In this document: in pieces, positions 1 to 37,388 of the stretch
Layout: each line of letters begins with the position of its first letter
How positions within the stretch are numbered: position 1 is the first letter of the stretch
Notes under the pieces: model-generated
What the model was told of the DNA's origin: nothing
What the model saw: only the letters and a program-made list of their open reading frames with translations
Database searches by the model: none
DNA from: an uncultured delta proteobacterium
Lineage (GTDB): Bacteria; Myxococcota_A; UBA9160; JAFDET01
Reading direction: 5' to 3'
NCBI GenBank assembly: GCA_947260035.1
Contig: CAMYOO010000007.1
Coordinates: 1-37,388 of the forward strand
Length of the DNA: 37,388 bases
Program-made: the position numbers and the translations under genes

Positions 1-193
1 CTGGCTGGGCGAGGCCCACATGCGCGGGCTGCCCGAGGGAAACCCCCTGGACCGGCTCCTGGGGACCCGCGCGGCACGAGGCCTGCTGCTGCCGAAGCGG
101 CTGGGCCGGGACCTGCTGATGCACTGCGCCGAGGAGATGAACCACCTGGCGAGCTTCCTGCCCGAGCTGTACGCGCAGGAGTCCGGCGCGTGA
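1..193 (+). CDS. 3' end of an unidentified gene (partial)
   Basis: An open frame enters from the left edge (reading from base 2) and ends at a TGA at 191-193, giving about 63 C-terminal residues. The tail is leucine- and charge-rich, with an HCAEEMNHLASFL segment followed by PELYAQ. Codon use matches the rest of the window, so it looks like a real gene end. I do not recognise the family, and the fragment is too short to assign. It converges on the SDR gene, leaving a 76-bp gap in which I see no clear hairpin. Confidence 0.5.
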   Translation, partial: WLGEAHMRGLPEGNPLDRLLGTRAARGLLLPKRLGRDLLMHCAEEMNHLASFLPELYAQESGA

Positions 194-269
194 CGCGCAG
201 GCCGTGATAGCGCTGGTGCCAGACCCTGGACGGGACCGAGCTTCCCTGCCCTGACTACATCGAAGCGGA

Positions 270-1130
270 CTAGAGTGGGCCCTTGCCGCTGCGCAGCAGG
301 CGGTCCAGCAGGGCGTCGCGCCAGCGGTCGGGGAGCCAGCGGGCCAGCGCCGCCTGGATGCGCGCGTCCACGCCCACCAGGTAGCGGGTCTTGGGCCGCC
401 GCGCGGCCAGGGCGTGCTCGATGGCGCGCGCGCAGCCCTCGGGTGAGGAGGCGGATCGGGAGCTCTTCTCCAAGCGCTCCCGGACACGCGGAATCAGGTC
501 GCCGTAGTAGCGCTTGCCGTCCTCGGGCATGCGCGCCTCCAGCTCGTCGGCGTAGCGTTGGGTCTTGTCCCAGATGAGACTCTCCACGTCGCCGGGCTCG
601 ATCAGCGCGACGTGAATGCCGAAGGGGCGCAACTCGATGCGGAGCGCGTCGCACAGGGCTTCGACCGCGAACTTGCTGGCGGCGTACGGCCCGGCAAAGG
701 GTGCGGAGAGCCGCCCCGAGCTGCTGCTCACGACCACCATGCGCCCGCGAGCCCGACGCACCAGGGGGGCAAAGGCCTGCAACGTGGCGACGACGCCGAC
801 GGCGTTCACCTCCAACACGCTGCGAAGCTCGTCCAAGGGGACGAACTCGATGGGCCCGCCGACGCCGATCCCCGCGTTGGCCACCACACCGGCCAGTCCG
901 GCGTCACCGACAGCGGCCCCTACCTCCTTGGCCGCGGCCGCCAGGCTTGCGGCGTCGGTCACGTCCAGGATGAGGGTGCGCAGACGCGGGCTGGCCTCGC
1001 CGCGCAGCGAGGTAGCGTCCGGTTCGCGGCGCACCGAAGCGAAGACGTGAAAGCCCCGCGCGTCCAGGTGCAGCGCGGCGGCGCGCCCGATCCCGGACGA
1101 GGCGCCGGTTACGACGACGGCACGGCTCAC
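270..1130 (-). CDS. SDR-family NAD(P)-dependent oxidoreductase
   Basis: A classical short-chain dehydrogenase/reductase of 286 aa, the usual length for the family. The N-terminus carries the Rossmann motif TGASSGIG (residues 8-15). NAG follows at 85-87, a serine-rich SSSS stretch near 135-138 supplies the catalytic Ser, and Y149-x3-K153 is in YAASK. The 'LRIELRPFGIHVALIEPGDV' region fits members acting on retinol-, steroid- or acyl-like substrates, but the substrate cannot be read from sequence. The start is GTG at 1130, preceded by AAGGAGGT at good spacing. The ORF track's longer version to 1697 is a shadow of the next gene. It lies 71 bp downstream of the molybdopterin oxidoreductase on the same strand, so co-transcription is possible. 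Confidence 0.9.
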   Translation of the reverse strand: MSRAVVVTGASSGIGRAAALHLDARGFHVFASVRREPDATSLRGEASPRLRTLILDVTDAASLAAAAKEVGAAVGDAGLAGVVANAGIGVGGPIEFVPLDELRSVLEVNAVGVVATLQAFAPLVRRARGRMVVVSSSSGRLSAPFAGPYAASKFAVEALCDALRIELRPFGIHVALIEPGDVESLIWDKTQRYADELEARMPEDGKRYYGDLIPRVRERLEKSSRSASSPEGCARAIEHALAARRPKTRYLVGVDARIQAALARWLPDRWRDALLDRLLRSGKGPL

Positions 1131-1201
1131 TGTCCCACCTCCTTCGCGCCTTCCATCCCCTCTCGGCGAACGATCCGGACTGCGTTGCACATGGGCTCTC
1201 C

Positions 1202-3448
1202 TCAGGCCCCACTGGGGGCGAGGCTGACGACCAGGTTCTTGTACGCGGGCGTCTGGCTCCGCTCGGCCACCCGCTCCACGGGGACGAGCGGGTTGGCCTC
1301 GGGAAAGTAGGCGGCCGCGCAGCGGCGCGGCAGGTCGTAGGCGCGAAGGCCGAAGCCTCGAACCGTGCGCGTCTGACCCTCGTGGTGGCTCGTCACATCC
1401 ACCCGCTGCCCCTCGCGCAGGCCCGCTTCGGCCAGATCGTCGCCATTCAGGAGGATCACGCGACGGTCGCCGCGAACGCCGCGGTAACGATCGTCGGAAC
1501 TGTAGACCGTGGTGTTGAACTGATCGTGGCTGCGGATGGTCATGAGCAGGAACTGGCCGTCCTGCAGCGGATCGGGCGGAACCGGATGGATCGTGAACAG
1601 GGCCTTCCCCGACGGCGTATCGAAGCTCCGGGTGCGCGCCCCGCTGGGCAGCACGAAGCCGCCCGGCTGACGCAGGCGCCGGTTCATGTCCTGGCAACCG
1701 GGCACCACGGCCGCGATGCGCTCACGGATGCGGTCGTAGTCCTCCACCAGCTCCTCCCACGGGACACGGCTGTCCCGGCCCAGCACCGCGCGCGCCAGGC
1801 CGGCCACGATGGCGGGCTCGCTGTGCAGGTGCACAGACGCCGGCTCGCGGCTTCCCCGCGATGGATGCACCACGCTCATGCTGTTCTCCACGGACACCGT
1901 CTGCAAGCCGAGCGCCTGCTCGTCGCGTTCGGTGCGACCGAGGCAGGGCAATAGAAGCGCCTCTTCCCCGCAGACCAGGTGGGAACGGTTCAAGGTGGTG
2001 GAGATCTGGACGGTCAGTGCGCAGCGGCGCAGAGCCGCGTGGGTCAGCTCCGCGTCCGGCGTGGCGACGGCGAAGTTGCCCCCCATGGACAGGAAGGCCC
2101 GGACGCGACCGTCGGACATGGCGCGAATCGCGTCCACGGCGTCCAAGCCCGGGCGCCGCGGCGGCTCGAAGCCGAACTCGCGACCCAACCGCTCCAGGAA
2201 CGCCGGGGCCGGCCTGGACGTGATCCCCATGGTGCGATCGCCCTGGACGTTGCTGTGACCGCGCACGGGGCAGACGCCGGCGCCCGGCACCCCGATGTTG
2301 CCGCGCAGCAGGACCAGGTTGACGATCTGCTGCACGTTGGCCACCGCGTTGGGGTGCTGCGTCAGCCCCATGCACCAGCACACGATGACGCGGCGGGCCT
2401 CGGCGTAGAGGCGCGCCATGGCGCGAACGTCGTCCCGCGACGCACCCGAGGCCTGCAACAGATCGCCCCAGGAGCTCGCGCTCACGTCGTCGCACAGCGC
2501 CTCGAAGCCCTCGGTGTGGCGCCGAACGAAGCTCCAGTCGACCACCGACCCGGGCGCGCGCCCCTCCATCTCCAGCAGCTCTTTCAGCAGCGCCTTGAGA
2601 AGGGCCACGTCGCCGCCGACGCGGACCTGGACGTAGAGGTCCGTGATGGACGTGCCGCCCCGCAGCATGGACAACGGGTCCTTGGGATGGCTGAAGCGCA
2701 GCAGCGCGCGCTCGCGCAGGGGATTGATGCTCACCACCTTGCAGCCGCGCCGCTTGGCTTCGAGCAGGGTGGTGAACATGCGCGGGTGGTTGGTCCCCGG
2801 GTTCTGCCCGATCACGAAGATCGCATCGGCCTTGCCGAAGTCCTCGAGGCCGACGGTCCCCTTGCCGACTCCGATGGCTTCCTTCAACGCGATGCTGGTG
2901 GACTCGTGACACAGGTTGGAGCAGTCCGGAAGGTTGTTGGTGCCCAGCTCGCGCACGAACAGCTGCCACAGGAAGGCGGCCTCGTTGCTGGTCCGGCCGG
3001 AGGCATAGAAGACCGCCTGCTCGGGCGTGTCGAGGGCACGCAGGTGCCTCGCAATGTGGGCGAAAGCATCCTGCCAGGCAATCGGCTCGTAACGGTCGGA
3101 GCCGGCTCGGCGCAGCATCGGCTCGGTGAGCCGCCCCTGGGCCTCCAGCCAGGCATCGCTCTGATCGAGGAGCCGCTTCAGCGTCCACTCGGTGAAGAAC
3201 GCCGGCGTGACGCGCTTCCGGGTCGCTTCGTGAGCTACGTGCTTGGCGCCGTTCTCGCAGAACTCCAGCGAGGTACGCGGCCTCGGATCCGGCCAGGCGC
3301 AGCCCGGGCAATCGAAGCCCTCGGCCTGGTTCACGTGGCGCAGCAGATCAAGCGCGCCCACGGGGCCGACCCGCTCGACGGCGAAGCGCAGCGCCGAAAC
3401 GGCTGCGCCCATCCCGCCCGCGGCGGAGCCGTCCGAGCTCCCGGCCAT
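1202..3448 (-). CDS. FdhF/YdeP-family molybdopterin oxidoreductase
   Basis: A 748-aa protein of the DMSO-reductase superfamily. It resembles the single-subunit FdhF/YdeP branch (the family modelled as TIGR01701) rather than a multi-subunit formate dehydrogenase. Near the N-terminus it has FDCPGCAWPDP (C47, C50) and CENGAKH (C64), the reduced Fe-S site of this branch. C180 in SNLCHE aligns with the Mo-ligating Cys/Sec position of formate dehydrogenases. Cofactor-binding segments include IFVIGQNPGTNHPRM and KVVSINPLRE, and the C-terminus is the usual dinucleotide-binding domain. YdeP homologues are linked to acid resistance, but the physiological substrate is unsettled. The ATG at 3448 has an AGGAGG 4 nt upstream. 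No FdhB- or FdhC-type partner is nearby, though fdhD lies 0.7 kb away. Confidence 0.92.
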   Translation of the reverse strand: MAGSSDGSAAGGMGAAVSALRFAVERVGPVGALDLLRHVNQAEGFDCPGCAWPDPRPRTSLEFCENGAKHVAHEATRKRVTPAFFTEWTLKRLLDQSDAWLEAQGRLTEPMLRRAGSDRYEPIAWQDAFAHIARHLRALDTPEQAVFYASGRTSNEAAFLWQLFVRELGTNNLPDCSNLCHESTSIALKEAIGVGKGTVGLEDFGKADAIFVIGQNPGTNHPRMFTTLLEAKRRGCKVVSINPLRERALLRFSHPKDPLSMLRGGTSITDLYVQVRVGGDVALLKALLKELLEMEGRAPGSVVDWSFVRRHTEGFEALCDDVSASSWGDLLQASGASRDDVRAMARLYAEARRVIVCWCMGLTQHPNAVANVQQIVNLVLLRGNIGVPGAGVCPVRGHSNVQGDRTMGITSRPAPAFLERLGREFGFEPPRRPGLDAVDAIRAMSDGRVRAFLSMGGNFAVATPDAELTHAALRRCALTVQISTTLNRSHLVCGEEALLLPCLGRTERDEQALGLQTVSVENSMSVVHPSRGSREPASVHLHSEPAIVAGLARAVLGRDSRVPWEELVEDYDRIRERIAAVVPGCQDMNRRLRQPGGFVLPSGARTRSFDTPSGKALFTIHPVPPDPLQDGQFLLMTIRSHDQFNTTVYSSDDRYRGVRGDRRVILLNGDDLAEAGLREGQRVDVTSHHEGQTRTVRGFGLRAYDLPRRCAAAYFPEANPLVPVERVAERSQTPAYKNLVVSLAPSGA

Positions 3449-3541
3449 CGATCCTCCTGTGCTCCTCGGACGATTCTACCCCAGCGAGGCAAGTGATATG
3501 CTTCTTGTCGGGCACCGAGACCGCTCCGAAAGGAGGCATTC

Positions 3542-4156
3542 GTGCGCCTGAACCGTGTCGAGTACGCGATGATGAACAACTCCCTGCGCGCCTCGATCCA
3601 GCGCCACTTCGAAGCACGCCGGCTGCTGCGCATGGGAGGCGCTCTGGAAGGAGGCTCGGCCCTCGAGATCGGCTGCGGCCGCGGCGTGGGAACGCAGCTC
3701 ATCTTCGAGGTCTTCGGGGCCGACCGGGTGGACGCCTTCGATCTGGATCCGCGCATGGTCGAGCAGGCCCGACGCCGCGTGGCCGGCTACGGCGACCGGG
3801 CGCACATCTGGGTGGGCGACGCGACGGCGATCGCCGCGCCGGATGCATGCTACGACGCGGTCTTCGACTTCGGCATCATCCACCACATTCCCCACTGGCG
3901 GGATGCGCTGGCGGAAGTGCGCAGAGTGCTCAAGCCGGGCGGGCACTTTTATGCCGAGGAAATCCTCTCCGACTTCATCCACAACCCGCTGGTCCGGCGT
4001 CTGCTCGACCACCCGCTCGAGGACCGCTTCGACGCGGCGACCTTCTCGTCGGCGTTGGCCGACCACGGGCTGATCCCGCTCGACTCGACCGAGTTCGGAA
4101 GCTGGGTCACCTGGGTGGTGGCGACGAAGGCGGTCGCAGCCCCCCTAGCGGGCTAG
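3542..4156 (+). CDS. class I SAM-dependent methyltransferase
   Basis: A 204-aa protein with the Rossmann-type SAM-binding domain. Motif I is LEIGCGRGVG (residues 41-50), the acidic post-motif is FDLDPRMVEQAR, and WVGDATAI and VFDFGIIHHIPHW are motifs II and III. LAEVRRVLKPGGHFYAEE is typical of the Methyltransf_11/UbiE-like group. The substrate is not evident; small-molecule or quinone-like acceptors are both possible. It starts at GTG 3542 with a strong AAAGGAGG five bases upstream. It is transcribed divergently from the FdhF-like gene and converges on fdhD with only 4 bp between the two stop codons. Confidence 0.88.
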   Translation: MRLNRVEYAMMNNSLRASIQRHFEARRLLRMGGALEGGSALEIGCGRGVGTQLIFEVFGADRVDAFDLDPRMVEQARRRVAGYGDRAHIWVGDATAIAAPDACYDAVFDFGIIHHIPHWRDALAEVRRVLKPGGHFYAEEILSDFIHNPLVRRLLDHPLEDRFDAATFSSALADHGLIPLDSTEFGSWVTWVVATKAVAAPLAG

Positions 4157-4164
4157 CGGGCTAG
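4145..4164. repeat. 8-bp tandem repeat carrying both convergent stop codons
   Basis: CTAGCGGG occurs twice in tandem, followed by a further CTAG (2.5 copies). The second copy supplies the TAG of the plus-strand methyltransferase, and the third CTAG supplies the TAG of the minus-strand fdhD gene. Three CTAG tetramers in 20 bp is unusual for this DNA. It may be slippage or chance. Confidence 0.6.
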
Positions 4165-4988
4165 CCTTCCACGCGCTCCCGGTCCCCGTAGACATTGAAG
4201 CCATCACCGCGCAGAAACCCCACCAGCGCCATGTTCGCTTCGGCGGCCAGCTCGACCGCCAACGACGAAGGCGCAGACACGGCCGCCACCAGGGGGATGC
4301 GCGCGGCCAGCGCCTTCTGGACGATCTCGTAGGAGATGCGGCCGGAAACCATGAGCAGGTGGCCGCGCAGGGGAAGTCGGCCCGCGCGCGCGGCCCAGCC
4401 CACCACCTTGTCCACCGCGTTGTGGCGACCCACATCCTCGCGCACCGCCAGCAGGCTTCCATCCGCTGCAAACAGGGCCGCGGCGTGCAGCCCGCCGGTG
4501 GCGTCGAAGACGCGCTGGGCGGAGCGCACTCGCCCGGGCAGCTCGGCGAAGAGCGCAGCGGAGAAGCGGGACCGGTCGTCCAGGGGCGGAGCCATGCGCA
4601 GCGCGTTCTCGATGGTCGCCTTGCCGCAGATTCCACAGCTGGCATTGGCGAAGAGGTTGCGACGCAGCGCCTCGAAATCGACATCCACGCCTTCGGCCAG
4701 GACGGCGCGGATCACGTTGTCCGCTCCCTCGGGATCGGGTGCGATGGTGCAGTGGCGGACCGAGAGCACTTCGTCGGGGGAGGCGACCACCCGTTCCGTG
4801 AGCAGGAACCCCAGGGCCAGCTCTTCGTCGGCCCCCGGCGTGCGCATCACCACGCCCAGCGGCGCACTGCCGATCTGGATCTCCAGGGGCTCCTCCCGAG
4901 CCACCTGGTCCTCGGAGGACTCGGCCGAGCCGGACGCGAAGCGCACCCGCCCGACGTTGCGGACCGCGTCCTCGTCGACTCCCGCCAT
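4161..4988 (-). CDS. fdhD: FdhD, sulfurtransferase for formate dehydrogenase cofactor
   Basis: This 275-aa protein matches FdhD, which carries sulfur from a cysteine desulfurase to the molybdenum cofactor of formate-dehydrogenase-type enzymes in the cytoplasm. The conserved ASCGICGKA segment holds the C118-x2-C121 pair. Other family blocks are present: REEPLEIQI, PGADEELALGFLLTE, DVGRHNAVDKVVG and SGRISYEIVQKAL, plus the closing SAPSSLAVELA. Its ATG at 4988 overlaps the TGA of the ileS frame by one base (TGATG), so the two are probably translationally coupled. The FdhF/YdeP gene is nearby but separated by the opposite-strand methyltransferase. It is the obvious client, by inference. Confidence 0.95.
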   Translation of the reverse strand: MAGVDEDAVRNVGRVRFASGSAESSEDQVAREEPLEIQIGSAPLGVVMRTPGADEELALGFLLTERVVASPDEVLSVRHCTIAPDPEGADNVIRAVLAEGVDVDFEALRRNLFANASCGICGKATIENALRMAPPLDDRSRFSAALFAELPGRVRSAQRVFDATGGLHAAALFAADGSLLAVREDVGRHNAVDKVVGWAARAGRLPLRGHLLMVSGRISYEIVQKALAARIPLVAAVSAPSSLAVELAAEANMALVGFLRGDGFNVYGDRERVEG

Positions 4989-7900
4989 CAGTCCGGGACG
5001 AGGCCCAGCGTGAGCCGCTGGCCGTCGATCTGCACCTCGCGCACATGGGCGCCGGCGGCCGGCGCCTGGCCCAGCGCCACGGCCACCGCCAGGGTCTCTC
5101 GCGCCAGATCGGCTTCGCGCGGGCGCACCGCGTCCAGCAGGGCCCCGGCCCCGTCCAGGGTGAGCCGGATGCGCCCGGTGTACTCGAGGTCCAGCTCCTT
5201 GCGGAAGGTCTGCACCCGGTTCAGCACTTCGCGATAGAGGCCTTCGTCCACCAGCTCCGGCGTCAGCGCCGTGCGCAGGACCACCACGCCGTCGGCGCCC
5301 GAGGCGGCCGCGAAGCCTTCGCGCGCCTCCAGCGAGACGGCGATCTCTTCGGGGCCCAGCTCGACGGCTTCGCCGCCCGCGTCGATGCTCACCCGGCCGT
5401 CGGTCTCCAACGCGCGCAACAGCGTTGCCCCGTCGACATCGGCCAACGCCGCCTTCACGGCGGGCATGCGCTTGCCCACCCGCGGCCCCAGGGCGCGGAA
5501 ATTGGGCTTCACCACGTAGCGCACGTACTCGTCCGCCTTCGGCACGAAGTGGAGCGCCTTGACGTTGAGCTCCTCGCGAACCAGGTCCTCGTGGCGGGCC
5601 AGGGCGGACTCCAGCTCGGGATCGGCCAGCACCACCTCGGCCGCCTCCAGAGGCTGCCGCACCCGCAGCCGCTCGGCGGTGCGCACCTGCATCCCCATGG
5701 AGACCAGGCTGCGCACCACGGCCATCACCCGCGACAGCTCTTCGTTCACGGCCTCGACGTCCGGCTCCGGGTAGTCGCACAGGTGCACCGACAGCTCGTC
5801 CGAGTCCGGGAAGGGCCGCCGGGACAGGTTCTGCCAGATCTCCTCGGTGGCGAAGGGCAGGAAGGGCGCCAGCAGCCGCGCGACGTGGACCAGGCACTCG
5901 TAGAGCGTCCAGTGGGCGTCCAGCTTGTCGGGCTCGAGCCCGGGCGCCCAGAAGCGGTCGCGGCTGCGGCGCACGTACCAGTTGGAGAGCGCATCCACGA
6001 AGTCCGTGAGCACGCCGGTGGCTTCGTAGACGCGATACGCGTCCATCCACTCGGTGACCTTGCGCGTGGTCAGCGCCAGCTCCGAGAGAATCCAGCGGTC
6101 CAGCAGCGCGCGTTCCGCAGGCTGCCGGCGCCCGGTCTCGTCCGAGGGATCGAAGCCGTCGATATTGGCGTAGATGGTGAAGAACGCGTAGACGTTGCGC
6201 AGCTTCAGCGGAAGCTCGCGCTGCAACGCTCGCACGGCGCCCAGCGAGAGCCGGGTGTTGTTCCAGGGTGGGTTCGCCGCGAAGAAGAACCAGCGGAAGG
6301 CATCGGCGCCGGGCGCCGCCGCCGCCGGATCTTCGATCCAGACCTTGTGGTCGTGTGGCAGATCGGCCACTTCGCGCGGCAAGGTTCCCCGGCCGTGAGG
6401 CGCGAACTCGACGCCCAGCGCCGCCCGGTCCCGTTCGGAGAGCTCCACCAGCCGTCGCGGCAGGCGCGCGGGGCGCAGCAGCACGTCGACGCCCCGGGCC
6501 TCGTCATCGCCGCGGTACAGGCGCACGGCCGTGGACTCACCGCTGAAATCCAGGCTCTCGTACTCCTCGCGCGCGATGCGCGCCTCGCCGTGGGGCGGCG
6601 GATCGGCTTCGGCCGCCGTGGGGCGGCGGATCGGCTTCGGCGTCGATGGGCGCGCACTCCAGTCGGACCCGCTCCAGGATCACGTCCGGCGTCACGTAGT
6701 TGCCCTTGCTCTTGCTCTCCTTGCGGCCCTCACGGTCGCAGATCAGGCCCAGAACCATGCAGGTCTTGTACGGCTGGGGATCCGGCGCGTCGGGGAAGAG
6801 CAGCGTGGAGACCCAGAGCAGGGAGTTGAACCAGCCGCGGGTCTGGTCGACGGCCTCGCTGATGAAGTCCGCGCAGCGCGCCTCGGCATACTCGGCGTCG
6901 CCGGTGTGCGGCCAGCCCCACTGGGCGAAGGGCATGGACCCCGAGTCGAACCAGACGTCGATGACCTCGGGAACCCGGCGGTAGATGCCAGGCTCGCCGG
7001 GCTTCGTCCAGGTTACCTGGTCGATCCAGGGCTTGTGCACCATAAGGTGCTCGGAGAGCCCGGGGTCGGCCGCCTTGGCGTCGTCGAAGCCCGAGAAGGC
7101 ATCCGGGTTGCGCTGGCGGATCTCCTCGGCCGACGTCGGCACGTCGATGGCACCGGTCTCCTCGTTGATCCAGACGTTGAGCGGCGTGCCCCAGTAGCGC
7201 TCGCGCGAGAGCGCCCAGTCCACGTTGTTGCGCAGGAAGTCGCCGAAGCGACCCTCCTGGCTCCGGCAGCCACTGGATCTGGCGGTTGTTCTCCAGCGCC
7301 TGCTCCACCTTCTCGGTGGTGCGGATGTACCAGGCCGGGCGCGCGTACTGGATCAGCGCGTCGTCGGGCGAGCGCTCGCAGAACGGGTACTCGTGGCGGT
7401 AGGTCTCGGCGTGCCAGAGCAGGCCGCGCTCGCGCAGCTCGCGGATCAGATCGCGGTCGCAATCCTTGACCCAGCGGCCGGCGTAGGGAGCCGGCGCCCG
7501 CTCGGGATCGAAGCCGCCGTCGGGGCGCACGGCGCACAGCAGCGGCAGCTCCGGGTCGCGAGCCTGCTCTTGCTTCAGCAAGTCGAAGTCCACTTCGCCG
7601 AAGGCCGGAGCCGCGTGCACGATCCCGGTGCCGGCGTCCAGCTCCACGAAGTCCGCCGCCACCACACGCCACAGCCCATCGAGGGCGGGGTCGCCGGCGT
7701 ACCAGTCGAAGGGCGGCGCGTAGCGGCGGCCCACCAGCTCTGCGCCGGGCAGGATCCGCTCCACCGGGAGCTCGCGCCCCACCTTCTCCGCCAGGGCGGG
7801 CAACAGCGCTTCGGCCACCACCAGCTTCCCGGTTTCGTCGCGCACCACTGCGTAGGAAACATCCGCCTTCACGGCGGCGAACATGTTGGAGGAAAGGGTC

Positions 7901-8595
7901 CACGGCGTGGTGGTCCAGACCAGCAGCGACGTCTCCGGATCGTCGACCAACGGAAAGCGCACGTAGACCGAGGGGTCGTCCACCGTCTTGTAGCCCTGCC
8001 CCACCTCCGCCGCGGAAAGCGCAGTCCCGCCCTGGGCCCACCACCACACCACTTTGTGCCCGCGATACAGGAGCCCGCGTTCGTGAAGCTGGGCCAGTGC
8101 CCACCAGACGCTCTCCACGTAGGGCTTGTGATAGGTGACGTAGGCATCCTCCATGTCCACCCAGAAGCCGAGCTGCTCGGTGAATCGCGTCCACTCTTCG
8201 GTGTAGCGGAAGACGCTCTCCTGGCAGCGGCGCACGAAGCGCTCGACGCCGTACGCCTCGATCGCCGCCTTGCCCTTGATGCGGAGCTCCTTCTCCACCT
8301 CGGTCTCGACGGGCAACCCGTGGGTGTCCCAGCCGGCTTTCCGGGGCACGTGGAAGCCGCGCATGGTCTTGTAGCGGGGGAAGACATCCTTCATCACGCG
8401 CGTGAGCGCGTGACCGTTGTGGGGCAGGCCGTTGGCCGTCGGCGGGCCCTCGTAGAAGACGAAGCGGGGCGCACCTTCGCGACGCCACAAGGTGCGGTGG
8501 AAGACGTCCTGTTGCTTCCAGAAGGCGCGGATGCGCGCCTCGACTTCGGGAAAGTCGACCAGGGGGGCAACGGCCTGGAAGCGGGGCTCCGGCAT
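4988..8595 (-). pseudogene. ileS: isoleucyl-tRNA synthetase, reading frame broken twice
   Basis: Three consecutive minus-strand frames together encode one class I IleRS, which charges tRNA-Ile. The first runs from ATG 8595 to about 7261 (445 residues) and has the HIGH-like LPHNGHAL and the [15 protein letters not shown] region. The second holds [34 protein letters not shown] and the KMSKS-like KESKSKGNY. The third holds the catalytic-core end and the anticodon-binding domain (FFTIYANIDGFDP, ALSNWYVRRSRDRFW, MQVRTAERLRVRQPL), closing at TGA 4990-4988. Break one, at 7260/7261, lies in the PEH(I) stretch; restoring five bases would give [12 protein letters not shown]. Break two is an exact 28-bp tandem duplication at 6586-6641; removing one copy restores DPPPHGEARIAREEYESLDF. 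The two shifts do not cancel. It may be a pseudogene with another copy elsewhere, or an assembly error in an essential gene. Confidence 0.9.
6586..6641. repeat. perfect 28-bp tandem duplication inside ileS
   Basis: Bases 6586-6613 are repeated exactly at 6614-6641 with no intervening base. Because 28 is not a multiple of three, the second copy shifts the minus-strand ileS frame. It falls in the clade-specific insertion after the KESKS loop, not in a catalytic motif. Perfect identity between copies implies a recent event or an assembly artefact. Confidence 0.95.
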
Positions 8596-8632
8596 GGTGC
8601 GGGAAGCTACCACGCGTCCCCGGGGGCGGCCG

Positions 8633-8647
8633 CTCGCGAGTCGCGAG
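8633..8647. promoter_or_regulatory. palindrome in the ileS/hydratase divergent gap
   Basis: CTCGCGA-G-TCGCGAG is a perfect 7-bp-arm palindrome. It sits in the 86-bp gap between the divergently oriented ileS (start 8595) and the FAH-like gene (start 8682). The position suits an operator, but a GC-rich palindrome this short can arise by chance. Confidence 0.25.
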
Positions 8648-8681
8648 GCAGCGACTACCTTCCCGCCGAGGAGTTCTGCCG

Positions 8682-9389
8682 GTGAACGACGAGATCCGCA
8701 GGGGCATGGAGCGCCAGCTCGAGAGCTGGCGGCGCGAGGTCGGCGACGGCGGCCGGCGGGTGGGCTGGAAGATCGGCTTCAACGATCCACGCGCCCAGGC
8801 GCGCTTCGGCCTCCAAGCGACTCTGGTCGGCCACCTGCGCGAGCGCTCCGAGATCGAGCCGGGGCGATCCGTGGCGCTGGAGAGCGGCATGGACGCCCGG
8901 GCCGAGGTGGAGATCGCCATCGAGCTGTCGGCGGACGTGCCGCCCGGCGGCGATCTCGACGCCGCCCGAGCGGCCATCGGTCGCATCCTTCCGGCGCTGG
9001 AGTTCGTGGACTTCGCCCGCTCCTTCGATGGCGTGGAGACCATCCTGGCCCACGACATCTTCCACCACGCAGTCGTGTTCGGGAGCGATGAAACCGGCCG
9101 CGAGGGGCCGAGCCTGGAGGGCGTGACCGCCAGAGCCTGGAAGAACGACGAGGAAGTCGTCCACGGCGACATGAACCTGGTGCCGGCCGACCTGGCGGAG
9201 GTGGTGCGCCACGTGGCCGACACCCTGGGCAGCTTCGGCGAACGGCTCGTCGCAGGCGAACGCATCATCGCCGGCTCCCTGGTAATGCCGATCTCCGTGC
9301 GCACCGGCGACCGCATCCGAGCCGACCTCGGCCCCCTCGGCGAGATCTCCGCAGAGCTCAGCGGAGACGTGCACAGAGGGACTGCATAG
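8682..9389 (+). CDS. FAH-superfamily hydratase/decarboxylase-like enzyme (MhpD-like)
   Basis: A 235-aa member of the fumarylacetoacetate-hydrolase superfamily, closest in layout to 2-keto-4-pentenoate hydratase and 4-oxalocrotonate decarboxylase. It has GWKIGF (K30) near the N-terminus and the metal-binding acidic pair E75/E77 in [16 protein letters not shown] (E107, D110) and the C-terminal [19 protein letters not shown] block follow. Such enzymes act on 2-hydroxydienoates in aromatic meta-cleavage pathways, but no other such gene is nearby, so the substrate is open. The start is GTG 8682 with GAGGAG about 8 nt upstream. Its stop codon lies inside the left flank of a REP-like element, so the last few residues (near GDVHRGTA) may come from inserted DNA. 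Confidence 0.82.
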
Positions 9390-9470
9390 AGGGACGTTCC
9401 TGCATAACTGCACAAAGGGTCAGTCCTGGTTCAGGAGTGGTACCGCGTGCAGTTATGCAGGAACGTCCCT
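9390..9470. repeat. REP-like inverted repeat, 24-bp perfect arms
   Basis: A left arm at 9390-9413 (beginning AGGGACGTTCCTGCATAACT) is exactly complementary to a right arm at 9447-9470, with a 33-nt spacer. It occupies the gap between two convergent genes and could fold into a long hairpin acting as a bidirectional terminator. A partial copy (AGAGGGACTGCATA, from 9375) overlaps the end of the upstream gene. The look fits dispersed REP-type elements mobilised by RAYT transposases. No transposase is in the window, so that link is inference. Confidence 0.85.
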
Positions 9471-9496
9471 GAATGCAGGAGTGGTACTGGGTGCAG
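9432..9496. repeat. direct repeats CAGGAGTGGTAC flanking the right arm
   Basis: CAGGAGTGGTAC occurs at 9432-9443 and again at 9476-9487. The match extends to 21 nt with two mismatches, both copies continuing to GTGCAG. The pair brackets the right arm of the inverted repeat, and the second copy ends one base before the stop codon of the minus-strand glycosyltransferase. This composite layout of nested direct and inverted repeats suggests a duplicated or compound repeat element. Confidence 0.75.
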
Positions 9497-9497
9497 G

Positions 9498-10529
9498 TCA
9501 GGTGAGGCCGGGGAGGACGTAGGTTCGGGTCAGCTCTTTCATGCGCCGGCAGAAGCGCAGGATGGAGTCGGCTCGCGCGGGGTGGGCGCGGCCGCGGAGC
9601 CGGCGGGCGAGGCGCTGGCGGCCCGACTCGGGGTAGAGGCGCGGTACCTGGCTGTGGCGGTACAGATCCACCTCCCGCAGCGGATCGAGCACAACCGCTT
9701 TCTTGTCGCGACGGAAGAACGTCTTGGCGTGGTAGGCGGCCGTCTCTTCGTAGCTCAGGACGCCCGCCGCGTAGAGCAGGTCGAAGCCGTGCAGCGGGTA
9801 GGGAAGCGATACCAACGGCACGCCGTCGTCGCGCAGCAGCGCAACCGCCACCGACAGGCTGGGCTGGTCGTTGCGCACGATGTGATCGTGCTGCTCGTCG
9901 ACTCCCGTGTAGCGCTCGTCCAGCAGGCGCGCGACGCGCTCCCAGTGCTCGCGCAGCCGGCAGTCGGACGGGACCAGCAGCACGCCCGTGTTGTAGTGAG
10001 CCGGAATCGCCTCGCGGAAGGGCTCGCGCATGACGCTGGGCGGAAGCGCATCCTCCAGCTGGGCGATCAGCGGAAGCACACGCGCCTCGGGCGGTTCGGT
10101 GCCGGCCAGTTCGTAGAGCTCTTCCCAGAGCGCGCACGGGATGCGGTTGGTGGCGGCATCCAGGGCGGCGAAGCCCTTCAGGTTCGCGCACGCCGGCGCC
10201 AGATCATTCAGCACCACGGTATCGGCGTCCAGCAGCAGGATGCGCCCGGTGGCGCTCTCCACCTCGAGTCCGCGCAGCTTGTTGAGGTAGCGCTGGCCAC
10301 GCAGGGTGAGCTCGAGGCGGGTCGAGACCTGCGCGCCACAGCGCTCGGCCAGGGCGGCCACCCCGGCGGGGGGATCGCCGATGCAGACCAGATGCAGCGG
10401 CCAATCGCGCGAGGCGCCCCGGTGCTCGAGCCAGGATCCCAGGAAGAGCAGCGTGCGCGCCTCGAAGATGCGACGGCCCGAGCCGGCGAAGTCCGGAACC
10501 ACCACCACATCGACGGCCGCGCCGCTCAA
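9498..10529 (-). CDS. putative GT-A-type glycosyltransferase with DxD motif
   Basis: This protein of about 343 aa has a nucleotide-sugar-transferase look. An opening β-strand (VDVVVVPDF) is followed by a helix, then GRILLLDADTVVLNDL, where D101-x-D103 is a plausible metal/nucleotide-binding DxD. PAHYNTGVLLV and the later HGFDLL stretch resemble GT8-like or stem-sugar transferases. I cannot assign a specific family. The start is uncertain: TTG at 10529 overlaps the TGA of the preceding gene, while GTG codons a few residues in (VVVVPDF) are alternatives. The ORF track's extension to 11042 is a shadow of the upstream gene. It follows the GT2 gene directly, so the pair probably modifies the same glycan or protein. 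Confidence 0.7.
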   Translation of the reverse strand: MSGAAVDVVVVPDFAGSGRRIFEARTLLFLGSWLEHRGASRDWPLHLVCIGDPPAGVAALAERCGAQVSTRLELTLRGQRYLNKLRGLEVESATGRILLLDADTVVLNDLAPACANLKGFAALDAATNRIPCALWEELYELAGTEPPEARVLPLIAQLEDALPPSVMREPFREAIPAHYNTGVLLVPSDCRLREHWERVARLLDERYTGVDEQHDHIVRNDQPSLSVAVALLRDDGVPLVSLPYPLHGFDLLYAAGVLSYEETAAYHAKTFFRRDKKAVVLDPLREVDLYRHSQVPRLYPESGRQRLARRLRGRAHPARADSILRFCRRMKELTRTYVLPGLT

Positions 10530-12103
10530 CGCATCGCCCCCAGGAACCGGCGCCGGACGCGCTCCGCGCGCCAGGCCAGCCGGCCCGACAACGCCGTGGG
10601 GGCGCGGCCCAGCAGCACCAGCCCGCGCCGGCGCGGGTCCTCGCCCAGCCGGGAGGCCAGGGCGGCCAGCTCGGCTCGCGGCACCGGCAGGGCGCCGTCC
10701 GCCGCGCAGCCCTCCAGCCAGCGCGCCAGGGCTGCGATGGCCGGCTGGTTCTCCTCGGGCGGCGGCGGCGTCCCCGGAACGCCCAGCCACAGGCGCAGGT
10801 CCTCCCTGGTCAACCCGGGCGCCGTTTCCAGGGCCGCATCGACGGCCTGGGCCAGGCGCGCGCGATAGACCCCGCGCCCATCCTGGTCCCCCGTCGTCGC
10901 GCCGGGCACGTGCAGGCGCAGCAGCAGCAGGGGCAGGCGGCCCGAGCGTCCGTCGACGGGCTCCTGGCCGAGCTCTCCGACGCGCTCCAGCAGACGCTCG
11001 CGCAGCTCGGCCAGACGCGGATCCTCCGAAGTCTCGATCCAACCCCAGCGATCGCGCCCCTGCATCCTCACCAGAAGGGGCCCCGCATAGGGCCAGCGCT
11101 CCGGCTGTTCCAGCAGCCGGAGCAGCGTGGTCATGAACAGGATCGGACCCAGGGGCGTTTCGTGGGTGGTGAGGCTGCCCTCGCGGAAACGCCGCGTTCC
11201 CAGCTCCGCATCCAGCGCGATCACCCGCGTGCCGCGCAGGCCCAGCCGGAACCAGTAGAGCGCATCCGACGCGTCCGAGTGGGGGATCGAGAAGTCCTCA
11301 TCCCAGGGACCCGTCTCCAGCAGGATCCAGCGCGGAACCAGGACCGTGCTGGTCTGGAAGGGGTAGCGGCGCACCCAGGTGGCGAGCAGGTCGCGGGTGG
11401 GGCACAGGCCGTCACCCAGACGCGTGCCGCGCGGCGCCTCGTCGCCGGGCGCTTCTCCGCCCTGCGCGCGGTAGCGACTGACGCACAACTCGGCTTCGGG
11501 GACCGCGCGCAGCGCAGCCAGCTTGCGTTCCACGGAGTCGGTATCCATGGCGTCGTCGGCATCCAGGAAGTGCACGAACGCGCCCCGAGCCTCCCCGATG
11601 CCGGTGTTGCGCGCCCCCGCGGCGCCGCGGTTCTCCTGGCGCACGATGCGAACTCGTCCGCCCGCCAACGCGTCCGCCAGCGCCGCTTCGGGCTCGTCGG
11701 ACGAGCCGTCGTCGACGACCACCACCTCCAGCGCGGGCCAGGTCTGCGCCAGGGCGCTGGCCACCGCCTCACCCACCAGATGCGCGGCGTTGTAGACGGG
11801 GACCACGACCGTCACCAGCGGAAAGCGGGAAACATCGTCCGGCTCCAGCAGATGCAACAACCAGGTGGCGAGGAAACGCGCGCGGGCGCGAGCGATCGGA
11901 TCGTCGAGCGCCAGCGCCTCTTCCAGGCCGCCCAGGTGCACCGCGACGGGATCGCGCCGCGACGGCGCCGCCAGCAGCTCCGCGGGCTCGGGAAAAGGCG
12001 GCCGAGCGCGCAGCGCCTCGGCAACCGCACGGGCCGCGTCCGGGTCCGGCGCGGCCGTCTCGGGCGCGCGCGCAACCGCTTCGAGCCAGGGGACGGGATC
12101 CAT
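10526..12103 (-). CDS. GT2-family glycosyltransferase with long N- and C-terminal extensions
   Basis: A 525-aa protein with a GT-A domain from about residue 95. It has VTVVVPVYNAAHLV, the nucleotide-binding VVVVDDGSSD (131-136), RNTGIGEARGAFVHFLDADD (DxDD at 181-184) and later PWDEDFS. About 95 alanine-rich residues precede the domain, and about 200 residues of unknown fold follow, so it is longer than a minimal GT2. No membrane segments are obvious, so it is probably cytoplasmic or peripheral. ATG at 12103. It overlaps the following glycosyltransferase by a few bases and lies 56 bp downstream of the MBL gene. Confidence 0.88.
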   Translation of the reverse strand: MDPVPWLEAVARAPETAAPDPDAARAVAEALRARPPFPEPAELLAAPSRRDPVAVHLGGLEEALALDDPIARARARFLATWLLHLLEPDDVSRFPLVTVVVPVYNAAHLVGEAVASALAQTWPALEVVVVDDGSSDEPEAALADALAGGRVRIVRQENRGAAGARNTGIGEARGAFVHFLDADDAMDTDSVERKLAALRAVPEAELCVSRYRAQGGEAPGDEAPRGTRLGDGLCPTRDLLATWVRRYPFQTSTVLVPRWILLETGPWDEDFSIPHSDASDALYWFRLGLRGTRVIALDAELGTRRFREGSLTTHETPLGPILFMTTLLRLLEQPERWPYAGPLLVRMQGRDRWGWIETSEDPRLAELRERLLERVGELGQEPVDGRSGRLPLLLLRLHVPGATTGDQDGRGVYRARLAQAVDAALETAPGLTREDLRLWLGVPGTPPPPEENQPAIAALARWLEGCAADGALPVPRAELAALASRLGEDPRRRGLVLLGRAPTALSGRLAWRAERVRRRFLGAMR

Positions 12104-12143
12104 TCCGCGTGGATGGTACCGAACGCCGCCGCCGCGCCGGGCC

Positions 12144-12159
12144 CCGCAGCACGCTGCGG
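12144..12159. terminator. short GC-rich hairpin between MBL and GT2 genes
   Basis: CCGCAG-CACG-CTGCGG forms a 6-bp stem with a 4-nt loop immediately after the MBL stop codon on the minus strand and ahead of the GT2 gene. No U-tract follows, so intrinsic termination is uncertain. It could also be chance in GC-rich DNA. Confidence 0.25.
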
Positions 12160-13431
12160 CTAGGCCCCGTCGCCTCCGGCCTTTTCGCGCGACTCCCGAG
12201 CCGCGGCGTTGAAGACGCCCTTGCTCATCAGGGCCCGGGACTTCCCGGCACGCGCCTCGTAGATCTCCGCCCGAACGGCATGGGCCTCGTCGTTGCCGGG
12301 CTCCGCACGGACGGCCCAGTCGGCCAGATGCGCCGCGAGGCGCAGCTCGCCCGACCGGCCCAACGCGCGGGCACGCGCCGCCAGCGCATCGACGCCGCCG
12401 GCCAGGCGTGCCACCTCCCGGCCGAGGTCCGACTCCTGCGCCGGCCGCAAGTGCGACGGGCTGCCGTCGTACCAGCCGCCGTAGAGGCGCCAGATGTTGC
12501 GCACCACGAACTCGGGATCGTCGTAGACCGGCTGCAGATAGGGCCGCTCGGCCAGGTGGGCCGGTGGACGCACCTCGTGCAGGATCGCGTCCAGCTCGGC
12601 GCCGGCGTTCATGCGTTCCAAGGTCTCACTCACCAGGTGCTCGAGCCACTCGGCCGTCTCGCACAGCGCCTGCGCGACGCGATCCGCGCCCAGGACGGGC
12701 GGGCCGTGGCCGGGCACCAGGACCTCCGGATCCAGGGATGCCATCTCTCGCAGGGACGCCGCCCATTCGTCCGGGTAGCGCTGCGCCTTCTGGGGATTGC
12801 CCGCATTGGGCGTGACCCAGACGAACTGGTCGCCGGTGAAGACCACCTTGTGCTCGGGCCACCAGGCCCAGGTGTGATCGTCGGTCTCGCCCCGGGCGTG
12901 GCGCAGCTCGAGGCGGGTAGAGCCGGCCTCCAGCGTCATCTCGGCATCGTAGGTGACGTCGGGATACTCGTAGCGCTCGGGCCACTCGAGCTCGCGCGGC
13001 AGCGAGAACTGGCGCTGGTTGATGCAGGCGTTGTAGCCCCGCGTCTTGCGGTAGCGATCGAAACGCCCCACCAGGTTGCGGTGCCCCACGATCCGGGGGC
13101 GCGGTGCGCCCTGCTCCCGGGCCTCCTCCAGGAAGGGCGGTAGACCGAAAGCGTGATCCACGTGGCCATGGGTGTACACGGCAGCGTGCAGGCGCGCCGT
13201 TTCGACCCGCCGGATGGCCTCGAAGCTGCGGGCTGCGGTGAGATAGGCGCCCGTATCCACCAGGACCAGCCCGGCGTCGCTGCGCAGGGCGCTCACGTTG
13301 GCAAAGCCCTGCAGAAACACCAGCCCCGGAGCGATCTCCTCCGTCTCGAAGCTGGGACGCATCAGGCCTGTCGCCCGGCCGACGAAGTCGCCCTGCCAGC
13401 TTCGTTCGGCAAGATCGATGATCGCTCCCAT
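12160..13431 (-). CDS. MBL-fold hydrolase with alkylsulfatase-type dimerisation region
   Basis: This 423-aa metallo-β-lactamase-fold enzyme has the di-zinc motif THGHVDH (87-93). ARGETDDHTWAWWPEHKVVF, TGDQFVWVTPNAGNPQK and PGHGPPV are strikingly like the SdsA1-type alkyl sulfatases. YGGWYDGSPSHL near residue 320 matches the alkylsulfatase dimerisation domain. It lacks the roughly 200-aa SCP2-like C-terminal domain of full SdsA1, so it belongs to the shorter branch, whose substrates are poorly known. The start ATG 13431 has GGAGG at good spacing. It is divergent from the trehalose gene across 55 bp. If it is a sulfatase, it adds to the sulfate-ester theme further along the window. Confidence 0.88.
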   Translation of the reverse strand: MGAIIDLAERSWQGDFVGRATGLMRPSFETEEIAPGLVFLQGFANVSALRSDAGLVLVDTGAYLTAARSFEAIRRVETARLHAAVYTHGHVDHAFGLPPFLEEAREQGAPRPRIVGHRNLVGRFDRYRKTRGYNACINQRQFSLPRELEWPERYEYPDVTYDAEMTLEAGSTRLELRHARGETDDHTWAWWPEHKVVFTGDQFVWVTPNAGNPQKAQRYPDEWAASLREMASLDPEVLVPGHGPPVLGADRVAQALCETAEWLEHLVSETLERMNAGAELDAILHEVRPPAHLAERPYLQPVYDDPEFVVRNIWRLYGGWYDGSPSHLRPAQESDLGREVARLAGGVDALAARARALGRSGELRLAAHLADWAVRAEPGNDEAHAVRAEIYEARAGKSRALMSKGVFNAAARESREKAGGDGA

Positions 13432-13486
13432 TATTTCCTCCGCTCGACTCCCGGCAGGCCGACTCTATCACGCTACCTTCCGGGCT

Positions 13487-15697
<2,211 letters not shown>

Positions 15698-15712
15698 AGC
15701 AGGGACGGGGGT

Positions 15713-16696
15713 TCAGTCCAGGGTCCAGAGGGGCGCGGTCTGGGCCGCCGGCACGTTGAACATCTCGTACAGCGCCGGGATGTGGCTCAGCATCAGGACC
15801 AGGCACACGGCCGCGCAGAGCAGCGCGTACACCAGAAAGCCGCGTTCGCGGTGCAATCTCTCCGGGTTCTGCACGGGGCTGTCCGCCTGCAGGCCGATCT
15901 TCATGTAGTAGGCGAAGAAACCGCCCACCAGAGGCAGAGCCAGGATCAGCTCCAGCTTGTAGCGAACGATGAACACGCCGGTGAAGAGTCCCGCCATCAC
16001 CGCGTAGAAGAAGAGGCTCACCATGAGTCGCTCTTCGTTGTAGTGGCGGAAGGAGCGGCGGTACGCGACGGCGACCTCCTTGTCGTCGATGCGCCGATAC
16101 TCGGCCAGTCGCTTGATGGCCATGAAGAACGCGCCGGCCATCCAATAGGCGATGAAGAGCGACACCGGCGGCACCGAGCTCTGGTCAACGGCAAACCAGC
16201 CCAGCAGCAGGCGAATCGGGTTGTTGATCGACTCCGACAGGACGTCCAGGTAGGGAAGCTCCTTGGTGCGGAGCGGCGGGACGTTGTAGACGACGCCGGC
16301 AATGAAGAACGCGAGAGCCGTAGCCGCCACGGTGGGATGCGCGAGCCAGCCGGCTCCGATGCCGGCGGTCGCCAGCAGCAGCCATTCGGCCAGCGCGATG
16401 GGAGTCTTGATCAGACCCGCGGCCGCGGGACGAGTGCGCTTGACGGGATGCAGGCGGTCCTGGGGCGCATCCAGCAACTCGTTGATCACGTAGTTGCTGG
16501 ACGCCACCAGACAGGCGGCCAGCAGGGCGAGCAACACCTTGGGCAGGGCCGCGAAGGTGACGTTGGCGGGGTCGAGGAAGTAGGCGACCGCTACGCCCAG
16601 GAGCATGAAGACGTTCTTGAACCAATGATCGACCCGCGCGATCTGGACGTAGGGCCAGATGCGGCCCGACTCAGGCACGGCGGCGGTCGATTCCAT
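15713..16696 (-). CDS. UbiA prenyltransferase, decaprenyl-phosphate phosphoribosyltransferase-like
   Basis: A 327-aa polytopic membrane protein, about 8-9 helices by eye. The first Asp-rich motif is NELLDAPQDRLHPVKRTRP. It matches the D-x3-D-R-x-H-P-x-K-x2-R-P pattern of DPPR synthases such as mycobacterial Rv3806c, not the quinone or heme UbiA enzymes. The second motif region is YLDVLSESINNPIRLLLGW. DPPR synthases transfer 5-phosphoribose from PRPP to polyprenyl phosphate, starting the route to lipid-linked arabinofuranose or ribofuranose. The start ATG 16696 lies inside the end of the HAD gene (26-bp overlap). It is the last gene of the minus-strand operon. Assignment to the DPPR-like branch is fairly confident; product chemistry is inferred. 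Confidence 0.88.
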   Translation of the reverse strand: MESTAAVPESGRIWPYVQIARVDHWFKNVFMLLGVAVAYFLDPANVTFAALPKVLLALLAACLVASSNYVINELLDAPQDRLHPVKRTRPAAAGLIKTPIALAEWLLLATAGIGAGWLAHPTVAATALAFFIAGVVYNVPPLRTKELPYLDVLSESINNPIRLLLGWFAVDQSSVPPVSLFIAYWMAGAFFMAIKRLAEYRRIDDKEVAVAYRRSFRHYNEERLMVSLFFYAVMAGLFTGVFIVRYKLELILALPLVGGFFAYYMKIGLQADSPVQNPERLHRERGFLVYALLCAAVCLVLMLSHIPALYEMFNVPAAQTAPLWTLD

Positions 16697-17408
16697 GGAG
16701 CAGCTCCGAGAGGGAGGACACGCGGACGGGATCCCCGGTCGCGCGGATCGCAGCGGCCCCCCGGCGGAGGAGAGTAGGGCTGCGTTCGAGGATCGCGCAA
16801 GGCATGCCGGCTCGCGCCGCACCCGCTCCGTCGATCTCGACGCGGTCGCCCACGTAGAGGACCTGGGCGGGTTCCAGGCCCCAGAGTTCGCAGGCGCGCT
16901 GGAAACCGCGAGGGTGCGGCTTGAAGGCGTCGATCTCGTCGTCGGTGGCGCAGAGCTGGGGCTCCATGGCGTCGGAGACGCCCAGCGCCTGCAGCTTGGA
17001 CCGCACCGGATGATCGGAGAAGACACCCGCGCGCAGGCCGCGGTCGCGAAGGCTGTCCAACAGGTCCACCAGGCCGCGTCGCCGGCAGCGATGCAGATGC
17101 TTGAGCGGGCGTTCCTCGATCCACTCATGCGCCCAGCCTTCGAGCTCGGCGACCGGGACTCCCGCCCGCTGCGCCGCGGCCTCATACTGGAGGCGCTCCA
17201 ACGGCGTGTCTCGCTCGACGCCGCGCAGCTCCTCGCGCACGCTGCGAAAGGCCGAAAGGCCGCGAAGCGTGCGCTGCGCCGCAGCCGGCGAGCCGCGCAG
17301 GAAGAGGGTCGCCAGCTCCAGCACCATCAACGCGCGCAGAGGCGGCTGGTGATACAGGGTTCCGTCCAGGTCGAAGAGAACGGCGCGCAGCGGAGGGTGA
17401 TCGCTCAC
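16671..17408 (-). CDS. HAD-superfamily hydrolase (putative phosphatase)
   Basis: A 245-aa HAD enzyme with all four motifs: LFDLDGTLY (D13 nucleophile, D15), VFSDHP as motif II, FKPHPRGF carrying the motif III Lys, and LYVGDRVEIDGAGA as motif IV. The insert between motifs I and II is helical, as in the Gph/YjjG-like group. It starts at GTG 17408, overlapping the upstream gene's TGA by 4 bp (GTGA), and overlaps the UbiA start by 26 bp. Sandwiched between a GT-C-like protein and a DPPR-like UbiA, it could supply the dephosphorylation step that follows phosphoribosyl transfer. That role is inference; mycobacteria use an unrelated PAP2-type phosphatase there. Confidence 0.88.
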   Translation of the reverse strand: MSDHPPLRAVLFDLDGTLYHQPPLRALMVLELATLFLRGSPAAAQRTLRGLSAFRSVREELRGVERDTPLERLQYEAAAQRAGVPVAELEGWAHEWIEERPLKHLHRCRRRGLVDLLDSLRDRGLRAGVFSDHPVRSKLQALGVSDAMEPQLCATDDEIDAFKPHPRGFQRACELWGLEPAQVLYVGDRVEIDGAGAARAGMPCAILERSPTLLRRGAAAIRATGDPVRVSSLSELLHGIDRRRA

Positions 17409-19117
17409 GGTTGCAGCCGGTAGACCTGCACGTCGGAGCTGTCGGCCTCCTCGGGCACCGGGAGCGTGGCGACGTGCTGGAAGCCGGGCACCACAGCGCC
17501 GTCGCGGAACGCCTCGGCCAGCGCGACCCCCAGGCGCCGGTGGTAGTACGCCGCCGAGCGATTGGTCACGTCGCCGCGGTGGGTCCACACCACCAGCTCG
17601 TATCCGTCATCGCGCATGTAGGCCGCCAGCCCCGCCGGGTCCTCGGCCTTCACCTTGGCGAAGGAGCCGAGCCGATCCTTGGGAAGATCCACCAGGTGGA
17701 GGATGTGCTTGCGCGACAGCACGATGATTCGCTCGTCGGGCCCCAGATTCTCTTCCAGCCAGTGCGCCAGCGTCCAGGACGCGTAGTTCGCATGATAGAC
17801 CTCGTGAAGCTCCAGCTTCTTGCGCGCGACTCCCGACACCATCGCGCTGCTGAGGAACGCCAGCGCGATGAATGCGGCCGTGCGGCGCAGAACGGTGGGT
17901 GGCGATGCGTTGCGCAGCAGCGCCCAGACCGCGATGCCCACGCAGGCCAGAACGTAGCCGGCATCCAGCGCGGGAAGCGCCAGGCTCGGCCGCCCGCCGA
18001 GCACCGACATCCAGAACGCCAGGACGCCCGCCCACACCAGGCAGGCGGCGCCCAGCAGCGCGGGCCCCGCGCTCTCGGGCAGGCGCCGGGCCAGCTGCTG
18101 CGTCGCACCGTCGCAGAGCCGCACCAGGCCGTGGGCGCAGAAGAGCAGTGGAATCCAAAGGACTGGATAGGCGTAGCGAGCCTTGTTGACGCCAAAGGCC
18201 GCCACCACCGCGGTCGCCACGCCGAAGAAGCACAGCATCAGGAGCGCGTCGCGGCGGAAGCGGCGCAGACCGCTGGCCACGCCGAAGGCGATGGGCACGC
18301 CCACCAGCAGCAGACCGAGCGCCAGCAGGAGCGGGGAGGAGACGTTGAGGAAGGCGAACGACTCGCGCAGCGCGCGCAACGCAAAGGCGGGCTCGGGACG
18401 CCAGCCCATGCCCTCCATCAGCTCCAGGTAGAAGCTCTGGCCCTTGCCCAGGAAGGCACCCAGCGCCGTCCACGCCAGCAGCCCCGTCGAAGCCAGGGCG
18501 CCGAGGATCGCGTGGCGCCAGAAGCGCCCGTCCTCGCGCCAGTTCAGGAAGAACAAGATCGGCGCCAGGGTGGCCGCCTCCGCGCGACCCAGGCCCACGA
18601 CGAAGGCCGCCGCGTACTGCCAGGGCGAACGGCGCTGGTGCAGCACGAAGGTCAGCACCACGAAGAAGCCCAGGCTCGGCTCCACCAGCGGCTGGAGCCC
18701 CATGACGTGGAACTGCACCGTGGTTGCGAACAGCAGAGGCACCAGGATGGCGCCCTCGCCCATGGCACGGCGGGCGTACACGAAGAGCAGCGCCAGGGTC
18801 GCCAGCGCGAAGCCGGCGTTGGTCACCAGCGCCGCGTGCAGCTCGCGATGCGGCTCCGGCATGAGCGGCGAGGCCAGCGCCATCACGGCCGGGAACGCCG
18901 GCAGCCGCTTGTACTCACCGGGCAGCTCGAACGCCGCCAGGCTCCGGGCCAGGCGTTCGAAGGAGTAGTAGTCGTTGTTGGGAAGCAGAAAGGGGTGGTA
19001 CTGGACGACCCAGGCCGCCAGGGTCAGGGCGCACAGGAAGAGCAGCGCAAAGCGCTCTCCGCGCAGCGCGGCACCCGCCTCGCGGACGCCTGCCCCCCGG
19101 TTCGTGCCCTCGGCCAT
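17405..19117 (-). CDS. polytopic GT-C-like membrane glycosyltransferase (ArnT/PMT-like)
   Basis: A 570-aa protein with about 11-12 hydrophobic segments and a C-terminal soluble tail of roughly 130 aa (from KKLELHEVYH). The first periplasmic loop reads NNDYYSFERLARSLAAFELPGEYKRLPAFPAV, the usual layout of GT-C enzymes that use polyprenyl-phosphate sugars at the outer face of the inner membrane. No acceptor or donor can be read from sequence. It is 18 bp downstream of the CotH gene and overlaps the HAD gene by 4 bp. With a DPPR-like UbiA in the same operon, a lipid-linked pentose is a reasonable donor guess. Start ATG 19117. Confidence 0.78.
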   Translation of the reverse strand: MAEGTNRGAGVREAGAALRGERFALLFLCALTLAAWVVQYHPFLLPNNDYYSFERLARSLAAFELPGEYKRLPAFPAVMALASPLMPEPHRELHAALVTNAGFALATLALLFVYARRAMGEGAILVPLLFATTVQFHVMGLQPLVEPSLGFFVVLTFVLHQRRSPWQYAAAFVVGLGRAEAATLAPILFFLNWREDGRFWRHAILGALASTGLLAWTALGAFLGKGQSFYLELMEGMGWRPEPAFALRALRESFAFLNVSSPLLLALGLLLVGVPIAFGVASGLRRFRRDALLMLCFFGVATAVVAAFGVNKARYAYPVLWIPLLFCAHGLVRLCDGATQQLARRLPESAGPALLGAACLVWAGVLAFWMSVLGGRPSLALPALDAGYVLACVGIAVWALLRNASPPTVLRRTAAFIALAFLSSAMVSGVARKKLELHEVYHANYASWTLAHWLEENLGPDERIIVLSRKHILHLVDLPKDRLGSFAKVKAEDPAGLAAYMRDDGYELVVWTHRGDVTNRSAAYYHRRLGVALAEAFRDGAVVPGFQHVATLPVPEEADSSDVQVYRLQP

Positions 19118-19135
19118 GACCGCGAAGGATACCCC

Positions 19136-21556
19136 TCAGCTCCCGCCGCCGACGGCCTCGGCCACCATGCCTCGCAGCTCGGCGGGGCGCTCGGCGAAGG
19201 TGCGGCGCGCGCGCTGGAAGAGCGTGAACCGACGCTCGAGGAACTGCTGCCGCTCTTCCTCGGAGACGACCCCCGGGGTGCGGGGCATGGCCCAGGTCCG
19301 CTCCAGGCTCTCCAGCTCGTCCAGCAGCGCGAGCCAGCGGGGCTCGGCCACGACGGCGAGGAAGCGTTCCGCCGCAGCGGCATACCAGCTCGCGAAGTCG
19401 GCGTCCGCACGCAGGAGCTGGTCGAGGGCCTTCTCCGCCAGGAAGCGGGGAAACCAGCCTCGGGTGCCCAGGAACGCGCGCTGTCGCGCCAGTGTCGGCT
19501 CGCCCTGGGTGCGGAAGCCCTTGTCCAGGTCCCATGCCACCAGATGCACAAAGCCCGGTGTACGCCGGCGGTCGACGGCCACGTAGCCCTGGAGCGCATC
19601 GTCCTCGAAGGCCCCGCCCTGGGGCGCGTCGATGAAGATCCCGGTGAAGTGGAGCGCGACAATGCCGTCCAGATCCAGCTCCGCCTCCACATCCGCCAGG
19701 CTCATCTCACCGGACTCCAGCCGCGCGGCCAGGGCGTCCAGCCGCTGAAGGTCCCCCTTCTTCACCTTGAAGGGCTTGCCCTTGATCAGGTCGAAGTCGG
19801 CGTGCCCGAAACGGCTGGTCAAGAAATCATCGTCCACGTCTTCGAAAGCGATAATGCGGTTGTGGAGGACGCCGTTGACCAGGAGCACTGCGGGCCGGCT
19901 GCGCGCGGCAAGCCCGCCGGCCGCGCGCACCAGGTCGTACGCCACCTTGTCGACCCAGGCGACCGGAGTCGCGTCCAGAATCAGCCGGTCGGGCGCGGGC
20001 GCCAGTACCGGTTCGAACGGATCCAGGGGCAGACGCTCCGCCCCCAGCGAAGGACGCAGGCGCAGCTGGAAGGAGTTCTCGCGACCCCTGTCGGCCCCGG
20101 TGCCGGCGTGAGAGCGCAGGCCGGCATCTCCATCGAACGTGATGCCGCCAGCATCGAGAATCAAGGCCCGCGCGGGACGCTCCCACGCCGCCCCGCGCCC
20201 CGCGTTGTTGGGCACGATCCCGAACTCGGGATCGTGGAGGACGCGCGGATCGACGCCGAGCATCACCATGAGCTGGGTGGGAGGAGCGCCCACGTACACG
20301 ATCCGGCTCGACACCGGCGTGACCGCGCGACCGCCGCGAAACCCGCGCACGCGCAGCACCGTGGGCTCCTCGATCCGCAGAGGACCGTCGAGCCGCGCGG
20401 AGTCCGCGTCGGGGAGCGAACCGTCCAGGGTGTGGCGCAGCTCGTCGACCCCCGGCGGCGGCTCGACGCCGAACAGCAGCGGATCGCGCGACACGCTCGG
20501 AAACCCCGAGAGATCCGGCGCGGGCGCCAGCGCCCGCCCCAGCGGTGTGGGCGGCGCGTAACGGATCTCGGAGCCACCGTCGGGAACGCGCTGCCAGGTG
20601 CGACCGGGCACGAAGCGCTCGGGTGTCGCGTAGTCCGCCGCCCGGCCGGCGGGGTCCAGCAGTACCAGGGTCTCGCCGCTGCGGCGCATCCGGAAGCCGG
20701 TGTGCAGGTGCAATCCGTGCCGCCCATCGTCGCGGCCGGCACGCGCCAGCGACACGCGCTCCAGCTCCACGGCTCCGTCCCGCACTTCGAAGCGAATCTC
20801 CCACTTCCCCGGCCCCTCGATCCCGCTTGCCACGCGCAGGTGCCGGCGCCTGCGCGACGGCTGCAGCGCCGCTTCGAGCGGCGGACCCGCGTCCAACGTT
20901 ACGCGCAGCCGACTCGGGGCCGGACCCGGCGCGCGGGCGCCGACCCAGAGGTCGTAGGGGCCGGCGTCGGGCGCCTCCAGCACCACGCGCACCAGCCCCA
21001 CCGCCGCGGTCTCCGCCTTCGGATCCACCACGAGCCGCGGCGGATCGAGCAGGAGCCGCTCGCCATCCGCTTTCGGGTCCAGGATCGCCCCGACCGTGCG
21101 CGCCAGCGCGCTGCCGGCGCGATCCTTGCCGGACGCGAAAACCAGCAGGTGCTCTCCGGGCCCCAGGGTCACGTCGGGCAGGATCCAGCGCCGGCTCGAC
21201 CTGCGGCCATCCGCCAGGCTCCAGCCCGCCAGCGCCACACTCGCCTCGGCGCGGTTGAAGAGCTCGATCCAGTCCGACGGCGCCAGGTCTTCGTCGAAGA
21301 CGGCGTCGCGGTTCACGGTGGCGATCTCGTTGAGGACCAGCGGCGAACGCGGCGACCCCGGGCCGAGCGCCTCGAGACGGGCCAGGCTGCGCGCCGTACG
21401 CGTGGCCCGCGCCGTGGGTGCGGTATCGGATGCGCGGCTCTCGCCCGGACGCGGCAGCTGCCAGCGCTGCTGGATCCAGGCGGCGACGCCGATCGCGGCC
21501 AGTGCGAGCACAAGGCCCGCTAGCGCGCGGCGCCGATTGCGGTTGGGCGGGGCCAC
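19136..21556 (-). CDS. lamin-tail-domain / CotH-kinase-like secreted protein
   Basis: An 806-aa protein with an N-terminal signal anchor (ALAGLVLALAAIGVAAW, residues 11-27). Next is a lamin-tail-like domain from about 72, with LVLNEIATVN and SDWIELFNRAEASVALAGWSLAD; it seems to carry an insert and close near PDGGSEIRYAPPTPLG. A chitobiase-type β-sandwich follows (LRHTLDGSLPDADSARLDGPL). The C-terminal 350 aa are CotH-kinase-like, with HAGTGADRGRENSFQLRL, DLIKGKPFKVKKGD, LDLDGIVALHF and HLVAWDLDKGF. CotH proteins are atypical kinases that phosphorylate surface proteins. LTD-CotH proteins are known to travel with VTC and DUF4956 genes, as here. Start GTG 21556, 6 bp after the DUF4956 stop. Kinase activity is inferred. 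Confidence 0.85.
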   Translation of the reverse strand: MAPPNRNRRRALAGLVLALAAIGVAAWIQQRWQLPRPGESRASDTAPTARATRTARSLARLEALGPGSPRSPLVLNEIATVNRDAVFDEDLAPSDWIELFNRAEASVALAGWSLADGRRSSRRWILPDVTLGPGEHLLVFASGKDRAGSALARTVGAILDPKADGERLLLDPPRLVVDPKAETAAVGLVRVVLEAPDAGPYDLWVGARAPGPAPSRLRVTLDAGPPLEAALQPSRRRRHLRVASGIEGPGKWEIRFEVRDGAVELERVSLARAGRDDGRHGLHLHTGFRMRRSGETLVLLDPAGRAADYATPERFVPGRTWQRVPDGGSEIRYAPPTPLGRALAPAPDLSGFPSVSRDPLLFGVEPPPGVDELRHTLDGSLPDADSARLDGPLRIEEPTVLRVRGFRGGRAVTPVSSRIVYVGAPPTQLMVMLGVDPRVLHDPEFGIVPNNAGRGAAWERPARALILDAGGITFDGDAGLRSHAGTGADRGRENSFQLRLRPSLGAERLPLDPFEPVLAPAPDRLILDATPVAWVDKVAYDLVRAAGGLAARSRPAVLLVNGVLHNRIIAFEDVDDDFLTSRFGHADFDLIKGKPFKVKKGDLQRLDALAARLESGEMSLADVEAELDLDGIVALHFTGIFIDAPQGGAFEDDALQGYVAVDRRRTPGFVHLVAWDLDKGFRTQGEPTLARQRAFLGTRGWFPRFLAEKALDQLLRADADFASWYAAAAERFLAVVAEPRWLALLDELESLERTWAMPRTPGVVSEEERQQFLERRFTLFQRARRTFAERPAELRGMVAEAVGGGS

Positions 21557-21562
21557 CCGTCC

Positions 21563-22261
21563 CTAGACGCCGCCCTGCCGCGAGAAGAGCACCGAGACGT
21601 CCTCGGGCGCGCAGTGCTCTGCGATCGCCGCACGCGTCGCACTCCAGTCGATGCCCGGACGGCCGCGGAAGGCGTAGTTGAGGTGCGTGCGACCGTCTCG
21701 TGCCGACAGGTGCTCCAGCCGCACGCGGCCCAGGCGCGCGGCCAGGAAACCCTCGAGAGCGCCCCCGTGACGGGCGAAGGCCTCGTCGTCCAGGGTGAGC
21801 ATGAGCATGCCCCCGTGACGCCCGCGGCCTCCCAGGCGATCTCCCAGGAAGCGGCGCCCGGCCAGGACCAGCAGCACGATGGCGAAGAGCATCCCCAGCA
21901 GCCCGTAGCTGGCGGTGGCGCAGGCGATGGACGAGGCGATCACGATCATCAGGAAGCCCACCTCTTCGGGCTCCTTGATGGGAACGCGGAATCGCACGAT
22001 GGAGAGAGCGCCGAGCAGGCCCAGCGAGAGGGGCAAGGAGAGCTGGACCGTGATGAAGAGCAGAGTCACCGACGGCCCCACCAACATGAACGAGCGCTGG
22101 ATCTGGGAGCCGGTTTCCACGTGATCGTAGAAGGTCTCGTACAGAAGCTGGGCCGCCAGCGCCGCCGCGGTGGAGACCAGCAGGGCCAGCGCCATTCCCG
22201 CGGCGCCCAGCTCGCTCCCGGGCGGGGATGCCGCCACCAAGCGATCCAGAAGGGTCTGCAT
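21563..22261 (-). CDS. DUF4956-family membrane protein
   Basis: A 232-aa protein with about four hydrophobic segments in the first 150 residues. The hallmark stretch LLGALSIVRFRVPIKEPEEVGFLMIVIASSIACATASYG identifies DUF4956. The C-terminal ~80 aa are soluble, with a ferredoxin-like βαβ look. Function is unknown. The family is regularly encoded beside VTC-domain and CotH genes, suggesting a membrane partner of the polymerase. The true start is ATG 22261, overlapping the VTC stop by one base (TGATG). The ORF track's 321-aa form is extended through the VTC gene. Confidence 0.88.
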   Translation of the reverse strand: MQTLLDRLVAASPPGSELGAAGMALALLVSTAAALAAQLLYETFYDHVETGSQIQRSFMLVGPSVTLLFITVQLSLPLSLGLLGALSIVRFRVPIKEPEEVGFLMIVIASSIACATASYGLLGMLFAIVLLVLAGRRFLGDRLGGRGRHGGMLMLTLDDEAFARHGGALEGFLAARLGRVRLEHLSARDGRTHLNYAFRGRPGIDWSATRAAIAEHCAPEDVSVLFSRQGGV

Positions 22262-22965
22262 CAGGCGCATCCTCCTCGGACATGGTCGACACACAGGCCG
22301 TACTTGGAGAGCGCGGTCTTGCGCGCGTAGCGCCCGATCAGCCGCGACAGCCAGGGCGCGGGCTGCGCGTGGTCGCCCTTCACTTCGACGACGAAGAAGG
22401 GAAGCCGGCCCGGCGGGCGCCGCTGCGCCAGTGTCGACGCCGCCCAGCGCACCGAGACGTCCCGATCCAATGCGATGCGCGCGCTGCCGTCGGGAGCGAT
22501 GCGTCGCAGCCGGCGGTAGCTGAGCCACAGCACCGGCCGCAGAGAAACGCTCAGGTGCTCGCGCACCAGCGCGGCCAGCGCCACCTCATCCGGGCGTTCG
22601 AGCGGAGCGAAGGCGATGCGCTTGCGCCGCTTGCCACCGAGCGCACCGACCCGGAACTTGGACTCGAGCCAGGCGTGGCCGTCCCCCGGCTCGTACCAAC
22701 GCAGGCGAAGCTTCTCCTTGACGTACTGCCCGTCGGCCTTGTCCCGATAGGCCACCAATCGCGGCGTGTCGTAGTAGACCGAGTGCACCACGTTCTCCGC
22801 AAAGTCGGGGTCCGGAGGGCAGTGAGCGACCAGCAGCGCCTCCATGGCACCCACGCGCGAGGCCGGCCCGACGTACTTGAGCTCGTGGCGTGCGGCAGAC
22901 GTCTGCCAGCCCGGCGCCAGGACGCCGGCCTGCGAGGCCGCTTCGCTTCCGGACGCGGAGATCAC
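22261..22965 (-). CDS. VTC-domain polyphosphate-polymerase-like protein
   Basis: A compact 234-aa VTC domain of the CYTH/triphosphate-tunnel type. The tunnel-lining basic and acidic residues are visible: RHELKY (26-31), YYDTP (64-68), KLRLRW (R87, R89), LESKFR (E101, K103), the basic patch KRRKR, YRRLRR (150-155), ALDRDVSV, VVEVKGD (E194, K196) and LSKYG (K221). In yeast Vtc4 such residues bind triphosphate and polymerise ATP γ-phosphate into polyphosphate. Bacterial VTC proteins are only partly characterised. It starts at GTG 22965, overlapping the lipoprotein TGA by 4 bp, and its stop overlaps the DUF4956 start. No membrane segment of its own, so DUF4956 may provide one. Confidence 0.9.
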   Translation of the reverse strand: MISASGSEAASQAGVLAPGWQTSAARHELKYVGPASRVGAMEALLVAHCPPDPDFAENVVHSVYYDTPRLVAYRDKADGQYVKEKLRLRWYEPGDGHAWLESKFRVGALGGKRRKRIAFAPLERPDEVALAALVREHLSVSLRPVLWLSYRRLRRIAPDGSARIALDRDVSVRWAASTLAQRRPPGRLPFFVVEVKGDHAQPAPWLSRLIGRYARKTALSKYGLCVDHVRGGCA

Positions 22966-23903
22966 GGCCCGGGACAGGATTTGGGCCAACCGCCCAGGAA
23001 GGATGCCTTTCCCCAGCCGGAGGCCTCGCCGAAATTCAGCACGTAGATCGGGTTCGGGTGGTTGCCCTCCACGACGAAGAACTCGGAGCGCCCGTAGGCC
23101 AAGCCCTTGGCCATGTTCAAGCCGATGCTGGTCAGATCGTGACGGGCTTTCTCCTGCCGTGTCTTCCAATCCAACTGGACGAGCATGCGGTCCTGGGTGA
23201 GCACCCAGAGACTGCCGCCCTGCCGAGCCATGCCGACGATGCCGCCGTACTCGGAGACCCAAAGCGCCTCGGGCTCCTCGCCTTCGGCCCCGACGAAGCG
23301 GTTCTCAGCGTAATCGTAGACGTAGACCGCCGCTCCCAGGGCTACCAGGAGATCGCTGCCCACGATCTCGATGGGCCCGTACTTGTGACCCTCTTCCAGC
23401 GCCTTCCACTCCACGAACTTGAGGTTCTCGCCCTTCGCCGGGCTCTGGAGCATGAAGATCGCCGGCTTGTCCACCGCCGGCGTCTCCTTCAGCTTGTTCA
23501 CGGTGTTGACCACGTACAGCGTCCGCTTCGCGCGGTCGTAGGCCAGCGATTCGAACTCAGCGGTGTAGGAGCAGTCCACGTCCGCGGATCCGTTGTCGCA
23601 GGCCTTGGCGTCCGGAAACGCCGCCGTGAAGTCGCGCTGGCGCAGACGCGCGCGGTAGGCGCCCGTCTCGCTGTCCACGATGTAGATCTGGTTCGAGTTG
23701 TCGTCGCCCACCCAGAGCTGGTCGCTGCCCTTCTCGAAGGTCAGGTCCTCGAGGTCGGCCGCCACGACCCGCGAGCCCTCGAAGGGCTTGCTGCGGATGG
23801 TGCGGGCCACGCACAGGCCCTCCACCGGCGTCGAGCGATGCACGCAGGCCGACGCGAAGACGACGACCCAGGCGAAGGCCAGCATGAGGCGGACGGCGCG
23901 CAT
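22962..23903 (-). CDS. lipoprotein, β-propeller (phytase-like/SdiA-regulated-like)
   Basis: A 313-aa exported lipoprotein: MRAVRLMLAFAWVVVFASAC has a hydrophobic core ending in a lipobox-like ASAC, with C20 as the lipidation site. The mature part has repeated strand patterns such as DLEDLTFEKGSDQLWVGDD, FESLAYDRAKRTLYVVNT and GIVGMARQGGSLWVLTQD. This matches a β-propeller of the phytase-like or SdiA-regulated kind. Phytase-like activity would suit the phosphate theme of the operon, but no catalytic set can be confirmed. The start ATG 23903 has GGGAGGGG about 9 nt upstream. As the first gene of the minus-strand operon it overlaps the VTC gene by 4 bp. Confidence 0.8.
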   Translation of the reverse strand: MRAVRLMLAFAWVVVFASACVHRSTPVEGLCVARTIRSKPFEGSRVVAADLEDLTFEKGSDQLWVGDDNSNQIYIVDSETGAYRARLRQRDFTAAFPDAKACDNGSADVDCSYTAEFESLAYDRAKRTLYVVNTVNKLKETPAVDKPAIFMLQSPAKGENLKFVEWKALEEGHKYGPIEIVGSDLLVALGAAVYVYDYAENRFVGAEGEEPEALWVSEYGGIVGMARQGGSLWVLTQDRMLVQLDWKTRQEKARHDLTSIGLNMAKGLAYGRSEFFVVEGNHPNPIYVLNFGEASGWGKASFLGGWPKSCPGP

Positions 23904-23936
23904 CCCTGAGAATCCCCTCCCGGGTGGCATACCCGC

Positions 23937-23957
23937 GCGGAATCCTAGGGATTCCGC
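23937..23957. promoter_or_regulatory. 9-bp-arm palindrome in the divergent intergenic region
   Basis: GCGGAATCC-TAG-GGATTCCGC is a perfect inverted repeat with a 3-nt centre. It lies in the 123-bp gap from which the VTC/UbiA operon (minus) and the sulfation operon (plus) diverge. Its symmetry and position suit a dimeric regulator's operator shared by both operons. It might instead be a small hairpin. A TAGACT at 24001-24006 is a possible plus-strand -10 box without a good -35. Confidence 0.4.
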
Positions 23958-24026
23958 CCCGTTGCCACCAGCGCGGCTGGCCCCTTCCGGCGCGGGCCCG
24001 TAGACTGCGGCCGACCCGGAGGTCCC

Positions 24027-24863
24027 GTGCCCCGTCGCATCGAACGCGTCCTCCAGCGACTGCTCCCCGGGGCGGCTGCCCGCCTTCCCCTGCCGGACTT
24101 CCTGGGCATCGGCGCCCAGAAGGCGGGCACCACCTGGCTGGCGGCCAATCTGCGTCGACACCCGGACGTGTTCATGCCGGAGCGCAAGGAGCTGCACTTC
24201 TTCGACAACAAGTGGGACCGCCCGCTGCGCGAGTACGCGCGGCACTTCGAGGGGGGCGCAGGCCGGATCAAGGGCGAGATCACTCCCGCCTACGGGATCC
24301 TGCCCCCGGAGCGAATCCGCTACCTGCGCCGGGTGATGCCGCGCGTGCGGTTGCTGCTGCTGCTGCGCAACCCGATCGAACGCGCCTGGTCCCATGCGCT
24401 GATGGACCTGGCCTCCCGGCGCGGACGCGACCCCGAGCAGATCCCGTTCGACGAAGCGATCGCGTTCCTGGAGTCCGACCTGGCCGTGCGACGCAGCGAC
24501 TACGGAGCCATGCTCGACGCCTGGCTGGCGGTGTTCCCGCGCGAGCAGCTCTACGTGGGCTTCTTCGAGTGGATTCGCGAGCGACCCCGCGAGCTGTTGT
24601 CCGAGGTCTTCCGCCACATCGGCGTCTCCCCGGAGGTAGACTGGGCGGACTTCCCACTGGAGAAGGTGATCGTGCCCGGCGTCGCTCCCGGACGAAAGGG
24701 ACACACCACCGAGTGCCTGGAGCGTGCCGAGGGCTCCGACGAGAGCGGCCGGCACTCCTGCCCCGAGCCGGTGCGCCGCTGGCTGGAGCAGCGCTATGCA
24801 GACGACCTGGAGCGGCTGGCCCAACGGCTGGGCGGCCCGGCCGAACGCTGGCGCGTCTCATGA
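24027..24863 (+). CDS. PAPS-dependent sulfotransferase (first of three)
   Basis: A 278-aa cytosolic sulfotransferase of the heparan-sulfate/NDST-like group, which transfers sulfate from PAPS to a sugar hydroxyl or amine. The 5'-phosphosulfate-binding loop is LGIGAQKAGTTWL, with catalytic-type K32. MPERKELHFFDNKW and IKGEITPAYG follow as in NDST/HS3ST relatives, and the 3'-phosphate-binding segment is LLLRNPIERAWSHAL (R114, S122). The start is GTG 24027 with GGAGGT just upstream. It is the first gene of the plus-strand operon and overlaps the sulfatase by 4 bp (ATGA). The acceptor is unknown; context favours a glycan. Confidence 0.92.
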   Translation: MPRRIERVLQRLLPGAAARLPLPDFLGIGAQKAGTTWLAANLRRHPDVFMPERKELHFFDNKWDRPLREYARHFEGGAGRIKGEITPAYGILPPERIRYLRRVMPRVRLLLLLRNPIERAWSHALMDLASRRGRDPEQIPFDEAIAFLESDLAVRRSDYGAMLDAWLAVFPREQLYVGFFEWIRERPRELLSEVFRHIGVSPEVDWADFPLEKVIVPGVAPGRKGHTTECLERAEGSDESGRHSCPEPVRRWLEQRYADDLERLAQRLGGPAERWRVS

Positions 24864-26341
24864 GCGGCGCGGATCGAGGCCGGCGTTCTCTGCTCGAACG
24901 GCTGCGGTCCTGGGCCGACCGGCCGCCGACCGGACCGCGGCCTCCCAACGTGCTGCTGATCCTGTCCGACGAGCACAACGCGGGGGTCGCCGGCTTCGCC
25001 GGAAACCGCGTGGCCCGGACGCCGAACCTGGACGATCTGGCGGCGCGCGGCGTGGTCTTCGACGCGGCCTACTGCAACTCGCCTCTCTGCGGGCCCTCGC
25101 GCATGTCCCTCACGGCGGTGCGCCATCCGTCGCGGGTGAGCGCCTGGGGCAACGCCTCGTGGCTCCCCAGCGACGACGTGCCGTCGATCGCCCGGGCCAT
25201 GAACGCCGCCGGCTACGAGTCCCTGCTGTGCGGCAAGCAGCACTACGACGCCACGCGCCGCTACGGCTTCCGCGAGCTCGGCTCGTGGCGCACGAACCAG
25301 TATCGCAAGACGGGAATCGTGCGCCGACGAGACCCCGACGACTGGACGCCCCCGGAGCAGATCTCCAAGCGCTTCTCCAACTTCCGGCCGGGCGATGACT
25401 CGCCGGTGATGCGCCACGACCGCGCCGTCACCGAGACCGCGGGTTCCTTCCTGCGGCGTCGCAGCCGCAAGGACGCTCCCTTCTTCCTGCTGGTGGGCTA
25501 CCTGGCGCCCCACTTTCCGCTGATCGTGCCCGAAGCGTACTGGAACCGGTATCGCGGCCGGGTGCCGCTGCCGGAGATACCGCCCGGCCACCTGGAGAGC
25601 CAGCCGCGAAACTACCGGCACCTGCGCCTGGGCTTTGCCATGCAGGATGTCCCCGAGGAAACCGTGCTGAAGGGGCGCGAGCTCTACTACGGGCTCAGCG
25701 AGTGGATGGACGACCAGGTCGGCCGGCTGCTGGGTGCGCTCCAGCGCAGCCGGGTCGCCGACGACACCGTCGTCATCTACGCCAGCGACCACGGGGAGAG
25801 CCTTGGCGAGCACGGCTTGTGGTGGAAGAACTGCGCCTACGAAGGCGCCAGCCGGGTTCCCCTGGTGGTGAGCTGGCCCGAGCGCTGGAAGGGCGGCCAG
25901 CGCCGCAACGGAGCGTGCTCCCTCGTGGACCTGATGCAGAGCATCGCCGAGCTGGGCGGCGCCGAGCCCGACGCCGCCTGGGACGGCGACTCCCTGTGCA
26001 GCTGGCTCGACGCGGCCGAGACCCCGTGGAAGGACCGTGCGCTCTCCGAGTACTACGGTCACAACGTGACCTCGGCCTTCAGCATGCTGCGCAGTGGATC
26101 CTGGAAGTACGTCTACCACACGCCGCCGGACGCTCGGCACCCGGCGGAGCGGGAGCTCTACGACCTGGCGGCCGACCCGGGCGAGTTCGACAATCGGGCC
26201 GAGGACCCGGAGCAGGCCCAGCGCGTCGAGGCGCTGCACCGGGAGCTGGTGGACACGGTGGGCGAGGATCCCGACGCCGTGGACGCGCGCTGCCGGGCGG
26301 AAGTGACGACGGGCTACCAGCGGAGCGACGAACCGTCATGA
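24860..26341 (+). CDS. formylglycine-type sulfatase
   Basis: A 493-aa alkaline-phosphatase-fold sulfatase. NVLLILSDEHN carries the metal-binding Asp. SPLCGPSRMS is the CxPSR signature, whose C77 would be converted to formylglycine by FGE or an anaerobic SME. Later ASDHGESLGEHGLWWK gives the metal-binding DHG. No N-terminal signal peptide is visible (MSGADRGRRSLLERLRSW), suggesting cytoplasmic action, unlike most polysaccharide sulfatases. It starts at ATG 24860, overlapping the sulfotransferase stop by 4 bp, and overlaps the next gene by 4 bp. The ORF track's 805-aa form runs through the sulfotransferase in another frame and is spurious. Substrate unknown; opposition to the adjacent sulfotransferase is inference. 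Confidence 0.92.
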   Translation: MSGADRGRRSLLERLRSWADRPPTGPRPPNVLLILSDEHNAGVAGFAGNRVARTPNLDDLAARGVVFDAAYCNSPLCGPSRMSLTAVRHPSRVSAWGNASWLPSDDVPSIARAMNAAGYESLLCGKQHYDATRRYGFRELGSWRTNQYRKTGIVRRRDPDDWTPPEQISKRFSNFRPGDDSPVMRHDRAVTETAGSFLRRRSRKDAPFFLLVGYLAPHFPLIVPEAYWNRYRGRVPLPEIPPGHLESQPRNYRHLRLGFAMQDVPEETVLKGRELYYGLSEWMDDQVGRLLGALQRSRVADDTVVIYASDHGESLGEHGLWWKNCAYEGASRVPLVVSWPERWKGGQRRNGACSLVDLMQSIAELGGAEPDAAWDGDSLCSWLDAAETPWKDRALSEYYGHNVTSAFSMLRSGSWKYVYHTPPDARHPAERELYDLAADPGEFDNRAEDPEQAQRVEALHRELVDTVGEDPDAVDARCRAEVTTGYQRSDEPS

Positions 26342-27273
26342 AGACCGTCCTTTTCGAGCGGCGCTTCAAGAAGTTCCAGGGCGGCCACCTCAAGGCCTAC
26401 CACTACTTCACCCACGTGCTCGCTTCGCCGAACTGGACCGCGAAGGTCCGCTTCAGCGAGGACTCGGTCTGGGACGAAAGCAATCCCTGGATGGCTCATC
26501 CGGACAATGTCCTGGCGCCCGACGAGTCCTGCGCCCACGACGTGCACTTCCTGGGCGGCCGCGACTGGGAACGGATCCCGGAGAGCCAGCGCGAGAACCC
26601 GCCCGTGCCCCGGATCAACCTGATCCAGCACACCCGGCACGGTTTCCCCGACGACCCGCGCCGGCCCTTCCTGCGCTACCGGGCGGTGCGGATCTGCTGC
26701 AGCGAGGAGGTGGCGGATTCGATCCGGGCCGCCGGCGCCAACGGACCCGTCTTCACCAACCCCTACGGCCTGGATCCGGGCGAGCTTCCCGAGCCGATCC
26801 CCTTCGACGCCAAGCCGCTCGACCTGCTGATCGTGGCCATCAAGGGGCCGCGCTTGGGCCGGCGGCTGCGCTGGCGGCTGTGGCGCCCCCGCCGCCGCAT
26901 CGGGCTCCTGACGCAGCCCATCCTGCGCAGCGACTTCCTCAACCTGGTCAACCGCGCGCGGGTCACGCTCTTCCTGCCCCACGTGGACGAGGGGTTCTAC
27001 ATCCCGGCTCTGGAGGGAATGGGGCTGGACACGATCGTGGTGTGCCCGGACTGCGTGGGCAACCGCTCGTTCTGCATCCCCGAACAGACCTGCCTGCGGC
27101 CGCCCTTCGAGTTCCGCGCCATCCGCAGCGCCGCCGAGGATGCGTTGCGCCTGTCGGCGGCGCAGGCCGAGCCCATGCTGAAGGCCGCCCGCGAGATGTT
27201 CGGGAGCCACACACTGGTGCGCGAACGCGAACGCTTCCTGTCGATCCTGGACGACCTGGACGGAATCTGGTGA
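26338..27273 (+). CDS. GT-B-type glycosyltransferase (GT4-like)
   Basis: A 311-aa protein resembling the C-terminal half of GT-B glycosyltransferases. FNPYGLDP-like text is present as FTNPYGLDPGELP after VRICCSEEVADSI. The donor-binding signature is LPHVDEGFYIPALEGMGLDTIV, the E-G-F-x-x-P-x-L-E pattern, with D217/E218. MKTVLFERRFKKFQGGHLKAYHYF at the start fits an acceptor-side Rossmann strand with a Gly-rich loop. The domain is short for the family (usually 350-400 aa). It starts at ATG 26338 in an ATGA overlap with the sulfatase stop, and its TGA overlaps the next GTG. The acceptor is probably the same glycan as the flanking genes. Confidence 0.75.
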   Translation: MKTVLFERRFKKFQGGHLKAYHYFTHVLASPNWTAKVRFSEDSVWDESNPWMAHPDNVLAPDESCAHDVHFLGGRDWERIPESQRENPPVPRINLIQHTRHGFPDDPRRPFLRYRAVRICCSEEVADSIRAAGANGPVFTNPYGLDPGELPEPIPFDAKPLDLLIVAIKGPRLGRRLRWRLWRPRRRIGLLTQPILRSDFLNLVNRARVTLFLPHVDEGFYIPALEGMGLDTIVVCPDCVGNRSFCIPEQTCLRPPFEFRAIRSAAEDALRLSAAQAEPMLKAAREMFGSHTLVRERERFLSILDDLDGIW

Positions 27274-28973
27274 GCCGCGCGGCGGCAGGGCTCGCGCTGG
27301 TCATCGCAGCGCTGGCTCCCGTGCTGCTCTTCGACCGCTTCGGGTACGACTTCCTCTTCCACCAGGACCGGGCGCTGATGAAGCGACTGGCCTGGGCCGC
27401 GCTGGCGATCCCCCTGCTCAGCCTGCCGCCGGCGCTCCTGTTGGGCTGGCATCGCGGCGCCGCGGACATCGCCGAACGCGTGGCGCGCCTCGGACTCCGC
27501 GCGCCGGCGCGGCGGAGGGCGCTGGCGCTGCTGGCCGTATTCGCGACAGGGGTGCTGGTCTCCTCGGGGGTCCTGCTCCACTTCCCCAACTCGGCGGATG
27601 AGTTCGCCTACCTCTTCCAGGCGGAGACCTACGCGAGCGGACGCCTCTGGATCGACGAGCATCCGGTCCAGGCGTTCGTTCAGTTCATGCACTCGAAGGT
27701 GCTGGACGGCCGCTGGGTGAGCCGCTTCCCACCGGGCTGGCCGGCCTTCCTCGCCCCGTTCCTGGCCCTGGGGCTGCCCGCCTGGCTGGTGAATCCCATG
27801 GTGGCGGCGGCCTGCGTGGCCCTGCTCTACGTCCTGGGGCGGCGCTGCTTCGGCGAACGCGCGGGTCTCCTGGCGGCCGCGCTCTTCGCCCTGTCGCCCT
27901 TCCTGATCCTGAACGCCGGCGCCGAATACAGCCACCTGTTCGCCGCACTGCTCTCGCTGATCTTCGCGCTGGCGGGCACGCGCTACCTGGAGCGACCCTC
28001 GGCGGGCGCGGCCCTGGTGGCGGGCCTGGCCCTGGGCTGGCTGGGCCTGGCGCGCACCATGAACCCGGTGCTCCTGGGCGCACCGTTCGCCGTCGCGCTG
28101 CTGGCGCGGCGCTCGTGGCCTCACCTGCTGCGCGGCTGGCCGCTGGCGCTGGGAGGCGGCGCATTCCTCGCGCTGCTGTTGGCCTACAACGGCGTGCTCA
28201 CCGGGGATCCCACCCTGCCGCCCACGCTGGTGGACGATCCCAAGCAGACCATCGGCTTCGTGGGCGGCCACACGCCGGCGCGGGCCTGGAAGTTCATCCA
28301 GCACCGTCTGCTGCTGCTGCCGCGCTACACGTCCGGGCTCTTCCTCTTCGTCTACGGGCTCGCGCTGGCGCGCGGCGCCCAGCGCCGTGACCTGCGCTGG
28401 TGGGACGCGTACTTCTTGCTCGAGGTGCTGGGCTACTCCCTCTACCACAACAGCTCCCACGACACCTACGGGCCGCGCTACCTGTTCGAAGCCTTCCCGT
28501 TCGCGGCGCTGCGCATCGCGGCGGCGTGCGCGCCGCGCGCCGAGGGCCGGCCCTGGGCGCCGGTCTTCAGCTGGCTCGTGGCCCTGCACCTGGCCACGGC
28601 CGTGACCGGCATCGTCTCCACGGCGTGGCTCCACGGGCGCGTGATTCGCGAGCGACGCGATCCGGTCCGGGCCGTGGAGGAGGCGGGGCTCCGGAACGCG
28701 GTGGTCTTCGTGGCCTCGGACACCAGCCCGACGAGCCGCATGCCCAAGTTCGACCTGGTCCGGAACCCGCCCGACGTGGACGACCAGCCGGTGGTCTGGG
28801 CGCACTTCCGCAAGCAGGAGCTGGAACGAATCGAGGCCTACTACCCGGAGCGGACGTTCTGGGTCTACCAGCGCCCGCCCGACCAGGTGAGGGGACGCCT
28901 GGTCCCCCTGGACGCGTGGCGAGCCTCTCGAGCCGCCGGAGAGGCCGCCGCAGGCGCCGATCCGGGCGTTTGA
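27270..28973 (+). CDS. polytopic GT-C-like glycosyltransferase (GT39/GT83-like)
   Basis: A 567-aa membrane protein with about 10-12 hydrophobic segments. After the third, the periplasmic loop reads FPNSADEFAYLFQAETYASGRLW. D110/E111 match the acidic pair typical of GT-C enzymes such as ArnT and PMT. RFPPGWPAFLAPFLALGLP and SHDTYGPRYLFEAFPF are also typical. The C-terminal ~130 aa are soluble. It should transfer a sugar from a polyprenyl-phosphate donor outside the inner membrane, but neither sugar nor acceptor is known. It starts at GTG 27270 (GTGA overlap). A 33-bp gap with two GGGGAC copies separates it from the next gene, the only spacing over 30 bp in this operon. Confidence 0.8.
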   Translation: MSRAAAGLALVIAALAPVLLFDRFGYDFLFHQDRALMKRLAWAALAIPLLSLPPALLLGWHRGAADIAERVARLGLRAPARRRALALLAVFATGVLVSSGVLLHFPNSADEFAYLFQAETYASGRLWIDEHPVQAFVQFMHSKVLDGRWVSRFPPGWPAFLAPFLALGLPAWLVNPMVAAACVALLYVLGRRCFGERAGLLAAALFALSPFLILNAGAEYSHLFAALLSLIFALAGTRYLERPSAGAALVAGLALGWLGLARTMNPVLLGAPFAVALLARRSWPHLLRGWPLALGGGAFLALLLAYNGVLTGDPTLPPTLVDDPKQTIGFVGGHTPARAWKFIQHRLLLLPRYTSGLFLFVYGLALARGAQRRDLRWWDAYFLLEVLGYSLYHNSSHDTYGPRYLFEAFPFAALRIAAACAPRAEGRPWAPVFSWLVALHLATAVTGIVSTAWLHGRVIRERRDPVRAVEEAGLRNAVVFVASDTSPTSRMPKFDLVRNPPDVDDQPVVWAHFRKQELERIEAYYPERTFWVYQRPPDQVRGRLVPLDAWRASRAAGEAAAGADPGV

Positions 28974-29006
28974 CAGCCTCGGGGACGTAGGGGACATTCG
29001 GCCGCC

Positions 29007-29840
29007 ATGCACCGCGAGAAGACGACGGTCCTGCCGAGCTTCCGCGTCGCGACGGCCCCGCTGCGCATGCTCCCGGCCTTCTCGATCATCTCCGTCGAGC
29101 GCGCCGGCACCACGTCGTTGTATCGCTACCTGTGCCAGCACCCGCGGATCGGCGAGGCCTTCCGCAAGGAAGTGCACTACTTCGACATGAACCACGGGCG
29201 CGGTGTCGGCTGGTACCGCGCTCACTTCCCCAGCCGCGCCTGGTCGCGCTGGTCGGCGCTACGCCAGGGAGGTGCCGGGATCACCGGCGAGGCCAGCCCC
29301 TACTACCTCTACCACCCCCACGTTCCGGTTCGCATGGCCGAGCTGCTCCCGGACGTGAAGCTGGTGGCGCTGGTTCGCAACCCCGTGGAACGCGCCTACT
29401 CGCACTACCACCTGAACGTGCGCCAGGAGAAGGAGACGCTGTCCTTCGAGGATGCCCTGGATCGCGAGGAAGAGCGTCTTGCCGGCGAGTGGGAGAAGCT
29501 GGTGGCCGATCCGGACTATTGGAGCCACGCCCACTACACGTTCGCCTACCGGGCCCGCGGCCTCTACGCCCAGCGCCTGGAGGAGTGGCACAAGCACTTC
29601 GCACCGGAGCGGATCCTGGTGGTGCGCAGCGAGGACCTCTACGCCGATCCCGCCTCGGTGGTGACCCGGGTCTTCCAGCACCTGGAGCTTCCGGACTTTC
29701 GGCCCGAGGGCTTCAAAGCCTACAACCAGAAGCCCTACCCCGGGCTGTCGGCGGAGACGCGACGCGGCCTGGCGCAGTTCTTCGAGCCTCACAACCAGCG
29801 TCTGTACGAGCTTCTGGGTCGCGACCTCGGCTGGACGTGA
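29007..29840 (+). CDS. PAPS-dependent sulfotransferase (second of three)
   Basis: A 277-aa sulfotransferase of the NDST/HS-sulfotransferase-like family. The phosphosulfate loop is FSIISVERAGTTSLYRYL, with Arg (R32) where heparan enzymes have Lys; this occurs in many bacterial members. KEVHYFDMNHGRG and ITGEASPYYLYHP follow. The 3'-phosphate site is LVALVRNPVERAYSHYHL. The C-terminus (YADPASVVTRVFQHLELPDF) is standard. ATG 29007. Its TGA overlaps the next GTG by 4 bp. It is clearly diverged from the sulfotransferase at 24027, so this is not a recent duplication, and a different position or acceptor is likely. Confidence 0.92.
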   Translation: MHREKTTVLPSFRVATAPLRMLPAFSIISVERAGTTSLYRYLCQHPRIGEAFRKEVHYFDMNHGRGVGWYRAHFPSRAWSRWSALRQGGAGITGEASPYYLYHPHVPVRMAELLPDVKLVALVRNPVERAYSHYHLNVRQEKETLSFEDALDREEERLAGEWEKLVADPDYWSHAHYTFAYRARGLYAQRLEEWHKHFAPERILVVRSEDLYADPASVVTRVFQHLELPDFRPEGFKAYNQKPYPGLSAETRRGLAQFFEPHNQRLYELLGRDLGWT

Positions 29841-31270
29841 GCGAACCGGCACCGCCGACACGAACCCAGGGGCCCCTGCGCCGCGCCGCGCCCGCCCTCT
29901 TCGCCCTTCTGGTCTTCCTCAGCACGGGCCTGGCCGGCGAGCGTTGGATCAGCCTGGCGCCGGAAACCGGCGGCAGCCTGCACAACCTGAGCCTGTCCTG
30001 GAACCTGTGGCGCTGGGGCATCGCCTCCACACGCCGCGCCACGCCTCCGGAGCTGCAGCCGGAAAACCGGCGCGAGCCGCTCTACTCGATGCTGCTGGCG
30101 GGCGTGCTGGCGGTGAGCGCCGACCGCGAGACCACCAGCCGCGCCTGCGTCTTCCGGCGCGAACCCGCCTGCGAGAAGCTGGCGCTGCGTTTGAAGCGCA
30201 CCAACGTCTGGATCCTGGCGGCCACCTGCGCCGCCACGTTCCTGGCCGCGCGCAGCGTTCTGGGTCCGGGCCCGGCCGCCTATCTCGCGTGCCTGATCTT
30301 CGCGATGACGGGTCCCCTGTGGCGGGTCCTCGACCGCGCCAAGAGCGAGACCCTGGCGACGCTGCTTGTGTTGCTCGCATGCTGGGGTCTCTACGCCGCC
30401 GTGAGCCGCGCTCGCTGGCGCGTCCCAGCCGTCGCGGGAGGCGTCGCCCTGGGGCTCCTGATGCTGACCAAGGCGGTCTTCTTCTTCGCCGGCCCGGTGC
30501 TGCTGGCGGCCGCGCTCTTGCCCGTGAAGGAACGCCGGCCCTGGAAGCCGATCGGGGCCGCCCTGGCCGTCGCCTACCTGGTGACGGCGCCGTGGGTCGC
30601 GCGCAACCTGCATCACGACCTGGGCTTTGGAATCTCCCGCGACCGCGAGGTGCTGGCGATCCGCGCGGAGCACACCACCATGAGCTGGCGCGAGTGGTCC
30701 GCGTCGTGGCTCTACTTCGCCGGCGAGGGTTCCGGACTGGCGCGCGGGCTCCTCGAGCGGAGCTTCGCACCCGAAGACTGGGCGCGACTCATGGAGAGCA
30801 ACCCGGACGGCTACTACCTGCGCGCCAAGAAGAACCGGGGCGCGGTGGCGGCCCGGGTGCGGGACGGCCCTGTCACCGAGGACGCCACCTACGAGGCTGC
30901 CAAGGCGGTGATCCTGGAGCACTGGCCCATGCAGATCGCCGTCACCGGCCCGTTCGCCGTGCGCGGCATCTTCGTGGGGCAGAACCTGTACCGTTGGCCG
31001 CGGGCAAAGCGGGTGGCTCGCACCCTGGCCAACCTGATGATTCCGGCGCTGGCGATCTGGATCGGCCTGCTCGCCCTGCGCGCCGACACGGCGCGCCTGT
31101 GGTTCGTCGTGCTGCCGGTATTCAGCTACGCCTTCCACGCGGGCATCACCCAGAACATCGACCGCTTCACGTGGCCGATCCTCCCCGAGGCCGCGGTCGC
31201 CTTCGCCGCGCTCTGCACGTTGGCGGCTGCCGGCGTGGCCACAAGAACCCGGAGCCGTCCGGCAGCCTGA
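29837..31270 (+). CDS. polytopic GT-C-like membrane protein
   Basis: A 477-aa integral membrane protein with about 10 hydrophobic segments. An early extracytoplasmic loop contains a PENRREPLYSMLLAGVLAVS stretch, resembling the 'R-x-P-x-Y-P' loop of GT39/GT83-like enzymes. ILAATCAATFLAARSVLG, GLLMLTKAVFFFAGPVLLAAALL and TQNIDRFTWPILPEAAVAFAALC are further membrane segments. No clear DxD/DE pair stands out in the first loop, so the GT-C assignment is weaker than for 27270-28973. It starts at GTG 29837 (GTGA overlap with the sulfotransferase). The coupling suggests it and the sulfotransferase act on the same substrate. Confidence 0.7.
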   Translation: MSEPAPPTRTQGPLRRAAPALFALLVFLSTGLAGERWISLAPETGGSLHNLSLSWNLWRWGIASTRRATPPELQPENRREPLYSMLLAGVLAVSADRETTSRACVFRREPACEKLALRLKRTNVWILAATCAATFLAARSVLGPGPAAYLACLIFAMTGPLWRVLDRAKSETLATLLVLLACWGLYAAVSRARWRVPAVAGGVALGLLMLTKAVFFFAGPVLLAAALLPVKERRPWKPIGAALAVAYLVTAPWVARNLHHDLGFGISRDREVLAIRAEHTTMSWREWSASWLYFAGEGSGLARGLLERSFAPEDWARLMESNPDGYYLRAKKNRGAVAARVRDGPVTEDATYEAAKAVILEHWPMQIAVTGPFAVRGIFVGQNLYRWPRAKRVARTLANLMIPALAIWIGLLALRADTARLWFVVLPVFSYAFHAGITQNIDRFTWPILPEAAVAFAALCTLAAAGVATRTRSRPAA

Positions 31271-31298
31271 CCCCGGGGTGGCCTATCATGCTTGCACC

Positions 31299-32135
31299 GT
31301 GACTGCCCAGCAGAGCCAGCCGCGCGCCCGTCCCATCGTGGTCATCGGGATGCACCGGTCGGGGACGTCCCTGGTCGCCCGCATCCTGGCCGCGGCGGGA
31401 GTCCAGATGGGGGCGGACCGCAACCTCCACGACGAGTCCGACTTCTTCCGCGAGCTCAACAAAGAGATCTTCCGCGCAGCTCACGCAGACTGGGACTGGC
31501 CGCTGGCCACCATCCCGGCCCTGGAGGACAAGACCCTCTGCGACAACCTGGCCGCGCACCTGACCGAGCGCTGCGCCTCGAAGAACGCCCGGGCCTACCT
31601 GGGGCGACGGTTCGGCAAGGCGGACCTGGCCGCCCAGACGGACCGCTGGGGTTGGAAGGACCCCCGCAACACCTGCACGCTGCCGCTCTGGCTGCGGGTC
31701 TTTCCCGAAGCCCGGGTGGTCAACGTGTACCGCGACGGCGTGGACGTGGCCGCCAGCCTGGTCACGCGGGAGCGCAAGCGCGCGGGGCGATTGGAGAACG
31801 CGATCCGTTCCTCGCGCTGCCTGGACCCGGACCGGGCGTTCGGCTTGTGGACGGAGTACGTGGAGCGGAGCCTCGACGTAACCGCCGAGCTCCCGCCCGC
31901 CCGGGTTCGCGACATTCGCTACGAGCGGCTGATGGCGAAGCCCTATGAGGCGGTGCGCGAGCTGCTGGCGTTCCTCGAGCTGGGCCGGGACGAAGCCGAG
32001 GTGGCTGCGCTGATGCGCATGGTCGACCCGGAACGCGGCCAGGCCGCGCGCAAGGATCCCGAGTGGGAGACGCTGCGACGCGCCAAGACCTTCCACCCGC
32101 TCATGCGGCGCCTCGACTACGGCGACGGCCCGTGA
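31299..32135 (+). CDS. sulfotransferase family protein (third of three)
   Basis: A 278-aa sulfotransferase of the Sulfotransfer_3-like group, distinct from the two NDST-like ones upstream. The phosphosulfate loop is VVIGMHRSGTSLVARIL. The HDESDFFRELN segment, WGWKDPRNTCTLPLW and NVYRDGVDVAASLV are family hallmarks, and the last is the 3'-phosphate site. Two GTG starts are possible, at 31278 and 31299. I prefer 31299, because the longer form adds an unlikely AYHACTV and neither has a good Shine-Dalgarno. A TATCAT at 31284-31289 could be a -10 box for a nearly leaderless internal transcript. Its TGA overlaps the following fusion gene by 4 bp. Confidence 0.88.
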   Translation: MTAQQSQPRARPIVVIGMHRSGTSLVARILAAAGVQMGADRNLHDESDFFRELNKEIFRAAHADWDWPLATIPALEDKTLCDNLAAHLTERCASKNARAYLGRRFGKADLAAQTDRWGWKDPRNTCTLPLWLRVFPEARVVNVYRDGVDVAASLVTRERKRAGRLENAIRSSRCLDPDRAFGLWTEYVERSLDVTAELPPARVRDIRYERLMAKPYEAVRELLAFLELGRDEAEVAALMRMVDPERGQAARKDPEWETLRRAKTFHPLMRRLDYGDGP

Positions 32136-34312
32136 CCCCGCGCGTCGACGTGATCCTGCCCCTCCACGGCGGCGAGCGCTGGGTGGAGGAGGCGGTGCAG
32201 AGCGTGCTGGCGCAGAGCTTCGACGACTGGCAGCTCTGGGCGGTGGACGATGCCTCGCCCGACGCCAGCGCCGACCGCGTGGAGGCGCTCGCCGAGCTGC
32301 GTCCCGACCGCATCGAGGTCCTGCGCCTGGAGCGGCCGCTGCGGGCGGCCGGCGCGCGCATGCACGCGATCGGCCGGGGCCGCGGCGAGCTGCTCGCCTT
32401 CCTGGACCAGGACGACCGCTGGCGCCCGGAGAAGCTGGAGCGACAGGTGGCGCGCTTCGACGCCGACGCGGAGCTGGGCGCCGTGCACGGTGACGCCGCC
32501 ATCATCGACGAAGGCGGTGCCGTGGTGCCCGGCGCCGCAGACCGCGAGAACGCCCTACGCGCGCGGCTCGCCTGGGGGACCGGGGCGGCGCTGTCGGCCA
32601 CGCTCTTCGAGAAGAACGCGATCCGGCTGGGCTCGGCGATGCTGCGGCGCAGCGCCTTCGAGGCCGCGGGAGGCTTCGACACCTCGCTCTTCGGCGGCGA
32701 GGACTGGGAGTTCTGGGTGCGCTTCGCCGAGCGCTTCTCGATCGCCCACCTGCCCCGGGTGCTGCTGGAGCGTCGCGTACACGGTGAGAACGTCTCGCGG
32801 GTGCATGCCGCGGCGCGCGCGGAAGGCAAGCTGCGCGCCGTGGAGAAGGCGGTGCGCGCGCAACCCCAGCTGGGACCGCTGGCCGCCCGGCGGCGGCGCG
32901 CAATCCGCAGCGCCGCCGGGATTCCCGAACCGCCTCAGGCCACGGCGACCCGTCTTTTCGCAAGCCTGGACCAGGCCGGCGTCCGCTACTGCCATTGGAA
33001 GAGCAACGAACACGTGGCCGCGGCGCTGGCCGGCCGCACCGACTTCGATCTGCTGGTGGACCCCACGGACCGCGAGCCCTTCGAGGCCGTGCTGGCGACG
33101 CTGGACTTCAAGGAAGTGGAGGCGCCGCCGGAGAAGCGCTTTCCCGGCATGCGTGACCGGCTGGGCTTCGACCCCGAGAGCGGCGGACTGCTGCACCTGC
33201 ATGTTCACGAGCAGCTGATCCTCGGCGCCGCCGGCGTCAAGAACCACCGGATTCCCATCGAAGCGCTGCTCCTGGACGATGGACGCCGGATCGACGGCGT
33301 GCGGGCGCCGGCCCCGGAGCTGGAGCTTCTGCTCCTGGCGATCCGCGCGCCGCTCAAGGTCTCGCTGAAGCGCATCCTGCAGCGCTGGCGCAAGGACGGA
33401 ACCAAGACGCTCCAGAGCGCCCTGGTCCGGGAGATGGCCTTCCTGCTCCCCGATGTGGATGAGGCCCACTTCGGCGAAGCCGTGGCCAAGACGGGCCTGG
33501 CCCTGGACGCCGACACGATCCTGACCTTCGTGCGGAGCGCACGCGACGCGACGCTGACGACACCGGAGCTCCACCGCTTCCGGCGGGCCGTGCTGCAGGC
33601 GCTGCGCCCCTACCGGCGGGACTCCGCGGCGGGCGCCGCGGCGCGCGCCGTGAGAGCGCGGGCGCTTTCCTCCCGTGCGGGTCTCGTCCTGTTCGGCCCG
33701 CGCGGGCGGCGACTGCCGGGCGAGGGGCGGCTGATCGCCCTGGTGGGCGCCGACGGCTCGGGCAAGTCCACCCTGGCAGCGGAGCTGCGCACCTGGCTGG
33801 GCTGGAAGCTCGACGTGCGCGACGCCTACTTCGGGATTCCCAAGAGCTCGCGCGGCTACCGGCTGCTTCAGCGCATGCGCGGCGGGCGCCGCGGCGGCTG
33901 GATGGACGCAGAGCGCTGGCTCTTCGCCGCGCGCCACCGGCTGAGCCAGTACCGGCGGGCGCGGCGCCACACCCGCCGCGGCGGCATCGTGATCGCCGAC
34001 CGCTACCCGCTTCCCGAGCTCTGGGCGCCCCCCGAGCCCATGGATGGGCCGCGCCTGTCCGGCCAGGGCATGGCCGGGCGCGAACGCAACCTCTACGCGC
34101 GCATCGGCCCGCCGGACCGAGCCTTCGTCCTGCGCACCGACCTGGAGCTGCTGCGGCGCCGCGAGCCCCGGGTGGAGCCCGGCATTCACGCGCGCAAGGC
34201 CCAGGTGGTGAACGCCCTCGGCGACTCGGAGGTGCGCAGCGTGGTGGACGGAAACCGGCCCTACGAGGAAGTGCTGCTCGACCTCAAGCGCCGGATCTGG
34301 GCGCTGCTCTGA
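32132..34312 (+). CDS. GT2 glycosyltransferase - nucleotidyltransferase-like - P-loop kinase fusion
   Basis: A 726-aa three-part protein. Residues 1-230 are a GT2 domain, with VDVILPLHGGERW, WAVDDASPD (D39, D40), LAFLDQDDRW (92-95) and GGEDWEFWVRFAE. Residues about 275-480 look like a nucleotidyltransferase-fold domain, opening with RYCHWKSNEHV and TDFDLLVD (D304, D306, D310). Residues about 530-726 are a thymidylate-kinase-like P-loop domain: LIALVGADGSGKSTLA (K545), then IVIADRYPLPELW and a LID-like ERNLYARIGPPDRAFVLRTD. YCHWKSN proteins with kinase domains occur in polysaccharide loci, but their reaction is unknown. It starts at GTG 32132 (GTGA overlap). Plausibly it glycosylates and phosphorylates the same glycan; that is inference. 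Its last 29 bp overlap the convergent kinase gene. Confidence 0.85.
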   Translation: MTPRVDVILPLHGGERWVEEAVQSVLAQSFDDWQLWAVDDASPDASADRVEALAELRPDRIEVLRLERPLRAAGARMHAIGRGRGELLAFLDQDDRWRPEKLERQVARFDADAELGAVHGDAAIIDEGGAVVPGAADRENALRARLAWGTGAALSATLFEKNAIRLGSAMLRRSAFEAAGGFDTSLFGGEDWEFWVRFAERFSIAHLPRVLLERRVHGENVSRVHAAARAEGKLRAVEKAVRAQPQLGPLAARRRRAIRSAAGIPEPPQATATRLFASLDQAGVRYCHWKSNEHVAAALAGRTDFDLLVDPTDREPFEAVLATLDFKEVEAPPEKRFPGMRDRLGFDPESGGLLHLHVHEQLILGAAGVKNHRIPIEALLLDDGRRIDGVRAPAPELELLLLAIRAPLKVSLKRILQRWRKDGTKTLQSALVREMAFLLPDVDEAHFGEAVAKTGLALDADTILTFVRSARDATLTTPELHRFRRAVLQALRPYRRDSAAGAAARAVRARALSSRAGLVLFGPRGRRLPGEGRLIALVGADGSGKSTLAAELRTWLGWKLDVRDAYFGIPKSSRGYRLLQRMRGGRRGGWMDAERWLFAARHRLSQYRRARRHTRRGGIVIADRYPLPELWAPPEPMDGPRLSGQGMAGRERNLYARIGPPDRAFVLRTDLELLRRREPRVEPGIHARKAQVVNALGDSEVRSVVDGNRPYEEVLLDLKRRIWALL

Positions 34313-35099
34313 CCGCTCCGGCGAGATCCCGGGCCAGCTCTTCGCAGACCGGAGCCGCGCGCAGGGCATCGGCCGACGCGTAGCGGTTGGCGACCACAAA
34401 GACCGGAATCCTCCGCCGGCGCGCCTCGTCGGCGATCGCCTGGGCCACCCGCTCGCCACGCTGGACGAAGACCCGGACCTGCGCGGGATCGCGCCCGGCC
34501 AGGCGCTCGGGCAGGCCTCGCGCGGCCAGGCGCGCGCAGCATTCGTCCAGCTCGGCCTGTACGTGGACCAGCACGTCGGGGAATACCCAGACGCGCAGGA
34601 AGCGCTGCAGAGCCGGCTCGTCCAGCGCCGACTCCGGATCGGCGAACAGGTTCAGCGCGCGATGCGCGATGCCCTCCTCCCACAGGAAGAGGTCCATGCG
34701 CCGCGCCTGGGAGCGCAACATCAGCCAGGTCAGGATGCTGCGCTCGACCCAGCGCTCCAGGGTCTCGGCGGTCGCGGTGTCACGCTCGCGAATCGCCGCC
34801 AGCGCCTCGCGATAGCGACGCCAACCCGCGCGCTGGAAGGTGCGAAAGCGCCACAGGAGAAAGGGCGTCTCCACGTCCTTGAAGTACTCCAGGCGTTGGC
34901 CCGCGACCTCCCGCTCGCGCACCTGGGCGCCGGCCAGCTTGCCGACCCAGCCGTGGCGCATGTAGAGATCGCGGATCGCATCCCGGGGCGGCACGCGCAG
35001 CCGGCGCTCGCGCAGCAGCTCCGTGCAGCGCTCGGCCAGGGTGCTCTTCCCGCTTCCGGGCGCTCCCGTGAACTCGACGATACGCCCGCGCCGCGGCAT
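34284..35099 (-). CDS. P-loop kinase-like protein, uncharacterised
   Basis: A 271-aa protein opening with a Walker A motif, VEFTGAPGSGKSTLAERC (residues 8-25). The middle contains LFLWEEGIAHRALNLFAD, which could play the Walker B/substrate role of nucleoside- or sugar-kinase-like P-loop proteins. PDVLVHVQAELDECCARLAARGLPERLAGR resembles the LID region of adenylate/thymidylate-type kinases. The substrate is unknown. ATG 35099 is chosen because it places the P-loop directly at the N-terminus; the longer ORF to 35474 is antisense to the next gene. Its 3' end overlaps the fusion gene tail-to-tail by 29 bp. Having two unrelated-looking P-loop kinases side by side suggests a shared phosphorylation role, by inference. 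Confidence 0.78.
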   Translation of the reverse strand: MPRRGRIVEFTGAPGSGKSTLAERCTELLRERRLRVPPRDAIRDLYMRHGWVGKLAGAQVREREVAGQRLEYFKDVETPFLLWRFRTFQRAGWRRYREALAAIRERDTATAETLERWVERSILTWLMLRSQARRMDLFLWEEGIAHRALNLFADPESALDEPALQRFLRVWVFPDVLVHVQAELDECCARLAARGLPERLAGRDPAQVRVFVQRGERVAQAIADEARRRRIPVFVVANRYASADALRAAPVCEELARDLAGAVRAAPRSGA

Positions 35100-35178
35100 C
35101 CGCGCCACGGTAGCCCAGGGCGAACGTCCGGCTCTCCCCGCGCCGTGCCCGCGAATGAGGGCTAGCCTTGATCCGCCG

Positions 35179-35880
35179 ATGCCTGTCCGAACCGCCGTAT
35201 TTCCGAGAGTGCGTCGCTTGCGCGCCGCCTTGGCCGTACTCCTGCTCGCGCCGTTCCTTGCGGTCGCCGCCCCGGTACGCGCCCAGCCCGACGCCGTGCC
35301 GCTGGAGGACGACCTCCAGATCGTGGTGCTGCCCCAACGCCTGCTGGCCATCGGCTCGCGCGGCGGCGGGCAGCGCGAGTTGGCGCTGGAGCTGGGCGAG
35401 CGGGTGTTGTGGCAGGGGGTGCGGGGCCGCGTGGGCATGGTGCTCACCGACCGGCGGGTCCTGGCCGTGACCACCGAGAGCGGCTCCTGGCAGACCGAAC
35501 GCTACCGGCGCACCGAGACGGTGCCGGAACCTCCGCTGCTGGGCGGCCGCGTGGGGATCCTGGTGCTGCGGACCCGCTTCCTCGGCTTCGACGGCGGCAG
35601 CGGCAACCTGGTAGAGAGCAGCATCGGCCCCTCGGAGAAGGTGATCGACTGGGGAGTGAGCCAGAACGTGGCCGTCGCCGTGACCAACCGCCGCGTGCTC
35701 GGCCTCTCACCGTTCCGGGGCGGCTTCTTCGAGAGATCGGTCACCCCCGCAGAGCGCTACCAGGGGCTCACCACCGTCGCCAACTCCGCCACCGTAACCA
35801 CGTCCCGGCGACTGCTGATCTTCCGGGCCCCGAGCGGGACCTGGGAGGAGCGAAACCTGGACCTGCGCGACCGGCGCTAG
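35179..35880 (+). CDS. secreted protein with about five propeller-like repeats
   Basis: A 233-aa exported protein. The signal peptide has a hydrophobic core LRAALAVLLLAPFLAVAA and probable cleavage after APVRA (residue 35). The mature chain repeats every ~40 aa: VVLPQRLLAIGS, MVLTDRRVLAVTT, LVLRTRFLGFDG, VAVTNRRVLGLSP, TVTTSRRLLIFRA. Each is a strand with T-x-R-R-[VL]-L, followed by E and W/F-containing text. That pattern fits a small β-propeller or similar solenoid with about five units. I do not recognise the family, and no catalytic motif is visible. ATG 35179. It is 14 bp upstream of the next membrane-protein gene and divergent from the P-loop kinase. A binding or sensing role is possible but unproven. 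Confidence 0.75.
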   Translation: MPVRTAVFPRVRRLRAALAVLLLAPFLAVAAPVRAQPDAVPLEDDLQIVVLPQRLLAIGSRGGGQRELALELGERVLWQGVRGRVGMVLTDRRVLAVTTESGSWQTERYRRTETVPEPPLLGGRVGILVLRTRFLGFDGGSGNLVESSIGPSEKVIDWGVSQNVAVAVTNRRVLGLSPFRGGFFERSVTPAERYQGLTTVANSATVTTSRRLLIFRAPSGTWEERNLDLRDRR

Positions 35881-35894
35881 GAGCCGGACCCGAG

Positions 35895-37349
35895 ATGGAG
35901 ACACGCCGCGCACGGATCGCCGCAGCGGCGCTCCTGGTCGCCAGCGCGATCCCGATCTGGAGCGTGCGCTTCTTCCCCAGCCAGGACGGCCCCTCCCACC
36001 TGTACAACGCCCGCCTGCTGACGGCGCTGCTCGATCCCGCGAACGCGCGCCTGCGCGAGTTCTTCGAGTTCAATCCCGGCCTGCACCCGAACCTGCTGGC
36101 CCACGGCCTGCTGGCGGGCCTTCAGGCCGTGGTGTCACCGCTGCCGGCGGAGAAGATCCTGCTCACGGCGCTGGTCGTGCTGCTGCCGCTCTCGCTGCTG
36201 TGTCTGCTCCGAGCGGTCGAGCGCGGGCGCGACGTGTATGCGCTGGCGGCGCTTCCGTTCGCCTACCACCACCTGCTGCACCTGGGCTTCTACTCGTTCT
36301 CGCTGGGGCTCTCGCTCTGCTTCTTCACCCTGGCGTTCTTCTGGCCGCGCCGAACGCGCGTCACGCTGGGCGGCGTGCTGGGCGTGAACGCCCTGCTGCT
36401 GCTGACCTACCTGGCGCACTTCGGGCCCTTCGCCATGAGCCTGCTGGGCATGGCCATCGGCCTGGCCGCCGTTCCGCTGGCCGCGGGGGAAGGCTCGCGC
36501 GGCGAGCGCTTGCGGCGCGCCGTCCTGGGCGGCCTGCCCATGGTACCCGCGGGCCTGCTGGGGCTGGCGTACCTGATGGCGGGAAGCGATGGCTTCACCA
36601 AGTACGTCAGCGCCGAGAAGCTGCGCACGATCTTCTTCGAGCGCATGCTGCTGACCTCCTACACCACCTGGCAGCAGATGCTGGCGCCGTGGCTGCTGGG
36701 CTGCCTGGCGGTGGCGCTGATCTTCACCGCGCTCGACCGGGCGCGACGCCCGGTCGGCTTTCTGCCCCGAGACGCCTTCCTGGTCTTTTCGGCACTGCTG
36801 GCAGCGTTCTTCTTCACACTGCCGCGTTGGATGAACGACGGCGGCTTCGTCAATGACCGCGTGTTCCTGCTCTTCTTCCTGCTGGCGTGGGTGGGGATGG
36901 CTCCCCCGCCCCGGCGGCTGGCTGTGGCACTGGGAGTCGTGCTGCTGGCCTGCGCGGGCGCCCACCTGGGCCGGCTCTCCTGGGAGTACGCGCGCCTGCA
37001 GCCGGAGCTGCGCGCCGTCACGGCCGCCGTCGAGCAGATCGAGCCCCACTCCACCGTGGCCTACCGGCGGCTCGCCCGGCAGTCCGAGGCCTTCGAGCGC
37101 TACCCGCGCTACGTGGACCCGTTCGCCCATGTGGATTCCTATTATGGGCTGGGCGAGGACGTGGTCCTCTTCGACAACTACGAGACCCGCTTCGACTACT
37201 TCCCACTGCGCGCGACGGCCGCGGAGCGCGTAGACCCCGACTACGTCGTCGTCTGGCCCCTGCCCCCCGACGAGCCCCTCCCCGACGACCTGCGCGACCA
37301 CACCATCCTGCACCACGCCGACGGCCTCGCCCTCCTCCGCCGAAACTAA
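35895..37349 (+). CDS. polytopic membrane protein, GT-C-like
   Basis: A 484-aa integral membrane protein with about 10 hydrophobic segments and a soluble C-terminal tail of ~110 aa (from ARLQPELRAVTAAVEQ). The first loop contains FFPSQDGPSHLYNARLL. Uncharacterised bacterial GT-C-like proteins often have an Asp (here QDG) at the equivalent place. AYHHLLHLGFYSFSLGLSLCFFTLAFFWP and LTYLAHFGPFAMSLLGMAIGL are membrane spans. ATG 35895, 14 bp after the repeat-protein gene, so the two are likely one transcript. The donor and acceptor are unknown, and it could be a non-enzymatic membrane protein. The ORF track's 646-aa form is extended through the upstream gene. Confidence 0.65.
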   Translation: METRRARIAAAALLVASAIPIWSVRFFPSQDGPSHLYNARLLTALLDPANARLREFFEFNPGLHPNLLAHGLLAGLQAVVSPLPAEKILLTALVVLLPLSLLCLLRAVERGRDVYALAALPFAYHHLLHLGFYSFSLGLSLCFFTLAFFWPRRTRVTLGGVLGVNALLLLTYLAHFGPFAMSLLGMAIGLAAVPLAAGEGSRGERLRRAVLGGLPMVPAGLLGLAYLMAGSDGFTKYVSAEKLRTIFFERMLLTSYTTWQQMLAPWLLGCLAVALIFTALDRARRPVGFLPRDAFLVFSALLAAFFFTLPRWMNDGGFVNDRVFLLFFLLAWVGMAPPPRRLAVALGVVLLACAGAHLGRLSWEYARLQPELRAVTAAVEQIEPHSTVAYRRLARQSEAFERYPRYVDPFAHVDSYYGLGEDVVLFDNYETRFDYFPLRATAAERVDPDYVVVWPLPPDEPLPDDLRDHTILHHADGLALLRRN

Positions 37350-37356
37350 CCGCGCC

Positions 37357-37387
37357 GGCAACTAAAGGGACTGTCCCTTTAGTTGCC
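37357..37387. repeat. perfect 15-bp-arm palindrome, REP-like or terminator
   Basis: GGCAACTAAAGGGAC, a single T, then the exact reverse complement ends one base before the window edge. It starts 7 bp after the stop codon of the membrane-protein gene, so it could form a terminator hairpin. The AAAGGGAC core shares GGGAC with the repeat at 9390-9470, and both sit at gene 3' ends. The window ends here, so its full extent is unknown. Confidence 0.8.
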
Positions 37388-37388
37388 A

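Follow-up and report, generated by a model that had tools for sequence, protein, structure and literature searches.

Three groups of described systems resemble parts of the locus studied here. The first is the three-component pentofuranose system known from Citrobacter youngae O1/O2, which consists of ORF15 (PPPRS-PRP), ORF14 (a MATE flippase) and ORF12 (GT136) (PMC11127046). The second is the mycobacterial arabinan pathway, with the DPPR synthase Rv3806c (8j8j; PMC10994848) and EmbABC-Aft. The third is formed by CotH, poly-phosphate polymerase (VTC) and DUF4956, whose genes accompany the Pel loci of Gram-positive bacteria as an accessory set (PMC7112168; PMC12345266). In Streptococcus intermedius, gene deletions tie this set to an exopolysaccharide (PMC12345266), and its VTC member belongs to the catalytic-domain family of the eukaryotic VTC complex (Vtc4; 3g3q).

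The preliminary description of the locus reported the VTC, DUF4956 and CotH types together with a DPPR-like UbiA module, and knew of no description of the combination. This is true of the combination, while each half has been described: the pentose half in PMC11127046, and the other half, as a Pel-locus set, in PMC7112168 and PMC12345266. The new element is the joining of the two known halves in one operon; the functional link between phosphate polymer and pentose transfer that the preliminary description suggested is putative, and its interpretation as a whole is partly supported.

Structure of the locus

The window is the whole analysed stretch of 37,388 nt, positions 1–37,388 of the forward strand of contig CAMYOO010000007.1 (GCA_947260035.1), from an uncultured delta proteobacterium (GTDB Myxococcota_A; UBA9160; JAFDET01). 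Seven genes, all on the minus strand, occupy positions 15713–23903. In the order of transcription they are:

22962..23903, minus strand: predicted lipoprotein, beta-propeller-like, 313 aa, signal peptide with a ...FASAC lipobox
22261..22965, minus strand: VTC protein, polyphosphate-polymerase-like, triphosphate tunnel, 234 aa (PF09359); the GTG start overlaps the lipoprotein stop
21563..22261, minus strand: DUF4956 membrane protein, 232 aa (PF16316, 41 bits, over the cut-off)
19136..21556, minus strand: LTD – CHB_HEX_C – CotH-like protein, 806 aa, N-terminal membrane/signal anchor, predicted to be exported
17405..19117, minus strand: GT-C glycosyltransferase, 570 aa, assigned from an AlphaFold model and Foldseek
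16671..17408, minus strand: HAD-IA phosphatase, 245 aa (PF00702, 73 bits)
15713..16696, minus strand: UbiA-fold polyprenyl-phosphate phosphoribosyltransferase-like protein, 327 aa (PF01040, 89 bits)

The junctions measure −4 bp (lipoprotein–VTC), −1 bp (VTC–DUF4956), +6 bp (DUF4956–CotH), +18 bp (CotH–GT-C), −4 bp (GT-C–HAD) and −26 bp (HAD–UbiA). Hence the preliminary description, in which seven packed minus-strand genes overlap or are spaced by no more than 18 bp, is correct in place, strand and spacing. Its family calls are also upheld, by profile matches for VTC, DUF4956 and LTD (these three over the cut-off), HAD and UbiA, and by fold for GT-C; the CotH match is sub-threshold. A convergent otsAB-type gene lies 15 bp from the end of the block and a divergent sulfotransferase gene 123 bp from its start, and the block is therefore a bounded unit. 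The promoter and terminator scan of the block gave no signal above chance, so it is only the gaps between genes that point to a single transcript. The genes themselves are real: their orthologues in one congener are 56–80% identical at the protein level, with dN/dS of 0.23–0.46 and equal junction lengths.

The UbiA, HAD and GT-C proteins

The best NCBIfam models for the UbiA protein are decaprenyl-phosphate phosphoribosyltransferase and UbiA family prenyltransferase, both below cut-off; against the DPPRS equivalog model it scores 98.3 bits, the cut-off being 234. When its profile was compared with the PDB (E<0.01), the only matches were to the M. tuberculosis DPPR synthase (8j8j/8j8k). PRPP-site residues were taken for comparison from PMC10994848 and PMC11127046. 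Positions aligned to R22, K28, Y70, N73, D77, D81, K87, R90 and Y138 are identical in 81/81 relatives, an invariance that is partly selected because K28, Y70 and N73 lie within the search patterns. Most PRPP-site residues of Rv3806c, among them the loop-II Asn/Asp and K/R-cluster positions apart from D74, are kept, and the DPPR-like call of the preliminary description is supported. Unlike Rv3806c, the protein has E at the D74 position (81/81 rows; an NE motif for ND) and G at the Q135 position (80/81 rows), Q135 being a ribose-contacting residue.

These two substitutions, together with scores below every NCBIfam cut-off, would fit a related transferase with another donor (a different phosphosugar) or with a prenyl acceptor, in which case the term pentose would be wrong. 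We consider this unlikely, given that the remaining PRPP-site residues are identical, that DPPRS structures are the only PDB matches, that a phosphosugar product would require just such a phosphatase partner, and that the D74 equivalent makes no substrate contact (PMC11127046).

The HAD protein has the intact motifs DLDGT, K163 and GD. Its gene overlaps the UbiA gene by 26 bp; the two are separate here and fused in Citrobacter. A HAD stands beside or is fused to UbiA of this subfamily in 32/80 loci from several phyla, compared with 6/2227 background ORFs carrying the motif, so that the pairing noted in the preliminary description is a recurrent one; the partners are HADs of three kinds. An apparent clustering of the HAD with L019/L102 was discarded as a probable artefact, produced where the GT-C gene is read through out of frame. 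In the mycobacterial pathway, by contrast, the phosphatase is the unrelated Rv3807c.

Sequence and profile searches with the GT-C protein gave no match in Pfam, NCBIfam or the PDB, and its identity was therefore decided by a fold search. The AlphaFold model (pLDDT 87) has ArnT as its best PDB match in Foldseek (E 2e-8, probability 1.00), followed by ALG12 and PglB, with AftB/AftD further down. ArnT is an undecaprenyl-phosphate pentose transferase. The invariant PxNxD motif past the first TM helix reads LLPNNDYYSFE here. The modelled fold confirms the GT-C call of the preliminary description.

The phosphoribosyltransferase-like protein, the HAD phosphatase and the GT-C are encoded together, as in the three-component system. 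The GT-C is nearest to ArnT in fold and may or may not be of family GT136, to which the Citrobacter enzyme belongs. Unlike in that system, the genes are joined to VTC, DUF4956 and CotH, and the operon contains no epimerase gene and no flippase gene, the MATE/SMR type having been sought among the seven genes and the family matches of flanking ORFs in the window. A GT-C partner is also a feature of the mycobacterial pathway, as is a DprE1-like oxidase, which the genome encodes elsewhere (L188:7477-8958; DprE1 structures are its best PDB matches). It is unlinked to the block, which differs from the mycobacterial case in having no linked DprE1/DprE2, and arabinose is therefore a possible pentose. 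An ALO-family oxidase near VTC in genome G058 was considered as a linked DprE1 and rejected: the product of the gene next to it resembles a protein of D-amino-acid/threonine aldolase type, and the oxidase gene runs divergently to the VTC genes.

The VTC, DUF4956, CotH-like and lipoprotein genes

The VTC and DUF4956 genes are adjacent and their products both score over the family cut-offs. The VTC match to PF09359 is full-length (90 bits); in the alignment with yeast Vtc4 the RLRWY and E-x-K motifs, with the basic and acidic residues of the tunnel, are kept, and the PDB match is weak (E 0.0014). Unlike the Vtc4 complex, the locus encodes neither an SPX nor a VTC1 membrane domain, and DUF4956, the usual neighbour of VTC proteins within the order, is a candidate membrane partner.

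In the 806-aa protein, the LTD domain is over the cut-off (PF00932, 39 bits) and the CotH domain is under it (PF08757, 20.1 bits; cut-off 23.8). Comparison with well-supported CotH domains by hhalign gave a weak profile match (E 2e-4, probability 45%), the PDB sequence search gave a weak lamin-tail match alone, and a structure model of the C-terminal domain from three sequences was unusable (pLDDT 40). The CotH assignment is putative, being drawn from sub-threshold profile matches and the LTD/CHB_HEX_C/CotH domain order. For the lipoprotein, the sole Pfam match is a sub-threshold one to Phytase-like PF13449; it has orthologues in both congeners, G001 (59% identity) and G002, and a further one, not adjoined by VTC, in the sister genus (locus L107).

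As in the Pel loci, VTC and DUF4956 are clustered with a CotH, here a putative one, beside polysaccharide genes. Unlike there, DUF4832 is missing, the CotH is divergent and has an N-terminal LTD, and the set is linked to a pentose module. Scans of the window found no Pel families, so the block is not contiguous with pelDEADAFG. PelG is absent from this genome and present in 1/80 genomes of the order, in one without VTC. The VTC/DUF4956/CotH set is thus found in genomes without Pel, which contradicts the statement that the arrangement is not found outside Pel loci (PMC12345266).

Conservation of the coupling

The VTC half is coupled to the UbiA half in 3/3 genomes of the genus with near-identical junctions. 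We searched 379 genomes of the phylum, of which 182 have VTC and 12 have this UbiA, including the three congeners. In the other nine the UbiA is not linked to VTC, and 78 UbiA loci that belong to other genera likewise have no VTC nearby. The conservation in related genomes that the preliminary description proposed as a test therefore holds inside the genus and fails outside it. The joint of the two halves is confirmed as real and conserved within the genus, and it was not found elsewhere among the genomes and loci searched. In the sister genus, the locus lipoprotein-otsAB-GT2-MBL-UbiA has the lipoprotein and UbiA without VTC, DUF4956, CotH, GT-C or HAD.

Such a distribution, along with a GT-C that varies inside the genus, is also expected if two independent envelope modules were joined by chance in the ancestor of the genus and share one transcript while making different products. 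This is a live rival, to which we give a real but minor chance. It is opposed by the junctions of −4, −1, +6 and −26 bp, common to the window and G001 at 56–80% protein identity, from which we conclude that the arrangement has been kept. It is opposed as well by the order in G001, where the GT-C gene lies outside the operon on another contig and HAD-UbiA still comes after CotH. In G002 the GT-C gene has an out-of-frame deletion. The GT-C member of the block described for the window is thus missing from the operon in one congener and broken in the other.

Proposed function

Gene content, motifs, folds and the linkage within the genus are observed. The reading we favour, its chances being about even, is that of a cell-envelope operon specific to this lineage and assembled from two pre-existing modules: one would add pentofuranose to a glycan of the cell surface, and the other is a phosphate module of putative activity. 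The pentose module is well supported by sequence comparison, the phosphate module more weakly.

We infer the enzymatic activities, the acceptor, the flippase and a single product of both halves as follows. UbiA would transfer 5-phosphoribose from PRPP to polyprenyl phosphate, and the translationally coupled HAD would strip the 5'-phosphate. A flippase would carry the polyprenyl-phosphate pentofuranose across the membrane, and in the periplasm GT-C would attach the pentofuranose to an acceptor; this sugar would be ribose or, with the action of an epimerase, arabinose/xylose. Cytosolic VTC with membrane DUF4956 would produce polyphosphate or a similar phosphate compound and might also export it. 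At the outer face, the exported CotH-like protein and the lipoprotein may support a surface polysaccharide, a role that their relatives have in Pel loci.

Directly upstream of the block, the opposite strand carries sulfotransferase, sulfatase, GT-C and GT2 genes, and genes of sulfated-glycan type flank the block in 3/3 congeners; the sulfated glycan of these upstream genes is the likely shared client. The acceptor might instead be a protein such as a pilin, as in arabinosylated type IV pili; a PPPRS orthologue has been proposed for pilin arabinosylation in Pseudomonas aeruginosa (PMC11127046). With sulfotransferase, sulfatase and GT2 genes as neighbours of the block and neither pilin nor secretion genes close by, we regard this as quite improbable.

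In favour of the operon acting on a surface glycan, the whole HAD/UbiA/GT-C set parallels the characterised pathway of PMC11127046. Against it are the restriction of the coupling to one genus, the variable GT-C, the absence of flippase and epimerase genes from the operon, a UbiA far below the DPPRS cut-off with E for D74 and G for Q135, a sub-threshold CotH, and the locus of the sister genus in which the lipoprotein and UbiA stand together without the rest of the block.

A most improbable extension is that polyphosphate, made by VTC in the cytosol and passed by DUF4956 through the inner membrane, serves as the phosphate donor for the exported CotH-like kinase where ATP is scarce, phosphorylating the pentofuranose-decorated glycan or its binding proteins. 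If true, this would couple a system of phosphorylation outside the cytoplasm to the transfer of lipid-linked pentose.

To our knowledge, no biochemical function has been assigned to the VTC/DUF4956/CotH set. In this operon it is combined with a pathway of predictable chemistry, which offers a concrete candidate for its client: a surface glycan that bears pentofuranose and is probably sulfated. The UbiA subfamily, with its diagnostic NE motif and several kinds of HAD partner, was found to be widespread in Planctomycetota, Acidobacteriota, Nitrospirota, Thermodesulfobacteriota and Myxococcota, and pentofuranosylated glycans may therefore be commoner in these five phyla than has been described.

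Gene block and its neighbors

An ORF check bore out the seven genes of the preliminary description at their positions. Start codons were chosen anew; several listed ORFs were too long (e.g. UbiA occupies 16696–15713, not 17185–15713).

15713–23903, minus strand: seven-gene block (lipoprotein, VTC, DUF4956, LTD-CotH, GT-C, HAD, UbiA)
24027–37349, plus strand: sulfated-glycan-like cluster (three sulfotransferases, sulfatase, PMT_2-type GT-C, GT2/AAA protein, others)

The junctions along the block equal −4, −1, +6, +18, −4 and −26 bp. The block is closed off on one side by a convergent trehalose-phosphate synthase/phosphatase gene, 15 bp away, and on the other by a sulfotransferase gene that runs divergently at a distance of 123 bp. 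The region 24027–37349 resembles a locus for a sulfated glycan; both congeners retain its near part, made up of two of the sulfotransferases, the sulfatase and the PMT_2-type gene. In 3/3 congeners the block has sulfotransferase, sulfatase and glycosyltransferase genes at its flanks.

Family searches agreed with the families initially assigned, with two cautions: the score of the CotH domain fell short of the Pfam threshold, and no family matched the GT-C protein. The GT-C assignment was settled by predicted structure. The AlphaFold model (pLDDT 87) matched ArnT with undecaprenyl phosphate as the top Foldseek result (E 2e-8, probability 1.00), followed by ALG12 and PglB, with AftB and AftD lower in the list. 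The first loop contains an invariant PxNxD motif, as expected for a GT-C catalytic loop.

The genus was sampled by three genomes, that of the window and those of two congeners, G001 and G002. The block is complete in the window genome. G002 retains the same gene order, interrupted by a contig end within the DUF4956–CotH region; its GT-C gene is broken (L017:1140–1330) by a short deletion that shifts the frame around residue 62, which points to a pseudogene or else to a fault in the assembly. The order in G001 is lipoprotein–VTC–DUF4956–CotH–HAD–UbiA, with the −4, −1, +6 and −26 junctions of the window and no GT-C between CotH and HAD. The G001 GT-C, 57% identical, is located on a separate contig (C39). 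Window and G001 proteins share 56–80% identity, with dN/dS of 0.23–0.46. Thus two known modules are joined at the genus level, and the junction is real and kept. A few kb from the G001 GT-C (region L102:5774–11138), ORFs resembling polyphosphate kinase 1, a CYTH-type protein and a SixA-like phosphatase were noticed by eye.

UbiA and its partners

A UbiA profile built from eight relatives matched only Mycobacterium tuberculosis DPPR synthase structures in PDB. Among 85,462 species genomes scanned, 80 UbiA loci were found. PRPP contact residues were taken from PMC10994848, and D74 and D81, two loop-II residues that were mutated in PMC11127046, were added. All 81 sequences share the residues at positions R22, K28, Y70, N73, D77, D81, K87, R90 and Y138; K28, Y70, N73 and the E at position 74 (present in all 81) are partly selected, being contained in two search patterns, and the remaining residues are not. 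R and K are retained in the K143 region. Position Q135, which contacts ribose O3 in the M. tuberculosis enzyme (PMC10994848), is G in 80/81 sequences. On the UbiA tree the genus groups beside its order-mates, hence UbiA was inherited vertically there. This NE-motif subfamily is widespread (Planctomycetota, Acidobacteriota, Nitrospirota, Thermodesulfobacteriota, Myxococcota), often with HAD partners; in about 24 loci the fetched stretch also contains an asparagine-synthase-type gene.

A HAD protein adjoins or is fused to UbiA in 32/80 loci, against a motif background of 6/2227 distant ORFs. At least three sorts occur: HAD-IA upstream, DxDCT type upstream or fused, and PF12710 type downstream. 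That phosphatases of different kinds were recruited repeatedly is in keeping with a phosphate-bearing product. Among the order members examined, a close HAD next to UbiA is kept only in this genus; HAD–UbiA pairs are also present in Acidobacteriota, Nitrospirota and Planctomycetota.

From the UbiA residues and recurrent HAD partners, the pentose half (GT-C, HAD, UbiA) is predicted to work like three-component pentofuranose systems, comprising PPPRS, HAD phosphatase, flippase and GT-C (PMC11127046). The resemblance is incomplete: those systems have a flippase and a GT-C of family GT136, whereas no flippase gene is linked to the window's pentose half and its GT-C is only a candidate GT136 member. 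A DprE1-like FAD oxidase is encoded elsewhere in the same genome, unlinked to the operon (contig C19; L188:7477–8958), no DprE2-like gene being noticed alongside; given this oxidase, the transferred sugar could be ribose or arabinose.

Distribution of the coupling

No VTC, DUF4956 or CotH was found in the fetched flanks of 78 UbiA loci from other genera, where phmmer may miss divergent copies and several contigs are short. In the other nine genomes of the phylum with this UbiA, it is unlinked to VTC or VTC is lacking. The sister genus (stretch L107, equated with genome G003 on the basis of the identical VTC position) has lipoprotein–otsAB–GT2–MBL–UbiA, without the VTC block in between. In family f4 GT-C adjoins UbiA and VTC is absent; where the sequence extends far enough, an NAD-epimerase-type gene is also seen upstream. 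The joined block is not a widespread new system: both modules are known, and their coupling is absent outside the genus in the genomes searched.

This narrow distribution, together with the instability of GT-C within the genus, makes a chance neighborhood of two modules nearly as likely as a joint role. We prefer a shared role of the pentose and phosphate (VTC, DUF4956, CotH) halves in one surface glycan, because the junctions are conserved, the predicted protein sites range from the cytosol to the outer face, and each of the three congeners has the same gene types beside the block. An extracellular kinase fed by polyphosphate is speculation.

The phosphate half

VTC was found in 182/379 genomes of the phylum, and the VTC and DUF4956 (plus CotH) set is common. 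Around VTC matches within the order 42 stretches were fetched; most contain DUF4956 relatives, and 24/42, CotH-like ORFs. CotH, poly-phosphate polymerase, DUF4956 and DUF4832 genes adjoin Gram-positive Pel genes (PMC7112168). In S. intermedius, deletion of CotH-type and MgtC/ACT-type genes alters Pel level and aggregation, and the three-gene arrangement is stated as not found outside Pel loci (PMC12345266); we equate the MgtC/ACT-type gene with DUF4956 by position and description. PelG was found in 1/80 genomes of the order (G041:C88:81131–82501), and that genome has no VTC match; hence the set also exists without Pel. Another VTC/DUF4956 architecture is seen in stretches L062 (G058, contig C228), L069 and L075. 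An OEP (TolC-like) protein is encoded among the downstream genes in L062 and L075, suggesting an export route, and a DUF3616 protein gene lies upstream of VTC in L062.

Follow-up and report, generated by a model that had tools for sequence, protein, structure and literature searches.

The stretch of DNA analysed here, referred to as the window, is 37,388 nucleotides long and is contig C7 of a 4.58-Mb draft genome (480 contigs, 92.9% complete, 5.7% contamination) of an uncultured delta proteobacterium from a Myxococcota lineage. Statements made about genomes are based on profile searches, and every genome compared is a metagenome assembly. Eight co-directional genes, g1 to g8, occupy positions 24027-34312 of the forward strand, with a further gene, kin2, converging on the last of them. 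These genes are as follows, where ST is used for sulfotransferase, GT for glycosyltransferase, and NTK for the nucleotidyltransferase-kinase portion of g8.

24027..24863, + strand: g1 (ST1), predicted PAPS-dependent carbohydrate sulfotransferase of the heparan 3-OST/NDST type (PF00685, PF13469, 3uan, XssA)
24860..26341, + strand: g2, formylglycine-type sulfatase without signal peptide, predicted cytosolic (PF00884, SGSH_C)
26338..27273, + strand: g3, probable GT-B glycosyltransferase, family-specific (EX7E motif)
27270..28973, + strand: g4, membrane GT-C, PMT_2-like (PF13231)
29007..29840, + strand: g5 (ST2), predicted PAPS-dependent carbohydrate sulfotransferase of the heparan 3-OST type (PF00685, 1t8u)
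29837..31270, + strand: g6, GT-C-like membrane protein (PF13231 below cut-off)
31278..32135, + strand: g7 (ST3), Sulfotransfer_3 enzyme, whose start may instead be GTG 31299 (PF13469, RSGTS)
32132..34312, + strand: g8, fusion of GT2, polymerase-beta-type nucleotidyltransferase and thymidylate-kinase-fold kinase (PF00535, predicted structure)
34287..35099, - strand: kin2, second P-loop kinase, convergent with g8, probable NTK partner (sub-threshold AAA_18/AAA_33)

All eight reading frames of the run are real, with a coding signal that is typical of high-GC DNA. The first-pass annotation had described them as joined by six tight junctions, five of these being 4-bp ATGA/GTGA overlaps, along with one exception of 33 bp, and the frames and junction positions agree with this as regards the overlaps (at 24860, 26338, 27270, 29837 and 32132) and the exception (between g4 and g5). 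The sixth ‘tight’ junction, that is, the one between g6 and g7, depends on where g7 begins, being 7 bp in length given GTG 31278 as the start or instead 28 bp given GTG 31299, with the latter favoured by relatives, as orthologues from genomes G001 and G003 align only from residue 19. The g4-g5 gap is the sole wide internal gap which is independent of start choice. Approximately 14 sulfotransferase loci are present in this genome, and roughly 0.01 eight-gene windows containing three of them would be expected by chance, this being a rough estimate that assumes ~4,200 genes.

Three genomes of the genus retain the operon. G002, the nearest, has all eight genes in the same order at 91-96% identity, with g8 frameshifted. 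G001 too possesses all eight, at 48-73% identity, distributed over two contigs, i.e., ST1, sulfatase, GT-B, GT-C and ST2 on C95 and g6, g7 and g8 on C156; beyond ST2 on C95 there is a polytopic membrane protein, which I take to be YbhN/LPG-synthase-like. In a sister genus (G003) the operon occurs as two pieces: one contig carries sulfatase, GT-B and ST1, a second carries ST2, ST3 and g8, and Arylsulfotran_2 proteins are encoded on both pieces, beside ST1/sulfatase and beside ST2. The 33-bp gap described above falls between the two groups of genes that G003 has on different contigs. Every operon gene displays a dN/dS, versus G002, of 0.10-0.23, indicating purifying selection.

All three sulfotransferases score above Pfam cut-offs, for Sulfotransfer_1 and/or Sulfotransfer_3. 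ST1 matches PF00685 (Sulfotransfer_1, cut-off 22) at 34.8 bits and PF13469 at 40.2 bits, ST2 matches PF00685 at 69.2 bits, and ST3 matches PF13469 (Sulfotransfer_3) at 95.5 bits, the last possessing RSGTS as its PAPS loop (RxGTS). Among solved structures, the matches of ST1 and ST2 are 3rnl (a sulfotransferase, source unnamed) and heparan 3-OST/NDST chains. Particularly, ST1 aligns with 3-OST-1 (3uan, E 3.7e-14), with its catalytic Glu in KELHFF, its PAPS loop as KAGTT, and RNPIERAWS, while ST2 aligns with 3-OST-3A1 (1t8u, E 2.9e-25), with the Glu in KEVHYF, along with RAGTT and RNPVERAYS. It is, that is, the 5'-phosphosulfate loop, (K/R)xGTT, and the catalytic Glu of KExHFF which both enzymes align with those of the heparan sulfate 3-O-sulfotransferases. 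Given these conserved PAPS loops and catalytic residues, ST1 and ST2 are predicted to be heparan-type carbohydrate sulfotransferases. The relationship is nonetheless distant (E 1e-14 to 1e-25), and neither enzyme has a signal anchor, so both would be cytosolic, unlike the Golgi heparan 3-OSTs.

The three had been viewed at first pass as belonging to at least two subfamilies and as not being recent copies of one another, and both views hold. ST1 and ST2 are 30% identical over 211 aa, and BLAST matches neither of them to ST3. ST1 (25% identity, E 3.6e-17) and ST2 (E 1.9e-12) are of the XssA type, with ST3 instead of the XssE type (27% identity, a weak match at E 2e-5). ST2 displays 38-41% identity to sulfotransferases from Nonomuraea, Parasedimentitalea and Nostoc; a search for it among viral contigs found none. 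Identities of 25-40% do not fix the acceptor specificity that would be predicted for these three enzymes.

A lack of PAPS-synthesis genes from the genome had been named as grounds for giving up sulfation altogether. Those grounds fall away, as both ATP sulfurylase (Sat, one, on contig C10) and APS kinase (CysC, one, on C16) are found. With regard to export, none of the eight operon products is a flippase (Wzx), polymerase (Wzy), PCP, priming sugar transferase or exporter. Nor does the draft genome, which is 93% complete, have any match to OPX/Wza (PF02563) or Wzy_C/WaaL (PF04932), profiles which do find targets in control genomes; its single Wzx-like protein is located on another contig, C194. 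Because the genome is incomplete, export genes could lie on a missing contig. The words ‘surface’ and ‘polysaccharide’ in the first-pass annotation are not supported by what the operon and the draft genome contain. It is therefore unlikely that the product is a secreted sulfated exopolysaccharide or capsule made by the classical Wzx/Wzy route, as synechan is, even though two sulfotransferase subfamilies are present as they are in xss, NTK homologues reside elsewhere within Wzx/Wzy loci, and the protein on C194 could be pointed to as a flippase candidate. A surface polysaccharide is no more likely than a shorter sulfated glycan attached to lipid, LPS core or protein.

The glycosyltransferases can be described with varying precision. 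The earlier assignments stand for g4, which scores 29.8 bits against PF13231 (PMT_2, cut-off 26.1) and has ~8 hydrophobic segments, and for the N-terminus of g8, which is a GT2 domain (PF00535, 89.4 bits, above cut-off). As g6 scores 23.8 bits against PMT_2, i.e., under the same cut-off, and has ~5 hydrophobic segments, ‘GT-C-like’ is for it a fair label. The GT-B assignment of g3 survives in part: Pfam and NCBIfam searches with this protein were without any match, so a family assignment is not had, but an E-x7-E motif, which is typical of GT4-type GT-B enzymes, is present as EGFYIPALE and is kept in 4 genomes, making g3 a probable GT-B glycosyltransferase as judged from that motif. Of 377 sampled genomes of the phylum, 4 have a full-length homologue of g3, these being the window's genome, G001, G002 and G003. 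No hydrophobic segments are seen in the sulfotransferases, the sulfatase, g3 or g8, and no sugar-nucleotide synthesis genes are present in the operon. Upstream is a UbiA protein that resembles decaprenyl-phosphate phosphoribosyltransferases (98 bits versus a cut-off of 234), and which is possibly a source of polyprenyl-linked sugars.

From a different perspective, the sulfated product could be a lipid or small molecule, as with the Stf0 sulfolipid or the Nod factors of NodH/NoeE, with the glycosyltransferases making a short glycolipid. Polymer export genes indeed are absent, and ST3 shows weak matches to NoeE as well as to solved chains 2z6v and 2zq5. Such a product is nevertheless improbable, as the solved structures closest to ST1 and ST2 are those of heparan and related carbohydrate sulfotransferases, and as four glycosyltransferase genes, with UbiA and GT-C proteins around them, point to a chain longer than one or two sugars. 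Lipid or small-molecule sulfation does overlap with the glycolipid version of the sulfated glycan that is preferred here.

The sulfatase, g2, possesses what is expected of a type I formylglycine sulfatase, that is, a PF00884 (Sulfatase) match of 160.5 bits (with SGSH_C at 63.7 bits), the CxPxR motif, and FGE encoded in the same genome (two PF03781 proteins). Its active-site motifs are kept as CGPSR (residue 77), DHG, CGK, APHF and WWK. The nearest solved relatives are choline sulfatases (E 3e-50), including BetC (6fny), with which these motifs align, though the g2 alignment stops short of the BetC C-terminal part. A choline sulfatase proper it appears not to be, as TIGR03417 yields 267 bits versus a cut-off of 433, and choline genes are not seen within the window's operon.

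An N-terminal hydrophobic segment is absent from g2 and present in 7 of 7 other checked sulfatases of this genome. The first-pass annotation listed the sulfatase simply as one of the operon's parts, and the missing signal adds a clue to its role. Without such a signal, g2 is probably cytosolic and thus probably acts there on an intermediate of its own pathway, though g2 could instead be a general salvage enzyme. Extending the latter idea to the whole operon, imported sulfated sugars would be processed by sulfatase and transferases together. The genome's ~27 sulfatases along with its FGE, as typical of degraders of sulfated polysaccharides, might suggest this. The operon, however, has no glycoside hydrolase or importer, its glycosyltransferases and PAPS-dependent sulfotransferases are biosynthetic, and it is the other checked sulfatases, not g2, which carry the N-terminal hydrophobic signal. 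A catabolic or salvage role for the operon is thus very improbable. If a cytosolic sulfatase does function within a biosynthetic operon, then bacteria would have something comparable to sulfate editing.

The NTK portion of g8 (residues ~261 to 726) has counterparts in 80 loci where it forms a separate protein, some 430-510 aa long. These loci come from Cyanobacteria, Chloroflexota, Actinomycetota, Bacteroidota, Firmicutes, Proteobacteria, a haloarchaeon and others; a search for NTK on plasmids found none. Its AlphaFold2 model has a pLDDT of 93.8. As fold searching with the full model recovered the kinase half only, the NTase domain was searched alone (pLDDT 93.3 when folded alone). The C-terminal half displays a thymidylate-kinase fold (Z 17.4 to TMK, rmsd 3.2, 173 aligned), and the NTase domain is a polymerase-beta-type nucleotidyltransferase (Z 11.6 to MenT1, rmsd 3.7, 169 aligned; Z 10.3 to ANT(2'')-Ia). 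NTK thus shares the folds of its two domains with thymidylate kinase and with NTP_transf_5/ANT-type nucleotidyltransferases, but invariant residues, including the motifs CHxKSN and TDxD, define it as its own family. Despite the likeness in fold, it is not a thymidylate kinase proper (TIGR00041, 16 bits versus a cut-off of 83).

Two other functions were considered for these domains and rejected. The first is FKRP/LicD-type phosphotransfer by the NTase domain, for which a Z of 6.3 is too weak. The second is that nucleotidyltransferase and kinase are a local maker of PAPS. The nucleotidyltransferases of ATP sulfurylases are of the HxGH type, unlike the polymerase-beta type seen here, and kin2 gives only a 17-bit P-loop match to adenylyl-sulfate kinase.

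A homologue of kin2, whose own AAA_18/AAA_33 matches are sub-threshold, lies at most 400 bp from NTK in 39 of the 67 loci that have full flanks; over all loci the count is 45, and another 25 matches lie elsewhere within ~10 kb. Other neighbours of NTK include GT4 enzymes, Wzx, Wzy_C, Wzz and, in 8 of 112 cases, sulfotransferases. Outside of the window's family, sulfotransferase, NTK and kin2 stand in a row at seven loci, labelled Chloroflexi/Chloroflexota or Anaerolineae/Anaerolineales. The GT2-NTK fusion is full-length in G001 and G003, and fusion with GT2 is seen only in this Myxococcota family. Tentatively, then, NTK and kin2 may form a two-protein, glycan-modifying module, found across many phyla, which would add a phosphate-linked or nucleotide-activated group to polysaccharide precursors. 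In some lineages a sulfotransferase would join this module to form one working unit (ST-NTK-kin2). Fusion with GT2 would hold NTK at the glycan as it grows, and the sulfation pattern would be proof-read by the cytosolic sulfatase. A limited literature search found no description of a nucleotidyltransferase-thymidylate kinase fusion in a polysaccharide or sulfation context, and the pair thus apparently is a hitherto undescribed, testable enzyme module of polysaccharide loci.

As the operon is conserved and tight, with three sulfotransferases, a sulfatase and glycosyltransferases, this bacterium probably produces a sugar chain bearing sulfate. The claim that this is a sulfation operon which acts on a glycan is well supported as far as sequence goes, given two heparan-type sulfotransferases with catalytic residues, glycosyltransferases, PAPS genes and family-wide conservation. 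On balance, and with some though not great confidence, the operon may be viewed as both making and editing a sulfated glycan. The likeliest candidates for this product are a lipid-linked oligosaccharide and the glycan of a glycolipid or glycoprotein. Sugars would be added at the cytosolic face by the GT2 domain of g8 and by GT-B g3. Three soluble, cytosolic, PAPS-dependent sulfotransferases would then sulfate this glycan at different positions, ST1 and ST2 presumably by a heparan 3-OST-like mechanism (as suggested by catalytic Glu and PAPS loops) and ST3 as a Sulfotransfer_3 enzyme, with PAPS presumably supplied by Sat and CysC. Sulfate on the intermediate could be trimmed or proof-read by g2. 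As the sulfotransferases and sulfatase have no hydrophobic segment or signal, sulfation, and probably also desulfation, would be cytosolic, i.e., would take place on the precursor. After flipping, the GT-C proteins g4 and g6 may add sugars from polyprenyl-phosphate donors, while NTK of g8 together with kin2 might, as judged from conserved neighbourhood, provide a group that is phosphorylated or nucleotide-activated, or join it to this glycan.

Among known systems, the xss (synechan) cluster on plasmid pSYSM of Synechocystis PCC 6803 resembles the operon in combining several glycosyltransferases with sulfotransferases of two subfamilies, of which XssA is required for synechan (PMC8205485). In xss, two sulfotransferases are encoded along with Wzx, Wzy, PCP, a priming transferase and regulators, while the window's operon has instead three sulfotransferases, a cytosolic sulfatase, GT-C proteins and the GT2-NTK fusion, and no polymer export genes. 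Similarly, wps-1 of Actinoplanes missouriensis, likened to the operon here by description, is predicted to make a non-cyanobacterial sulfated exopolysaccharide and has two sulfotransferases, one of heparan type, but is a Wzx/Wzy cluster without a sulfatase; it has been probed by gene deletion, with its sulfated product proposed, in 2026, without chemical proof (PMC13390465). According to the synechan paper, sulfated polysaccharide had not been reported from other bacteria (PMC8205485), and among bacteria these polymers are regarded as almost restricted to cyanobacteria (PMC8205485, PMC13390465). No description of a comparable operon was found in the portions available of the literature on bacterial sulfated glycans. 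A three-sulfotransferase operon in Myxococcota would broaden that near-cyanobacterial range, and its enzymes would be new carbohydrate sulfotransferases for glycosaminoglycan-like synthesis. Some Myxococcota MAGs are indicated, in a further report, to carry sulfotransferases (PMC9723792). The nearest named records with a g8 homologue are Deltaproteobacteria bacterium Meg19_46_Bin_213 (JAFDET01), Myxococcota bacterium PL23a_bin.57 (JANQFA01) and FCS_M_Myxococcota_02 (CAMYLJ01).

The NTK (nucleotidyltransferase plus TMK-fold kinase; in the window fused to a GT2 as g8) and kin2, a P-loop kinase convergent with g8 in the window, form a pair which is kept across phyla in polysaccharide loci (the window and L072-L151), with sulfotransferases accompanying that pair in some of them. 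No description of the pair was found in the literature searched. These genes, and those flanking the operon, are as follows in the window:

32912-34309, +, NTK
34287-35099, -, kin2
19139-23906, -, consecutive CotH-like, DUF4956, VTC-domain and phytase-like lipoprotein genes, adjoining the operon
17408-19117, -, flanking GT-C-like membrane protein
35877-37346, +, flanking GT-C-like membrane protein

The CotH-like to phytase-like gene order is kept in the relative G001. Neither of these two additional GT-C-like proteins has a Pfam match.

Gene calls in this draft genome (G000) warrant caution: an apparent isoleucyl-tRNA synthetase (4988-8613, -; judged by eye) is broken into three ORFs in differing frames, probably by assembly frameshifts. 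In the nearest genome, G002, g8 (L049:6139-8221, -) is frameshifted in its GT2 part, near residues 146-171, which may be sequencing error or instead real.

In the sister genus, ST2 and ST1/sulfatase each are adjoined by PAPS-independent arylsulfotransferase-like (PF14269) proteins, one a tandem duplication:

L050:12316-14823, +, PF14269 protein(s) beside ST2
L067:10370-11668, +, PF14269 protein(s) beside ST1/sulfatase

G000 itself encodes ~27 sulfatases and ~14 sulfotransferase loci, seemingly high numbers. On its contigs C49 and C20, a Sulfotransfer_3 gene is adjoined by a member of the same unnamed family in both cases (pattern MSEE...W(D/E)EFCDxLKAAG).

Follow-up and report, generated by a model that had tools for sequence, protein, structure and literature searches.

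A conserved nucleotidyltransferase-like and thymidylate-kinase-like protein of polysaccharide loci, fused to a GT2 glycosyltransferase in one bacterial family

The window (the whole stretch of 37,388 nt analysed here) carries a gene described in the earlier note as encoding a single 726-aa chain with a GT2 glycosyltransferase, a nucleotidyltransferase-like (NTase-like) and a thymidylate-kinase-like domain. This arrangement is borne out by translation, by a match to PF00535 and by the predicted folds (Table 1). The window is one complete contig, and its assembly has Myxococcota or deltaproteobacterial metagenome assemblies as nearest named relatives. The GTG start codon of the gene overlaps the TGA stop of the sulfotransferase gene before it, suggesting translational coupling. 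A sulfatase gene shares the window with this and a further sulfotransferase gene. Three consecutive genes on the minus strand encode a VTC-domain protein, a DUF4956 protein and an LTD/CotH-type protein. A near-perfect inverted repeat (ggcaactaaagggac/gtccctttagttgcc) lies at the contig end, and is possibly a repeat that broke the assembly.

Table 1. Positions of genes, domains and other features in the window.
Feature	Position	Strand	Basis or remark
LTD/CotH-type protein gene	19136–21556	−	Consecutive genes in 19136–23262
DUF4956 gene	21563–22528	−	As above
VTC-domain protein gene	22261–23262	−	As above
Sulfatase gene	23924–26341	+	PF00884, 2.7e-46
Further sulfotransferase gene	29007–29840	+	PF00685, E 4.6e-19
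Sulfotransferase gene	31278–32135	+	PF13469, E 7.2e-27; immediately 5′ of fusion gene
Fusion gene, 726 aa	32132–34312	+	Stop-free translation; GT2, NTase-like and thymidylate-kinase-like
GT2 domain, residues 1 to about 235	32132–32836	+	PF00535, motifs
NTase-like domain, residues 271 to about 500	32942–33631	+	AlphaFold2, VIA, conservation
Thymidylate-kinase-like P-loop domain, residues about 529–726	33716–34309	+	AlphaFold2, VIA, PF02223 in relatives
Second P-loop kinase gene, ATG at 35102, IVEFTGAPGSGKST	34284–35102	−	Convergent with fusion gene, 29-bp overlap
Inverted repeat	37357–37388		Contig end

By every feature tested, the N-terminal domain is a GT2 glycosyltransferase. It matches PF00535 with an E-value of 3.3e-25 (89.4 bits against a Pfam cut-off of 23.3), and the motifs DDxSxD, DxD and ED are all present (DDASPD at 39, DQDD at 92 and GGEDWEFW at 188). 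When the full chain was searched, Pfam placed only weak P-loop matches at the C-terminal end, and the middle domain had no Pfam or informative NCBIfam match. The three-domain chain is uninterrupted in two other genomes, G001 (L012, about 71% overall identity) and G003 (L013, about 59%). Compared with G003, the GT2, NTase-like and kinase parts are 66%, 58% and 60% identical, against 27–43% for the linkers, indicating that each domain is under constraint. As the same chain recurs in both genomes with every domain conserved, the fusion is neither a chance event nor an assembly join. A further copy (G002, L011 6136–8221) shows the fusion with a loss of roughly 30 residues and a frameshift inside GT2, a lesion that may be either real or an assembly error.

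The NTase domain is found in 17 of the 377 genomes of the phylum, and the GT2-fused frames are those of the window's own family, to which the fusion is confined within the sample (4/4 genomes). G140 has another long frame, of 967 aa. The apparently extended N-termini of L066, L090 and L170 (the last from G120) were rejected as fusions, being of low complexity and resembling a spurious reading frame. Restriction to one family, the standalone form of most relatives and the broken GT2 part in G002 would all fit an incidental fusion, in which GT2 serves another step of the pathway and became attached through loss of a stop codon. There is little probability in this explanation, given that GT2 is conserved across genera above the level of the other two domains, with intact catalytic motifs, and that a GT4 glycosyltransferase has been fused separately in another locus (L042).

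AlphaFold2 models of the NTase-like domain alone (pLDDT 94.8) and of residues 271–726 (76 sequences, pLDDT 94.5, pTM 0.92) were compared with known structures. By VIA, the NTase-like domain aligns with MenT1 (8an4; Z 11.2, 164 aligned, rmsd 3.7) and ANT(2″)-Ia (5cfu; Z 9.7, 151 aligned, rmsd 3.9), and more weakly with LnuA (Z 8.3), TglT (8.3) and FKRP (6.3). Foldseek with the same domain gave no match below 0.001, the best rows being mostly nucleotidyltransferases, and a profile search of this part against PDB sequences gave no nucleotidyltransferase match. Forty of the 76 relatives match PF14907 (NTP_transf_5, uncharacterised nucleotidyltransferase) weakly, the best at 7.7e-6, and one matches Lnu(C). 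Alignment to PF14907 members by hhalign has a probability of 94%, and places KSN opposite KG, and D304xD306 opposite the catalytic DxD. A Pol-beta nucleotidyltransferase fold is supported for the middle domain by the predicted structure, in agreement with the earlier note; the match to a different fold that would have refuted the note was not seen.

The motifs listed in that note were partly retained. YCHWKSN (286–292), D304-x-D306 and GADGSGKST (539–547) are present, but the last acid of the proposed D-x-D-x3-D, D310, is not conserved (D in 30/76 relatives). The conserved residues of the domain are Y286CHWKSN292, D304xD306, H355xH357xH359, K370, R405 and E434. KSN, D304 and D306 occur in all 76 sequences, an invariance that is partly due to selection because the patterns CHWKSN and ALxGxTDxD were used for retrieval. 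H357, G365, K370, R405 and E434 are likewise invariant (76/76), and none of them belongs to the retrieval patterns. H357 lies in a strand (LHLHVHE, positions 83–89 of the NTase core) that hhalign left unaligned; judged from strand order, it probably corresponds to the strand D/E-L-H-W of PF14907 members. The histidine seems to replace the third metal-binding carboxylate of Pol-beta nucleotidyltransferases, so nucleotidyl transfer is not assured. As read from the sequences of the relatives, the conserved motif is KSN…DxD plus the invariant His357, without D310.

Such a site could also belong to a non-catalytic domain whose part is to bind the glycan or else a nucleotide and offer it to the kinase, making phosphorylation the only chemistry besides that of GT2. 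KSN in place of KG, and a histidine at the expected position of the third acid, would be explained in this way. The idea is nonetheless judged improbable, as the invariance of D304, D306, K370, R405 and E434 suggests a working metal site.

The C-terminal domain was predicted in the earlier note to be thymidylate-kinase-like, and by VIA its match to dTMP kinases does extend along the entire domain (Z 17.7, 176 aligned, rmsd 3.4); Foldseek gives E 1.4e-7 against the same enzymes. Besides the P-loop GADGSGKST, it carries D623-R624-Y-P and R677, and the Walker A lysine, the arginine of DR[YFW] and Arg677 are each found in 75 of the 76 sequences. PF02223 is matched by 57 of the 76 relatives. The model supports a thymidylate-kinase fold. 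The kinase domain of the fusion scores 14.9 bits against the TIGR00041 cut-off of 83.25. For PF14907, with a cut-off of 31.2 bits, the window copy has no match and the G003 copy scores 26.1. As it stays below both score cut-offs and lacks the KG motif, the window protein is filed in neither family.

A housekeeping dTMP kinase role was rejected, sister genomes having separate copies and the genome of the window a partial one at the end of a contig. The nearby sulfotransferases raised the idea of a PAPS synthetase (adenylyl transfer to sulfate plus a kinase step); this was also discarded, with a canonical APS kinase in the genome and sulfotransferases in only 19 of 80 loci. Both roles are unlikely because separate genes serve them. 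Two other genomes of the same taxonomic order, G073 (contig C61, 137.5–143.2 kb) and G077 (contig C49, 10.8–16.0 kb), have three to four thymidylate-kinase-like genes, each standalone, in an array.

The 80 loci were retrieved by scanning genome contigs with the NTase-kinase core and the two patterns given above. Nearly all encode a standalone protein, with about 20–60 residues before the motif and about 415–485 after it, and the real unit is the NTase-kinase pair of roughly 480 aa. The survey supports the proposal that this pairing recurs as a polysaccharide-locus protein. It ranges over Pseudomonadota, Thermodesulfobacteriota, Nitrospirota, Chloroflexota, Cyanobacteriota, Actinomycetota, Bacillota, Bacteroidota, Planctomycetota, Campylobacterota and others, and includes one Halobacteriales assembly (a haloarchaeon). 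Pfam and NCBIfam hold no named family for the pair itself, it is annotated as "hypothetical protein" wherever annotation was seen, and nothing was found in the literature on this family or on the function of PF14907. No relative was found in viral contigs, so carriage by phages is unsupported.

When 76 cores were placed in a maximum-likelihood tree, the three rows with a GT2 fusion grouped in a single clade (100/99). Two further clades, with 18 and 35 rows and a support of 100/99 each, hold the GT4-fused L042, from G004 (L014/L042), and L075, which has a second-kinase domain fused at its N-terminus. A weaker case of C-terminal fusion to a second-kinase domain is L045. The simplest reading of the tree would be that one module has been fused separately to glycan enzymes. 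G004 also has a shorter extra NTase-kinase copy (L014 13281–14412) beside a Wzz-type gene, and its NTase half is without CHWKSN and DxD.

The family of the second P-loop kinase directly adjoins the NTase-kinase gene in 48 of the 80 loci, and lies at most six genes away in 63 (iterated profile search). With genes called by an ORF heuristic, its members make up 49/151 genes at ±1, 11/142 at ±2 and 6/133 at ±3, and this fall with distance controls internally for chance. Also among the neighbours are GT4 glycosyltransferases, Wzx/Wzy, initiating sugar transferases (Bac_transf) and sulfotransferases. Chloroflexota loci have the window's order of sulfotransferase, NTase-kinase and second kinase, all on one strand there, and homologues of the sulfotransferase upstream of the fusion gene are again at position −1. 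In these loci an APH-type phosphotransferase follows the second kinase, either separate or fused to it (L033 3885–5885, L035 3007–4932), so that several phosphoryl-transfer enzymes cluster here. The order in Chelatococcus pTAD1 is O-antigen ligase family protein, tyrosine-kinase-domain protein, NTase-kinase, AAA family ATPase, flippase and export protein.

Wzc/Wzz-type genes near the NTase-kinase in some loci, and an NTase fold common to the MenT toxins, which act on macromolecules, would be compatible with a regulatory role. The NTase-like domain and the kinase would then modify a protein (e.g., a Wzc-type co-polymerase or a glycosyltransferase) and so control polysaccharide output. This is very unlikely, since the proteins fused or adjacent to the NTase-kinase act on glycans, and the immediate neighbour is the second kinase, with no constant protein target. 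Nor is the gene flanked by the antitoxin gene expected of a MenT/AbiEii system; its flanks are a sulfotransferase and a P-loop kinase, and the neighbours of the family are glycan genes.

The chain combines folds that are already known in a new variant. It shares the Pol-beta NTase fold, a lysine before a small-residue turn and DxD with PF14907, differing in KSN for KG and in the invariant H357 where, on the strand pairing described, members of that family have D/E. With dTMP kinases (TIGR00041/PF02223) it shares the whole fold, Walker A, DR[YFW] and Arg677; the low TIGR00041 score and the glycan-locus setting set it apart. ANT(2″)-Ia, MenT1 and FKRP have the NTase fold in common with the window protein at 10–19% sequence identity, but act on different substrates and have no thymidylate-kinase domain. 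ANT(2″)-Ia and LnuA nucleotidylate hydroxyls of antibiotics, and FKRP is a ribitol-phosphate transferase whose acceptor is a glycan.

The logic of phosphorylating and then capping is known from WbdD, the terminator of the O9a O-antigen, in which a single chain both phosphorylates the glycan, through its kinase, and caps the phosphate, through another activity. Unlike the window chain, WbdD has a protein-kinase-like fold and a methyl cap, and lacks NTase and GT2 domains. The closest parallel in function to a kinase paired with an NTase-like protein comes from the biosynthesis of pseudomycoidin, a lasso peptide, in which PsmK phosphorylates Ser and PsmN is needed for adding hexoses to that phosphate (PMC9266682, PMC8498205). 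PsmN is annotated as a nucleotidyltransferase, and a review leaves open whether it has glycosyltransferase activity of its own (PMC9266682, PMC8498205). The likeness lies in the succession of two steps, by a kinase and then by a protein annotated as a nucleotidyltransferase, PsmN being likened here by its annotation; PsmK is an HPr-kinase-type enzyme and the substrate is a peptide.

Standalone homologues of the kinase domain are encoded in E. coli by yghS, yghT and the third gene of their run, yghR, annotated as dTMP-kinase-like (L158 7324–9693), with counterparts in Rahnella (L097 2922–5498). Flippase-type and LptF/LptG-like genes adjoin this run, which is without NTase or GT domains; the operon has an acyl-AMP ligase, an acyl carrier protein and a PLP aminotransferase, and represents an uncharacterised lipid-like cluster. 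A lead from these operons to CpgB and ceramide phosphoglycerate was dropped, as CpgB is of the diacylglycerol-kinase type (PMC10331486) and no relative.

It is tentatively proposed, at rather less than an even chance, that the chain tailors a glycan in the cytoplasm as part of a surface-polysaccharide pathway, in which GT2 places a sugar, the kinase phosphorylates and the NTase-like domain caps. GT2 would add a sugar to a growing, probably lipid-linked, glycan; the thymidylate-kinase-like domain would transfer phosphate from ATP to that sugar or to a phosphate group which the sugar already carries; and the NTase-like domain would attach a nucleotidyl or glycosyl-phosphate group to this phosphate as a cap, so that the decoration is phosphodiester-linked. 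The adjoining second kinase may carry out a further phosphorylation on the same route. Catalysis by the NTase-like and kinase domains, the order of the steps and the substrate are inferred. A role in glycan modification is suggested for the kinase by its full thymidylate-kinase structure and motifs, set against the separate dTMP kinases of sister genomes, and capping by the fold matches to ANT(2″)-Ia and LnuA and, more weakly, FKRP. The glycan setting itself follows from the neighbours (GT4, Wzx/Wzy, Bac_transf and sulfotransferases) and from the separate GT2, GT4 and second-kinase fusions. The clustering of phosphoryl-transfer enzymes in Chloroflexota loci and the PsmK/PsmN parallel also speak for the proposal. 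That GT2 and the NTase-kinase act on a common substrate is suggested by the fusion, most relatives being without a fused glycosyltransferase. Counting against the proposal, His357 seems to stand in for the third carboxylate, and thymidylate kinases normally act on a phosphate and not on a sugar hydroxyl.

The union of kinase and NTase in a single chain, its more than one fusion to a glycosyltransferase and a second kinase nearby (and a third in Chloroflexota) would alternatively fit the supply of a donor: a small molecule, such as a free sugar or a polyol, would be phosphorylated by the kinases and activated with a nucleotide by the NTase, and GT2 or GT4 would transfer it. FKP and HldE, bifunctional kinase/nucleotidyltransferases, are alike in logic and unlike in fold. 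No Pol-beta-fold enzyme is known to make a nucleotide sugar, the closest folds move nucleotidyl or phosphate groups onto finished acceptors, and the glycosyltransferase partner varies (GT2, GT4 or none fused), so donor synthesis is regarded as rather unlikely. Extending the glycan-tailoring proposal, the NTase-kinase and second kinase may form an undescribed system by which polysaccharides of bacteria and archaea receive a new kind of decoration, nucleotidyl- or glycosyl-phosphate in phosphodiester linkage, with glycosyl transfer, phosphorylation and capping here by one polypeptide; this wider reading is speculative and rather doubtful.

The NTase-kinase pair is a conserved two-domain protein of polysaccharide clusters in many bacterial phyla and a haloarchaeon, without a named family. 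Its separate fusions to two kinds of glycosyltransferase, and its partner kinase, provide handles for tracing a putative phosphate-based glycan modification that annotation would miss, and the fusion in the window indicates which chemistries probably meet. The best guess from predicted folds and gene context is that the NTase-kinase probably adds phosphate-containing decorations to a sugar chain.

Follow-up and report, generated by a model that had tools for sequence, protein, structure and literature searches.

Among the beta-propellers, the five-bladed glycosidases of families GH43, GH32 and GH62 and the PQQ-type dehydrogenases are common representatives, BamB is an eight-bladed protein with a lipobox, and WD40 blades carry a His/Asp/Ser-Thr hydrogen-bond network. 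The best-known five-bladed lectin propeller is tachylectin-2, whose blades are 47 aa long (PMC4735018) and contain, in the D-A loop, a Gly-Trp motif that has been tied to sugar binding; bacterial secreted propellers resembling it exist (PMC8023676). Tachylectin-2 is also the five-fold example used in propeller design work, where it has been called a geometric misfit of the propeller series, and how far this is general for five-bladed propellers is unclear (PMC8458387). Among natural propellers, the literature that we found offers few five-bladed, all-repeat examples whose blades are short.

We describe here a family of proteins, one member of which is encoded at positions 35179 to 35880 (forward strand) of a 37,388-nucleotide contig from an uncultured delta proteobacterium, the whole of which we call the window. 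The fold is a known one, but the number of blades is less usual and the blades bear a signature particular to the family. At about 195 residues, with five diverged blades and a polar staple, it would be a second natural test case for five-fold propellers; its practical value otherwise lies in annotating a single-copy hypothetical protein of a largely uncultured group.

An uncatalogued, exported, single-copy protein

The open reading frame begins with an ATG at 35179 and ends with a stop codon at 35878-35880, and its translation gives a product of 233 aa. That this is a real gene is supported by twelve aligned relatives from independent MAGs (48-85% identical) and by dN/dS values below 1, of about 0.32 against the closest relative, L003 (0.076/0.24), and about 0.12 against L004 (0.129/1.09), both denoting purifying selection. 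An in-frame stop was reported in some genomes, and in those translated it is the ordinary terminal stop.

No match above threshold was obtained for the protein in Pfam, NCBIfam, PHROG or PDB sequences; the PDB sequence matches to TraI and NADH oxidase are at chance level (E of 0.03-0.4) and were rejected. A sequence-only reading of this DNA had called the product unrecognized, and so it is in the libraries searched, no model of which reaches its cutoff and none of which yields a confident known family. The family is thus uncatalogued there; the fold itself is known.

The same reading had taken the product to be a small secreted protein, which its N terminus bears out. Residues 1-35 (35179..35283, forward strand) form a signal peptide, as judged from a hydrophobic N-terminal segment, an A-x-A-like site and a low-confidence AlphaFold2 helix at residues 10-28, with type I cleavage likely after VRA/Q (AVAAPVRA/Q). 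A hydrophobic N-terminal segment is present in 33 of the 34 family members and an A-x-A-like site in 32. The lipobox, which marks the lipoprotein signal of BamB, is present in none of the 34, and a Cys follows the signal peptide in a single member, as a single residue. No second domain was found.

A scan of GTDB genomes with six peptide patterns, a design by which distant relatives in other phyla may be missed, returned 13 loci, in MAGs or assemblies labeled Myxococcota, Myxococcales, Myxococcaceae or Deltaproteobacteria. When 379 genomes sampled from the window's phylum were searched with a 34-member profile, the gene was detected in 54, of which 49 belong to the window's own order and the other 5 to its class, and each of the 54 carries one copy; no paralogue was found in the window's own genome. 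Relatives are still recognizable at about 33% identity, and this, together with the single copy and the restriction to one class, indicates a real, vertically kept gene. A plasmid origin was rejected after a search of plasmids for the gene gave no match.

Five repeats of 39 residues

The product had been proposed to contain five internal repeats of about 40 aa, and self-alignment of both the single sequence and the family profile places these far above shuffled controls. The single sequence scores 86 against itself, compared with 29 +/- 5 (maximum, 54) for shuffles, and the profile of 34 relatives scores 71, compared with 9.8 +/- 1.6 (maximum, 14) for column shuffles; the best profile offsets (118, 39 and 79) correspond to a period of 39 residues. 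Pairwise hhalign comparisons between the five unit profiles give probabilities of 85-98%, with the exception of units 1 and 5 (26%).

The five units, of about 39 aa each, are all on the forward strand and were delimited by DSSP, hhalign between units and conservation, to which profile self-alignment was added for the first. Blade 1 comprises residues 37-75 (35287..35403); its innermost strand is irregular, its T-x-x-R is replaced, and Glu74 lies in the loop after the blade. Blade 2 (residues 76-113; 35404..35517) contains T90-D-R-R93, W104 and E113, and blade 3 (residues 114-153; 35518..35637) contains R133, the loop GFDGGSGN at residues 136-143 and E153. Blade 4 (residues 154-192; 35638..35754) contains T169-N-R-R172, GLSPFxGGFF at residues 175-184 and E192, and blade 5 (residues 193-231; 35755..35871) contains T208-S-R-R211 and W222 and is without a terminal Glu, the chain stopping there.

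Each unit had further been said to carry a strand ending in T-x-R-R-[VL]-L. Three canonical copies of this motif are indeed present, at residues 90, 169 and 208; unit 3 has a variant, L-R-T-R-F-L, the first position of which is Thr in 88% of relatives, and unit 1 is degenerate. In 20,000 shuffles of the protein's residues, three matches to T-x-R-R-hydrophobic-hydrophobic never occurred, and two occurred in ten shuffles. The remark that the protein is short for a classical propeller holds for its total length, but not for its blades, whose 39 aa are ordinary; the short total reflects a count of only five blades.

Predicted fold

AlphaFold2, given a 13-member alignment, returned a model of the protein with a pLDDT of 85, reaching about 90-98 over residues 71-220, at a pTM of 0.75, and the mature part of a 55% identical relative, L010, was modeled with the same strand pattern at a pLDDT of 91 and a pTM of 0.86. 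Both models are all-beta, with 18-19 strands in five groups, or about four per unit, and neither has a helix in the mature domain. Taking at least four sequential, four-stranded antiparallel units as the mark of a propeller, the predicted structure has five units of about four strands each, with the inner strand of blade 1 irregular. In Foldseek searches of PDB and viral models, the named matches are almost all beta-propellers (E of about 1e-6 to 1e-4; probability, 1.00), among them WD40, Kelch, RCC1, Nup159, the designed Tako8/SAKe6 and BamB (7ttc_B). The suggestion of a compact propeller is therefore upheld at the level of predicted structure, by two models and their propeller matches, and we consider a compact five-bladed beta-propeller to be very likely the fold.

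Superposition on solved propellers gives low TM-scores (0.22-0.44, at an rmsd of 7-14 A), and no five-bladed propeller is among the best 50 Foldseek matches listed. We attribute the low scores to the comparison of a five-bladed ring with rings of six to eight blades: with blades 72 rather than 45-60 degrees apart, about two of the five could be superposed on a 6-8-bladed ring, giving a TM-score of about 0.4. An open arc of ordinary curvature would be expected to score much higher, so that the low values support a five-fold ring, though they are no proof that it closes, and a pTM of 0.86 combined with a TM-score of about 0.4 to 6-8-bladed propellers is compatible with a tighter ring. We infer that the blades probably close into a five-fold ring.

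A Glu and Thr-x-x-Arg signature between blades

Conservation across the family follows the repeat. The turn residues of blades 1 to 5 are 51, 90, 130, 169 and 208; Thr is conserved at this position (85-100%) and Arg at +3 (82-100%) in blades 2-5 only, the Arg position of blade 1 being mostly Glu or Asp, and Glu is conserved at +23 (94-100%) after blades 1-4 only. The Glu and Thr/Arg positions thereby match one-to-one at the four inter-blade junctions. Each of the four Glu stands just before a blade that bears Thr/Arg, from which we infer a loop-to-turn staple between blades, whereby each loop Glu would pair with the Thr/Arg in the T-x-x-R turn of the blade that follows; the proposed pairs are E74-T90/R93, E113-R133, E153-T169/R172 and E192-T208/R211. 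The T-x-R-R motif is most likely structural in role.

Such a staple would replace the polar network of WD40 blades. WD40 proteins are among the Foldseek matches, and in both families a polar signature of each blade could link the preceding loop with the blade's B-C turn. The residues differ, however, being Gly-His plus Asp and Trp-Asp in WD40 and Glu plus Thr-x-x-Arg here, and the Gly-His and Trp-Asp signature is absent from all five units; WD40 propellers have seven blades, whereas those of the present family have five and are exported.

The family resembles BamB and the PQQ_2 family (PF13360) in being exported and in having blades of about 40 aa, and residues 39-194 of relative L010, covering four blades, have a sub-threshold PQQ_2 match (E of 2.8e-5; 24.3 versus 27.6 bits). 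It differs from BamB in its five blades and lack of a lipobox, and PF13360 does not match the propeller gene in its own genome, though it does match other PQQ proteins there. DUF6476 (PF20082) is matched by three members of the family, with a best E of 2.3e-5, but it is a 91-position model, and the match inspected, that of L009, falls below its cutoff. In L009 (7974-8633), the last blade (family residues 186-214) resembles DUF6476 positions 57-86. The likeness may reflect a single-blade motif that the two families share or reached by convergence, and DUF6476 may itself hold a single propeller-like blade motif.

Function and alternative readings

The protein probably acts as a passive binding scaffold, a role that would be BamB- or TolB-like. 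As to the reading as a whole, that of an exported five-bladed propeller serving as a soluble periplasmic or secreted, nonenzymatic binding scaffold, we give it about an even chance. The candidate contact surface would consist of two glycine-rich C-D loops, in blade 3 (GFDGGSGN) and in blade 4 (GLSPFxGGFF), which, from their conservation, are likely to form it; beyond the core clade, the conservation of both loops is weaker. More tentatively, the family could be a lineage of its own among propellers, minimal, five-bladed and monomeric, with the Glu/Thr-x-x-Arg staple between blades as its defining mark, and confined to one class as a conserved single-copy envelope factor.

A secreted five-bladed lectin of the tachylectin-2 kind, every blade of which would bind a sugar at a site of its own, would account for several of the same features, since tachylectin-2 is likewise secreted, single-domain and five-bladed, and bacterial secreted propellers of this type are known. 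We consider this improbable, and nothing specific favors the lectin-like fold of the sequence-only reading: PF14517 matches none of the 34 members in Pfam searches at E values up to 1, the blades are 39 rather than 47 aa long, and the D-A loops end in Glu and have no Gly-Trp motif. Moreover, where conservation extends over four or five blades, the residues look structural, and the loops conserved best, in blades 3 and 4, differ from blade to blade, a pattern that hardly points to equivalent sugar sites in all five.

The sequence-only reading had the protein serving the adjacent membrane protein, and one could extend this to a partner or accessory of that protein or of a local glycan/sulfotransferase cluster. 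The neighbor, a multi-pass GT-C-like protein of 484 aa without a Pfam match (35895..37349, forward strand), is on the same strand at a 14-bp gap after the propeller stop codon, glycosyltransferase and sulfotransferase genes lie nearby, and synteny on the kinase side is kept within the same genus and family. The arrangement is not retained, however: when homologues were checked for a place beside GT-C-like genes, only the closest relative, L003, was found to share it. Among 284 genomes of the phylum, 35 have the propeller gene, 23 have a GT-C-like gene and 1, the window's own, has both, against about 2.8 expected by chance. No neighbor or operon recurs consistently over 40 loci, where genes were called with a simple GC-position caller that missed some. 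Synteny and co-occurrence thus lead us to reject the link to the membrane protein, and a partnership with it or with the cluster is very unlikely; the propeller gene stands alone. The divergent neighbor on the other side, a P-loop kinase-like protein (AAA_18/AAA_33, below cutoff; 34284..35099, reverse strand), is syntenic with the propeller only within genus and family and is not considered part of any system with it.

Equally hard to sustain is an enzymatic reading, as a five-bladed glycosidase of the GH43/GH32/GH62 kind or a PQQ-type dehydrogenase. Its support consists of how common such propellers are and of the one weak PQQ_2 match, and against it, the 39-aa blades leave no long inserts, the protein has no family match, and the most conserved acidic residues, the Glu after blades 1-4, are repeat-periodic, lie in inter-blade loops and look structural. 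Least likely of all is a non-propeller fold of tandem PH-like (bPH) or other all-beta units, with the T-x-R-R strand as a bPH signature. We reject the bPH reading of this strand: four of the 34 members show weak bPH_3 (PF14470) matches, the best with an E of 0.068, but the score of 13.6 bits is below the cutoff of 23, 39-aa repeats are below PH-domain length, and the AlphaFold2 mature domains are helix-free and match propellers in Foldseek.

Other features of the window

The GT-C-like protein at 35895-37349 has no Pfam match at E values up to 0.01, and its relatives, some with as little as about 26% identity, are scattered through the phylum, in 23 of the 284 genomes, constituting another uncatalogued family. 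The open reading frame at 32063-34312 combines a GT2 glycosyltransferase domain with a P-loop kinase-like domain at the C terminus, and the kinase-like gene at 34284-35099, on the reverse strand, is convergent to it and overlaps its end; this fusion gene is found beside the propeller gene only in members of the same genus and family. A Sulfotransfer_3 sulfotransferase (E of 7.2e-27) is encoded at 31278-32135, beside glycosyltransferase genes, and a PMT_2 protein is encoded at 26880-28970, which together look like a surface glycan cluster. At the contig end, positions 37357-37387 form a perfect 15-nt inverted repeat (GGCAACTAAAGGGAC/GTCCCTTTAGTTGCC), the 19-nt core of which has 16 genomic copies, compared with 0 for the reversed control; judged from these copies, it is a REP-like palindrome at a contig break.
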